Source: Physcia stellaris
Lineage: Eukaryota; Ascomycota; Lecanoromycetes; Caliciales; Physciaceae
Assembly: GCA_018902385.1 (NCBI GenBank)
Contig: JABSSW010000045.1
Location: 1-64,000, forward strand
Direction: 5' to 3'
Length of the DNA: 64,000 nucleotides
The position numbers and the translations under genes were made by a program. The notes beneath the pieces are model-generated. The model ran no database searches. It was given only the letters and a program-made list of their open reading frames with translations, and was not told the origin of the DNA. Shown here in pieces: positions 1 through 64,000 of the stretch; the first letter of the stretch is position 1; each line of letters begins with the position of its first letter.

Positions 1-73
1 ATTTTCAAGATTTCGTTGTTGTTAAATGTCTGTTCGCGAAAAAACTCTCGACAAAGTTTTTAAAAGAATTTTC

Positions 74-234
74 TGTTACGATAAAACGTATTGAATAACA
101 ATGTGATAAATAAAATGATTAAATTGTTATTATCTAAAAAACAAAATGCGAAATATGAATCAAATCGTCAAAACGTTAATTCGTTTTTGTCAAAATATTT
201 TGATTTCAATTTTATGTACAGATTTATCGTAACA
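74..234. repeat. Left LTR of outer element
   Basis: This 161-bp terminal repeat is paired with 8306–8466. It is bounded by the 12-bp inverted repeat TGTTACGATAAA / TTTATCGTAACA and preceded by the TTTTC target duplication. Confidence 0.85.
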
Positions 235-377
235 AATGTCATCAACGAAAAAAAATTATAACGTTTTCGTTGTGTCGCGTGACGAAAACATGCGAATCGT
301 TTTTCGAAAAATCTATTAATAATACATAAAAAAAATAAAAAAAACGATTTGTTTTTTCGTCAACAAATCAAAAATTT

Positions 378-677
378 TCAAATCATGATATTGCGTTCGA
401 ACGTTCGAAATTTCTCAAAATCATGACGAAATTTTTGACAGAAATGAATTGTTCGTAAATGTCGATGCAAATCATTATTCGATTCAAACGTATCGTTGCA
501 AATGCGACAAACAAACGAAAAAATCAAAATGTCGAACGCGAATTTAAAAATAAATAAATGAATCGAACAATCAAAAATGACGAACATTTTGTATGACAAA
601 ATGTTCGATATTTTTGAAATAAATGTAACAAATAAACGACGAGAAAAAATCGATGTTTTGTACAATAAAACGATCAA
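378..677 (-). pseudogene. Broken coding relic of outer element with one C2H2 finger
   Basis: This minus-strand frame has a clear C-x2-C-x12-H-x4-H finger at about 440–515. It lies in the outer element to the left of the nested insertion, on the same strand as the relic at 7,041–7,640. No other domain is visible. Confidence 0.45.
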
Positions 678-743
678 TTTTTTAAATACGTTTTTGACAA
701 ATAATGTGAATTTGACGCGATTCGATTTCGCAAACGTATGTTG

Positions 744-957
744 TGTGACGAACGTGCATCGATTTCAATATTTGAAATCAACATTTGCAATCATTAAAAT
801 TAACAATTTTATTTTATCACATCGAATGACAAAATCGAAATTCGTTTATGATCAAATTTTTTACATATGTTTTGTCAAATTTTCATGTAATTGTTTTTCA
901 TTTCGATATTTTCGTGTAATTATGTAATAATATCATATTTTTGCATGACATTTCACA
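744..957. repeat. Left LTR of inner element
   Basis: This 214-bp terminal repeat is paired with 6466–6679. It starts TGTGACG and ends TTTCACA, and is preceded by the TGTTG target duplication. Confidence 0.85.
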
Positions 958-2833
958 TTATATCGAATTTTTTTTTTTCATGTTCGTTTATGATACGCGA
1001 ACATTCAAATAAACAAAACTTTTTGTTTCAAAATTCAAAAATTGATAATGAAACATAATAGATTCGTATCGTTTGATCATTAAAAAAACAACAAAACGTA
1101 ACAGACTGATTGTGAATGCGAAAAAACGAAACATAATAGATTCGTTTGTCGATTCAATTGAATATTTTGACAAACGAATTTCAACGATAATCGATGTCAC
1201 GAAAATAATTTCTTCGAGCGTCGATTCAAATTCGTTTCATTTCGACTGACAAAGTGTTTTTACGATGATTCGATTAAGTCATCAAATCAAATCTAAATTA
1301 TCAAAAAAACATCATATCAAAATATTCGAACAGTGATTAAATCAGAAATTCAATTATCAAATCAAATTTTTGATCAACAATATCTCGAATCATTTATTTT
1401 TTTCGAGAATTTTTCAGAATTTTATTTATTTTACTAGCAAATCGATCGTTTTTTTCTATTCATTCAATCGATTCGATATTTCGTTAAAAATCAAATTTTG
1501 AATCATCATATTAATGAAATTTCTTTTCATTACATCGACATTGAAAATCATTCAATTTGTTCGAAATTTGATTCGAAAATTCATTTATCGACTTTTGCGA
1601 ATCGATTTTTCTTTTCAGTTTCAATGATAGTCTCGATAATCGAATTCGGAAATCAATCAATTTTTCGACAAAATTTTCGATATTGACAATTTCATATCAA
1701 TATTTGAATCATTTTCAATTTTTGAAAATTTTCAAAAATTATATCTGTTTGTTTTACAATTCAGTCTGATTTTTCTAATATCAATGATGAAATTAATAAC
1801 ATTTCGAATTTATATTTTTCATATTTTCGTTCAATATTTCGACAAACATTCGATATCGATATCATTCGTCTTTTTCGAAAACATTGCGAAATTTTATCTG
1901 TTTCACTAGCAAAAAATTTTGCTTTTTTCGTTTCAAAGTTGAACGCAATAACATCTCGTCAAAAACGACAAAAATTTTCTAACGAAACTCTATATCAATA
2001 TTCGACATTGAATTCATTCATTGTGTCTGAAAATTAGTTCAAATTTGCATCTGTTTGTTTAACAAATTGATTTTTTTTTTCGATTTTGACGATGACTTCA
2101 ATATTCGATGAATTTGAAATTTTCAATTCAGCATTTTTTTACAATTGATTTGAAAATGAATTGTTCAATCAAATTGCAAATTTTTTTCATCATTTTCAAC
2201 AATGTTTATATTTTTATTGCGAATCAGAACTGTTCGATTTGTTAATAATTATTTTTATTGATTTTGTCGATACATGATTCGACGATTAATCGAAATTCAT
2301 TTCATTACGCGATTTCGACATAGTTTTTACGAAGACATTTTCTTTTAGCGAGTTTGTAACGATACAATCAATTTTCATTTCATCAAAATCGTTTATTTAA
2401 TGTAAAATGTCATGCAATAATATGAATAACAACAAGAATTTGAAATTTCATCTGAGATTTTGAGAAAAATTGTTAAAAAAACAAAACGTAATGTCGTCAA
2501 AAACGCAAAACGAATTAAATTCAAAACATTGAAAACAGAACAAATTGCAAAATCAACATCGATTGTTCAAAATATCGATATTTTCGATTCAATTTTCAAA
2601 TGTGAAAATCGACGATTCAGCGATTTCGCAAAGTTTTTGCAATATTTTCAACATTGTCAACATTTATATCGAGAATCAAATTTGCTTATTTTGTTATTTA
2701 TTTGTTTCGATGACATTGCGTTCGATATTTAATACAATAAACAAAACGTCATGACGTCAACATCGTTGAACGAATAAATAAAAATTTTACGAATCGAATT
2801 CGTCATGTTTACAAAATCAATTTCAACAATGAT

Positions 2834-5131
2834 TTGCATGCGTTGCGATCAAAATTTCAACATCAAAAAAACGTTTCGCGAACACGTGCGCGAACAACAC
2901 GCAAAAAGTCGATCAAAAATTCTTGTCTCGATATCAATACAGTTAAATTGATGTGCAAAAACGACGAAAAATTAACAATCAATGATTCGTTCTTTGCGTC
3001 TGTTTTGCAAAAATTTGATATTTTTATTGCAACATCAAAACAAAAATTCGAATTTGTCATAATTTTCGAAACAGTCATTTCATCGAAAAATTTTCATTTT
3101 TCATTTAATGCGTCAAAAATTGTATCAAAATCGATAGAAAACACGTCAATGCAATGTTCATTTATTTCGTCGAAATCATCATTTTTTCAAACGTTCGATT
3201 CAGAACATCAAAAAAATTTTGTTCAGAAATTTCTAAAATCTTGTTCGTTTTTCACAAGTTTTACATTCGAATCAGTATACGAAACGTCAAAAAAATCAAC
3301 AGTCACAAATATTCGAACAATTTGCAAATTTTGCGAACAGAATTTCAACTTTAACAAAAAATTATACGAGCATATTCGCAATCATGAAATTTTGAAATTC
3401 GCAAAAAAATTTTATTTCTCGATCAATGCAATCAATTTAATATGCGAAATCGAAAAAAAATCATTCGTCGCGCACGTATCATTTGTTTCATTTGCGAAAT
3501 TTCAAAATTCGATGTTCGAATTTGCAACAATATTCAAATCAATCATTTCACTAAAACGCTCGAATTTTTCACTTTTTACATCGAAAATTGAATCAAAATC
3601 AGCGAAAAATTCAACGACGTGTCGACATTGCAAACAGACGTTCAAGATTCAAAAATTGTTTCGCAAACACAAACGTGAACAATATGCAAAAAAATTTGTC
3701 ATCAATTCGTCTTTTTCGTTTCAAGCATTCAATGCAATATGCGAATCAGAAAAAAAATCAACAACAAAAAATGTGACGATTTTGTTTGTTTCGCAAAAAT
3801 TGCAAATTTTTATTCAAAATCAAAAAATCGATGTTCAGAAATATTCAATCGACAATTCATTTTTTTCGATCAATATTGTCAAATCAACATGCGAAACAGT
3901 GAAAATATCAACAATTGCATGTTCGTTTTCGTCGCAAAAATCATCAACATTTTTTGCAATTTCAAGAAATTTTGTAACAAATACGAAAATATTTTTGCAA
4001 CTCGTCTCATTCAAAAATTCGCATTTTTCGATTACGATATTCAAAATCACATCAAAAAACACGAAAATTACATCAAATTTGTTTGCAAAAAATGCAAAAT
4101 CGATCGCGAATATTCGAATTCAAATTGTTCACATTCGCGTAAAAATAAAAATTGAACGAACAATTTTTCAGATATTAACATTCGAATTTGCATCAAAATC
4201 GATGAAAAAATTTTCGATTCAACAAATCGTTTGCGTTTGAATTTGCAAACGTTGCAAACAAAATTTCAATTTCAACAACAAATTTCACGAACATATTCGC
4301 GAACATCATGTTCGAAAATCTGTCAAAATTTGAATTTTCGAATTTCAACATCAAAATTCACGTACAAAATCAAGAAAAAATCAACAATCATTTGCTCGTT
4401 TGTTTCGTTTGTTTCGTCGATTTTTTCTGCAACATTTACATTGATATTTGAATCAATATCATCAAAATGTTCGCATTTTTCTATTGCGATATTCAACATT
4501 ACATCAAAGCAAACAGAAATTGCATTCATGTTAATCACACGAAAATTCACATCAAAACGAATCAAAATTGTTGCATTCAATTGTTCGTTTACATTTTCGA
4601 TTTCATTTTTTCGAACATTCGTATCAAAACATCAGAAATTTTATCTCATCATCGATGATTTGATTCACATGTTTCGTGAAAAATTTAAATCATTTGATTT
4701 ACATTCGCATCAAAAACGTCGTTTTTTTTCACGAAATTCTGACATTTTTTATCAATCACGAATCATCGTTTATTTTTTGTTTACAATCAATCAGAAAACA
4801 TCGATTAATCAAAATCTGAAAAATTCAAAATCGAAAAATTTTCAGCAATTTACGTTTGCGAAAACGATTCGTTCTGTTTTGTCTGAAAAATCGATCATTT
4901 TATCATACAAAAAGTCAAACATTTTTTATATTTCGTTGCAATCAAGATTTTCATTTTTGCAATCAAAATTTTCATTCGCATGATTTCGATTTACGTTTTC
5001 GTCGTTTTTTCGATTTTCGTTTTCAAATTTTCACGTTTGTTGCATTTGTTTCGATCATTTCAGTTTTCGCAATGATTTATTCGATTATTCACGTTCTAAT
5101 CAACGATATTTTTCGATTCGTCGATCGATAA
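2834..5131 (+). pseudogene. Broken coding region of inner element with C2H2 zinc-finger patterns
   Basis: Several plus-strand frames in this stretch show the classical finger spacing C-x2-C-x12-H-x3/4-H: about 2,833–2,905, 3,316–3,387, 3,619–3,690 (degenerate) and 4,243–4,314. Each has an aromatic residue three to four positions after the second Cys, as in real C2H2 fingers. The longest open stretch (2,834–4,240, 468 codons) has no Pro, Gly or Trp at all, as expected where CC and GG have been erased. The fingers lie in different frames, so the region is broken. The origin could be a DNA-binding or nucleic-acid-chaperone protein of the element. No host function is claimed. Confidence 0.55.
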
Positions 5132-6465
5132 AAAAGTGAAAAAAATGATTAATCGTTTCGAGACGAAATTGAAAAAAAACGAAAAATAAATTGTTCGAAT
5201 ATTCAGTCACGAAACATTTTCAAAAAAAATTTATTGCATACACGTTTTATTGAATGAATCGTACATATCGATTATCGCATACGTTCAAATATCGATGCGT
5301 TAATCGTTGTTACGTTGATTTTATTAATGTGATGAAATTGTTTGTTTCATGATATAATCGATTTGAAATTTTCGAAAATTTTCAATTATTTACTTATTGT
5401 CGTCGAAATTATTCGCGAAAGATTGTATAAATTGATCATTTTTCAAAAAATTCATTACGTTGATGTTTTGTTGAATGCAATGTACACATCAACTTTCGCA
5501 TATGCAGAAATATCAATACGTTAATCGTTGTTACGATGATTTTATTAACATGATCAAATTGTTCGTTTCATCGTATATTCGATTTGATGTTGCAAGAATT
5601 CAACGTTCGCATTAATGATTTCATTATATTCAAAAGTTCGAATTTTCGATTTTTTACATTTTAAATTACGCATTAAATTTTGAAAAAACAAATTTTCAGT
5701 CGTTTGCATATTTCATCATTTACGTCATCGTTTATATTTTTTACGAATTGATTGCAAATCAAATTTTTTATTAATTGCAATAATTTCGATTTCAGATATT
5801 TCGCATAAATTTGCATTCGTCATCAAAATACAAATAATTTTATTCACATCGAAAATTTTAATTAGAAATTCAGAACGCGAAACAATTTTCTCGTTTCGAT
5901 CAATTTGTTTCGAAATTTTCGAATTTCAAATATTTTCAAATGATTTATTATATCATTTATTCGCAAATATCATGATTCATGTCTCGCAATCAAATTTCGA
6001 ACAAAAATTCGAAAACGATTTTTCATATTTTTTTGTGTATTTGTATTAATTATTAATGAACATCGCATGCATGTTCGAAAATTTGCAAAAAAAAACGTTT
6101 ATTCATTATACAAAATGACGCGATATTTTTATTTGTTTCAATTGTTTTAATAATTTTTTCACATTTCGATTCAAACGCAAACTTTTTGAAAAATTTTCAC
6201 GTTTTGAAAGAACGATCGTTTTATCATATTAAACGTCAAATATTTTTGACATTCAACGATTTTCGCAAATACAAAATCAAATAATTTGCAAAAATCGTTT
6301 TCATCGTTTTCATTTCAAATTTTTGTACGTTTTCACGATTGTCACGTTCGTTATGAATTCAACGCATTTACGAACAAATCATCGAAATTACATATTTTGT
6401 CGATCGACAAAAAAAAAAAATCAATTGATCGTTTCGAAACGAAAATGAAAAAAAACGAAAAATAA
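4830..6465 (+). repeat. Degenerate internal duplications near the 3' end of the inner element
   Basis: About 4,830–5,192 resembles about 6,140–6,465. Both end in a GTCGATCGA-containing segment followed by a purine-rich tail, and the second copy abuts the right LTR. Between them, about 5,241–5,360 resembles about 5,461–5,580 at a spacing of roughly 220 bp; both contain TTAATCGTTGTTACG. Similarity was judged by eye and is imperfect. Confidence 0.6.
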
Positions 6466-6679
6466 TGTAACGAACGTGTATCGATTTCAACATTTGAAAT
6501 CAACATTTGCAATCATTAAAATTAACATTTTTATTTTATCACATCGAATGACAGAGTCGAAATTCGTTTATGATCAAATTTTTTACATATGTTTTGTCAA
6601 ATTTTCATGTAATTGCTTTTCATTTCGATATTTTCGTGTAATTATGTAATAGTATCATATTTCTGCATGACATCTCACA
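6466..6679. repeat. Right LTR of inner element
   Basis: This is the partner of 744–957 at a constant offset of 5,722 bases, with no gaps. I counted 10 differences, 9 of them transitions. This copy keeps more CpT and ApG dinucleotides than the left one. It is followed by TGTTG. Confidence 0.85.
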
Positions 6680-7040
6680 TGTTGTTGAAAATTTTTCGAA
6701 TTTGAATTTTTCGAGTTTTGATTAATCGAAATGTTTTGATCGATTGCGAATTTGAAATAAAACGTAATTTTGATTTGATAAAAAAAATATTTCGAAAATG
6801 CGCATCGTTTTTGATGTGATGTCTGATATAAAAAAATTCGATTTTTTTGTGTTTTTCATCGAACATTTCAAACAAATTTTCGATCGTGAAATAGAATTTT
6901 TGATGTTAAGATTTTGATTTTTGCGAATCAAACGAACAAATATTTGATGCAATTTTCGCGATACGTGATATTCGTTTCGATGCAAAAATTGAAAAACGTA
7001 AAAACTTTGATGCAATGATTGAACGTGAAATTATTTCGAT

Positions 7041-7640
7041 TCAAAATATTTGTTTTCTTGATGTTGCAAATGAAATCAAAAAAAATAAAATATCGATGAT
7101 CGATTTTGATTGATTAATAAATGATATGAACATCAATATTAATTTATTCAATGTAAAAATCGCAAAAAATGTTGATTTTGCGATCGATACAATAAATGTA
7201 CGTTTTGCGATCATTGTTTTTAATGTAAAAACAAATGTTGATATAACGATTTCGTTTGATATAAATTTCGCGAATTTGTTTAATGAAAATATTGAAATTT
7301 CGTTTGCAAACTTTTCGAATTTCTTTTGATGATGATTTTGAATATGTTGATGAAATTTTGTATTGTTAAAAAACTTCGCGAAACAACGTTTGCATACAAA
7401 AATCGTCAAACGAGTTTTTTTTTGTTTTTTTGCAATACGAATTTGTTCGATTTCTTGTTGTAACAAAAATTTTGCACGTTTTTTGATCAGACAAATTTTT
7501 TTTGCAACGCGACGTTTTTCGACGAAACGTGTTTGTTTGATTTGTTGTTTTGCACGTTTTTTTTGATGTTGCAATTTTGTCAAATGAATTTGTTTTTTTT
7601 GTTTTCGTTTTTGTTCACGTTTTGAAATGTACGTTATCAT
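7041..7640 (-). pseudogene. Broken coding relic of outer element, Lys/Arg-rich with one C2H2 finger
   Basis: This minus-strand frame is strongly basic in its first third (many K, R and Q) and then shows one C-x2-C-x12-H-x3-H finger pattern at about 7,315–7,398. It lies inside the outer element, outside the inner insertion. The basic stretch could be a nuclear-localisation or coiled segment, but RIP-like composition bias also raises Lys and Gln. It is treated as a fossil of unknown function. Confidence 0.45.
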
Positions 7641-8305
7641 TTGAAAACAATCTGAACATACATCGATATATATTTTTCAATTGAATTCGCGTTGTGTGAT
7701 CATTTGTCAACGAACACAAAAAATTTACATTTTTGACATTTAACAACTCGACGATTTTTTATATGCGTATTTTTTGTTATGTACAGTTGAACGTTTTTCA
7801 TTTGCGATATCGTAAAATATTTGTACGATCAATGATCGATCAAAAAAATGATAATGTATTTCGATGTTGAAAATATAATGTGAAAATTGCGAAAACTCGT
7901 GAATAAATGTTTTGATGTATTTGAGTTACGAAAAATTCGTTGATGAATAAATATGTTGACGTCAAATAATTAAATTTTGAAAAATTCGTAAATAAATATG
8001 TTGATTGAGTGTTTGATACGAATCAACGCGAAAAATTCGTGACAAAATATTTTGATATCGAATGATTAAATTCTTTTGATGCAATAAATGTTAATTGTTG
8101 CAAAACAATTGAAATTGTTATCGTCAAATTTGATTGAATGCGTTTATTGTTTGTTTGAACTGAATATTTCACGAAAATTGCAACAATTATCGTTTGTTGA
8201 ATTAAATGTTTGACGAGAATTAAATATTGTATTGCAATTGAATATTGTTCATGCTAATAAAACAACGATAAAAATTGTTAATCGTTACTCGATGATGTTA
8301 TCATT

Positions 8306-8466
8306 TGTTACGATAAAACGTATTGAATAATAATGTAATGAATAAAATGATTGAATTGTTATTATTTAAAAAACAAAATGCGAAATATGAATCAAATCGT
8401 CAAAACGTTAATTCATTCTTGACAAAATATTCTGATTTCAATTTTATGTGCAAATTTATCGTAACA
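8306..8466. repeat. Right LTR of outer element
   Basis: This is the partner of 74–234, aligned without gaps at a constant offset of 8,232 bases. I counted 11 differences, 10 of them transitions. It is followed by TTTTC. Confidence 0.85.
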
Positions 8467-9290
8467 TTTTCGAACACATTTGTGTCGTTATAAATACAAT
8501 TGTTATAAAAAAATAAATGTAAAAAAAATGTAAAAAAATTTTGATCGTTAAATATTAAATATTTGAATCAATTATATACAATTAACATGAAAATTATTAA
8601 CGTTTTATAATATTTGAATAATGATTCGACAATTAAATCGTCAAATTTGTATATAAATTGACATTTATCGTTTCATAAAATACTTTTTATAAAAAACATT
8701 TCTTAAAATCGTTTAACACGAATGATTGATCGAAAAACTATTTGATCAATGAAATGACTGTCGATTTTTTTTTTATCAATTGAAAATATTGAAATAAATC
8801 GACGTTCGAATGAGAAAATACGTCAATTTTTTTTAAATCAATTATCAAAATAATTTTTGAATGAAAAAATCGTATAATTGTTGCACATTTTGCATTTCAA
8901 TCAACAATCACATATGATTTTTAATTATTTAAATGAAATTATAAAGCAAAATAAACGTATTTCAACGTTGCAAAAATGACAAAAATCGATTCATTATCGC
9001 AATAGTTTTGAAAATTCGAAAATTACGTCGTTGTTAAATTTGTGTTTGCTGAAATGTGTTGTTCAATTTTTCGCAATATTTGCAACGTTTCAATGCGATT
9101 TCGATCATAACTTAATGCGCACTCGATGAATTTTCGATATTATTGATTATTTGAATAAAATTCACTTTAAGTTTCAATATGAGATTTTGATTGTAAGTTT
9201 TATTTATTGAATGCAAATGTTATTAAGATGCGAAATTCATGAAATCGCAAAGCAATGACGAGATGTCGAGCTTCGCAATTTTATCAGATG

Positions 9291-10077
9291 CAGTTCTTAC
9301 TCTGAAGTCGTTTCAGAGAATTTTTTTAAAAAAAATTCCGGGCCTGCTTGTATCTCATAAATAATTCAATCATCTCATCAAGCTTAACATTCGTCATCGG
9401 CTAACAACATCGAACTTTTCTTGCTGGAGGTTAAAGTCATATTCAGTATCCTCAGTACAATTTCCTGTCGAATACACCGTCTCCCCAGTCTGGCTGCGAC
9501 AGCGCTATATGGCTCTCATATCTGGTGTTTCATGTGCTTTATTACTGGCCAGGCTAAGTCGCACAGTCGGCGTTCAGTCCTCGATTATCTCCATTCGACG
9601 AATTCAGACAACCAGCCAGTGGCGTGATCATGGATCCCAAAACGCCTCGGTGGCTAGTGATCCAAGCAGATCCCCACCATACTGCTGGTCCTTATTGGCA
9701 GATATGACATCAGTAATTGTAGAAACTCCAATTCTCAATTTCTCCTACCAGTCAACCGGATTCTCGTCTTCTCTGACTCAATTCCAAGGAGACGGCCTTA
9801 CCTGCACTCGATATCCAGAGAAGTAAAATAGGGATAGGCAAGACCCCTCTCGTTGTTGCCTTAGTGTATGTACATTTTTAAAGACAATTGCCCCCATCTC
9901 TAGAGTGACATGCATGATAGTCTGGTTTCGGAGCGAACGATCGAATAACGTTCGCTAAATATGGTCATCCTCTGTATAACCTCTGACCGTTGACTCTCAA
10001 ATTACCACAGCTCGCGTGCTCATACTCATCTGTTGGATGATGAGCATCCATTCTGCTCGAATCTAGTAGCCCAAGCC
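9291..10077. other. Spacer at left border of gene island
   Basis: Ordinary composition begins here. Small reading frames (for example 9,509–9,826, +) show no domain I recognise and no convincing splice partners. The spacer probably contains the promoter of the gene starting near 10,078. Confidence 0.5.
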
Positions 10078-11592
10078 ATGGGAGAGATGCAGCAAGTCGA
10101 CATACTAGCGGCAGTGGTCGATGGCATCCCCTTCCCAAATTTTGCGACGCCGAGATGTTCAACAGAGTCTGAAAGACTCATGAAGGGTAGTCCCACCGAA
10201 GGGATCTCGGTCCTAGTAACAGATACGGAGACTGCTTCGCCTGATCTATGGTCCCAACAGACACAGCGAACGACAACGCAACAGTCTTCTCTTATAACTT
10301 TCCAAATCGGGGCAAGGTCGGAAAATGTAGGTGCTGCGGCTGTCCAATCCGGCCCTCGCTTGCAGACTCGGCAAAGCTTGCAGCTACCTGTTGCGAATAC
10401 TTTGTTCCATAATGGGCATTCTTCCACAATGTTTGCTCAACGCTGGATACCCGGAACAGCCTCTGCCACTGGACCCGAGATGCTTCGGATCAGACATATC
10501 CGCAAGCCAGAGCAAACACTGCACATAACAGGATTATTTAAATCACGCCTCCCAGTTATCCCGGAGTTGCCTCTGGTTGCATTAACCAGCCCTCGCACTG
10601 TGGTTTCATCCGTGGGTAATATCGTCAAGACGTTCAAAGGGCGGATCGGTTCAAGTGAGCGAGACTCCATGCCGGCGTCTTCAGAATTAGAACAAAGTGT
10701 CTCTTTGTGGACCAAATCACACAACTACTTGAGCCAACCAGCAATGGTGTGGGCGCTTGTGACGCCTTCAGTGTCCCGCTCACACGAGCTCCTAGCCACA
10801 GACATGAGCTTGCAATCAGCGATTAGCCTAGGTTCCCGTCTCCATAAAGTCCTTAGTGGTGGAGTAAGTGAACTTCAAATTGTTGAACCTGCTCTGTCTC
10901 TTGGTCAGGCTGTGGCCTGTTTCCTAAAGCAAATGGTGTATATTGGCCCACAAGCATGTATTGGTATCAACTGAGTACATTCGAAAAGTTCATGCTGACG
11001 TTTAAAATTTTTTTGGCAGGGAGGCTGGGGTATAAAAAAGGGGCTACTGGGTAAGTTAAATCAGCGTGGTTCGAGTGATGTGGGGAGAGGTGTATTGCAA
11101 CTCGGTGTCATATCAGGACTTGAAATGCTGACTCCAGACTCGACAACAGCTCTTGACCCGGACAGTGGATATGAAGAACCTCAATACACCATTGATTTTG
11201 ATAGCGAACCAGACCTCACACATCGGCCAGCATTCAGGGAAGTTGTCTGTCCTGGTGATGCGGTGACCTTCTACGTTTTTGACGCGACACACCGTTCAAA
11301 GAATCGACCACAAGACATGTCGCATATCAAATCAAGCAAGCCAGCCACGAGTTCATCGATGGTATTGGATACTCTTCCATCTGGATTAGATGACATGCCA
11401 GCTCTTCTTTCGAACGATACCGCGTTGCTCCCATTGCATATTCGGGACTACTTCGGAATGGCTTCAGAAAGCATGGTTCTTACTATTGACAGGCTTGATG
11501 ACCCCTGCGGATCAAGCCATGTTTGGGGGCAAGTTGAAAACATCGTAAAGACTAAGATTGACGTACCTGATGCACATTGCTTGATATGGTAA
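10078..11592 (+). CDS. Conserved fungal protein of unknown function
   Basis: The model has two exons, 10078–10863 and 11020–11592, about 452 aa. The intron (156 bp) has a perfect GTAAGT donor and a CAG acceptor and joins the frame as LSGG|GGWGIKKGLLG. This Gly-rich 'GGGGWG.K.GLL' junction, the upstream 'ANTLFHNGHSSTMFAQRW' block and the 'LPLVALTSPRTVVSSVGNI' block match, from memory, a family of Pezizomycotina hypothetical proteins; no function is known to me. No signal peptide or membrane segment is evident. The start was chosen as the first in-frame ATG before the conserved 'VDILAAVVDGIPFP'; a 5' exon cannot be excluded. The 3' end may also continue after another intron, because a GT lies directly at the stop codon. 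It is the first gene inside the island. Confidence 0.7.
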
Positions 11593-13160
11593 CATGGGCC
11601 TTGAGTCTTATCTAAGCTTCTCATCTGTGACAATTACCCGACCGTTGTAAAGGCGCAGAGACTGGTTTTCATGGAAATGAATACGAAAGTTGGCCCCAAT
11701 CGAAACCCGCACCAAGACATGAAAGGGTAGAAAGATACGTCCCATTTCCGCAGAAAAATTTGGAGCAAGGAGATTCGGGGCGTCAACGAGACGTTCACAG
11801 GGCCTTTACAAATCAATCGTGTTTTTGAGACAAGATGACGGATGCTTCATTATTTCTTCACATGGTGAGGCACGATCTCGGCACCTCCGAACTTCAAGGG
11901 ACGGTACTATGCTCTCACAAAACAGCATGTTCCGTAGAATTGTCTCATTGCTCAATGACACCGTTCATAGTTTTGAAACGTCGATCTGGTAAATCCAACC
12001 TCGAGGCCATGACAATAGCGCCAAAGCGAGTGCCAATAGCGAACAGAGCATCATGGAACAGCGGTATTAGTGTCCAGCTCCTCCATGATTGCAAGAACTA
12101 GGCATAAACTCTCCATGAAACCATTAGTAGCGACACGAAGCATGCGATTCGTCGTCGCGCTATATTTGGTGCACAGAACTGTCCTGCACTGATCCTGAGT
12201 CGAACATGTCTCAGGATCTAGGGTCGCACAGCTAGTAGAGTTGCCAAGACGTTCCAATGAAAAGGATCGGTGAACAAGTGGAGACAGCTCCACATCAACC
12301 TGGAGGGCCCGAAGAGCACATGACGCGAGTCGATATGTAGGGAGTGGGACTGAGATTGTGCTAACTTGGTCAGCGAGATCTGCTTAACGATCAGATGATC
12401 GCTCTTTACATAGAGCATGGAAAAGCATGCTCGATAGGTCGCGAACAGTCCATCTCATTTCCCATTTGAGGACTCTGTTCTTCGAAACTATCAAACAATC
12501 GCTCTTAGGTTCATGTTAGCAACCCTTGCAGATAGTTCGAGAGAACGTCTCTGGAAGTCCCAGACTTAGTCGAGGCGTGCGGATTCCCTCCATGATCCGA
12601 TGATGGGCAAAAGCCAGTTCTGGATAGGGTATACTCTTACATTTCTTTCAGCGACTCGGTGCTTGTCTACTAGGCTTTTCCCCCGTTCTAGTGACCTTTC
12701 GTGGTTTGTGAGATCGATCTGTTGTCTGTATTCTAAGAGCTGCTGGGCTTGAATCTCGACTGACAAGGGTTAGGGTACAGAGCTGCTCTGGGTCCTCGGG
12801 TAGTACCTTGTACCTGTAGCACAAGTAAAGCAGGCGTTGCTATGGCGACCAGACTAGACGCCATACCTTACCTATATTTCTCTAGCTCGGTTGATGTTGA
12901 GCCTATGGGTATTTTGAATGCATCGCGGTTTGTTCGTATTGCCACATTGTTCACATTTTTACGACTCGATCCTTAAGGTGTAGAAAGGACTGTTCGCCGA
13001 TCATTCAAAGGCTTGTACCGGCCCAGAAAGACAGCAATCAGCTGTCGTATGGTTCTTGGCCCTACGCTCTTGCCCCAGTTCTTCACACCAAGTGAATATT
13101 GAGGGTAATTGTGGAGTCTGCGCGAAAGCTGAGCCGCGGTTGCCCTGTTCGCTACTCGAT
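11593..13160. other. Intergenic stretch without supported gene
   Basis: This stretch holds only short frames on both strands, none with a recognisable domain or conserved motif. It includes the 3' flank of the previous gene and the promoter region of CDC14. Confidence 0.5.
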
Positions 13161-15211
13161 ATGCCGCCTCTTGCGGCCAGAGCCCCCGTATCACCGGCAA
13201 CAACAAGCTACGGACAAGTAATTGAATACATACAGAGTAAGCGGAGCCCACCCAACTGGCGATGGCGTAACTCTAAACAACTACGGCAGATCGATTGTAC
13301 CTAGCAGCCTATACTGATATTCCAAACGCATCCACTCCATTTCCATACCCTGCAGCGCCCACAATCTCGCCCAGCAAACGTTCGTCCAGGCATAGACCAG
13401 AAACTCAAGTCTCTCCTCCTGGACCAAAGGTGCAGCCGCCGGCCTACTTCACCTGCGATGACGAACTACTCTACAATCGCTTTCATGCAGACTTTGGGCC
13501 ACTACATATTGGTCATCTCTATAGATTTGCCGTTCACCTACATGAAATCCTAGGTGATCCTGCAAACGCTGAGCGTGGTGTGGTATTTTGGAGCAAACCT
13601 GATTCCAGAAGTCGGGCAAATGCTGCTTGTCTGCTAGCTTGCTACATGGTTCTGATCCAATCATGGCCTCCACATCTTGCGCTAGCACCTATTGCTCAAG
13701 CGGATCCCCCGTTGATGCCCTTCCGTGATGCTGGTTATAGCCAAGCAGACTTTGTCATAGGCGTTCAGGACGTAGTATATGGAGTGTGGAGAGCCAAAGA
13801 AGCAGGGTTGTGTGGTTTCAAGGATTTTAGACTGGAAGAGTAAGGACCCCTCCCCGTTTACCACGTCGATGTCAGGGCTTACATTGCAGGAAGGTATGAG
13901 CGCTATGAGAGAGTGGACCAAGGTGACTTCAACTGGCTCACACCACAATTCGTGGCACTGGCATCTCCGCAGCATCAGCCAATAGCCCCCATAGCTGTGA
14001 CTTCGCCGCTATACGCAACTCTACCAAGCACTACTTCAGAGCTTAAACGATCTGACCTTCCAGGTCCATTTAAGAACGTGCTCTCACACTTTTCGAAGCG
14101 TAACGTTGGGCTTATTGTTCGTCTGAATTCCGAATTATACTCGCCTTCTTATTTCACTGCTCTTGGGATCAATCATCTGGATATGATATTCGACGATGGT
14201 ACCTGCCCACCGCTTGCCATGGTGAAAAGGTTCATCAAAGTCGCTCATGACATGATTACAGTAAAGAATAAAGCCATAGCGGTCCATTGCAAAGCTGGCC
14301 TTGGCCGCACCGGATGCTTAATTGGAGCTTACCTGATCTACCGCCATGGTTTTACGGCCAACGAGATCATTGCGTTCATGCGGTTTATGCGTCCGGGAAT
14401 GGTTGTCGGTCCACAACAGCATTGGCTGCACTTGAATCAGGGAACATTCCGCGAGTGGTGGTGGGAGGACACCATTAAGGAGAAGCTTGCCTTGGTCCTA
14501 CCTTCGACGCCTACCAAGTCTTTATGCCATAAAGCGGAGACCAGTGGCAGCCATCAAATTGCCACACCTCCAAACGGCAGTCAGCAGAATAAGCGTTCTG
14601 CCTTGGGGGAAATGACTTCTAATGAAATGAACACAGCATCGAACGCGGTGGATGAGAATCTGCCTGCACCTACGCCAGGACAGCCCAGAAAGGCTAGCCG
14701 AATGGAGGCAAGACACCATCCTTATTCAAGGGCCATATCAGCCTCGTTCGGTATTGAAAATGACAATGGTAAACCAGAGAATGAAAGCATCGAGATGAGA
14801 AGTGCCCAACGGCAGCCCACTCCAAGTTGTCTTGGACATGAGGAGGGGTGGGAGATGAGAATGCTGAGCAGACAAGTCAGCTCACATTCACCGGCCAGTG
14901 CAGAAAAGACCAGAACCATCAGCTATAGCACCAAATTGACAACCACAGAAGAATGTAGAGTCACTGATGAGACAACGACAGGCACAGAAAATGGGGCGCA
15001 TGGGCAACCTTTCACTGAGAAGAATTCAAAGCCTAAAACGCCAGCAGGCAGCAAAAGCGGCAATGGCAGCGGAGCACTCGGAATCAACAAGTTACGAGCC
15101 AGTCCAGCAAAACGAAACGGTGAGAGCAGAGAGATTAAGGGAGGCATTCGAAAAACAAGCGGTAGGGTTGGTAGTATAGGAGCAAATGGCGTTAGTCGGT
15201 CACGCTCTTGA
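13161..15211 (+). CDS. CDC14: Dual-specificity protein phosphatase Cdc14
   Basis: The model has three exons, 13161–13236, 13290–13839 and 13894–15211, about 647 aa. Cdc14 dephosphorylates CDK substrates to drive mitotic exit, septation and cytokinesis, moving between the nucleolus or spindle poles and the septum. Seen in the sequence: the N-terminal domain entry 'VIEYIQNRLYLAAYTD' (created by splicing intron 1), the linker 'LEEYERYERVDQGDFNWL' (created by intron 2), and the catalytic P-loop HCKAGLGRTG (HCx5R, Cys near residue 340), followed by 'GCLIGAYLIYRHGF'. The tail of about 250 residues is low-complexity and basic, ending 'RKTSGRVGSIGANG', as in other filamentous fungi. For intron 2 the frame needs the AAG acceptor at 13892–13893 rather than the CAG four bases upstream. 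The length fits the fungal family. Confidence 0.95.
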
Positions 15212-16821
15212 ATGTTTACTGTACAGTCTTGCTTGATGTTATGCCTTCTTGTTCTTTATTCATGCGACCAGCACTGTTCCAAGTGTGCTACATTTGGAAG
15301 CAGTCTAGCATAGCGCTTGACCTATCTTGCATGCTAAGACGTCTACATAGCTATCTCAGAAGTCGAGAGTCCAAGGCATGATGCAGTTACAGGAGGATCT
15401 GCGTGGCGCTGCTGCTGTACACGAATTGGCGTCTCACTTGGGTTTAGTTCTTGCTGAAAGCAACCATGTACGAAAGCAGTTCACGATAGCAACGCGGTCG
15501 GCACGCAACGTGCTCTTTTCCGGAGTCGTTGTTCACTTGCAGTGTTGATTGATTGGTTGACTGATTGATTGATTTGCTCATTGAACACTCGAAATCGGTT
15601 TCGTATGAATCCTTTATACCATAGAATATACTCTCTACTATAAAATATCCGTTAAGCAATTGTCTGTTTCCTCAAGGTATAATCCTTTGAATATTGATTG
15701 TATTATTGGGAGATACTCCGTACGAAATGCATCCAGGAGACTGGACCCCTATTATGAGGCAAAGCAAGGCAAAGATGGCAAGAACAGTTCGAGTATGGTA
15801 AACTTCAGAATCTTGAGAATTTGTCAAAGTTGTCACACGTAGCACGGCACAACTCTTGCCGAAAGTCTTGAGCAAGTGAACAATAACGCAATAACTTTCG
15901 GAGGCCAAGAAAGTCGTGCGCCAAGCCGGCATTAGGTGCTACATTCGCCAAGTCTGCTCTAGCCCGCGCTATTCTCGCCAGTCTCGCTAGTTAGTTTCCC
16001 AGTCCACGGCCATAACAATTTCGTATTTCGTCTCGTTTCGTAGTCTCAAAGGCTGCTTCGCAGAAGTTCAGCCTTTCGAGAGAAACCATATTGTCATGAT
16101 GTGATCGGGCTCAAGTGGATTCAGATTAGTCAGATGTCGGGTCCCAACCGGCCCTTACGGTCATCGCTCCTAACAGTTCCGGACATGTTGCCAGGCATGT
16201 TCGTAACATCATCCGCCATGAGGGCTAAAAATCACAAACTTTATTGCTGGAAAGGTCTGATTGTATGAAGCTTTCCAACAGCTATTTCGTGTGATTCTTG
16301 CCCTTGAAAGAGAATCATTGATTGATACTATCTTAAGGTGATCATGTTCTGCTTTTACATAATCTTAATGGGTGAATAGTGTCACGATATTTTCTGTTTG
16401 CATGACTGATAAGGCCTTTGTGTAAGTATACGCGTCCATTCATAGCGCTCTCTTTGCACCGTGCGCCAATCTCAGCTTTGGTGGAACTACAAGCAGAATG
16501 AAGTCTCGTTCGTTTTTGATTACAGTGTACAAGTTCGATAAGTTAAAAGATAATGAAAGAGGACGTGGCCGCATAAGCTGAATCGTCCTTCACAGCCTTT
16601 CTTGGACATCTTTTCCCTCACAGCTTTCTATCGGCATACCCGTCCTCCTCTATTCGACCGCCTTTCCGCTTTACCAACGAGCCAAGGGGTTCACTTAGTG
16701 GAGCTGATGCTCTCAAGACGCTAGCAAGACATTATCTGCATCTCGGACCTGTAAAACAGCTTCCAACCCATATGAAGTCTAGTATTCGCGACGTACATCT
16801 CTAGTAGATCTCTTAGAATCA
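15212..16821. other. Intergenic stretch between CDC14 and a convergent gene
   Basis: The two flanking genes converge here, so 1.6 kb of 3' flank is expected to be non-coding. It contains a short imperfect (TGAT)n run at about 15,545–15,575 and an ACTCCGTA motif near 15,715. No gene is supported. Confidence 0.5.
15545..15575. repeat. Imperfect (TGAT/TGGT)n microsatellite
   Basis: TGATTGATTGGTTGACTGAT continues with further TGAT units, seven or eight in all with two substitutions. It is intergenic. Confidence 0.7.
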
Positions 16822-18989
16822 TTAATACGGAGCTCGACGGCGTGCTTTCGGACTATCCACGGCTACTGGAACAGACGAACGACGGTAGTCACGAGAATCC
16901 TTCGCCTTGCTTCGATGAGCGAAGCGACCTGTAAAAAGGCCTGACATGAGACCCGGCTGATGATGTGCTGATCGGTCAAGCATTGGATTTGTCGGTAGCG
17001 TCAGGGTTCGTAAATCTTCCTTGAGCCTTAGCGGCTTACACATGGCTTTCTTCCCAGTGATATTGCCAACAGTCTTATCAAGAATGCGCTTGCGAAGCGT
17101 GTGCTGTTGACTGATATGATGGAGGCTAAGACGCCCGTATGTAGCACCAGGAGGGATGTACCAGTCGGGGTCCGGCTCGTAACGTTGACGGTGAGCGTCC
17201 ATGGCTGCTCTCATTTGGTTATGCCATTCGCTCTCACAGTTTCTCACTCGCTCACCGTTAGGCATTTCGACTGCGAAGATAGAAAGACTTCCACCAAAGA
17301 TTCTTTTCGCAACAACGTCCGTGATGTCCAATTTCCTACTCTGTGCTAGAGGATTAAGCCATTCAGCATGCGCCTTCTTCGATGACGCAGAAGCGTTGGT
17401 CGTTGTGTCAGGCTGCATTTCGTCCATAAACTCGGAGAACGCGTCCACGGGTGCGGTCATAGGAACTTGCCCCGCAAGATGCTGCTGTGTAATCTCCAGG
17501 TCCATCTTCAGAGAAGTATGTATTTGTTCGGCCTTCAGAGCGTCCTCCACCTCCTCATGTTTCCCGGAATGGAACAATTTATCGATATCAGCACCCTTTG
17601 TCACGTGGCAGAATAGGCTGTTCTCCATGCACAAGCACTTTTCGGTCGGTTCCGTAGCGCAGAGAGGAGCGCAAAGGCAATCGGGGCTGCAAGCACATGA
17701 GATCCCAAGACTACCACTTTGTACAATCGGTTGAAAACATCCTTCAAGACTGTATGAACTATTGCGTTGTGTCGATAATTGGTTTCCTGCTTCCTCTCCT
17801 CCATGAACGCCAAATGAAGAGTCCGTCCAAGCAGCCTGCTTGTCAAGGTCGCACCGGATATCGAGTTGCATTAGAGGATGGTTACCTTCTCGAACGACAT
17901 TATTGCTTGTTGGATTTTCGCTGTCTTTGAATTGTTTGGTTACGAGTTCTTCATCCTGGAGCTCGTCACTTGAGTCGATTGTCATAAAGGATTCGATCGA
18001 CATTACAGAATACTCGTCAAGATAGTCCAGGTATTGAGGACCCCTTTTCTCGTCCTTGTCGAACCTTTGCTCTGCAGAGGCCTCAGAGCCCATTGGAGAG
18101 CCGGTGTTTTTCTTAGAGAGCTTTTTAGCTCGCATATGGATGCCTGTTGAGTAACGGTTTCGGCGATGAGAGGCAGCCAGTTCGGACGGCATATTCTCAA
18201 TATATTTCTCAAACTCTTCGTTCTGAAGTGCAATTCTTTCTTTCTCCTTTAGGGTCCCAAATATCATGCCACATGCCATGTTGCGCGGATCTAGGAATAC
18301 AGGCCTAGACCCGCTCTTGTGACCACGGATATGCTTTGCCTTAAAGGCTTCTCTCATCAGTTTCACGACGTCTGAATCATAAAGAAAATCCTCGTATGAC
18401 ACCAGAACGGCTTTGAATTCGCCGGCACTGACTGATTCAATGCCAAACCCGTCGCTCTTAAAGGTAATGTACTTATCCTTTGGTGCGATAAAGTTGTTGT
18501 CAAGGCGAATCTTAACGTCATATAGTTGCTCTTTGACTTTGCCACACACAGCATAATAGAGGCACTCCAAGTCTCCAATGTCTTCCTTGCTGACTTCGTG
18601 CGCACCTTTCAGGAAGATGGCGGCATTCCGTAAAACATAGTATATCACGTCGTTGGGGCCGAAGGAACTTTTTTTTCTAGATTGTCAGTCAGACCCCTGG
18701 ACCACAGTGCCCGTATGACTGACCTCTGAAACCTTTCCTTTGCTCGCTTTGTGTAGATGGACTGCAATGAAGCGCAATTTGTGTGCAACTTTGCCATTAG
18801 GGTAATTGATGTGTTCGAGCGCTCTAGATGCCTCTGAATGACAATTAGTACTTTGACTCTGCGAGTACGAACATAACATGGAAGATACGACTGGTCCTAG
18901 TCTATGCCGCTGCTCAAGATTTCTGTGACGCTCAAGGTTGGACATATGCAAGATTAGAAGGAAGAAAGAAAAGCAAAGCTAACCTTCAT
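16822..18989 (-). CDS. Conserved fungal protein with Cys-rich cluster, function unknown
   Basis: The main exon is 16822–18676. A 47-bp intron (18677–18723) joins it to an exon 18724–18896 that reads 'CASLQSIYTKRAKERFQ' then 'RKKSSFGPNDVIYYVLRN'. The first exon is uncertain: an ATG at 18989 with an 87-bp intron (18897–18983) keeps the frame (about 677 aa), but an alternative first exon starting near 19,071 was not resolved. The N-terminal third looks globular and conserved ('FLKGAHEVSKEDI', 'SAGEFKAVLVSYEDFLYD', 'SRPVFLDPRNMACGMIFG'). The middle is acidic and Ser-rich, probably disordered. It then has a Cys-rich patch 'CACSPDCLCAPLCA', followed by 'CLCMENSLFC'. The C-terminus is basic. From memory the family occurs across filamentous ascomycetes without an assigned role. 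The Cys cluster might bind metal, but this is unproven. Confidence 0.75.
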
Positions 18990-21679
18990 ATGAGTAGAAG
19001 CGAGGCTTGTAAGGTACTTCTAACCGTGGTTCGCCGTGGTATTGATCCTTCGAGATGTGGTATAAAGCCATGGCTACAGCCCTCTCAACGAAGAAGCGTT
19101 GGTAGCAGTGCAATGCAACCCCAATGATAAGAGTCAAGTCTCTCTCTTCAAGTGTTAAACTCCGATGCCGTGTGGCAACGTCTCAAAAATCTGTCAATAG
19201 CAGCAGAAGCTGATGGGGATGAAACTATGAAGTAAAGAGTCCTAGTTACGATGGACCAGCTGTCGATGCAGGTATAGTCCGCGTTCATAATTTTCAAAAA
19301 GCTATCCCAACCGAATTGTGGGTGGTTTGAATTCGCTTGCAGGGAGCTGGTCCTTTTAGGCCGAAGTGAATGCGCTATTGGACAATAAATCCTTAACAAC
19401 ACCGCTGGACTGCCGAGGATGATGCGGTCCCTCAGCCTCATGCCACTCTAATATGTTGACACGCTCGGAAGTATCGAAGCCGCCCCGCTGAGTCCAACTA
19501 CCTTTGCCAAAATGATGGTGTTGATCATATCCAGACAGCTGAAAACTCGGCAAGCTCACAGCACTCCGAACACGTCTCAACACAAAGACAAAAAGGAAAG
19601 TTTTCAACTTCAGTCTGTATGCCTTTTTACGAGTTCGTGGTGTTTCTGTCAACATCTAACAGCTCCTTCGTCGACGGTCATCTTGAGAGGTGCTTGCTCC
19701 GCCAGGACCTGGTAGCAATTTTGAAACCAACCAGGCCCACTCGGTCCTCAAAACTGGAAAGATAATGCATGTTTGCACGAGAGTGCTAACAGGAGGTATC
19801 TACAATCCCATACATGAAGATCCCGAAGACAATTTCCTCTTTATCCGCGTTAGGGCTCGCTTAAGTCTCGGCGCACAGCTATCTGCTGTTGGGGTTTTCT
19901 ATACCATGCAAAATGTAGCTGGTAAGGTGATTTTTCCTGCTGTCGCTCACCGTTTATTGCAGTGAATGCACGTGGCCCTTCTGAACTCTTTATGACCATC
20001 GCCAAGAGAGACCGTCATTAGAAATGCGGAAATACCCGTCGTTTTAATTGGCTTTACGCTTGTAATCAACATAGGGAGTACTGCGTACCTTATGAGAACC
20101 TCGGTTCCACACCGTTATTTTCAGGGGAACGTTATGCCACCTTTTCTTGCTTACAGGAACGATCATCTCTTCATCTGCTGAAATTCAGGCGTCGACCGTC
20201 ATGGTCACTGATTGTATATGCCATGGTGACCTCGGATACTTTGCTGAAAGCCTTGATCTGGCCACAGATCGCTATCTTTCAACTCATATTTCTGTTGTAC
20301 TTGGTCATTTCCCACACGATAGTGCCTAACTAACGATGTGATATTCGTTCTAGAAGACGCCACTCCTTGCAGTGATATCACACAGCCATTCAAAACCGTG
20401 TATGTGATCTGTCACAAGAGTTGGACCATATGGTACATGCTGTACTGTTTTGAAAGGTTTGTTTGTGTCGGTAAATTGAAGAGACATCGAAGGGATCCTG
20501 TCACGATTCGGGAAAGAGACCAATGCAGCCGATAAATGTCTCAACATTCGCGTTTCAAAGGATAAATTCGTGATCACGCTAGTATATGAAGGGACGGAGC
20601 CGAGTCGCCTCTTTGATCCTTCCACAGCTGCATGTTTCACAGAGCTGTTTTGTGTCGGGAAAATCGTGATGGGGTGATGTTTTAGAAGACGACCTTGATG
20701 CCGAGAGATTGCTTGGTGCTGCTGTCCTGACTGCTTCAACCGAAGTATTTTAAACGTTGGCTCTGATTTGCGGCGATGTCTTATGATCTTGACCGGAGTC
20801 CTCCTGTATTGTAGTTCAAGGAGCGAAGTCACGTATGAATCCGGACTCCTCCGAGTACTTCATAGCCAAGGAGCCATACGCGAAAGGGGAGCTTGGATGT
20901 CCCTAGAGGAGTGAGCCTTTCTCGAATTCCCCCCAAGACCTCCGAATCGAAGGGTTCCAAGGGGGACAACGGTAAGTCAGTGTAACACGCGGTGTTTCCA
21001 GACCGATTCAGTATTTTGGCACGACTTGTAGCAGCAGTAAGCGCATTCAGAAAGTAGATTTGCGTAATTATTTGGTTCAATTGGATAAAGGGTTAGCAAG
21101 GACAAACGGGAACTCACAAAAGGAAATACCATTGACGACTTGTAGATGAACCATCATCGTCAACAAGAAGCGTAGATTATGGTTATGCAAAATCCCTAGG
21201 GCCTAAAATGGTACAAAGCCTTCACGGCAGTGAGTAAGAATATTAATAATACAGATCAACGAAGAACTTTACTGCAATACCTGTGTCGTACAGCCGCAGC
21301 AAAGGATTCCGCCAACTGGCAATGATTTTGACCCAAAGGAAGTGTGGATGAACCTCCGATATTCCTTGGCGTAACCGGTTTCACTCCCGGTGACAGCTTC
21401 ATCACGAGACGCTATTGAGGAGTGGTCGGTGAATAAGTGAGAATGTGTGACTGTACAAGTAAAAAAGAGCCAAATCACAGTGTCTGATATATTACATACT
21501 TTCAGAATATCATTGAATGTTTGATCATCAAATCGGTCTGTTCCCGTGGCTTCAAGGGACTGCCTCGAGCAGGCAAGTAGTTCTACTAAGAACTTGCAAG
21601 ACCTGCAGGTCACCATTCCATGGAAGTACCACGTCTGAAGCAATCCCTTTGTAATCTCACACTGTTGCTTGTCGCTTAT
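18990..21679. other. Intergenic stretch without supported gene
   Basis: About 2.7 kb lies between two minus-strand genes. Many short overlapping frames occur on both strands (the longest about 160 codons, 20,350–20,832, −), but none shows a domain, conserved motif or credible exon chain. It is likely promoter of the Cys-rich gene, 3' flank of VTS1, and decayed sequence. Confidence 0.45.
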
Positions 21680-23634
21680 TTAAAGTTTGCCCTCGGCCTT
21701 TGCCTCTTTCACTTGCTCAAACACCTGTACATGTTGTCAGCCCTCTCAGACGGATTCGACACCCAAACAACGTTACCTTGAGCATCTTTCTCCTAGCCCC
21801 GAGTGCATTGACGCCACGGTCTTCCAACCCCTTGTCGTCCAACTCAACAAGATCAGTCCATTTCATGTCTTTTAGGTTATCGGTATATTTGTGAAGCCTT
21901 AAGCTTCTCAGCCAGCTCGGAATATCCTGCAATAGGCTAGGATCAGTGGGATCTTCGGGTGGCTTTGATGTACCACGTCTACCTCGTGGCGATCTACCCC
22001 GCGCCATCTCAGAATGATCGGAAATGTATCCTTCATGGCTGCTACCATGGCCGACGCCAAATTGACCAAGGCCAAGTGAGCCCATCCCAGCATTAAGGCC
22101 AGAAGAACCATCATAAGCTGCCAAATAGCCGTTAGACTGAGGGGAGGCAAAGCCTATCCCTCCGTAATTGTTACCTTGCATCATTAAACCCGGCGAGTTC
22201 GGTCTAGACCTTTGAGCGAAAGCTTGCGCTTGCTGCTGAACTTGAAGTGCGGCCAACTGCTGTGCACTCACGGGTTGATTACCTAATACCTGTCCATTCT
22301 CATTCACAACTAATACATTAGCTCCAGGAAGGCCAGCCGACAGTGCTTGACCTCCAACGCCATCGCCGTCATTCGATCTTGCACGACGGTACTTTCGGAC
22401 GTCGTCTAGCGCAATGCGATTGTTGACTGTGGATAGAGCAGCAAGTTTCATTGCTGTGGCATTCGCCACCATATCTGCTTGAGTCGCTGCTTGCTGGGTC
22501 CCAAAATTAGGCACCATAGGAGTATTGGACATGGAAGCCCAGCTGGCATTGCCCATGTAAGGTGATAGTGCGGGCAGGTCGTTGGCATTTTCGGACGCAT
22601 TTACACCACTCGCTTGACTACTAGATAACTGCAACGGTCGAGGGGAACGCAAACCGCCAGAGGAGGCAGGCTGACTGAATTGACCCATAGGCTGCTGCCC
22701 GGAAGATGACTTAGGACGAGACTCTATATGTCGTTGACCCCATGGAGTTGGAGGCGCGGTCCCAGTGGTGTCTTTGTTAGTTATCTCATTTGGCGCCGAT
22801 ATTGTGGGCGTCACCAGAGACGAACGATCTCCAAGAGCTGCGCTATTTCGATTTGATGTTGGTGCGTTACCTGTCTGCTGTGTATACTCAGCCTTCTTCT
22901 TGGCAATGGCAGCCGCAGCGTCAGGAAACATCGCGTTGATCACGTGAGGATCCATGCCGGAATTGCGCTTGTTGCCCGGCGATGGCGGAGGGCGGCCCAT
23001 GGAGTTGCGTGAGCCCTCCACATTGAGCTTACCCATGGCGTCGTTCAAGCGGTTTGACATGGCATCTGCAGCACAGTTATGAACAATAACCGACCTGCAT
23101 GAAGCGAAATTGATGCTCACCTTTTTCTCCGAAGTTCGCAGGAGAGAGCACCCCAGACATAGGGTGACTCTTTGCCATTTGCTGAAGGACTTGAATGAAG
23201 AACCGAATCTGAACCTGAGTAGTCTGTTGCAATAGAGCATAAAGTGCCGCGGTACGCTCGGCCTCACTCAAGACTTTGAACCATTGCTCGATGGCGCTGA
23301 GCTCATCCTTGAAATCCTGGTCCAGCGTTGCGGCAGCCATTTCCTCCAAAGTATTCTCATACTGATCAATGTCTGCTATCCACTGCTGAGCTGCTTTGTC
23401 CATAACATCGTCAGCATTGCTCTGGCCATGAGCCTGGTGTGACTGATTGTAGTAAACCTCAGACGAGGGTCTAATACTTCTCGCGGAAAGTGGCGAAGAG
23501 GAGAAGGCAGCCATGTCGGCAGAAGCACGTAAGTGGTGCCCACTGCCTACGTTGCGGGAAGATGGAGGGCGAAGAGAGGAGTTTGACGCCTCCGGCGTGC
23601 TGTTGCGGTTACCGATTATGTGATTTCCAGCCAT
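21680..23634 (-). CDS. VTS1: SAM-domain RNA-binding protein Vts1 (Smaug family)
   Basis: The model has three exons (23634–23121, 23065–21777, 21724–21680), with introns of 55 and 52 bp and 615 aa in all. Vts1/Smaug proteins bind hairpins with a CNGG-type loop and promote deadenylation of mRNAs. Seen here: a conserved helical N-terminal module (about residues 75–165, '[19 protein letters not shown]'), a long Gln/Ser/Asn-rich linker, and a C-terminal SAM domain (about residues 540–610, '[20 protein letters not shown]', then 'LGARRKMLK'). The last exon is only 45 bp and supplies '[14 protein letters not shown]', the end of the SAM helix, so the open frame alone gives a wrong C-terminus. The start is the ATG of '[17 protein letters not shown]'. 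Confidence 0.95.
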
Positions 23635-25084
23635 CTCCTTTGCTCGGTAAGTTGAAGATAGCGACGAAGATGTATTTCGTCAGTGGAAAAAGGGTAATTT
23701 CCAGGGAGTTTTGGAAGGGGTTTAAGACTGGAAGATAGGGACTCCTGCAGCACCTGCTGGCCTCAAAGGAGATTTCACTGAGAGTATATAAGATTCAAAG
23801 CCTGCTCCGAGAATGCATCAGTGAAAGCATCCAGAAGCGAGTTGAAGGTGGTAAAATTGAATGTCTTGGTCGTAGCAAGATGAGCTGGTTGCAAAGCTGA
23901 GGAGTAGCCAGACCAGTGGCACAGTGGATCTAAGCCTCCAACGCCGTGGCTATAGGAAGCCTCGTAAAAAGTTCTAGTAAGGTGGGAGAGCTGAACCAAA
24001 TGAAAAGGGTGTCGAAACAAGGCGGATCAGCTGAGGATGACACCGTAGTCGATAACGAGTGTCAAGGAACACAAGTAGAAGTGAGTAGGCGAATGAATAC
24101 GGTAGGTATGCAGCCTCGTAGCACTGCTCAGTAGATGGGGGAGCGAACGGTAGTGAAGTGGCAAGGTAAGACGCATTCAAAAGTCACTTTGGCCATTCAT
24201 TGTTCGAAGACAAAAAGTCGAGTACGGAGACAGACACCATTTGTGTTGGCTAGCGCGAAACAGCCTTGGCATTGAAGGGTGCACTTGGAAGTTGTTACTG
24301 TTTATACTGGGCGAATTATACCAAGGTACGTTTATAAACATTACGAGACCAGTTCATATATCAAGAATGAGACAACACATCAACAGTTGTACCTACATGT
24401 TGTTTCATCTGCTGTTGAGTTTTGTTTAAACCACATCATTGCACATACAAATAATGAGGGTTTGTTGTCAGAGTTAGATGCCCCCGCTCAACGTTTAGCT
24501 GCTGGCAAGATACCCCTCTTCATACACCCCCATCTTTGCCAAGAAGCTGAAGCCGACTCCTAGCATGAAGATTACTTACCTTAGAGTAGGCAAATGTGAT
24601 GTTGTAAACAGGATCTCATCAAGGATCTATCACATCTAGAAGTCGAGTGAATTAGGTAGACATTGCTGCAGCCTGCACTGCTGGCTAGGTAAGATACACT
24701 ATTGTAACATACAGGAGCTAACACTTGCATTACCGTCTTTCACAACTTCCCTTTCTTGGCATCAATACCAGCCAGTTAAGCATATCTACTAGGTAGAGTC
24801 CCGGAATCTCGCTGTCAGAAATCGTGCGTATCATCAACCATGACTGATTTGCTCACATCAGTCTATTCTTTCACTATTAGAAACTTTCGCTCATTCTAAA
24901 TGCCAGTGTTTTCGATGTATGAAAATGCCTAATTGCCTGCTATTGTTACTACAATACTGGTTTCTTATGAGGCGACTGGGCACCGAGATGTCTCGTGCAG
25001 ATACTTGACGTAGCACCAGTCACCGAGAGGGCTCAAGAGAAGCTCTAGGGCACAATTCCCCTACTTTTCGTGAGCTCTCCGACA
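23635..25084. other. Divergent intergenic region VTS1–TFC4
   Basis: This 1.45-kb spacer separates two genes transcribed away from each other and so holds both promoters. A polypyrimidine-rich stretch and a 'TTACCTTAGAGTAGG' motif occur near 24,575–24,592. No coding region is supported. Confidence 0.5.
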
Positions 25085-28000
25085 ATGGACGAGTGGGATC
25101 AGGCTGGGGATACGGAAGAGGCTGGGATAGATTGTGGCAGAATAGTGCAGCAATCTCAAACGCGAAATCCGATTGTATCGACAGCCTATCCAGATCCCGA
25201 AGACATTCCAAGCTATCCATGGTTTGGTGGCAAAGTCGCTGATAAAGGAGTTCGAATACCGAAGTCCTTGGTAGCATTAGACCCTCTCACATCTTTGGAA
25301 GACGATTCCTGGGATGAAGACGGCATCATTAACGAGGATGGCAAGCAGATGCATACTCAACTTGACTATGATGATGCATCAGCAGATCCTGATTTCCACT
25401 ACTCGGGTGACAGTGCCATGTACGTGTATTGGAAGTTTTTTGATGGCATACTTCTAACGGATATCAGAAGCGATGATCCTCTCTCAGAAGCCGACTTTGA
25501 AACGCAACCATCGAGCCTGAAGAGAAGAGGCAGGCCCCCCAAAAAGATTGGCCGTCTCCCTGGGACCCGAAGTTCTAACCCTAGGGACAGAGGTGGTCGG
25601 AGAGCTACCAGAGGCGCTCCGGGTGTCAAAAGAGGGCCGCGAAAGCCTTTGGAGCCCAACCTTGAGTTCAAGGCCTTCCATTCTCAAGCTACGATGGCTT
25701 TCATTGCTCACGACTATGACGAGGCAGAGTATATGGCGCTTCAAGCAATCAATCAAAATCCTGAGATGTTTGCCGCGCATTCTTTGCTTTCGGAGATATA
25801 TCTGGCATGTGGAGACACAGACAAGGCAACGGCTGCGTTGTTCAATGGGGCACACACCCGCCCCGGTGACACTCAGGTGTGGCTCAGAGTAGCAGAGCAG
25901 CTGATGGAACGCAATACTGAAGATAAAATTTCGTTGATTCCCGACGCAATATATTGCCTCACTAGAGTGCTCAATATACAGCCTAAGAATGTTGAAATAC
26001 GCTATCAGCGAGCCTCCCTGAACCGCGAACTAGGCTATCTGGGAAGAGCAGCAAATGAGTACGAGCAGATGCTAAAATACCTTCCGCACGACAGGCGGGT
26101 GCTGCGCAATTTGGCAGAGGTGTATGTGGAGCTGGGCGATGTTGAACGAGCACTGCAGCGATATGAAGAGAGCATTACATATTACCGATCGCAACAGCCT
26201 GACCACGGTACCTGCTTTTCATGGTCTGATGTGAATGTATGCACAGAGCTCTATGGTTTTGATGAACAATATAAAGCCGGCATTAAGAGGCTCAAGTCAT
26301 TATCGCGCTGGTTGTTGGGACGTGGGCAGGACGTGATCTGGGAGAATTTCGACACCGATGACAGAGAGTGGGATCTAGAAGATGAACCGCGCCGTAATGG
26401 AGTCGATGGCTTTGTCACGGATTTGTATGAACCTTCGTCATACGGAAACGGTTTGCCCCTTGAATTACGAATCAAGCTTGGCGTTTATCGCCTTAAATTA
26501 GGACATGTACTGGAAGCAAGAGCAAGTAGGTCCAGACCCGCTCTCGCGCCGCAAGCTGCTTACGTCTGAATCCAGCATCATTTTCAGTGGCTTGATCCGG
26601 ACGACTACAGGCCGGGCGCCGAGCTCTTCGAGTATGGAGACCTCTTTAGAGAAGCTGCGGACGCGCTTCGTACCTACAAAATGTATCATGACGCATTAAT
26701 CTATTACGAGCCATTGCAGGAGGGAAGCGACTCTGTCGATGCCTCTTATCTCTGCGATATGGCACTCTGCTACTGGAAAACCGGGCTTCGGGACAGAGCC
26801 GAGGATTGTTACCAGACCGCTGTTGAAAGTGGCGATACTGATGTGGATATACGATCACATCTTGCCGAGATGTGCACAGAGATTGGAATCTCTGAGCGGT
26901 CCATGAAGCTTTCCAGTATATTGAATGCGGCCTCAAGTTCAGGGCTCGGGCCACCAAGTTCATCAGTCAGTGGCGAGCAGGATGATCATGGCGCAAAACC
27001 AAGTACTGCGTCCTCCTCCCTGCTTTCTTCGCGTTCAAAAAAGCCTTTCTCAAAACCGTCTGTGCTAGAACGGCAACGTCGTGAGCAGGAGCAGGAACAA
27101 CTCGAGCAAGAGCGAGATGGTAAACTAGCGGATCAATTTGTTTGCCTGCAAGAGTCGAGTGCACACTCTCAAGATGGCGACGTTCAGCGTAGGCGTGAGT
27201 GGATGTCGGCTGCACAGGTTTTGATCCAAGATTTCAGATCTAATAGCACTTTCTATTCAACAGAGAGATATATGAAATTCTTTGGCTACACGTCTGAAGC
27301 TCGAGCAATGTCGAATGCTAATAAGGCCACTCAAGCAGCGATAAGTGGCGATGGAGAAGAAAAAGCGCTGGGTGAAGCAGGACATCGACCTTGTAAGTCA
27401 TACTGGATTTCAGCACGCTTATCTTGGGACTGATCAAGGGTAAAGTGCATCGATTTGACGTAGCTTCAATCCCTCAAGAGTATCGAGGTGTAAGGTTTGG
27501 AATTTGGCTTGAGATATTCCTAGAGTACGCGACGATGCAGGCACAACAGGGGCATTTAGTGGAGGCGTATGATACGATTACCGCAGCTTGGGATGCGAAT
27601 GTGTTCTATCACTCGACCCAATCAAGCCTGCTCATTCATGTCTGTTGGTTTAGTATGCCTATTCCCCTTTCGCCCCAATCTAGCTCGTCTCTAAGGCTAA
27701 CATAATTCTTCAGCTTGTGCTCTGCTTTGTAACGATGATGCGACTTTACGTAACGTAACTCGCTGGTTCATGCATGAGTATCAATTCACAACCGACGCAT
27801 ATCGCCTCACCGCTGCTTTTCACCGGCTTTGCACCCCGGAGAAGGCATGGTACAACTGTTCTAGGACACAAAAGCACTTGCTCCGGCAACTTAAGGCCAT
27901 GGATTTTCCGTTGGTCAGTGAAAGCCAGAAACGGACTTTTCCTGCCGGAAAGGCAGGCTATACCTCAAAAGATGACACCGGCAAACCAGTCGTGGCTACG

Positions 28001-28559
28001 GATATGGATGTTGCGCTCTTGATGCTTTACGGCCAGATCTTGTACTGTGGTCGGAGCTTTGCACCTGCACTAAGTAAAGTTTTTTCCTTGTGACGATCCT
28101 CAACTGACCAGGCCCTGCTAACATCAGCCTGCGCTAGACTATTTTTTTCGTGCACACGCATTAGATCCCGGTAATTCGATGATTAACCTCTCAATCGCTT
28201 TATGCTACCTCCACCATGCCTTCAAACGTCAGTCCGACAGTCGACATCATCTTGCTATGCAAGGTTTTTCCTTCCTTTCCTCATACTATGACATCCGACA
28301 ACAATCTCCGGCCCCTTGTGAGAGGCAAGAAGCTGACTATAACATGGCACGAGCGTGGCACATGCTCGGATTGACTCATCTAGCGGTTCCATATTACCAA
28401 CGTTGCTTGGACCATAGCAAAGAGATCCAGGCAACTTACTCTGACGGTCACGCCGAGAATTTCGCTCCGGAGGCTGCAGTTGCTTTACAAGGAATATGGG
28501 CTATGGCTGGGGAACTCGACAAGGCACGTCGGCTAAGTGAAGCATGGCTCATCGTCTAA
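25085..28559 (+). CDS. TFC4: TFIIIC TPR subunit (tau131 / Tfc4 / Sfc4)
   Basis: The model has five exons (25085–26521, 26576–27392, 27464–27652, 27714–28073, 28138–28559), 1,074 aa. The protein is the TPR scaffold of RNA polymerase III factor TFIIIC and recruits TFIIIB to tRNA and 5S genes. Seen: an acidic N-terminus, an AT-hook-like basic stretch ('RRGRPPKKIGR'), then TPR arrays (about residues 200–380: 'AEYMALQAINQNPEMFAAHS', 'LGDVERALQRYEESI'), a second TPR block after 'HHFQWLDPDDYRPGAELFEY', and C-terminal repeats ('ALNYFFRAHALDPGNSMINL', 'NMARAWHMLGLTHLAVPYYQ'). Intron 1 (26522–26575) uses a GC donor (GCAAGT) with a CAG acceptor; only this choice restores the family sequence. The GTG at 25070 was rejected in favour of the ATG at 25085. 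Confidence 0.93.
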
Positions 28560-29223
28560 AGCGAAAGTCTCCCGGGCTTGGAAGCAAAGGCACTTGGGCA
28601 ATAAGGCTATTATGACTGTATAGAGCCCTTCGGTGTGCCTCTAGTTGCAATTACACCTTGTATTCACAGTGCTTTCAGTGGCCAAATGTAACCTCTGCTG
28701 ATTCCCAACTTCCCATTCGAGTCGAAACGACTGCTGTCGAAACCGGGCGCCCAGCTCATGGGTCTATTGAATATATGCTCAGTGTGAAAGCGGTCGAGCG
28801 ATTGCACAGGTAAGACCGTCATCAGTATTGTGTTTCCCACTGGCAAAGTGTTGTGATGGATAAGAAGCTGCAGAGCAGATTTTTACCCCAACGTTCCTCC
28901 CGCCAAGCCAATTGAGAGCTAGGTCCGTTCTAGGGTTAGCGGTTGATCTTAACCTAACCGAGCTGCACTAACTTACCTAAGTAAGGTAATGCCAGTCTTA
29001 CCTTACTTTAAGTAGCACAGTAGCCGCATATGGTACAAGCTGTCCTCCAGACCCATAAGGTAATATCCGAATGCCTTTGCCAGATCAACTTGGGCTTCTC
29101 GCTGCTTACAGCTTGTAGCAAGAGCAGAACGAGGGTGAAGCCTACGTGCCAGATCCTGTGACGAAATTGGCCGCCCTCGTCCATTAACAATTTCTTTCCT
29201 GCAGGAATTCCTTCGGCGACAGC
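28560..29223. other. Intergenic TFC4–SEC23
   Basis: This is a promoter and terminator region of 660 bp. It holds a perfect 11-bp inverted repeat (28,979–29,008, listed separately). No gene is supported. Confidence 0.55.
28979..29008. repeat. Perfect 11-bp inverted repeat (hairpin)
   Basis: The arms AAGTAAGGTAA (28979–28989) and TTACCTTACTT (28998–29008) are perfectly complementary around an 8-base loop. It shares the AAGGTA/TACCTT core with hairpins near 32,158 and 52,390. Confidence 0.8.
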
Positions 29224-31860
<2,637 letters not shown>

Positions 31861-32302
31861 AGGTAGCTAGATAATAAGTAGCAAGGACACGATCAAGGAA
31901 GCAGATGTGACAGGACTGACCCAGCATCGAGCTTCGGTAACCGTGTGACTCAGGCTTAAGCGGCGTCTGCGTTCAGTGAAATCAAGCGAACAAACGAGAC
32001 TCATCTCTATGATGTGCCTGGTATTGGCCTATACCTTATGACGATTTCACCACTTTTCATCTGTCGATAAGGTAGCTTAGTATCCATGGCCCATACATGC
32101 CTATACTACATCCTCTATGAGGTGCCTCATGCCATTACACGCTACGATACTGTGATGTAAGGTACTGTACCTTAGCGCAATTCTAGCGGTATGAAATCTT
32201 GGCAAGCCCACAAAATATTCTTCAGCTTTTCTATGTTGAAATCATATTGGTTTTGACAACGACACTTTCTCTTTCAGCGCTTCCGTTTGCAAGTGGTTGC
32301 CA
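31861..32302. other. Intergenic SEC23–RPL12
   Basis: This 440-bp spacer contains a 7-bp inverted repeat TAAGGTA-CTG-TACCTTA (32158–32174). A pyrimidine-rich TTTCTCTTTCAG about 30 bases before the RPL12 start could be part of a 5' UTR intron or a core promoter. Confidence 0.5.
32158..32174. repeat. 7-bp inverted repeat, AAGGTA type
   Basis: The arms TAAGGTA and TACCTTA flank a 3-base loop. The core is the same as in the hairpin at 28,979–29,008. Confidence 0.7.
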
Positions 32303-33042
32303 TGCGTGAGTTTCGCCATATCTTACCCTATCAAATGCTGACAGGACGACTGTTCAGCTCCTAAATTTGATCCCAATGAGGTCAAGGAAATGTAAGCCAG
32401 GGCTCGAAGTCCTGACAGCAAACATACTATTGTCTTAGGTTGTAGCTAATTTTGGGAAACTGTGTAGTACCCTGAGAGCCACAGGTGGGGAAGTTGGAGC
32501 CTCTTCAGCTCTTGCTCCAAAGATTGGACCTCTGGGTCTATCACCAAAGAAGGTGGGAGAAGACATCGCTAAAGCTACCGGAGACTGGGTATGTATAAAG
32601 TTGTGCTTTCTGCAGCCTATCATCATCCGGGTTGCTTACTAGAATATGTGCAGAAAGGTCTACGCGTCACTGTGAAGCTCACGATCCAAAACCGACAAGC
32701 TGCTGTTTCTGTGGTTCCCTCAGCGTCGTCCCTTGTCATTAAGGCTTTGAAAGAGCCTCCCCGGGACCGCAAGAAGGAGAAGAACATCAAACATACCAAA
32801 TCGATTCCGCTCGATGAAATAATAAATATTGCCCGCACAATGCGTTTCAAGTCGCTCGCAAAAGACTTGGCCGGAACTGTCAGGGAGGTTCTGGGCACTG
32901 CGTACAGCGTAGGATGCCAGGTTGATGGGAAGTCCCCGAAGGAGATAAGCGACGATATTTTAAGCGGGGAAATCCAGAGTGAGTAGACTTATAGAACTGG
33001 ATCCTTGCGTTTGCTGACCTTTGGCCAGTTCCGGAATCATGA
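32303..33042 (+). CDS. RPL12: 60S ribosomal protein L12 (uL11)
   Basis: The model has five exons (32303–32306, 32358–32391, 32468–32588, 32654–32978, 33029–33042), 165 aa, exactly the yeast length. uL11 forms the base of the P-stalk and contacts the GTPase-associated rRNA. Seen: N-terminus '[13 protein letters not shown]'; '[20 protein letters not shown]'; '[20 protein letters not shown]'; '[20 protein letters not shown]'; '[11 protein letters not shown]'; C-terminus 'GEIQIPES'. The first exon has only four coding bases (ATG plus one) and the last exon only 14, a split typical of fungal ribosomal protein genes. Residues 13–15 (I-T-L) depend on the chosen acceptor at 32,466–32,467, the least certain join. 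Confidence 0.95.
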
Positions 33043-34847
33043 TCGGTCAAGGTAGTCGTGGAGAACCAACCCTGTCCACCTCCTAGATTAGCAGGCGTGT
33101 AGCATAGAACACGGATTGATGCCGATGCACAGAAGAATGGAGCTAGTCTCCAGGTATCAACCTATACATGAGAGCTTTACGATTGCATGATTATGGCCAT
33201 TACACACTTTGCCAACACTCTGGCCCTTACCCCCTTTCCTTTGAGATTGGGCTTTTGATGGTTCGGGCCTATTTTGGTGCAAAGAAGATTAAAAATCTTC
33301 AAAGACCTCATACTCATCGCGGCATTCAGTCAGTGGATGCGGCGGTCCATTTTAATTGGTCTACAATCCTCGGCTGGCGAATGTCATTGAACAGCACCAT
33401 AGGCACTCCCCAGGTCATCTTTGAGGGTGCCTTGATATGAAGGCATCCTGACTTTGTCCATTCCGGTAAATCATGACTGGGGTAGTCAGTGTCTCCCGAG
33501 GATGGTGAGATGGAAGCGAAAGCACGTGATTTTCATTGATGTGCTCTTGATTGATTGGCTCTTGGTATTGCATGCAGATGTGCGACGAGTGGAAGGAAAT
33601 TTAGCAAGGGCTCGAGTGGCTGACTCAGAATCGATTCAGCAAGCAGCCGCACCGCCTAGCAAGGATCGACATCTAGAGCGTAGCCATTAGCCAATGCAGA
33701 AGCCAGAGGTAATCTGATGTGACTGTCGAAATGTCCAACGTGTCCTATGGGAACTGGCATCACACTACAGGCGCCCAAGCTTAAGTGATACCGAATGCTC
33801 CCCGGACACCGTCCGTTGGTTGTGGATGGACGTTCATTTTTTTCCAAATGGAAATTCTGGGTTAAAGGAGTACCTGGAGTCTGAGCTGAAGGTGTGCGAC
33901 CACGGGATGCAACTCCTATGCACCTATTCAGAAAGTACTTCCTGCTACTGCACGTCCGTTTCAATCCTTCCAGAGCGGCGTCTGGAATTGCCTGGTTTTC
34001 CCATCATATCACGTTGGTCTTTATCGCAAATAGAGTCCATCAAGGCCACCTAGATGACACGAGGGGGGCGGTCTACAATCATCTTCAACTTTTCAGTACT
34101 GTGATTCCAGTCTTGTCACTTCGTTTCCGACATTTCATGCACCTGGGTCTCGGGTCTCTGGTCTCACGACACCAGATTCAACTTGGCTCCTTGCACCTGC
34201 CGAGGCTTGGGATGTCAAGAACGTGCTCACCCTCGTGTTCCTGTCCCTCATGCATTCTCTCTCTCAGCATTGAAGTTATGGTCAGGACAATTCTGAATGT
34301 GAGTAGCGTCAATAGTACGTGGAATGGTGGCTTCGCGTCAACCGGCTAGCTATCTGAGCATCGTCTGATTGATTGCCTTAGCTTGTGCAGCCTCAGGGCG
34401 AAGCCGTCAGCCCCAGACTTCAGTCACCCTCACTAATCTGACACTTCGTCACCAGTTCTAAAGTCTGAGCATATTTCCTTCAATCATCTACAAAATATAT
34501 TTGATTAGGTCGTGAAAACCTTCCAACCTCAGACGCTCGACAACGACTTGCCTACCTCCTATTGTGCCACCGCAAAATATTGAATTAAAACGTGACCTCT
34601 TCGACCGCATCCAAAAGTCCTCAGTATCTGTAAAGGACACACCACTCCGTATACTCCGAAATTATGACATGCGCAAAGAGCCGGATGAAAAGTCGCAAGG
34701 GCATTGGCACAGACCAGAGCTGCCGAGTGGATCCCGTTGCCCAAAACCACGGTCCTTGTTGGCCTGTGCCATACCAGCTATATCGAAGGTGATCTTTCAA
34801 TCACCGTCTCGGTGAATTCTAGCTCTCGGTGGTTGTGTGGCGTTATC
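33043..34847. other. Intergenic RPL12–OGT
   Basis: This 1.8-kb stretch has short frames only (for example 33,894–34,349, +), none recognised. It is expected to contain the RPL12 terminator and the OGT promoter. The frame open from 34,704 has no ATG before 34,848. Confidence 0.5.
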
Positions 34848-37800
34848 ATGTTCACAGACGTCTTCAGCGCTCATCAGCCGCACCATTTCCACACCTCGTC
34901 ACGCGCTCATCGTCAGATTTCGATTGACAATGCGTTTGCTAATCCCGTCCGGCCAAGGACAGCACGACCTACGCATCAAGCTTGCACGGAGCGCAGTGGA
35001 AACAGACAGACAGCTTCCCAGCCTCAGCGATACGTCGCGCATCCGATACAGAGGCATTTGGCTTTCTCCACACAAACCTCGTATGCGGACCTCGAGCTAG
35101 CTAGTCACGATGATGCGGAACACATGCTCCGTCGTAAAACTCCGAATGGAACATTAGCTGCCGGTTACGATGGAGATCCAAAAGACTTGGATGTTAAACC
35201 GCAAGCTGTGAAGCACCTTTTAATTCCGAGGACTTACGATATCGATACTATCAGAAACCAATTTGAAGCTCCGAAAGCCTACACAGATCGCTTGCTACCC
35301 TCAAAATTTGATCAGTCGTATATGGCGCAGTCCTTTGACGGACGGAGGCACGCTCGCCATCCAGGTTATCCAAGCCAAATTGGGTCCGTCGGTTTCACCT
35401 CTGCGAACGGAGGCGCTGCCTACCAAGCTCAAGGGGTAGACTCAGTATTGGATCAGGGGCTTTTCTCTCAGCAGAATCTCGGCCTCGCTAGCGGCCAGCA
35501 CGTTCCAACTGTATTGCAACCAATGTGGCCTCCCTGCGTGGGACTTACGTCCATGAACAACACCGGGCCATGTGGACCTTATTGGCCCGATGGTGTTTAC
35601 GAGCCTTACTGGCCGGCTCCGCTCACAGATCCTCGGTATTGTCCGCAAACTAGGGCGAGTAGTATCAAAGATATGAGTGGTGCATTAACTGGCGCAACAA
35701 GGCTGGCAGGGTACGAGCCTGGTCGAGAGTATGATAACCATGAGTGTCGCGGCAGCGTTGATCATATTGCGAGCTACCTTGACAGCCGGCCGTATGGTGA
35801 AATGGGCCGAACGCGTCAGCGTGGACTGTTTTCCTCGGAGCCCCAACCAGTCACACCAGTCCTGCACAATGGCTATTCCGCAACTTTCCAAGGTCTAGGT
35901 AGCCCTCAGATCGAGCGTCGTAGCCAAGACCGCTATGGTCTTCCCCACTTAGATCACGCACTCGATGGGGCTTCTGCACAACCTGCTGACGAAGGAAACA
36001 GTGCGCAATTCAAGGAAAGGATTCTAACGTGGGCTCACAGAATATATGTCAGCCTTCTCACAGCAATAAACAACTCACGACGGAGTGAGTCTGACAGCCA
36101 GCATCAAGGAGAACGATATTTTCCATCCAACCTATATCCAAGACCTCCTCGTCAACCTCACTTTCAGTCCTGTGACGAGACAATGCAGGTGCCCACGAGC
36201 AAGGGGAAGGGGCCGAGTTTGATGCTGGAATCAAGCCTCGAAAACCCACTCACTCGCGCCTCTTCATACCACAAATCGCACCTTCAACGCCCAACAGATA
36301 ATGCGTATGGAGCTACCCTAGATCTGCAGTCGACACAGTCTACATGGGGTAAGACTTGGACCCAACCGCTTCAAAATGGCAAGCGACAATTAGCCTCTAC
36401 GCGCACTGGGCAAACTCAGTCACCGCCAATTTACAAGTATCCTTATAAGCAATCTAACCTCAGTGGTAATGTGGGGCCACAACAGGATCAATGGCCAGCA
36501 GCCGCTGCGTCGAACGCGTTAGAAATGCTGAGCAGACTTTGTTCTGAGAGCGGTTGGAAGTGGACGGATGGTATGCTGCTTGGTGGATGCCTAGCTTATG
36601 GTCTGGGTGATTTGACACGAGCTTTGAAGTGGTACTGCAAAGTTTTGAATTGTGATCCTAAGTATATCATCTTCCTCATGTGCAGTAATATAGCTAAATG
36701 CTAGCAGTAACGTAGAAGCCATATCAAACCTGGCAGCGACTCTCCTTGCCTTGGGCCGTCGGGACGAAGCTGAACAGCAGTGGCGTCGCTCGATTAAGCT
36801 TAGACCTAGTTATTTCGAAGCAGTTGAACATCTGGTCGGTCTGTTCTGCGAAGATCGTCGTGGTAAGGAAGCTGTGAAGATCATTGAATTTGTGCAGCGT
36901 GTTCTGCGAGTCCCAAGAAGTGAGGAGCTAGTTCAATCGTCTGACTACAGCACCGAGTCAGGTAGCGAAGACAGTCTATCTCCTGACAACGGCCTCTCTG
37001 AAAAGTCCGATTTTGAAACATCAGACCTCGAAACGCAGGATGTTCGACAGGCAAGGTTTGTGTCTCCTGCGCGGGTGCTCAAATTTTCAAGCGGTTATGC
37101 TATCCCCGCATATGATAATGGAAGAATGCTTGCTCTTGTACATGGCAAAGGAAACATGCTGTATGCTTTGGGCGACAACATGGGCGCGTCGAAAGCGTTT
37201 GAGGATGCTATCTTGATCGCGTCTGGCAGGCGCCAACTTGGTATCCACGGACTCATCAGGAAGATCTTAAAAGTCTTCGCCGTACATGACCGCCTTGACA
37301 GATCACTCGCTCATTCGAGCCCGGGAACAGACGAGCCCATTCTTCTCTTGCCTGAAGTTGCACTGGAAACGTCACAGCTTGTATTCCCTCCACACGGCCA
37401 ACTACCAGGCCTTGCTGATATTGTGAACGGTATACCGAAGAAAGCTGCTATCTCCATAATCAGCAACTCCCTTCTGTCGCTAGCAAAGATTTACCAAGAC
37501 GGGATGTCCTCTAGTGGTGCAACTGCTACTGGACCTAGGGCTACTTCCGGAGTCCAAGACATTCTTGCGCTTTACTATCTCTCGCTCTCACTACAACCGA
37601 GTCCGTCCACAGCGAATAACGTAGGAATACTCCTAGCAAGCGTCCAACAATCTTCGCAGGCACGGGCAAGGATGAGACCAGGAAAGGCAGACATACCCAT
37701 GATTCCAGGGGTGGTACCTGGTAGTGGAGTCGCACTTGCACTCGCGTATTACAATTACGGCCTGATCCTAGATTCTCGACATGCCCATCTCTATACTAAC

Positions 37801-40010
37801 CTCGGAAGCCTGTTTAAAGACATTGGCCAGTTAGATGCAGCAATCAAGATGTACGAGAAGGCTGTTGAGTGCGACAGCAAGTTTGACATTGCTTTGGCCA
37901 ACCTTGCGAATGCGGTCAAGGACAAAGGAAAAATCAGCGATGCTATAGCATACTACAGGAAAGCTGTATCATCAAATCCAGAGTTCGCCGAGGCTGTCTG
38001 TGGATTGGCGAACGCTTTGAATTCAGTGTGTAGCTGGGCTGGACGTGGGGGCATCAGAGTTCCCGGTGCCTCGAGAGATCGTTGGCATGTCGACGAGCAA
38101 GGGATGCTGTACGACGCAAGACAATCACTTTCAAGTAATATGGGATGGATAGGTCGCGTTGTCACCATCGTGGACAAACAACTCAAAGAAGGGGAGTCGT
38201 GGGGTAAAGGGGTAATGCATAGCATCGATGTTGACCGACTGTTACAGCAGGTGACTTATGGTAAAGACTTAACTGATAAGGACGGCCAAAACCGGACTGC
38301 ACTTATCCAGGCGCTACGTAGCTGGGTCGGCCGACCTTGGGAGGGGGCTAACGTAGTGCGATTGATTGAACGTGTCACTAAGAGATTGGGTTGGCAATTC
38401 TATCGGAGAAAGCATGTCGAAGGTAAACGTTGCGCCGTCTCCGATTTCTTACGACCGCACATGCCCCCTATCCTAGCGATTCCCAGCGCTCCCACAGTCT
38501 TGCCCTTTCACACCTTCACCAGTCCTCTGAGTGCCAAACAGATTCGCCAAATTTCGCAGCGGAATGGACTCAGGATATCTTGTTCGACGTTGCGTGCGCC
38601 CTGGCTCCCTGCGCACATTTACGAATCCCCGAAACCACCCAGCCCGCAGCTCAACGTTGGCTACGTATCATCGGATTTCAACAACCACCCTCTGGCGCAT
38701 CTGATGCAATCAGTTTTTGGCTTCCACGATAGAAGACGGGTGAAAGCGTTCTGCTATGCCACCACCACTAGCGATAATTCCATTCATCGCCAACAGATTG
38801 AGCGAGAAGCACCAGTGTTCCTGGATACTTCCTCGTGGCCCATAGACCGACTGGTGAAGCAGATTGTTGCCGATGGCATCCACATTTTAGTTAATCTGAA
38901 TGGTTACACGCGTGGGGCTAGAAATGAGGTGTTCGCAGCCAGACCAGCGCCAATACAGATGTCATTCATGGGCTTTGCTGGCACACTAGGTGCAGAATGG
39001 TGTGACTATATTTTGGCCGATCAGATCGCCATACCCCCTTCTACATTAAGACCCAATCGTTGTAATGTTGACCTCGTCAGTCAGGCGGAGGATGGCAACA
39101 ATGATAATGAAGATGACCGCTGGGTGTACGGCGAAAACATCATCTTCACCAAGGATACCTTTTTCTGCTGCGACCATAGGCAGAGTGCTCCTGATGCTCA
39201 AGAAGCACAACTTAGCTGGTACGACGAGCAGAAAAGACGTTGGAGAATGCGCAAAGAGCTTTTCCCAAGCCTTAGTGATGACTGCATTATCTTGGGGAAC
39301 TTCAACCAGTTGTACAAGGTATAGCTCTTTAAGCAAAATGAGACGCCCCGGCCTTATGCTAATCATTCTGGCAGATCGAGCCAACAACATTCCGGACCTG
39401 GCTTCGAATTCTTTCTCGACTGCCCAAGGCTATACTCTGGCTGCTTAGATTTCCAGACCTTGGAGAGACCAACCTCAGGCGCCTCGCAGTTGACTGGGTC
39501 GGCAGAGACGTTGCTGAGCGCATTATCTTCACAGACGTTGCACCCAAATCGCAGCACATTGCTCGGGCCCGGATTTGTGACCTCTTCCTTGATACACCCG
39601 AGTGCAATGCTCATACCACGGCAGCCGACGTTCTCTGGTCTGGAACTCCACTCCTGACACTGCCGCGGTATGAATACAAGATGTGTTCACGCATGGCGGC
39701 ATCGATCCTCGCAGGTGCCTTACCCAAGACCGCAGAAGGTGATCGGGCGGCGAAAGAGCTAATTGCAAAGAATGATGACGACTACGAAGAACGAGCAGTC
39801 GAACTAGGTTGTGGATTGGTCTACCCGGTGCAGCCCAGCATGCAGGGTTTCGGAAAAGGCAGGCTCGTAGAGCTCCGAAAACTCTTGTACGAAAATCGGC
39901 GGACGAGTGCGTTGTTCGACACAAGACGATGGGTGAGTGACCTGGAGCGGGCGTATGGAGAGGCTTGGAATAGATGGGTAGCGGGAGTCGAAGGAGATAT
40001 ATGGCTTTGA
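34848..40010 (+). CDS. O-GlcNAc transferase (TPR + GT41 domain)
   Basis: The model has three exons (34848–36661, 36708–39318, 39375–40010), 1,686 aa. GT41 enzymes move GlcNAc from UDP-GlcNAc to Ser/Thr of nucleocytoplasmic proteins. About the first 560 residues are Pro/Gln/Tyr-rich and probably disordered. TPRs follow, split by linkers: 'AISNLAATLLALGRRDEAEQ', 'HLYTNLGSLFKDIGQLDAAI', 'IALANLANAVKDKGKISDAI'. The catalytic half has 'VGYVSSDFNNHPLAHLMQSV' with the conserved His of the H-P-x-x-H-L motif, 'HILVNLNGYTRGARNEVFAA', 'RPAPIQMSFMGFAGTLGAEW', 'FNQLYKIEPTTFRTWLRIL' (made by splicing intron 2) and 'TTAADVLWSGTPLLTLP' of the UDP-binding lobe. All these match animal OGT block by block. The start at the first in-frame ATG (34,848) is plausible but unproven. 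Confidence 0.93.
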
Positions 40011-43000
40011 GTGACATTGGAATTGTACTCGGAATCGAGTCTCTGTGGACGAAACCTTTCATTTTTGCTTGATTCAGGAGTATAAAACTTGAGGAGGAAT
40101 AGGGTTTGGCATTTGCATCGGTTCCGGCCAATTTCTGGCCCCGGCCTCTTCTGCGCGTGAAAGATACCCAAGCGGCGGATGGAAACAGGATATGGAGTTT
40201 GGACAGTGAGTCTACGGTAGACTTAAGGCATAGCGAAGTGCTCGTTGGCCCTGGAAGATGTACAGCGATTTGCGCGGGTTATTGACATATAGATAGCAAT
40301 ATTATCTCACAGGGCTTTTCTATAGCAATTAACCATCTCCATGTTCTACATCCGTCTTTGTGCAGGTATCCCGTACATGAACGGATTACCGTGAAGCTGT
40401 TTCTTTCTCTTCTCCCACCGAATGGTGCATGGACCGATATTTTTGCGGTATTCTGTGATTGTTGGCAACGTAATTGAGAGGCACTTGGACTATCGAGATC
40501 AAGCACCTACTCACACCATACAGTGCTTACCCGCGAATGGACCGCAAAGGGTCTGACGATGGGAGTCAGCAACAAGCTCAGGCGTCGAACCTCTCCACGA
40601 TTTGCTTGGGGACATGGCATACAAATACGAGAAAATCAATCAAGGTACGGAGCAATACAATGTTCTTTCGACTATTCTTTCAACAAAAGCGAATGCAAGC
40701 ACAATGGGTCGCATTGTCATCACCATTTATTCACGAGTATCTGTTTGCGTACTTTATTCATTATGATGTTCATCTCCAAAGCACCTCATGGCTCCAGTGG
40801 TGATGACCAATCATGGACGACTTGACCGTTACGCTAATTCTCCGAGCCACCCAAATCAGAATTGCGACTCCCGAAAGGACTAATTATAAAGGCACCTTTT
40901 AGGTACTCCTGCTCCAAGGTGCCTCCGTAATCCGTACAGCTAACCGACTATGGATTCTAGGAGAGATGCAACACAGAGACGTACAAGATCTCACGCTCAC
41001 AGGACAGTCACCACCGGTGTCTTCTTTTTAGAATTGCGATATCGATCAGAGAGCGCAAGCCACAATGTCGTATGAGGCGTATCTCACCAGCTGTCGTCCG
41101 CTGGCTGACAAGCACGAGGTGGAAACGCCCTTTTTCCGCATACAGACATGACAAGCGAACTCCAGGTCGAGGCCTCGTCGTGGGCTCTTAGGTGCGCATG
41201 GTACAGTTTCTGTTCTCCTTTGCAAAGCAGTATTATCTACGTGACTCGGTTAAAAATGAGCATCACTCTTGGCCGACCGACTTCCGTATTCTTGTCACAG
41301 GCAAGTATTGACTCATCAGGTTTGTGCAATGATTTTCGGATAACACGCCGCGGACTACTCCGTACAGAGACTCAAATGTGCGATTATCTTCGGGCTTCAA
41401 CGCCCACTGAGATGGCGATCTTGGCGCGACTACAGCCGTGGCAAGATGTTGGATGTAATAATATGGGCCTCGATGATATTAGATCACCACCCTAAAGATA
41501 GTTCCAAATACCGTGCTGATGTACTCTGTACTAGTACATGCACGGTGGTGGTCGCACTTGGGCGCCGATAGTGGCTCGAACCAGAGGAGTACCTAGCAAT
41601 ATCCAAAAGCATGGGATTATTAGTAGCAATCGGTATCAAGTAGTAAGGAGATGGAGATCTACAGCGATCGCTGCATGACATCAAACACGGGTACGTTTGC
41701 ATCTCAGGAGTTGAACAGGAGGATGCACGGACTACTGATTCGTCGGGCTAACAGCATACGAGCTGCGGTTGCGGGTTATTACGACATGGATGAGTACCCT
41801 GCTGGTTGGTTCAGATATCTGGCCCCTGTCTTGCCTGATCCGCTGTCCGATCCTAGCGTGGCATGCTATGCGAGCTTAGTCGAGCGATGCTGCAACGGCG
41901 CTTGGGAAAGACAAACATTCGGGCCAACGTGGTCGATCGAACCTAATCGGACCCAATCTGCATTCCTCCCCACCCCACATAGTCACCATTCACCAATAAT
42001 TTCTCCATATCCCTGATGTCAACGGCAGTCGAGCACTCAAGGGGCGGAGCGCTTCGACCGTCCTTGCGGTTTCAGTCCCTGCTAACGCAATGCACCATCC
42101 ATGTCCGACTTGACAACCTTGGGGCGCATCGGCGATTCGATACTTTTTTCGACTTCGGGAAATTTCGTAGATGTTCGGTCGTCCCCAAGAACTGGGAATG
42201 AAGCCTATCTTCATGCGCTCCCTTCCCTATTCCGTCTTTGGGTCCCATGGTAAGCCTGGACAAGCAAGAGGTGCTCCTTACTCCGTGCCCCCAGCTGGAT
42301 CCTAATTAGACCGTTGTCGCTACTCCGCTCCCGCCCGCCACGATGTTGCAAATATCGATCTATTAATTCCCCACGCTTCCAAGAGCGGTTGCAACGGCCG
42401 TAAGGCCGGAATGGTCAGTCACACAAGCCGTACACAACGACAACAATCGTCGATCTGGCTGACAAAGTGTTCGGCGGAATGGCGGTCAGCGACCACAACG
42501 GTGCGGACTCTTTCGAAGTAGGAGGAGAGAATCAGCACGCTTGTAGGTAGGAACGAACATATCTTGAGACTGGTCCTCTAGCAACAACGCACGAATGTTT
42601 GATGGCAGTGGATTGTAGTATAAGCATCACAACCGATTACTGTCACTACTGATCCTGCACGGGCGACGTCTTTCGACTTGTTAGGATTTCCAGGGAGCTA
42701 TGCGAACTACCAATGCGGGTTAGGGCGAATGTGTCGGCGTGAACGACAGGCAGGGTCGTGATTCATGAAGCGAGAAACGACAGCAGCTGGCGATCCAGCA
42801 AGGGTGGATGGAGTCTAGAACGGAGTCTTTTGGGCCCAGCACCAGGGTTTTGCACGCCGCCCAGCATGTCACGTACATGACACTAGTCCTAATGATGCGG
42901 CAGGAGTTATGGCTGGCTGATCGCTGTCGTCACTCAAGCTCCTCATTCCATCCCACACACGCCAACGCCTTGACCGTTTCGGCATTGGCGACTTGCCAAT

Positions 43001-44177
43001 TTGCACAAGTCTGAAGAGCCTCTCGCGCCGGGCATGCCCTTCGGCTCCAACGCCCCAGCTCAGAGTGGATGGTGGGTCTAGCGTTGCGCAAACGATAGGG
43101 TCATGGTAAGTCTAGGGAAACATACCGCCATGTTCCCACGCTCCTCGCTGCCATCCTCAACGAAGGGGGCAATTAGGCAAGCACGCTTGCCTGTGAAGCC
43201 ACGACCAAAACTCCATCTCAACATCCTACCGACAACTACCACCTCCACTTGGCTCGAGCGACTGGATCATCACCCTCTCCCCATTACACATTGGATTCAA
43301 TCAGTCTGCTCTGCTGAGGCTTGAAGAACCGCCGGTGGGCTATTTACGGACCCCAACTATTGTAGAACATTGTACGTTTTGTAGACTGCTATGGTTTCTT
43401 ACTCCTTTCTCTATCGTAGTACGTTGAACACGAAACCTTTATGAGCAGCAAATTCTTACTACGTTCACTAGGCTACCTTTCTCAATTAGAGGGCCCGTCG
43501 GCGACCCAAGAGGGACCCTTATCCATATAGTGGATCTTGGTCTGGTCTCCTTCTGGCTAAGAGGTCACATGTAGAACGAGGACTGTCCCGCAACGAGCAT
43601 CACCCACATTGCAGGTGTAATTGTGTCGACGCCTGTATCCATATCAAGCCAACCCTTTTCCGGACGGTCAGATTATTAGGGCATACCGCTTCCCGTTCGA
43701 CTGCCAAATCCTTCCTCACGCTCTCAAAACGTCAACGGCCCACTCCTTGATTCAGTCCCGCAGTCGGCTTCGAACCTTCAGCATCACCGACGAAGGTTAT
43801 CCCTTGCTTCTTCAGTACCTCGCCAGCAGAGGCTTCCTATAGACTTGCAACCAGCCGACCCTTCAATGCTTGGCTTGCTCCACCCGTTACCCCGAAGTTC
43901 CCAGTGTTGCAGAATCTTAACAGATTGTTCTACGGAAGTAACCTCCACCAAAAATTCAGGGACTCTGATGCAATTTGCCCCGATCGATCTACAGATATAT
44001 GATTCACTGTGGAACTCGTCGTTATTTCTCCCTTCTGTTGGCTTCATCAAGCTCTTGGTATTATCAAGATCAAGTTCCTGCAGAAGGGTATCCTCGAGCG
44101 TACTCTTGGTAGCTTGAAAACTCCGACACGTCTGGACATCGACTCCTCCTTGATCTGATTCTTGCTCAATCCGAGCC
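40011..44177. other. 4.2-kb stretch without supported gene
   Basis: This stretch has ordinary composition and many short frames on both strands (up to about 120 codons), with no recognisable domain, splice chain or tRNA. ACTCCGTA / CCGTA motifs occur near 40,924–40,937 and 41,362. The last 500–800 bases are probably the promoter and long 5' UTR of the Myb gene. The rest may be decayed sequence or non-coding RNA; nothing decides this. Confidence 0.45.
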
Positions 44178-45386
44178 ATGGCACACCCTAGTTCAACCAA
44201 AGTGTTACATGTGGTCAAGAAAGGTCCTTGGTCACAAGTTGAAGACGACATGCTTATCCATCTGGTGGCCAGATACGGCCCGGAGCAATGGATGGAGATC
44301 TCCAAGGATCACGGTTCTCGCAACGCGAAGCAGTGTAGAGAGCGATATCACCAAAATTTGAAGCCAACTATCAACCGCGGGCCTATCACTGCAGAAGAAG
44401 GCGTCGCTATAGAACGCCTTCATGCTGAAAAAGGCCCTAAATGGGCGGAAATATCGCGCGCCTTGGGCGGTCGAAGCGATAACCAAGTCAAAAACTGGTA
44501 CAACGGACAGAAAAACCGACGTACCAAGATGCATACCCACGGCGGTCATCAGGTTGCTCTTCATGGGATTCAGCATTCGTTGTCCGCCGTGAAACCTGTG
44601 GATGCTCAAATCCTTCATCAGCGAGGCCACATGAATCCTTACTCTCAAAGCAGCGCTAGTCATTACCACCAGTGTAAACCGTCTCCAACAACCTCGCAGA
44701 TATCTGAAGCACCTTCGCTGATATCAGATGCAAGCTCCATGAGCCCGGGTATCTCGCCGTCATCTATCATCGCGTATCCGACATGTGCTAGTGCCTGGCC
44801 ATTGCCGGACGAACATAATCGACTGATTCTTCCATCATTGCACCATTTACCATCTCTACTGCCGCTTAACGATACTGCCGCCGACCTATCTCGACAACCA
44901 CCGGGTAGCCAAACCACGCCTAAAGCACCTCGGCAGCAGAAAAAGCTATCCACAAGTCAATATCCGGAGCTCTTCTCCTCCCGACAGGACCATGAGAACC
45001 ATGAGACACAAAGTCACCTTGCAAACTTCCACTCTCCTGATCGGATGAAGTCAGTTCCGGATCATTTGCCTCCGCTGCAAAGCCTCTTGTCAACTCAACC
45101 TAGCAAGATATCCGAGACTACACGGACACTTGAAGCACCAACGTTCGCCCAATCATCACCGCGCTCAGCTCGTATCACGCTACCAAGGTTGCGTCCGGAC
45201 CAAGGCGGCGAACTCTTTCCGAGGCCAGTAAAATCATCCTCCCGCCCTGCTCCAATTCGCTTTGCACGGGTTGGCTTTCGTCATGAACCATATCCATCAT
45301 CTAAAAGCCAAGCTACTGCTATTACTGTGGCTACGCCACACACGACAACCAAGTGTAGAATGGACTTGGCAAACGTTTTAGGATGA
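44178..45386 (+). CDS. flbD: R2R3 Myb transcription factor, FlbD-like
   Basis: This is a single exon of 402 aa. Two Myb repeats lie at the N-terminus. R2 is at about residues 14–63 ('KKGPWSQVEDDMLIHLVARY', 'QWMEISKDHGSRNAKQCRER', 'YHQNLKP'). R3 is at about 66–116 ('RGPITAEEG', 'KWAEISRALGGRSDNQVKNW', 'YNGQKNRRTK'). The R2–R3 junction and the 'SRNAKQCRERYHQNLKP' helix match FlbD of Aspergillus, which with FlbB switches on brlA and conidiation. The R3 end has W-Y-N-G where FlbD has W-W-N-G. The remaining 280 residues are Pro/Ser/Gln-rich with basic patches and no domain, longer than A. nidulans FlbD. It is flanked by long gene-free stretches on both sides, as is common for developmental regulators. 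Direct orthology is inferred from the Myb region only. Confidence 0.85.
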   Translation: MAHPSSTKVLHVVKKGPWSQVEDDMLIHLVARYGPEQWMEISKDHGSRNAKQCRERYHQNLKPTINRGPITAEEGVAIERLHAEKGPKWAEISRALGGRSDNQVKNWYNGQKNRRTKMHTHGGHQVALHGIQHSLSAVKPVDAQILHQRGHMNPYSQSSASHYHQCKPSPTTSQISEAPSLISDASSMSPGISPSSIIAYPTCASAWPLPDEHNRLILPSLHHLPSLLPLNDTAADLSRQPPGSQTTPKAPRQQKKLSTSQYPELFSSRQDHENHETQSHLANFHSPDRMKSVPDHLPPLQSLLSTQPSKISETTRTLEAPTFAQSSPRSARITLPRLRPDQGGELFPRPVKSSSRPAPIRFARVGFRHEPYPSSKSQATAITVATPHTTTKCRMDLANVLG

Positions 45387-48384
45387 GTCTCATTGTGCGC
45401 TCTCCTCATCAAGCCTAGAACCATCTTGTACATACGCGACCTTGACACATATGAGATTCTCAACAGATTTGGTTTTATACTTGCCATTTCGAACTATAGT
45501 ACTTTTTGCAGGCGATACTTGATACCCATTTGATTGGCAAATGTGCCATTATCCGCGAACTTAGGAGGAAACATTGTTATTAGACCGTTTGGGCGCTTCC
45601 GCCTTCGACTACACTTTTTAATTCAGAGCTTCCATCGATCTAGGCGACTTTTACCACTCCTGCTCTCAGGGCCTTATCGAGTGCGCTATGCATCATTGAT
45701 GGCTATGTCCCTGGGTGCAAAATGAACCACTCCAATCTTGAAGAAGAAGGCACCAAAGGCTCAGAATGTAACTTATTTAAGCATCTAGAAGTCATGAGGA
45801 ATGTTAATAAGATCTTCAATGTCGAAATACGACACCCCCTTGCTTCTTTTCTCCTAAAGCTCATTAGGAAATGTTCGAAATAACTTGTTAGTACGGAAGG
45901 TCTATATTGAACGGAAACAAAAGGGTGGAACTCTTTTCTACTCGACTCATTGTCTGTTTTCATGATTCATTTCTACCTCAATCTACAACCCATGACCCAA
46001 CTTTCCATAACGTATAGTAAGAGCAAGATTGGTGAAGTAAGTACCGGACAAGCTTGCGTGAACTTCTTTCCCCCAACGTGGCCGTTCAACTCGTTGTAGA
46101 TCTTGGTCAAGAATGCGGAATTGATGCCATTGTAGTGAGAACGGCTGCCTGCACCTTGAGTACTCCTCCTGTGTTGGTTTCAGTCTGAATCCCCCGCCCA
46201 ACATACATGGCATTACGATAGATGTTCTAAACGATGTAAAGTACCCAACCTTTCGAGGTGATGGTTGTGGAGAGCCTGAGCAGCCTGAGCATTGGAACTT
46301 TCACCTCAGTCGCCATTCTCAAAGTTTTTGCCTGTTGTTGGCGGAATTAAGGCTTTTCTCGGAAGCCATTGTCTCACTGTTCATGAAACCTCGATCCTGT
46401 TCTCCATCATGTGGAGAAGAACATTCTAGATGTATCATTACTTGGGGTCGGAGAGTGCTGGATGAATCACGCATCGATGCGTCCTATATCGAGACTTGGT
46501 CTTCTCTACCAGAGCCGCACAGACAATCTCAACAGCAACAGTCTCGTTCAGGTTCGGAAATTTCTGGGCTAGGTCACGCTGTATTTTGGTCACGCCTCTC
46601 CGAATCGGGCTCTATGCCAACGTTCAATGCAGGATATTCCCGCAAAGCGCATTCAATGTCTCTCAGGAGACATCCCAGCATAGCCAGCACCGAGTCTACA
46701 ATATTGACCGCCGGCCTCAGTTAAGAATTAGTCGCCCGGGTGGAGCATTCAGCATGAAGCCTCCCGACATCATAACTTGCTCAAACAACCCTGCACTGAC
46801 GACGAGCTATACGAGAAACGGGGATGATCGAAACGAAGGGCTCATATGACGATTCATGGTGCCAAGAATTTGTGGATAATTGTCGAACAACATGGCAGGC
46901 CGTATTGTTCCTAATGGCCGATAATGGATCTCAGGTTCAAGGACAAGGTCGGCACCGTCTACCTTTCTGGGGAAAGAGCGCGAACAGGCGAGTCGTGCCA
47001 GGCATGTTGGTAGCCCATTGTGAGTCATTGTGTAATCTCTGTGCTGGAAGGGTTTCCTGCTTATCAAACATGTGGAAGGTCGAAACAATCAAACTTCCGA
47101 CGATTTCCGTCGCATAGGATATTTCCAAGGCAGGTACGTATAAGGGACGTCGCTTAGAAAAAAGCTAAGGCCTACTTTAAGGCTACTAAAGATCTACAGA
47201 GCATCGCCTTAGCTTTATGCGGATTAGAGGACAAGCTCATTCTGACAAGCATAATATCAAGCTCTGTTTGGATCTGAGCCAATTGCTTGATAATTAACAT
47301 GTAACTTCCCGAGAGCTCATTAGTTCGGTTGAAATCCAAGATGGTGCGAACTCACTTCGACGTTTTTCCGGCGCCTGGGACGTCTAAGGCCTCTAAATGA
47401 TTAAGGCTCGGCTAAGCAGTATCGTAATCGTTATCCTTCAGCGGCGGAAATATGATGAAGTCAAGCCCGTCGGGAATAGTAAACGATCCAACGAGCACAG
47501 AGCACATTACGAGAATGACTCACGTTCCGCATAGATGTTGCATTGTTTCGAAGGCTCTTACCGTCAGCCACAATGGCGCTGCCTCCTGGGGCCACTGACA
47601 AGGCAGCTGGGCCGGCTTGAAGCTACGACACAGGGCAGGAGTAACACTGAAGCATGAGAGGAAGCGGGCATAAGGGACTGCAATAAAGACTTCAGTTCAA
47701 ACCGATTCAGCATCGGCGGTTAAGTGTACCGTAGGACGCTCGCCATTTGGTTCACGTTCCCTGCTGGTGGTGACTTTCTTGAAGTTAACTGACCAGATAT
47801 GACAAGCTGGAGGTGCATGTGAACATGATTAGAATTGGGCGCCTCGCGACAGTAAGATTTCACTATCGACATAAGTCCAGTAACACTGACTATCGATGAC
47901 ACGGATACTTCTCGGTAGCGACCACCGGCATACTACTTACTAGGGTTCGATTACTCCAAGATACCTCCGCGAGCAGCGCAATCGAGACCCAGAGAATTCA
48001 CTCATCATATTGTCCACGATCTTTTTCAGGGTTCCCAAACAGATCATGGTGTTGTACATAGCCGATGTCCTAAGGTGAATGGCTGGTGGTACACTAGCGC
48101 GACCAGATCAATAGAAGACAAAAGATGAACAATAGCAGCGCAGCATTCGGGTGATTGATACTAGATCCTATTATCGGAAACCCGAAATGTGGTGTGAAAA
48201 GACACCTCCACGGTCCAAGGTGCTTCAGCCACGAGCTTCTTCCCTGATACCTATGGTTTTCTCCTGTGCTTGTAATTGTTCTTTCACTCACACGATATCA
48301 TCTTCTCATATCTATAATCGAAGCAATCGGGCATTGCGCATACTATTCAGGTTCACTGTTTTCTTTTCTTGAATACGCTGAATA
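45387..48384. other. 3.0-kb stretch without supported gene
   Basis: Only short frames are seen (up to about 129 codons at 46,335–46,724, +), with no recognisable domain. A short tandem (GAGCCTGAGCAGCCTGAGC) lies near 46,272. A tRNA B-box-like GGGTTCGATTACTCC near 47,943 has no fitting tRNA around it. The stretch holds the 3' flank of the Myb gene and the promoter of the PHD gene. Confidence 0.45.
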
Positions 48385-50220
48385 ATGTCTCTTCTATCTC
48401 TGGCAACAGTCCTTTTGCGAGGCTTTGAGAGCATTAGCAGTCTTTTTGAACATGTGGACGCCTTTCTGGCTGTTGATCAGCATGAGGAACTACACGCCGC
48501 AGAATTCGAATTCGAGGACAGATTGGCTTTGGCTTTTCCCCTGTCATTAGATTCGCTCGTCACTTTAGAAGATTATTCACGATTCAGGGACTCCTTCAAC
48601 ATATGGTATTCGAATGGAAATGAGACTGCACGAGCTCTCTCCAACACGTTTTCACTGGATTCGTTCAGCAATCCTCTTTCGGAGAATGGTATGGCATCGC
48701 TTCTTAAGATGAATTGGTCCGTCACTGGGAGAAACGGCGGAGAGGCTTTGAACGACTTCGACGCGTGGGACAGAGAGGGAGCTACAACTGCAACTCAATC
48801 TGGCTGCCTCAATTCAGAAAATCCATTCAGGAGACTTCTGAATGTCCAGCACAATTCAATCCACGATTACGACTTGGACGAGGAAGACTATATCAGAGAA
48901 CTAGAAGCGGGTTCTTCTTCTGATGTGGACGAGACCGTCGAAGCAAAACCTGCTTCGACGAAAAATGACAGCTCGAGCAATAGGAATGAGGACTTCAGTA
49001 GCGAAGAAGAGAGAGCTACTGGAATTGAGTGTGATCCTTCGATTCATGACTACGACTTGAAGGAAAAAGAACAAAATGCCGATCTTGTTACACGGCAAAG
49101 CGCGTTGAATCAAGACGATGGATCGGTCCAAGATGACGAATGGGATAGAAACTATGTCGCTGATTCTTCCGGACTCGTTGCGTCTTCGTGTGCAGCTTGT
49201 CTTTTGCCCGATAATGATTCAATGATTCTGTGTGACAACCACTTGGTACACATGGACGGCGAAACATGGTACCATTATGATTGCGTAGGATTGACTGCAG
49301 ATACTGTACCGGAAGGTTAGACTACCCGTAGATTCCAGCGCTGAAGAAGTTTGATTCCGATCTGACCAAAAAACGCAGGTGAATGGCATTGTCCGCCGTG
49401 TCGGGGAAAGAAGAAACCACATCGTCCGGAGCAACAGAAGAAGAGCACAAAAGGCCCTCTTAAACAAAAGAGTTTCGTCAAACCAATTTCGAAAAAGCCG
49501 AAGGAGCCCAAAGAAAAAGACATAAAAGCGACGCCCAAAATCAAGCCCAGAACCACAGATGAAAAGCAGGAAGTCTTTCAGAAGTCAGAGCCAGGCCTTT
49601 CAAAGGAGGCGGCGAATTCTGTCAATGAGTCAGAGAATGACCAGGATACAGCGGAGAGGTCCGTCGAAGATCGCCGGTTATTCGAAACCCTCAAAGAGTA
49701 CATGGAAGATGAAACCGTGCCCATAAAATCCCGATTTTCAGAGCTCAAATGGAAGGTGGTTCGAGAAAATTTGCTCGAACGTTATGGATACGACAAAACA
49801 CATAGTTCGATCAAGAACACTTACACAAGAAGACTTCGGGAGCAATTTGGTTTCGACGAGCGTAGCGAAGGGAAGAGAAATCCCAATAAAATGCGAACAT
49901 CGGTAGAGTCTCCAGAAAGTCGCAAGAGAAAGCGACAAGCGAAAGCTCAAGGCAATGACCAGCCACCCTCGCGCAAGAAGGCAAAATGTCGAGCAAGAAA
50001 AGAAGATGAGGACCGAGACGACCTTGAGGGCGGCAAATTCCAGCAGGCGGGCAGCAGCAATGACGGTCAACGTAGCGCAACCACCAACAACGATGTCACC
50101 CAATATGAAACTAGCAGTGGTGAGGTCGGTCAAACTTCGGTTCGCAATTTTGAAGATCATCTCGAGCCTCATGAGCAGCTGTACGATTGGACTCGTTTCA
50201 GAAATCAAGGCAAAGCGTAA
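48385..50220 (+). CDS. PHD-finger nuclear protein
   Basis: The model has two exons (48385–49315, 49379–50220), about 590 aa. The intron cuts the PHD finger; splicing joins 'TADTVPEG' to 'EWHCPPCRGKKKPHRPEQQK'. The finger (about residues 283–330) has C-x2-C ('CAACLLPDNDSMILCDN'), 'WYHYDCVGL' and 'W-x-C-x2-C', the ING-like layout of histone H3 tail readers. Where ING proteins have CDN-x2-C, this protein has CDNHLVH, so one ligand seems replaced, perhaps by His. The N-terminal part is acidic and repeats 'IHDYDL' twice (about residues 156 and 217). The C-terminal part is very Lys/Arg-rich, with 'SRKRKRQAKAQ' as a likely nuclear signal, and a helical motif 'LFETLKEYMEDETVPIKSRF'. The target is unknown. 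Confidence 0.8.
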
Positions 50221-50578
50221 GCGGGAGGAAGAAAGATGACGAGGTTTGATCACTACAATATCTGAGCGTATTCAATTACTAAGGTAGCTCGCCGAGAAGA
50301 TGGAAGAAGTATCTTCGATTTAGTTACGAGTAGATCAGGTGCCGTCGAGGAAAATTACTTATGGATATCATATTATACTTAGCTTATGATAGACTACATA
50401 GTAAAGTACGGAGTACTGTTACGTACTTTAATTTAACAAAAAAAAAGGATCTTGGCAATGGGTCAAAACCTTCAAGCGACGTAGTCCCCACTTCGTTCAT
50501 TCACGTCTCTGCTTGCATTGATTCAGTTGGTGTTCTGGAATCTACCGTCATCCTTCATTTGGTCTTTTCGAATACGCC
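50221..50578. other. Intergenic PHD gene–NCBP3
   Basis: This 360-bp spacer contains a perfect 9-bp inverted repeat (50402–50430) about 180 bases after the PHD gene stop, followed by an A-rich run (TTTAACAAAAAAAAAGG). It may contain the poly(A) site of the upstream gene. Confidence 0.5.
50402..50430. repeat. Perfect 9-bp inverted repeat with TACGGAGTA core
   Basis: The arms TAAAGTACG (50402–50410) and CGTACTTTA (50422–50430) flank an 11-base loop that continues the GGAGTACTG motif. The related ACTCCGTA motif recurs near 15,715 and 41,355. Confidence 0.75.
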
Positions 50579-52125
50579 ATGGAGGTCTCACATGCTCCCG
50601 GCATTCCTGCTGGCCTTGATTTTGTCTCCAATGGCCCCGCAAGCGCCGAAGCAGACAGCATGTACATCGACATGGATATTGACCTGGGCCCGGTTGATGA
50701 CAAAGAGCTCTTCCCATCTGTACGCTGCGAGCTGTCTAACCGAGACTTAACTGCGTCCGCGTCTAAGTTCTTCTGCAGGCTTCGGAACAGTCCGACCTCG
50801 TCCTGATTGACCCAAAGAGCGCCCCGGTAGCTCCAGCTGGCGCCAGTGATGCAACACCCCACAAACTTCATATCCGAGGCCTCGACGACCTCACCACCGA
50901 CCATATCAAAACCTTCACATCCGAGCATTTCCCTTCAAATCCACCCAGCCGAATTGAATGGATCGATGACACCTCCGCAAACATTGTATTCAGTACTCCA
51001 GCAATTGCATTGAAAGCTCTAGAACAGCTCACTCATCCTTCCTGCCATGGCTCACTTTCGGAGCTACGACTGCGTCCCACTAAGCAATTCTCAGCATATC
51101 CTGATTCCAAGCTCGAAATACGGTCGGCACTTGTCACGGACCAGAAGCGTCCTCGTGCATATGAAGCAAGCAGATTCTATATGATGCATCCGGAATTAGA
51201 CCCCCGAGAGCAACATCGTAAGGACAAACAACGCGAGCGTGGGAGTAATTACCGCATACGCAGATACGGTCGCGACAAGCATAGGCGCAGGCGGCGAGAT
51301 GATCGCGAACAAGGCTTCGAACCTACAATGTATGATGATAATGTAGGTACTTTGGGCAACCGAGACTCGATGAGTCGAAGGAACTCTACATCAATGTACT
51401 CCAACAACTCCTCCGAGGTAGCAAGTAGCGCAGGAAACCCACTACGAGACCGCAGGAGTCACTTAAGAGCCGATGGACGGGACCGAAGTGCGTCTCCTAA
51501 TCGATACGGCGAAGACAGAGTGAATGACTTCTCGAGAAAGAGGGTTCGATGTAGAACACCGCCCTATGCCTCCAATCGCAACTCTCGGGGAGGCCTCCGA
51601 GAGGAAAACGTCGGTAGAGAGCTGTTTCCTTCGAAACCGGCGCTTGGAACGCCTTTCAATGGCGCATCCAAGGAGCTATTCCCCAATAAACAGCTCGCAG
51701 CGAACCTCAAGAAAGAGCTGTTTCCATCGAAGCCGAAATCGTCCCACCACCGTCGCTCTGATGCGTTCGATGCTGCAGACGAGACGGCAGATTTATTTGC
51801 AAAACGACTCGATTTCACGAACACTGGTAGCGCTACCAAGGATATCAAGATGGTAGACTGTTCTTACGGTCGGCTGAATCCAGATATCGATTCACACCCT
51901 GCAGTCCTGGACTCTCGCTTAGACGACAGTCTGACTATTCGGGGAGCGTCACAGCAGCAGGATCAGGGGTACTCCATCCGGGGCGTCGCAGCTGATGGCA
52001 CTCGTATTGGCACGATCAAGGAGCTCTTCCCCGGAAGAGCGGGAGGAAACGCTGGCAAGGAGTTATTCGCCGAGAAATTGCAAGGTCGTGGCGGCAGGAG
52101 AAACAAAGCAGACATGTTCTATTGA
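50579..52125 (+). CDS. NCBP3-family cap-binding / mRNA export protein
   Basis: The model has two exons (50579–50719, 50779–52125), 495 aa. NCBP3 (C17orf85) proteins have an RRM-like domain that binds capped RNA and support mRNA export. The domain lies at about residues 75–140: 'HKLHIRGLDDLTTDHIKTFT', 'PPSRIEWIDDTSANIVFSTP', then 'AIALKAL'; the Ile-Glu-Trp-Ile core strand is typical of the family. The rest is Arg/Asp/Ser-rich and probably disordered ('YGRDKHRRRRRDDREQ'). A short motif [KR]ELFP recurs: once in exon 1 (about 50,703) and near 51,616, 51,669, 51,714 and 52,018, with a variant KELFA near 52,057. 'FDAADETADLFAKRL' is another recognisable family block. The start ATG precedes the acidic 'DMDIDLGPVDDKELFPS'. 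The gene is close to the PHD gene (358 bp) and the WD40 gene, all on the same strand. Confidence 0.85.
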
Positions 52126-52513
52126 GAGCATTACAGCGGAGACACACTCAGTGACACTCTATCTTGATATTATCATTCGATGTTACTAATCGAGTGCGGT
52201 CTGAAGGAAGATTTCAGATTGGTCCGAACATCATGTTCAGGGATTAATATTCAAGGCCGCTACTGCATCTAGTGATCTCTCAGATACTACTACTTAGGTA
52301 AGAAGAAAAACCTGTTTTGGCAGGATCTTGGAGCTCCTCCATTGTCGCCTTGAAACTCGTCTGCAATCACGTGGTTTTCCCAGCCTTAAGGTAAGGTACC
52401 TACATTATGTAGGCTGTCTACTCTAGGGTAAGCCTGAACCTAAGTAAAAGATATTGCCAAGGTAAGACATCTTCGACTATATCTCACATCATATCCTTCG
52501 TATCGAGAAAACT
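52126..52513. other. Intergenic NCBP3–WD40 gene, with palindromic motifs
   Basis: This spacer of about 390 bp is rich in AAGGTA/TACCT words. An inverted repeat CCTACA-TTA-TGTAGG (52399–52413) directly follows TTAAGGTAAGGTA. No coding region is supported. Confidence 0.55.
52399..52413. repeat. 6-bp inverted repeat next to AAGGTAAGGTA
   Basis: The arms CCTACA and TGTAGG flank a TTA loop, embedded in a run of AAGGTA-type words also found in the hairpins at 28,979 and 32,158. Confidence 0.6.
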
Positions 52514-54294
52514 ATGCCGGCGGCGGATTCGCCCGCCATTATTGTCGCCAGGTTTCTCAAAGCAAACCATTACAATGACGTGAGCCTACTTTGGATGGAC
52601 ATGTCATCTAACACTGATATTGACTCGAGCACACTTACCTAGACGCTAGATACCTTCATCGCAGAAGCTGGACTACCGCCACATGCTGGCACAGTAGAAA
52701 AGGGCGACCTGACTATCGAAAAGATTCTGGAGGAGAAAAAAATCGTAAGCGCCTTGTGATATGTTTGATGCACCGCCTCACCGCTTTGTCCAATATAATG
52801 TTCACTATATGCCCTGGGTCCACGTATTGAAGGCTCAGTCGTTCATGTGTCCAGTTTGACCTCAGCTTGAACGTCGAGAAGCTTGGGCTGGGTGTGGGTG
52901 ATGCAGACGAGGGATGGAATCAGGCGTCGGGTAAATTGCTACATTTCTTATGATGAGTTCTGCTTATCTGTTGCTTGTACCTATCTGAACTAATCGTGGG
53001 TCTGGACGACCACTGAAGCTGGGGGCCTCCCATTAGAGTCTTAGTGGTGGTATTGACCTACGATCACGTAGAAAGGGACAATTTGTATAAGTTACATAGT
53101 CAACTAATATATGAGTAAAGCTCCATCATGGCCCCTTGTAGTCTCAACCTTGCCGACAACGGCCAACTTGCTGCACGTCTCCATACAATCCGACGATGAC
53201 ACTGGAGACTCTCAACTTCTCGTTGCAACGACAGCCGACCGACGGATGAACCTCTTCCGTCTTGACGCCGAGTTCCCTTTGGTTAAATCACACAGTCACC
53301 TCCAAGACTCACCCATACTGGCTTGTGTGTCTCTGGGAGATAAGTCTATGATCACTCTTTCCTCTGGCATGTCCGGCGAAATTCTGCTTTACGACCACGG
53401 GCTTGACAAAGTGCTAGAAACGCGTAGGGATCACAACAAGTATGTGGTTCAAATAACAGTCTATCGGGCAGAGGGTGGCGTCCGCTGGGTTGCAACTGCA
53501 GGCTGGGACGGTAGAATTTTGGTATATATGCCGAAGCCTGATGACGACTCGGATAACCTCTTGTTGGGCCCCCCAGTTGCCTTTGTCTCTTTGTCTACTA
53601 ACCCAGAGGCTATCCTCTTCGTTGAGAATGCCGAAGGGTCGGCTCCAGTTCTCATCGCGACTCGCCGAGATTCAACATCACTATATTACTATAGTCTGCA
53701 TAGCGTGAACCTAGCCGTTCCACCTCTGACTTCTCCTGTTAAGCTAGAGCTTCTTGGTACTCAAAACCTCGCTCCGCATTCGAATGCTTGGATTGCTTTC
53801 TCACCTTCATCACTAGCTCTATGTCCAACGGATTCATCGTTGTTGGCTGTAGCCACTTCGTCGATACCACATATGAAGCTCATCATCGTACAAATGCTAC
53901 TACCAAGTTCAGTTTCTGCTCTGGAAAATCCAAATCTCGCTCCCACACAAGCAGGGCAAGCTCGAGAAAATCTTGCTCGACAAGACAGAGAGGATGCAGC
54001 AATACGCGTGAATATCTCGACGCTAGCCCCCAGACACCATATTCCACACCGCAGGTATGTTGGCGGCCTGATGGCACGGGAGTATGGGTCAATGGTGACG
54101 ACGGGGCGCTTCGAGGGATTGAATCGAGAACCGGTAGGATCATTGCCACCTTGAAGGGCGGGCATGAGGCGGGAAGCAAGATCAGAAGTATTTGTGCGGG
54201 ATTGATGTATTCAAAGGGCAAGAAAATAGAACTCGTGGTCAGTGGCGGCTTTGACAGGAGATTAGTTGTTTGGAAGCCAAAATCAATAGAATGA
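52514..54294 (+). CDS. LisH and WD40-repeat protein, apparent one-base frameshift
   Basis: The model has four exons (52514–52579, 52643–52744, 52855–52930, 53121–54294). Residues about 8–40 look like a LisH dimerisation motif ('AIIVARFLKANHYNDTLDTF'). WD-like strands follow: 'LLVATTADRRMNLFRLD', 'MITLSSGMSGEILLYDH', 'RWVATAGWDGRILVYMP', 'VWVNGDDGALRGIE', 'LVVSGGFDRRLVVWKPK'. The family is conserved in filamentous fungi (from memory), with no assigned role. The frame that carries the first three quarters breaks near 54,027–54,031, a run of five C. The last two blades continue in the next frame, so one base appears missing there. A sequencing or assembly slip in the C-run or a true mutation are both possible; no splice pair of usable size explains it. 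Intron 3 (190 bp) is unusually long for this window. Confidence 0.75.
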
Positions 54295-55629
54295 TCAATG
54301 CTCAGAAGGACGTCCCCAAGTCTTGAAATACAACGAGGGAAACCTTCAGGTCACTGGAACCTCTATTCACTCCGAGGACAAAGTCTTTGGACAGTTTATA
54401 CACTGAAAAGACTTGAATGCTAAGAGAATGAGACTATAAAAGCCTGTTCTAATTTACTAGAAAAGAATATGACCAGTTCTCCATGCGCCCTTTCCCCACG
54501 GAAACGAAGCAGGGCGTTTGGTAATGAAAGGGTCTAAGGATTCCTTGTCGGCACGTCGAAGATATAATCCTTCAGCAGCCGGGCATGAGTAGAGCAACCG
54601 GAGCTGTACACACATATGCCTTGTATGGTTCTTCTACCGAGAGCGTGATTGGGAGGAGAGCACTTATGGAATGCGAGAAATCGAGAATTGAAAGCGATCT
54701 GGCAGCGTAGAGCTTTCTAGATCTTTAACATCGTGATCACTCCGCCACCATGATAGGTAATGCCAGTCTTGTCTCTAGCTCTGAGCTCGTGAGGTTACTA
54801 CTCTTCTCTGTCCGGCTGCGTGGGTGATTGCTATGCTGCATCACGTTTGCCCTCCTTCACCTCTTTCTGTCATCCGTATCAGATCAGTTGCCTTAATTTG
54901 CACACAAAAGCGCAAGCATTCCCGTAGGATGACGTACCAGAGCTTTCATGGTGCCGTGCAGCGCATGCCTATGGTTCCTCCGGAACTTAGGGTCTGTGCC
55001 TTTGAGCGAGGGGTAGCGATGGGTTTTGGGCTTTTTGATACTATACAACACCATTCCTGTCAGCATTTATGGCCCTATTCACGTTTCTGATCGGGCCATG
55101 CCGCCTCTTGGGGAAGTACCCGTTGCGGTGAGCCTTCTTATTCTGATTGTGTTGTGACGAATTCTTTGATTCTGGAAAAAAGCGAAAGTCAGCTGACAAA
55201 ATCACGAAACATGATCAACATCAGGAAGGCAAACTTACTGGCCATTGTTTCCAGTGGACGAAGACGAGTTCGGGAGGATGCAAACCAGAAATGTTAACGG
55301 TATCTCGATGTTTTTTGCCATGGTGGGCTGTTGTATTGAACTAAAATCACTTGGCAGGCGCTAGCGAAACGACCTCGTTTTGGTAAAATCACTGCTTCTG
55401 TACATGTACGAGTCGACCTTTTCCTCGCTCATCAGTTCAAGATGTACCTTAGACTCAGATACTCCTAAGCTACGGTAGCTTTCAAAAGTGGCAAAGCAGA
55501 CTGAGCTTGGGTAGGCTTTGACGCATGAAAAGCAACAGAATGCGGATGCTACAAAAGTACCATATCTACCTATCCATTGATTGCCAAATATGTACAACGT
55601 CAATCATGCTCTCGAACACCGTATAATAT
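54295..55629. other. Intergenic, convergent WD40 gene and ANT1
   Basis: The flanking genes converge here. The 1.3 kb holds only short frames (for example 54,824–55,090, +) without recognisable features. Confidence 0.5.
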
Positions 55630-56804
55630 TTACCTTGCGATTACAGGCATCTTCTGCTTTGCACGCCTTGCTGCAGCGTTAGCTAGATTTTGCAGCCTCG
55701 CAGATCTGACCTTCCGTAAGCGCGCAAAGAGCATGAGGAAAAGGAGCTCCATCCTAAAGGATGCTGTAAGCTCATGGCAACAGCAGAAACGTAAGAAGGA
55801 CAAACCTCTCTTTAGTCATCATAAGAAGCCCCTGAACGAGAATACCCTTCGTAACCTGAGGTGCTATGCCTTTGAATAGCGCCAATAGACCTTCATGCTC
55901 AACTATGTAGCTCATTACTTCGATAAAGCTCTTGAATGGCTTCCCTTGTCTGGCTGGAGGAGGTCTAGATTGAAGACCGACTTTTGCAACAATCAATGGT
56001 TGTGTGACTATTGTTGCTAGAGCCTTGGACATCGCACCCAAGACTGGATTCCTTCATCAGCAGACTTCAAGCTTTGGCCTGCTAAGGTCCGACATACCGA
56101 ATGCTTCCCACGGTTTAAGAGTCAGCTTTCCCGGAAACAACAGCTCGCGCAGTCTTTGATAAGCGCCATATGTGATCGCAGGGTTCACAACCAGCACGAG
56201 GCTAGCCTTCAGTCCTCGCCATAAGCCACTCCAGCCATCATCACTGTTGACCACTTCTCGGCCGGTATCGAGCAACCCTCTCTTGTCGCCCTTAGGCTGT
56301 GTTTGCTGTCTTGTGGTAACCACTGATACTGGTATGGTGAATACTTGAGCAACTGCACCAGCCACTGCACCTACGGAGAGTTCCGTTGCCGTCCCTGGGG
56401 GTTTGGGAGTGACTCGCGAGGAGAGATAGAGTGAGCGGATCACAGAATACCAGTAGAAGTAGGCAAAATTGGTGGATACAACCCCAATCAAAGAACCATT
56501 GATACCCGAGTACAGGCCCAGGATGCCCTCGTCTTTGACAATCTTTTTGATTGCATCGAGGGAGGATGTATAGTGCACTTCATTGGTGGTTAAGGGTTGT
56601 GGATCTGTGGGCTTACGCTTCACCTGGACCTGAAGACGGGTCTTGACTCTGTTAGAATATTAATGATCACAAGTCCCGGTCTTGGGGCATTTTCAAATAC
56701 ATGTCTAGTGGATAGACGACTGCATTAGCCAAGAGAGCGCCAGTTGCTCCAGCGAGAGCGTTTCCCCATGGCGGTAGCGATGCTTGACTGGAGATCGGAG
56801 CCAT
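55630..56804 (-). CDS. ANT1: Peroxisomal adenine nucleotide carrier (Ant1/PMP47 type)
   Basis: The model has four exons (56804–56701, 56648–56098, 56043–55806, 55753–55630), 338 aa. It is a mitochondrial-carrier-family protein. The three signature repeats are seen as 'YPLDIVKTRLQVQVKRKP', 'IPVSVVTTRQQTQP' and 'QPLIVAKVGLQSRPPPARQG'. The third motif (QPLIVAKVGLQSR) and the loop after it match peroxisomal PMP47/Ant1, which exchanges ATP for AMP across the peroxisome membrane to feed fatty-acyl activation. The second motif has T in place of the acidic/basic residues, as in that subgroup. The three introns are 52–54 bp; intron 1 splits the first signature (YPLD|IVK). The basic C-terminus ('ARRAKQKMPVIAR') may help targeting. 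The substrate is inferred from family resemblance. Confidence 0.9.
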
Positions 56805-57104
56805 TCAAGGACGCGGACTGGGAAGAGGGCAAGGGTAGAATAATGCTCATGGACGTCCGTATACTCTCGGTCTTCTCATGCAAAACGGGCTCACTGACGT
56901 CCAAAAGTATCAAGTTGTTACCGTTGACTGCTTTGCATCATTACCTCCTGTTATTGCTCCGCTCTCCCGTCACATGTCACCTCCCTACCTCCGGGAAATT
57001 TGCCGAGGCGCAACTTATGTAAGCACGAAATCGGGGATTACGAGCTCGCTCCGAGAACCAGGTACCTCAGCGAGCTCAGCCAACGCAACTGACTTTCAAG
57101 GCAT
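56805..57104. promoter_or_regulatory. Short divergent promoter between ANT1 and palB
   Basis: Only 300 bp separate the ATG of the minus-strand carrier from the ATG of the plus-strand protease. Both promoters must lie here or overlap the genes. I saw no clear GCCARG PacC site. Confidence 0.6.
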
Positions 57105-59968
57105 ATGGCATCACCCACCTTCTCTCAACTTCAGGGCCAGATTGCAGTATGAGATTGCGCTTTAGAGCAACCCGCAGTGCGTGCACTGACTTTTGAGCCT
57201 AGATCGCGGAAGTCAACGCTGAGCAAGCCCAAACAAGGGAAGAAGCACTCAAGGCTACTTTAGATGCTGCGGAGCTGTGTCTGCGTGCTTTGAAGTTGAC
57301 TCCTGACAATGGGTACAAGAAGCAAATCGAGCACAAATGTCACACCCTGCTAGATCATGCTGAGCAGATCAAGAAACTAGAGTCTGCCGCGGCTGATGAA
57401 TTCCAACTCGACAAGAGATCCTCTGGTCCAAGCAGACTGGCTGCAAAGCTACGACCAAAGGAGCCTCGCTCTAGCCGTCAACTAACCAACCGCGAGAAGA
57501 TTATATTGCTTGAAGGATCAAAACTCCATGGAACAGTGTTTCCGCCATGGCAATCGCCTCCAGAGGCATCAGAGTTTGAGCTACCAGAAGGACAACTCAA
57601 ATTTGTGTATGTAAATAGTCTGGAGGCTTAATCAACTTACAATGCATTCCTCTCGCTATTTCTGACAAAAGTAGTGATACTTTCGATTTTCAGTTTTCAG
57701 ATCTCCAGTTAGAAGTCTTCAGTGGCTGGCAACGTCCGAACGAGATTATCTCTCGAAAACGTGCAAAGTCCTCAAAGAAAGACAAATACGAAGAGCCAAC
57801 AGGAACAGCCATCATAATCGACCTTGTGCAGGATATTACTACTGACTGCTCCGTTGTTGCGAGCCTGTGTGCAGGCACTGCAAGACGCGAACGAGGCTAT
57901 CCCGAGGTAGTTCAATACATTGCTATTCATTTTCGCTTCTTGACGTGTGTTAGATTCTTTCATCGATCGTGTATCCATACGATGACAGATCAATGCAGCC
58001 CGCACTGTCGCCAAACGGCAAGCATGTTCTGAAGTTGCATTTTAATGGGTGTGATCGCAAAGTTATTATTGATGATCGACTACCGAGCTCAAACTCACCA
58101 CGTTCTTTGTACGTTATAGACCGGAACGACGCTTCCTTACTTTGGCCGGCTCTAGTTGAAAAGGCCTACCTGAAGGTGAGAGGAGGATACGATATGTCTG
58201 GTAGCAATTCAGGAACAGATATATGGTTGTTAACAGGATGGATACCAGAGCAGCTTTCCTTTCAGAGGTAAACAAGACACCTCCCCATCTCGGCTGGCGG
58301 CTGGGAGTCGGACGTTGTTGAACCGTCAGTAGTGATGAGATTAATCGTGCTGCGCTGTGGCTCAAGATCAGTCAAGCTTTCCTCCGTGGTAACGTACTTG
58401 TTACCATGGGTACCGGCAAGCTGACTGAGATGGAAGAAGAGAGTATGGGATTGGCAGGGGAGCATGACTATGCTATACTTGACATGAAAGAGGACAGAGG
58501 TCAGCGGCTGATGCTTGTCAAAAATCCCTGGTCAAAGGCAACTGTTTGGAAAGGTAGTTCGGCTTACGCCCATCTCGTGGAGACTCCAAAATCCGCTGAG
58601 GAAGCAGGTCTTTGCGCGAGTAAGCCACAGAGGCTCACACCGGGGACATTCTGGATGGATTTGAACGACATCTTTCAAAGCTTCGAATCAATGTATCTGA
58701 ACTGGAACCCGGCTCTTTTTTCGTTTAGACAGGACGTACACTTCTCTTGGGACTTAGCAACATCAAGTGGTCCTTCTGGTTCGTTGAGGTCAAATCCTCA
58801 GTACCAAATTAGAGTTGGCTCATCATGTGTTGTTTGGCTTCTCTTGAGTAGGCACTTCAGGTCTCAGCCGAAGAGTTTGGGTGACAGAGGACTGAGCCTG
58901 GCCAACATCAATCATGGGTTCATTAGCTTGTACGCCTCTGAAAATGGTGGTGCAAGGGTTTTCAAGAGCGACGAGACGTTTGTCCGTGGTCCTTACGTTG
59001 ATTCTCCCAATACTTTGCTAAAGCTGGAGCTATCTGCGATGTCGACGTACAATATTACTGTCTCAGAGCAGGCACTTCCCCGGTCGAGATTCAACTTCAC
59101 ACTCTCGGCGTTTTCCAATGAACAGTTAATCTTAGAGCGAGCTCGAGAAAAATACACACATCGTGTCTTACAACGTGGTGCGTGGACCCTCTCGTCTCCT
59201 GGCGGCAACACCAGCAGCTCCATGTATCAGAGTAATCCATCTTTCAGGTTTCAGCTCGAGGGGAGATCTGATGTGGCTCTTTCGCTTGAGGCGGAAGACG
59301 AACATATTTGTATCCATGTGAAGCTGGTTTGGTCTCAACAAAGATCAGTGACTTCGCTCACGACGCGCGACATTCTCGGCGATAGTGGTGAATATACGAA
59401 AGGGCTTGCTCTCGCGGAACTCAAAAAGGTTGAGCCTGGTACTTATGTTGTCGTGTGCTCCACATTCGACCAAGGCCAGGCAGGCAGATTTCGATTATAT
59501 GTTGAAACAACGTGCCCCTGCAAGGTGGATGAATTGCCACCTCCCGGAGCTGGACGCCTAGTGACAAAGCTTGAAACGGCCTTCTCAACGGTCGACAGCA
59601 ATCGTTTAGTCGCACCACTGTTTCTCTCTCGACTAACGAGACTGCGTGTGACTGCACGAGCACTTCGAGATACCGCTGCAACTGCTAAAAGCGCTTTCTC
59701 ACCTTTGAAAATAGGAGTGGAACATGGTCAAGGCGCTTCCAGGAGCGTGATTGCCGTTACCGGTAACGATGAGTTCTTGGACAGTTACCTTGGACTGGAA
59801 ACGCACGACGTGGATCTGCAGCCGCGCATATATCAACCGCAAGGTTTTTGGGTCTTCGTCGAGAAATTAGGGCATACTTCAATGGATCCGGATGACGAGA
59901 GCATCAGCATCGAGGTGCTCAGTGATGCTCCGATTCAGGTAGGTCAGTGGTCTACAAGCAACAATTAA
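57105..59968 (+). CDS. palB: Calpain-like cysteine protease PalB/Rim13
   Basis: The model has five exons (57105–57146, 57203–57606, 57672–57906, 57954–58267, 58330–59968), 877 aa. PalB cleaves the pH regulator PacC on an ESCRT platform when ambient pH is alkaline. Seen: an N-terminal MIT-like helical domain (about residues 10–75, 'ALKATLDAAELCLRALKLTP'). The calpain core has catalytic Cys in 'DITTDCSVVASLCAGTARRE' (about residue 208), His in 'GLAGEHDYAIL' (about 377) and Asn in 'LVKNPW' (about 397); all three triad residues are present. C-terminal beta domains of the PalB type follow ('HVKLVWSQQRSVTSLTTRD', 'VEPGTYVVVCSTFDQGQAGR', 'RFRLYVETTCPC'). Intron 2 was placed at GT|GTATGT to an AAAAG acceptor because this restores 'SDTFDFQFSDLQLEVFSGWQ'. 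It is the last gene before the right AT block, whose border is only 250–300 bp from its stop. Confidence 0.95.
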
Positions 59969-60224
59969 CGGGACGAATCTCGACGATGACATATAGGAAG
60001 GAATAGGCTAAAGTCCTGACCAAGGTAGACGAGTCGTGGTAGAAGCGGCTGCAACATTTCATTCGGAGGACGAGCTGGTCTGGCTCGGTTTACTGTGGGC
60101 TGCCATAATCTTCATGCTAGGCCTCCCACGAGTGCATCGTCGGAATCAGAATTAAGAGCATACTTTAGCACTAGAGAGGTTTTGCAGCCCGCGGGTTAAC
60201 TTTTTCAGGATCCATACGGCTTAC
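59969..60224. other. 3' flank of palB up to the AT block
   Basis: These 250 bases of ordinary composition show no feature beyond the presumed palB terminator region. Confidence 0.5.
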
Positions 60225-63200
60225 GAATTTAAGCCGAACTTTCCTTGTTAAGATAAAAGTTTTGACTCTTGGTCATATCAACGTTAATTCGATACAATAT
60301 TTGATCGCAATCTGAATTCTTTTTCGTGCAATAATTTTCGTGAAATTTTCATGAATCAACGTCAACATTTTTTGATTTTGATATTTATCGTTGTATGACA
60401 CATGCGAAAACGTCGATATATTCGTCGACGTTTTATCAAACGAACGCATGAATTAAAACGATGACGAAAATCGTTATCATACACGCAATTTTATTGAAAC
60501 ATGAACGACGTGAAAAACGAAATTTTTCGTCGTCATATGAAATTGTAATATCATTTAATTCAACATTCAATATTAACATGACGTTATCAAATTTCAAAAA
60601 AAAAAAACGCGTTTTTTTATTTTATTTTGATTTCGATATCATTGAATATCGAATTCGATATAAATCAAATTCAAAAATCGTTTTATGCATATTTTTGTAT
60701 TTATTATTTTATTTTGAAAAACAATGACAAACGATTATTTTTTTCGAACGATCATTTTTTTTCATTTCGAACGTGTATTACGATGTCATTAAACATTTAA
60801 TTCGTCGTTTCAAATTCATGTTGTTTTGACATTTTTTATTGATTTATGAACGTTTCGAATTATACGTCGAAATGATATTTGAATTGACGAATCGAAAATC
60901 AATTATATGAAATTTTATTGACGACACGTTTCGAAACTTTTGTAAATCAAAAACGAATCAAAAAATACATTTTTTCGAACACAAATGACGTCACGATTTT
61001 CATTTTCAAAAAATCGTAAATTTTGACGATATGATGTGATTTTTATTCGATTTCACGTTGAATAAACAAAACGATTGATCAATATACGAAAAATCGAACA
61101 TATTGAATGTTTTGCGAAAAATCATGATTGAACATGATACATTATTTTATTTGTATGATGATTTTGCGTACAATGATCGTTTCGAAATCATAACGTTTTT
61201 TTCGAATTCAAATTCACAACAAAAAAAATTTAATAAAATCATGTCATCGATGCGAATTGCAATTGTGTAAAACTTTTTTTTCTGAAAAATTGATTTGCAA
61301 GCATCAATTGACTAAAATTAAAATTACAATTTAACATGTTTATTATTCAAACGAATCGCTGCTTCATTAAAAGCAAAATTCGTGATTCATTATGTATTCG
61401 ACGATTCTTTATCGAAACTTTCAACGACTATCGCATATCGTTAATACATGATTTCATTGTGACTTTCACAGCTCACGAAACTAAAATCTGTGAATTTTTT
61501 TTGATTACATCACTCGACGTATATATCGAAATCTGTTCATTAAAATCTGAAATCAAGATCTGATAATCGTTTATTCGTTTCTGATTTGAATCGTTACATT
61601 ATTTTCTTTCAACGAAATCGAAATTTCATGAAATTTACATGTCTGACGTCGAAATCAACATTCACGTCGAATTGAAAAGCGTCATTTTCAAATATCATTC
61701 GTTTGATGACATTTTCAAGAAACTTGCTCTCGAAAATCGCTTCGAAAATGACGATAAAAAAAATATGAAAAAAAAAATCAAATGATCTAAAAATGTCTTA
61801 TATAGTCGAAATCATTTTCGAATTGAAATTAATTCATTTCGCAACGACGACGATGAATAAAACGATAATTGAAACATTAACAACATGTTCGATCAATGAA
61901 TAAATAAATTTTCGTTTGCTGTCGATGTCTCGTCAAAATCTGAAAAACTCAATGAGAAACAAAACAAAAGAATGCATGATCGATATAAAATGCTTTGCGA
62001 AATTTCGCAAAAATACGAAAAAAAAATTTTTTGCTTTTTGTTGACGTCTCATTAAAATTTGAAAAATTCGATGAAAAACAGAACAAAAAAATGCGCGATC
62101 TGTTAAAACAATAAAAAAATAAAAAAATAAATAAATGTCTTCAATGAAAATTTGAAAAAAACGAAAACACTTTCGCGATCATGTGTTGATTCGATGATTC
62201 GTGCAAATGCGTTTGCTGAATTCTTGTCGACAATTGATCGATGTTTAATCAAAATGCTGTGATTTGAATTGATTTGTTCTGAAACGTCGACAATTCGACG
62301 ACAACGACGATTGATACGTTAATAACAATGATTTCATTGCGATAAATATTTGACAATTTATGACTTGATAAAAAAATTCGTCAATATGATATCTGATTTC
62401 GATATTTAATATTGATTGATTCGTGACGACTTTGTTTCGTCTTCGATTTGACGACAAAATTTTTCGATTTCGATGTTGAATCATTTAACGTTTTGAATCA
62501 TATGATAATGTTAAACTGTTTGATTTATTGAATGATTTGCTTGAATTACATTGCTGAAATTTCAACATTCAATCGTGATTTCAATTTGTCAGATTCGCGA
62601 ACTTTCTAATCATTCAAACTCATTGAAAATCTTGTTCGTTTCGAATTTCAAAATCAGCAATTAACTTTGCAACAATTTTACGTATTTAACTCGTCAATGT
62701 AAACCGTACAAATCTCATAATTCTATTAAATAATGCAAATTCTATAGTCAGTTCGATTCGATAATCAATTCGATTTAAAAATTTGAACTATCGTTCAAAT
62801 CATTGAGAACGAATACGCCTTTTTGACGAGTTGTAACAGAAATAGCTGAGTAATTGACTTTTCTTCTTTTTTGAACTGTTTTTTTCTGTAGAAAAACGAA
62901 AACATGTCATACATGATTGCAACAACAAAACAAATACTGTATTATTCGAACAATACGATATGAACATCAACGAGCTCATTCAACATCGATGTAATCATTA
63001 TCAAAACATCGACAATATGATCGTTGTTTGATCACGAAATATTTGATGATCACAAGTCGCATTAACAACATTATAATCAGCAATCTGATATTCAATTAAT
63101 GAATTTGCAATAGCGATCTTGTGATAACGTTTAGACGATAACAAATTGCTTGACGAAATCTTGATTCACAATACGTGTGACGATTTTGATTCAATTGATA

Positions 63201-64000
63201 AAATTACATCGATTCTGACGTATTGATCACAATACGATTTTTGAAAAACGATCAACGTTTTCTAGCAAGAACACGTTCAGGCGAAAAACATTGACTAATT
63301 CGCATTCATTTTGATGAATATTGCTGCGTGTTTCAGGCGAAATCGAAATCAATTCTGAAAAACGAAAATTTTATCGCAATATGATTTTCGACTGAATCAA
63401 AATCTTGTTCGTCGATTTCATGATCTGATGCAAAATTTTCAGAAATTGCACTTTCTGAAACATGCATCGAGTTTTGTTGAATAAACGAAAATGTTTCGCA
63501 TCGAACATTGTTTTTGTTTTTAGATTTTGTCGTAATGTTTATATCTTTGCGCATGTCAGCGAACATATGACGTTTTTATTCGAATACGTCAACAGATATT
63601 TTGTTTTTAATAAACGAGCGTGTCAATTGAACATCGTGATTATGTCATTCAAACATATCGTGATTTTATTGTTTGAACATGTCAACAGACTTATCGTGTT
63701 TCGAAACATGTATTCGATTTCGTTTAATGTGTAAATCATGATGTTAATTTTGAAATTCGAACGATGTGAAATCAAAAATGTATAACAGAAATAATGTTAT
63801 GACTAAATCAATAATTGCAAAATTAATTATTTTTCAAATTTCTGTTCATATAATTCGTCAATCTGTTCAATCGTACACACATTTCGAAATTTATTCGAAA
63901 GTATGAGTTTGTTGAATTCAATCGAAAATTTGATGTTGACGTGATCAGATTGATCGTTTTCGATTTATCGAATTTCGATGATCGAACGACTTCGTATATT
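60225..64000. other. AT-rich mutated compartment (right), no intact gene
   Basis: The base composition is that of the left block, rich in TCGAA/AACGA words with C mostly before A or G. Parts, for example 62,581–62,640, still hold several CpT, so depletion is less complete than on the left. No LTR pair, target duplication, zinc-finger pattern or other domain was found. Frames present (for example 60,461–60,727 and 63,462–63,734) are short and compositionally biased. The window ends inside the block. It is probably decayed repeat sequence of unknown family. Confidence 0.8.
61924..62100. repeat. Imperfect direct repeat pair in right AT block
   Basis: 61924–61981 and 62043–62100 (58 bp each, spacing 119 bp) align without gaps with about ten differences, nearly all transitions. 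Both run from GAyGTCTC to GCrygATC-like ends. Confidence 0.6.

Follow-up and report, generated by a model that had tools for sequence, protein, structure and literature searches.

Which process removes C before C or T (CpY) from a stretch of DNA and keeps C before A and G? The question is raised by the window, the whole 64,000-nucleotide stretch of Physcia stellaris DNA analysed here (contig JABSSW010000045.1, positions 1 to 64,000). In the accessible part of a screen published in 2025, which covered 1,239 fungal genomes, RIP-like defences share a CpA preference (PMC12543289). The present genome departs cleanly from that rule, and it offers a GC-normal copy as well as mutated ones. The best explanation is probably a RIP-like C-to-T mutator of repeated DNA with CpY instead of CpA as its target. 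Three parts of the window were distinguished:

1..9337, unstranded: AT-rich CpY-depleted zone, sole GG at 1648
9338..60271, unstranded: gene island of normal composition by dinucleotide counts, the internal control
60272..64000, unstranded: second CpY-depleted zone, 4 CC/GG in 3.7 kb

Positions 1-9290 contained 0 CC, 1 GG, 94 CT, 100 AG, 664 CA, 558 TG, 503 CG, and 523 TA, with observed/expected (O/E) ratios of 0.00, 0.01, 0.20, 0.24, 1.45, 1.28, 3.19, and 0.41, respectively. A single CC or GG was observed in 1-9240, against a mean of 313 and a minimum of 258 in 1000 shuffles. CpT/ApG fell to 21 per kb versus 134 in the gene island, whereas CpA/TpG (132 versus 141) and CpG (54 versus 52) stayed close to it. 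The first-pass annotation had claimed a nearly complete CpY loss here, which is correct for CpC but overstated for CpT, as 94 CT and 100 AG are left. Its two sample counts were reproduced: 3001-3060 has 6 CpA, 1 CpG, and no CpC or CpT; 4081-4200 has 19 C, of which 10 precede A, 8 precede G inside the interval, and the last precedes G at 4201, with none before C or T. The zone had been ended at 9290; CpT does return from ~9100, but CpC is still missing to 9337, the first one lying at 9338. The right part (60225-64000) resembled the left zone and was slightly weaker at CT, with CC 4 and GG 3 and O/E ratios of 0.47 for CT, 0.23 for AG, 1.19 for CA, 2.86 for CG, and 0.45 for TA. The CpY deficit was present in both zones, and the island (9291-60224) was normal, with O/E ratios of 0.90 for CC, 0.93 for GG, 1.08 for CT, 1.07 for AG, and 0.72 for TA. 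Neither a CpA/TpG depletion and TpA excess as strong as the CpT/CpC depletion nor an equal CpY deficit in unique genic DNA was seen.

Within the left zone lie two LTR elements, one nested in the other and each with a perfect 5-bp target duplication, as well as a third repeat:

69..73, unstranded: target-site duplication TTTTC (5 bp) flanking the outer LTR element, with its partner at 8467-8471
74..234, unstranded: 5' LTR of the outer element, 161 bp, TG...CA ends
739..743, unstranded: target-site duplication TGTTG (5 bp) flanking the inner LTR element, with its partner at 6680-6684
744..957, unstranded: 5' LTR of the inner element, 214 bp, TG...CA ends
2741..4240, + strand: 499-residue open frame in the inner element, lacking Pro, Gly, and Trp
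6466..6679, unstranded: 3' LTR of the inner element
8306..8466, unstranded: 3' LTR of the outer element
8663..9370, unstranded: third repeat, from the repeat search of the genome

Among the matches listed for the third repeat (40 of 102 candidates scored, so that the copy number is a lower bound), 39 other copies terminate at 9332-9370, and CpC returns at 9338; the left zone terminates at a repeat edge. The reading of 8663-9290 as a unique flank into which mutation had spread was rejected, as this region is itself a repeat. For 8472-8662, no other match was found among the best 40 of 274 candidates scored. The inner-element LTR (744..957) had at least 44 genome matches, itself included, a lower bound from 40 of 347 candidates scored. 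In 30 aligned LTR copies, 14 of them on the minus strand, C was the majority letter in 30/35 CpA and 16/20 CpG columns and in 0/30 CpT and 0/1 CpC columns. Between paired LTRs, 25/27 CpT sites differed, compared with 22/188 CpA and 1/91 CpG sites, and 10 transversions occurred in 1222 columns; the inner-element pair had nine C/T differences at which the next base agreed, six at CpT and three at CpA. CpA, described in the first-pass annotation as a survivor, is thus largely kept but not wholly exempt.

For a polarised comparison, one GC-normal Ty3-type copy served as the reference for seven of nine mutated copies; L051 and L056, with shorter aligned stretches, were left out, and eight further copies of the 18 listed fall outside the Ty3-type comparison. 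C was now T at 2958/3025 CpC (97.8%), 2688/3156 CpT (85.2%), 209/3017 CpA (6.9%), and 95/2800 CpG (3.4%) sites, and C:G>T:A made up 5950 of the 6202 substitutions, all other kinds together numbering 252. The 5' base mattered little, in keeping with the earlier proposal that the 3' neighbour decides: CpT was mutated at 413/503 sites after A, 885/1012 after C, 809/987 after G, and 581/654 after T (82-89%). The strands were alike (mutated CpT fractions of 0.857 and 0.847), and a strand-run test on the seven mutated copies found no strand runs. In copy L061, 433/435 CpC, 447/458 CpT, 26/441 CpA, and 0/408 CpG sites were mutated, corresponding to 5.4, 3.7, 0.06, and <0.0074 hits per site, respectively. 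Spatial clustering of the surviving CpT sites reached significance in two of the seven copies (L062 and L061). Relative to independence, survivors were shared 1.6-3.2 times as often in the 15 pairs that exclude L061 and 0.9-2.1 times as often in the 6 that include it, indicating that the histories of the copies were not fully separate. Alignment of the mutated family to its least mutated copy (Ty3-type, seven copies) thus confirmed the CpY direction. However, two GC-normal Ty3-type copies that are 95% alike showed little CpY bias, with C-to-T at 35/903 CpY and 23/890 CpA+CpG sites one way and at 44/914 and 31/896 the other way, indicating that not every duplicate was mutated.

An rDNA relic followed the same order. 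At highly conserved positions of the Rfam consensus, 45/51 CpC, 31/61 CpT, 1/56 CpA, and 2/49 CpG sites are now T; with all consensus letters of the same blocks, the counts were 112/136, 68/110, 15/101, and 23/107, respectively. The scope is that of the printed blocks, namely 6/8 of LSU, 4/8 of SSU (two as two pieces), and both of 5.8S; LSU 453-543 and 544-634 and SSU 1-89, 178-266, 440-538, and 627-715 were left out for elided inserts or poor conservation. The rRNA relic is enlarged, and no Rfam match to group I introns was found in it at E up to 0.1. The direction of change and its dinucleotide rule are demonstrated, and the first-pass proposal of a C-to-T process directed at CpY and near completion is borne out, by the polarised Ty3-type and rDNA comparisons. 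CpY mutation was associated with repeats where tested; for 60272-64000, the AT block in L039, and the rDNA relic, no partner was found among the loci compared (<1% of the genome).

Classic RIP, with CpA preference and TpA excess, was rejected by the indices and the polarised counts. None of 176 AT-rich 500-bp windows reached the classic thresholds (TpA/ApT ≥0.89; (CpA+TpG)/(ApC+GpT) ≤1.03), and the pooled values were 0.42 and 1.49. The usual index test is blind here because the target choice is nearly the reverse of that of RIP. As common indices miss a CpY mutator, such a mutator, if real, may be common and uncounted. The system resembles RIP of Neurospora crassa and most Pezizomycotina in that nearly all changes are C:G to T:A, on both strands, linked to repeats and near saturation, an rDNA copy is affected, and RID-type enzymes are present. 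In Neurospora, RIP is premeiotic, operates on homologous sequence pairs, and requires RID. Unlike N. crassa RIP, the process seen here targets CpY, largely spares CpA and CpG, does not raise TpA (TA/AT 0.42), reverses the classic indices, and yields stops that are mainly TGA rather than TAA or TAG.

Homologues of both RID/Masc1 and DIM-2, which the first-pass annotation had proposed to look for, were found: two RID/Masc1-type methyltransferases (L001 and L003) and one DIM-2 (L002). L001 and L003 carry a C5 cytosine methylase domain (PF00145, E 2.2e-33 and 3.3e-29), and motif VI reads EET in L001, EQT in L003, and ENV in L002. From PGE..P to EFACLQ, where the TRD lies, L001 and L003 have 75 and 82 codons, read without exon joints; the L002 span of 179 codons was measured wider, from motif VIII. 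In the accessible part of PMC6709928, EQT or EET instead of ENV in motif VI and a TRD of ~80 residues are hallmarks of RID-type enzymes. L002 matched PDB 9bap/9baq at E about 1e-181, the next best being DNMT1 at about 1e-34; it is a predicted DIM-2 by this similarity, a name assigned here, as these entries are titled DNA (cytosine-5-)-methyltransferase without a species. Profile searches for HP1 (PF01393) and APOBEC (PF08210) gave no match, nor any in the control genomes.

The repeat link and the RID- and DIM-2-type methyltransferases favour the RIP-type pathway proposed in the first-pass annotation, with the acting enzyme at the level of candidates. The CpY mutator would act, or would have acted, on transposons and an rDNA copy, working on both strands, most strongly before C, then before T, and seldom before either purine. 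It would be RIP-like in its repeat link, with separate copies mutated largely independently, and its choice of 3' base would be the complement of that of classic RIP. The actor may be a Masc1/RID-class cytosine methyltransferase (the EET one or the EQT one), with DIM-2 as a second candidate, presumably in the sexual cycle and through methylation-coupled or direct deamination by that methyltransferase. We give about even chances to a RID-lineage enzyme having switched from C before A to C before a pyrimidine, possibly with labour split between two RID paralogues. With two RID-type enzymes and DIM-2 in one genome, the basis of the RIP dinucleotide choice becomes directly testable.

AID/APOBEC preference is set by the 5' base, and CpY is an asymmetric site, not copied by maintenance methylation. 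A free AID/APOBEC-type cytidine deaminase acting on repeats, the alternative raised in the first-pass annotation, would give dense C-to-T on both strands; it is extremely improbable because the 3' base decides here, unlike the 5' side read by those enzymes. Slow ageing, in which methylated CpY deaminates spontaneously over long times in a MIP-like way and with no mutator, predicts C-to-T in the putative methylated context alone, limited to silenced repeats. It is nevertheless quite unlikely, given an asymmetric site outside maintenance methylation, L061 hits at CpC/CpT ~500-fold or more over CpG and 60-90-fold over CpA, and merely 252/6202 substitutions other than C:G>T:A over seven copies; ordinary ageing does not explain this mutation load. 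That DIM-2 rather than a RID-type enzyme is the mutator, directed by heterochromatin at CpT/CpC, is unlikely, although the homologue is present (E about 1e-181 to 9bap/9baq; ENV motif) and, in the accessible part of a 2026 review, Neurospora DIM-2 prefers CpT (PMC13297926). Here CpC is mutated more than CpT, and the left zone halts at a repeat edge, where a chromatin-guided enzyme might spread. The DIM-2-linked changes of Neurospora and Zymoseptoria share the non-CpG context; in the part of the Zymoseptoria account available, however, dim2 drives CpA changes and scarcely methylates CpT (PMC8016269), and the available parts of both accounts contain no CpC-over-CpT order (PMC13297926, PMC8016269).

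That the pattern is a known CpT-rich type of RIP taken to an extreme is very unlikely. The comparisons that follow rest on the accessible parts of the sources. C-to-T before T in transposons is shared with Ascochyta rabiei, Botrytis, Sclerotinia, Magnaporthe, Colletotrichum truncatum, and Anisogramma (PMC4835772, PMC4352252, PMC6180176, PMC10998396). Botrytis T4 and Magnaporthe change CpT first and CpA second (PMC4352252), A. rabiei has CpT above CpA, with relatively less CpA (PMC4835772), Neurospora Tad1 has a CpT-dominant signature (PMC2621366), alignments from RIP-capable fungi were described as dominated by CpT to TpT (PMC7882544), and Botrytis and Pseudogymnoascus have an EET-type RID (PMC6709928). 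However, these published cases pair CpT with CpA change and do not have CpC as the leading target, whereas here, by polarised yardsticks, CpC is lost more often than CpT and CpA is almost spared. In the CpT-labelled families of C. truncatum, (CpA+TpG)/(ApC+GpT) is 0.08-0.12 (PMC6180176), indicating that CpA is already depleted there, versus an average of 1.49 in the AT-rich windows here. Basidiomycota and Tuber likewise show context-limited C-to-T in transposons, of the CpG type (PMC4352252), whereas CpG is nearly intact here (0/408 in L061, 95/2800 over the seven copies). The open-access literature on dinucleotide context and RIP enzymes, in the portion available, contained no example in which CpC and CpT are lost while CpA is retained.

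The CpY mutator would disable elements by altering amino acids and by turning TGG into TGA stops, and the long frames that remain would lack Pro, Gly, and Trp. Among new stops, only TGA from TGG can arise through a CpY change, and reverse-transcriptase (RVT_1) matches (150 of 527 candidates scored) contained 250 TGA, 33 TAA, and 3 TAG stops. The open frame at 2741..4240 gave a weak C2H2 zinc-finger match, under the Pfam cut-off.

A recount of C contexts at 4081–4200 and 3001–3060 reproduced the figures of the first-pass annotation exactly. Over 1–9290, CpC/GpG occurred once, CpT/ApG 194 times, CpA/TpG 1222 times and CpG 503 times. Per kb, CpC/GpG fell to 0.1 against 108 in the gene island (9291–60224) and CpT/ApG to 21 against 134, with CpA/TpG at 132 against 141, CpG at 54 against 52 and TpA at 56 against 47. 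CpA and CpG, proposed earlier as the survivors, thus stand at gene-island density, indicating that neither is enriched and that CpY (C before C or T) is gone. In 1000 shuffles of 1–9240, CC+GG never fell below 258. The right end, from 60272 onward, showed the same CpY depletion, slightly weaker at CpT.

Among 150 reverse-transcriptase matches, L044 had a normal composition (GC 0.51), and nine relatives had GC of 0.23–0.29 with 0–6 CC/GG in 2.4–3.5 kb. The Pfam domains RVT_1, RNase H and integrase zinc-binding indicate that L044 is a Ty3-type element. Seven mutated copies, akin to each other and so not seven independent proofs, were each aligned pairwise to it (~3.3–3.4 kb per alignment). Relative to L044, C had become T at 2958/3025 CpC and 2688/3156 CpT sites, and at 209/3017 CpA and 95/2800 CpG sites, which bears out the suggested C-to-T process directed at CpY. 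In copy L061, the values were 433/435, 447/458, 26/441 and 0/408, respectively. The alignments also confirmed that mutation is governed by the base on the 3' side, with little effect from the one on the 5' side. Some CpA changes were common to several copies far more often than by chance (in one pair, for example, 7 joint changes versus 0.9 expected); a portion of these probably reflects earlier divergence of L044 from its family.

Six LTR pairs had C/T differences at 22/188 CpA, 1/91 CpG and 25/27 CpT sites, and no CpC sites were left. Across 30 LTR copies, in columns selected for C in at least one copy, C was the majority in 30/35 CpA, 16/20 CpG, 0/30 CpT and 0/1 CpC columns. Because the CpA differences of the pairs lie well above their 10 transversions in 1222 columns, there is a weak CpA activity or a faster CpA decay.

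An rDNA relic provided a yardstick independent of any transposon:

G000:C41:41001-51000, minus strand: complete rDNA unit L042 (SSU, 5.8S, LSU), CpY-mutated

At highly conserved Rfam consensus positions, C was now T at 45/51 CpC, 31/61 CpT, 1/56 CpA and 2/49 CpG sites, counting C and T only in the blocks used (other letters 3, 1, 3 and 0, respectively). With all consensus letters, the values were 112/136, 68/110, 15/101 and 23/107. The unit contains the only 5.8S match listed for the assembly, and its SSU and LSU span 4296 and 4605 nt versus 1831 and 3401 in the models, indicating inserts. Since a 1-kb fragment of this unit had no match other than its own copy, the working array appears to be absent from the assembly.

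The left zone of the window is built of repeats:

74–234 and 8306–8466: outer LTRs, duplication TTTTC, with the inner element nested within
744–957 and 6466–6679: inner LTRs, TG...CA ends, perfect TGTTG duplication flanking both sides
8663 onward: third repeat

The inner LTR had at least 44 matches, its own copy counted, in the 44-Mb genome (147 contigs). For a query spanning the border, 39 other copies among the matches listed all ended within 9332–9370. The first CC/GG past the zone is at 9338, and CpT reappears across about the last 200 bases ahead of it, indicating that the left zone ends at a repeat edge. The stretch 60272–64000 matched none of the fetched loci compared (<1% of the genome); only in the left zone has the depletion been shown to be confined to repeats.

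We surveyed half-kb windows over the 64,000 nt and 27 loci, mostly fetched as repeats and hence not a random genome sample. CC/GG was absent in 163 of 176 windows with GC <0.30, and none of the 176 reached standard RIP thresholds (pooled TA/AT 0.42; (CA+TG)/(AC+GT) 1.49). A further 47 windows at GC 0.30–0.42 averaged 7 CC/GG and 31 CT/AG with CpA little altered, as expected of partly mutated copies or mixed windows. Three loci of ~3.5 kb were in an intermediate state and are perhaps partly mutated copies:

L049: GC 0.37, CC/GG 100
L060: GC 0.31, CC/GG 35
L063: GC 0.29, CC/GG 15

The CpY pattern is real and strong, and occurs on several contigs besides that of the window. The most complete stretch seen was L040 (C5:600001-610000), with 0 CC/GG and 4 CT/AG in ten kb; 36% of its length has matches among the other fetched loci.

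The pattern departs clearly from RIP in its defined sense. In the excerpts of published work considered here, CpT-rich signatures are described for Sclerotinia (PMC4352252), Neurospora Tad1 (PMC2621366) and, in alignments, RIP-capable fungi in general (PMC7882544). Botrytis T4 and Magnaporthe change CpT first and CpA second (PMC4352252), Anisogramma CpA and CpT (PMC10998396), and Ascochyta rabiei shows more change at CpT and relatively less at CpA, the excerpt noting no stops from CpT change (PMC4835772). In these excerpts CpA is altered as well, and CpC does not rank first. In Colletotrichum, the families labelled CpT have nearly lost CpA (PMC6180176), so that label may describe what still varied. 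A kingdom-wide screen reported a shared CpA preference (PMC12543289), and rDNA relics of other fungi were mainly hit at CpA (PMC5555474, PMC7493409).

CpT survivors were shared between copies at 1.6–3.2 times independence in the 15 pairs lacking L061 and at 0.9–2.1 times in the 6 that include it; they are far from identical, and the copy histories are partly separate. These histories, the link to repeats, similar mutation on both strands, and a load reaching 5 hits per CpC in L061, where CpG was unchanged (0/408), favour a directed mutator over ageing. A strand-run test on the mutated Ty3-type copies was negative. Two Ty3-type duplicates, L045 (C5) and L046 (C12), 95% alike, normal in composition (GC 0.52–0.53) and with open frames 1024 and 1151 aa long, carry no clear mark and so escaped the mutator; they are recent, or were missed, or the process has since ceased.

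A PF00145 search of the genome returned three genes, and the RID/Masc1 and DIM-2 homologues proposed for checking were both found. L002 matched solved chains named DNA (cytosine-5-)-methyltransferase (E ~1e-181; motif ENV) and is putatively named DIM-2 here from its sequence. L001 (C6) and L003 (C5), 40% identical over 174 core residues, have two Masc1/RID hallmarks, the motif VI triad and a short target stretch, as outlined in an excerpt of PMC6709928. One genome thus holds two RID-type methyltransferases, with EET in L001 and EQT in L003. Such an enzyme set suggests that the organism is a filamentous ascomycete. The candidate mutator would be one of these RID-type enzymes, which we consider likelier than DIM-2.

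A CpY change can create a stop from TGG alone, giving TGA; the classic CpA change turns CAA, CAG and TGG into TAA and TAG. The 150 reverse-transcriptase matches (of 527 candidates) contained 250 TGA, 33 TAA and 3 TAG, with at least one stop in 140. Pro, Gly and Trp are all absent from the 499-residue frame at 2741–4240. By eye, C2H2-like finger motifs occur in the LTR elements at 381–764 (-), 2741–4240 (+) and 7044–7676 (-); Pfam C2H2 matches of the first two were below cut-off, and the sole Pfam match of the third was a weak DUF629. Cys and His codons in these frames are not CpY targets for stops. The stretch 9300–60224 has 13 open frames of at least 300 aa with an ordinary look, some of which, by eye, we take to resemble Sec23, Cdc14, O-GlcNAc-transferase-like and calpain-like proteins.
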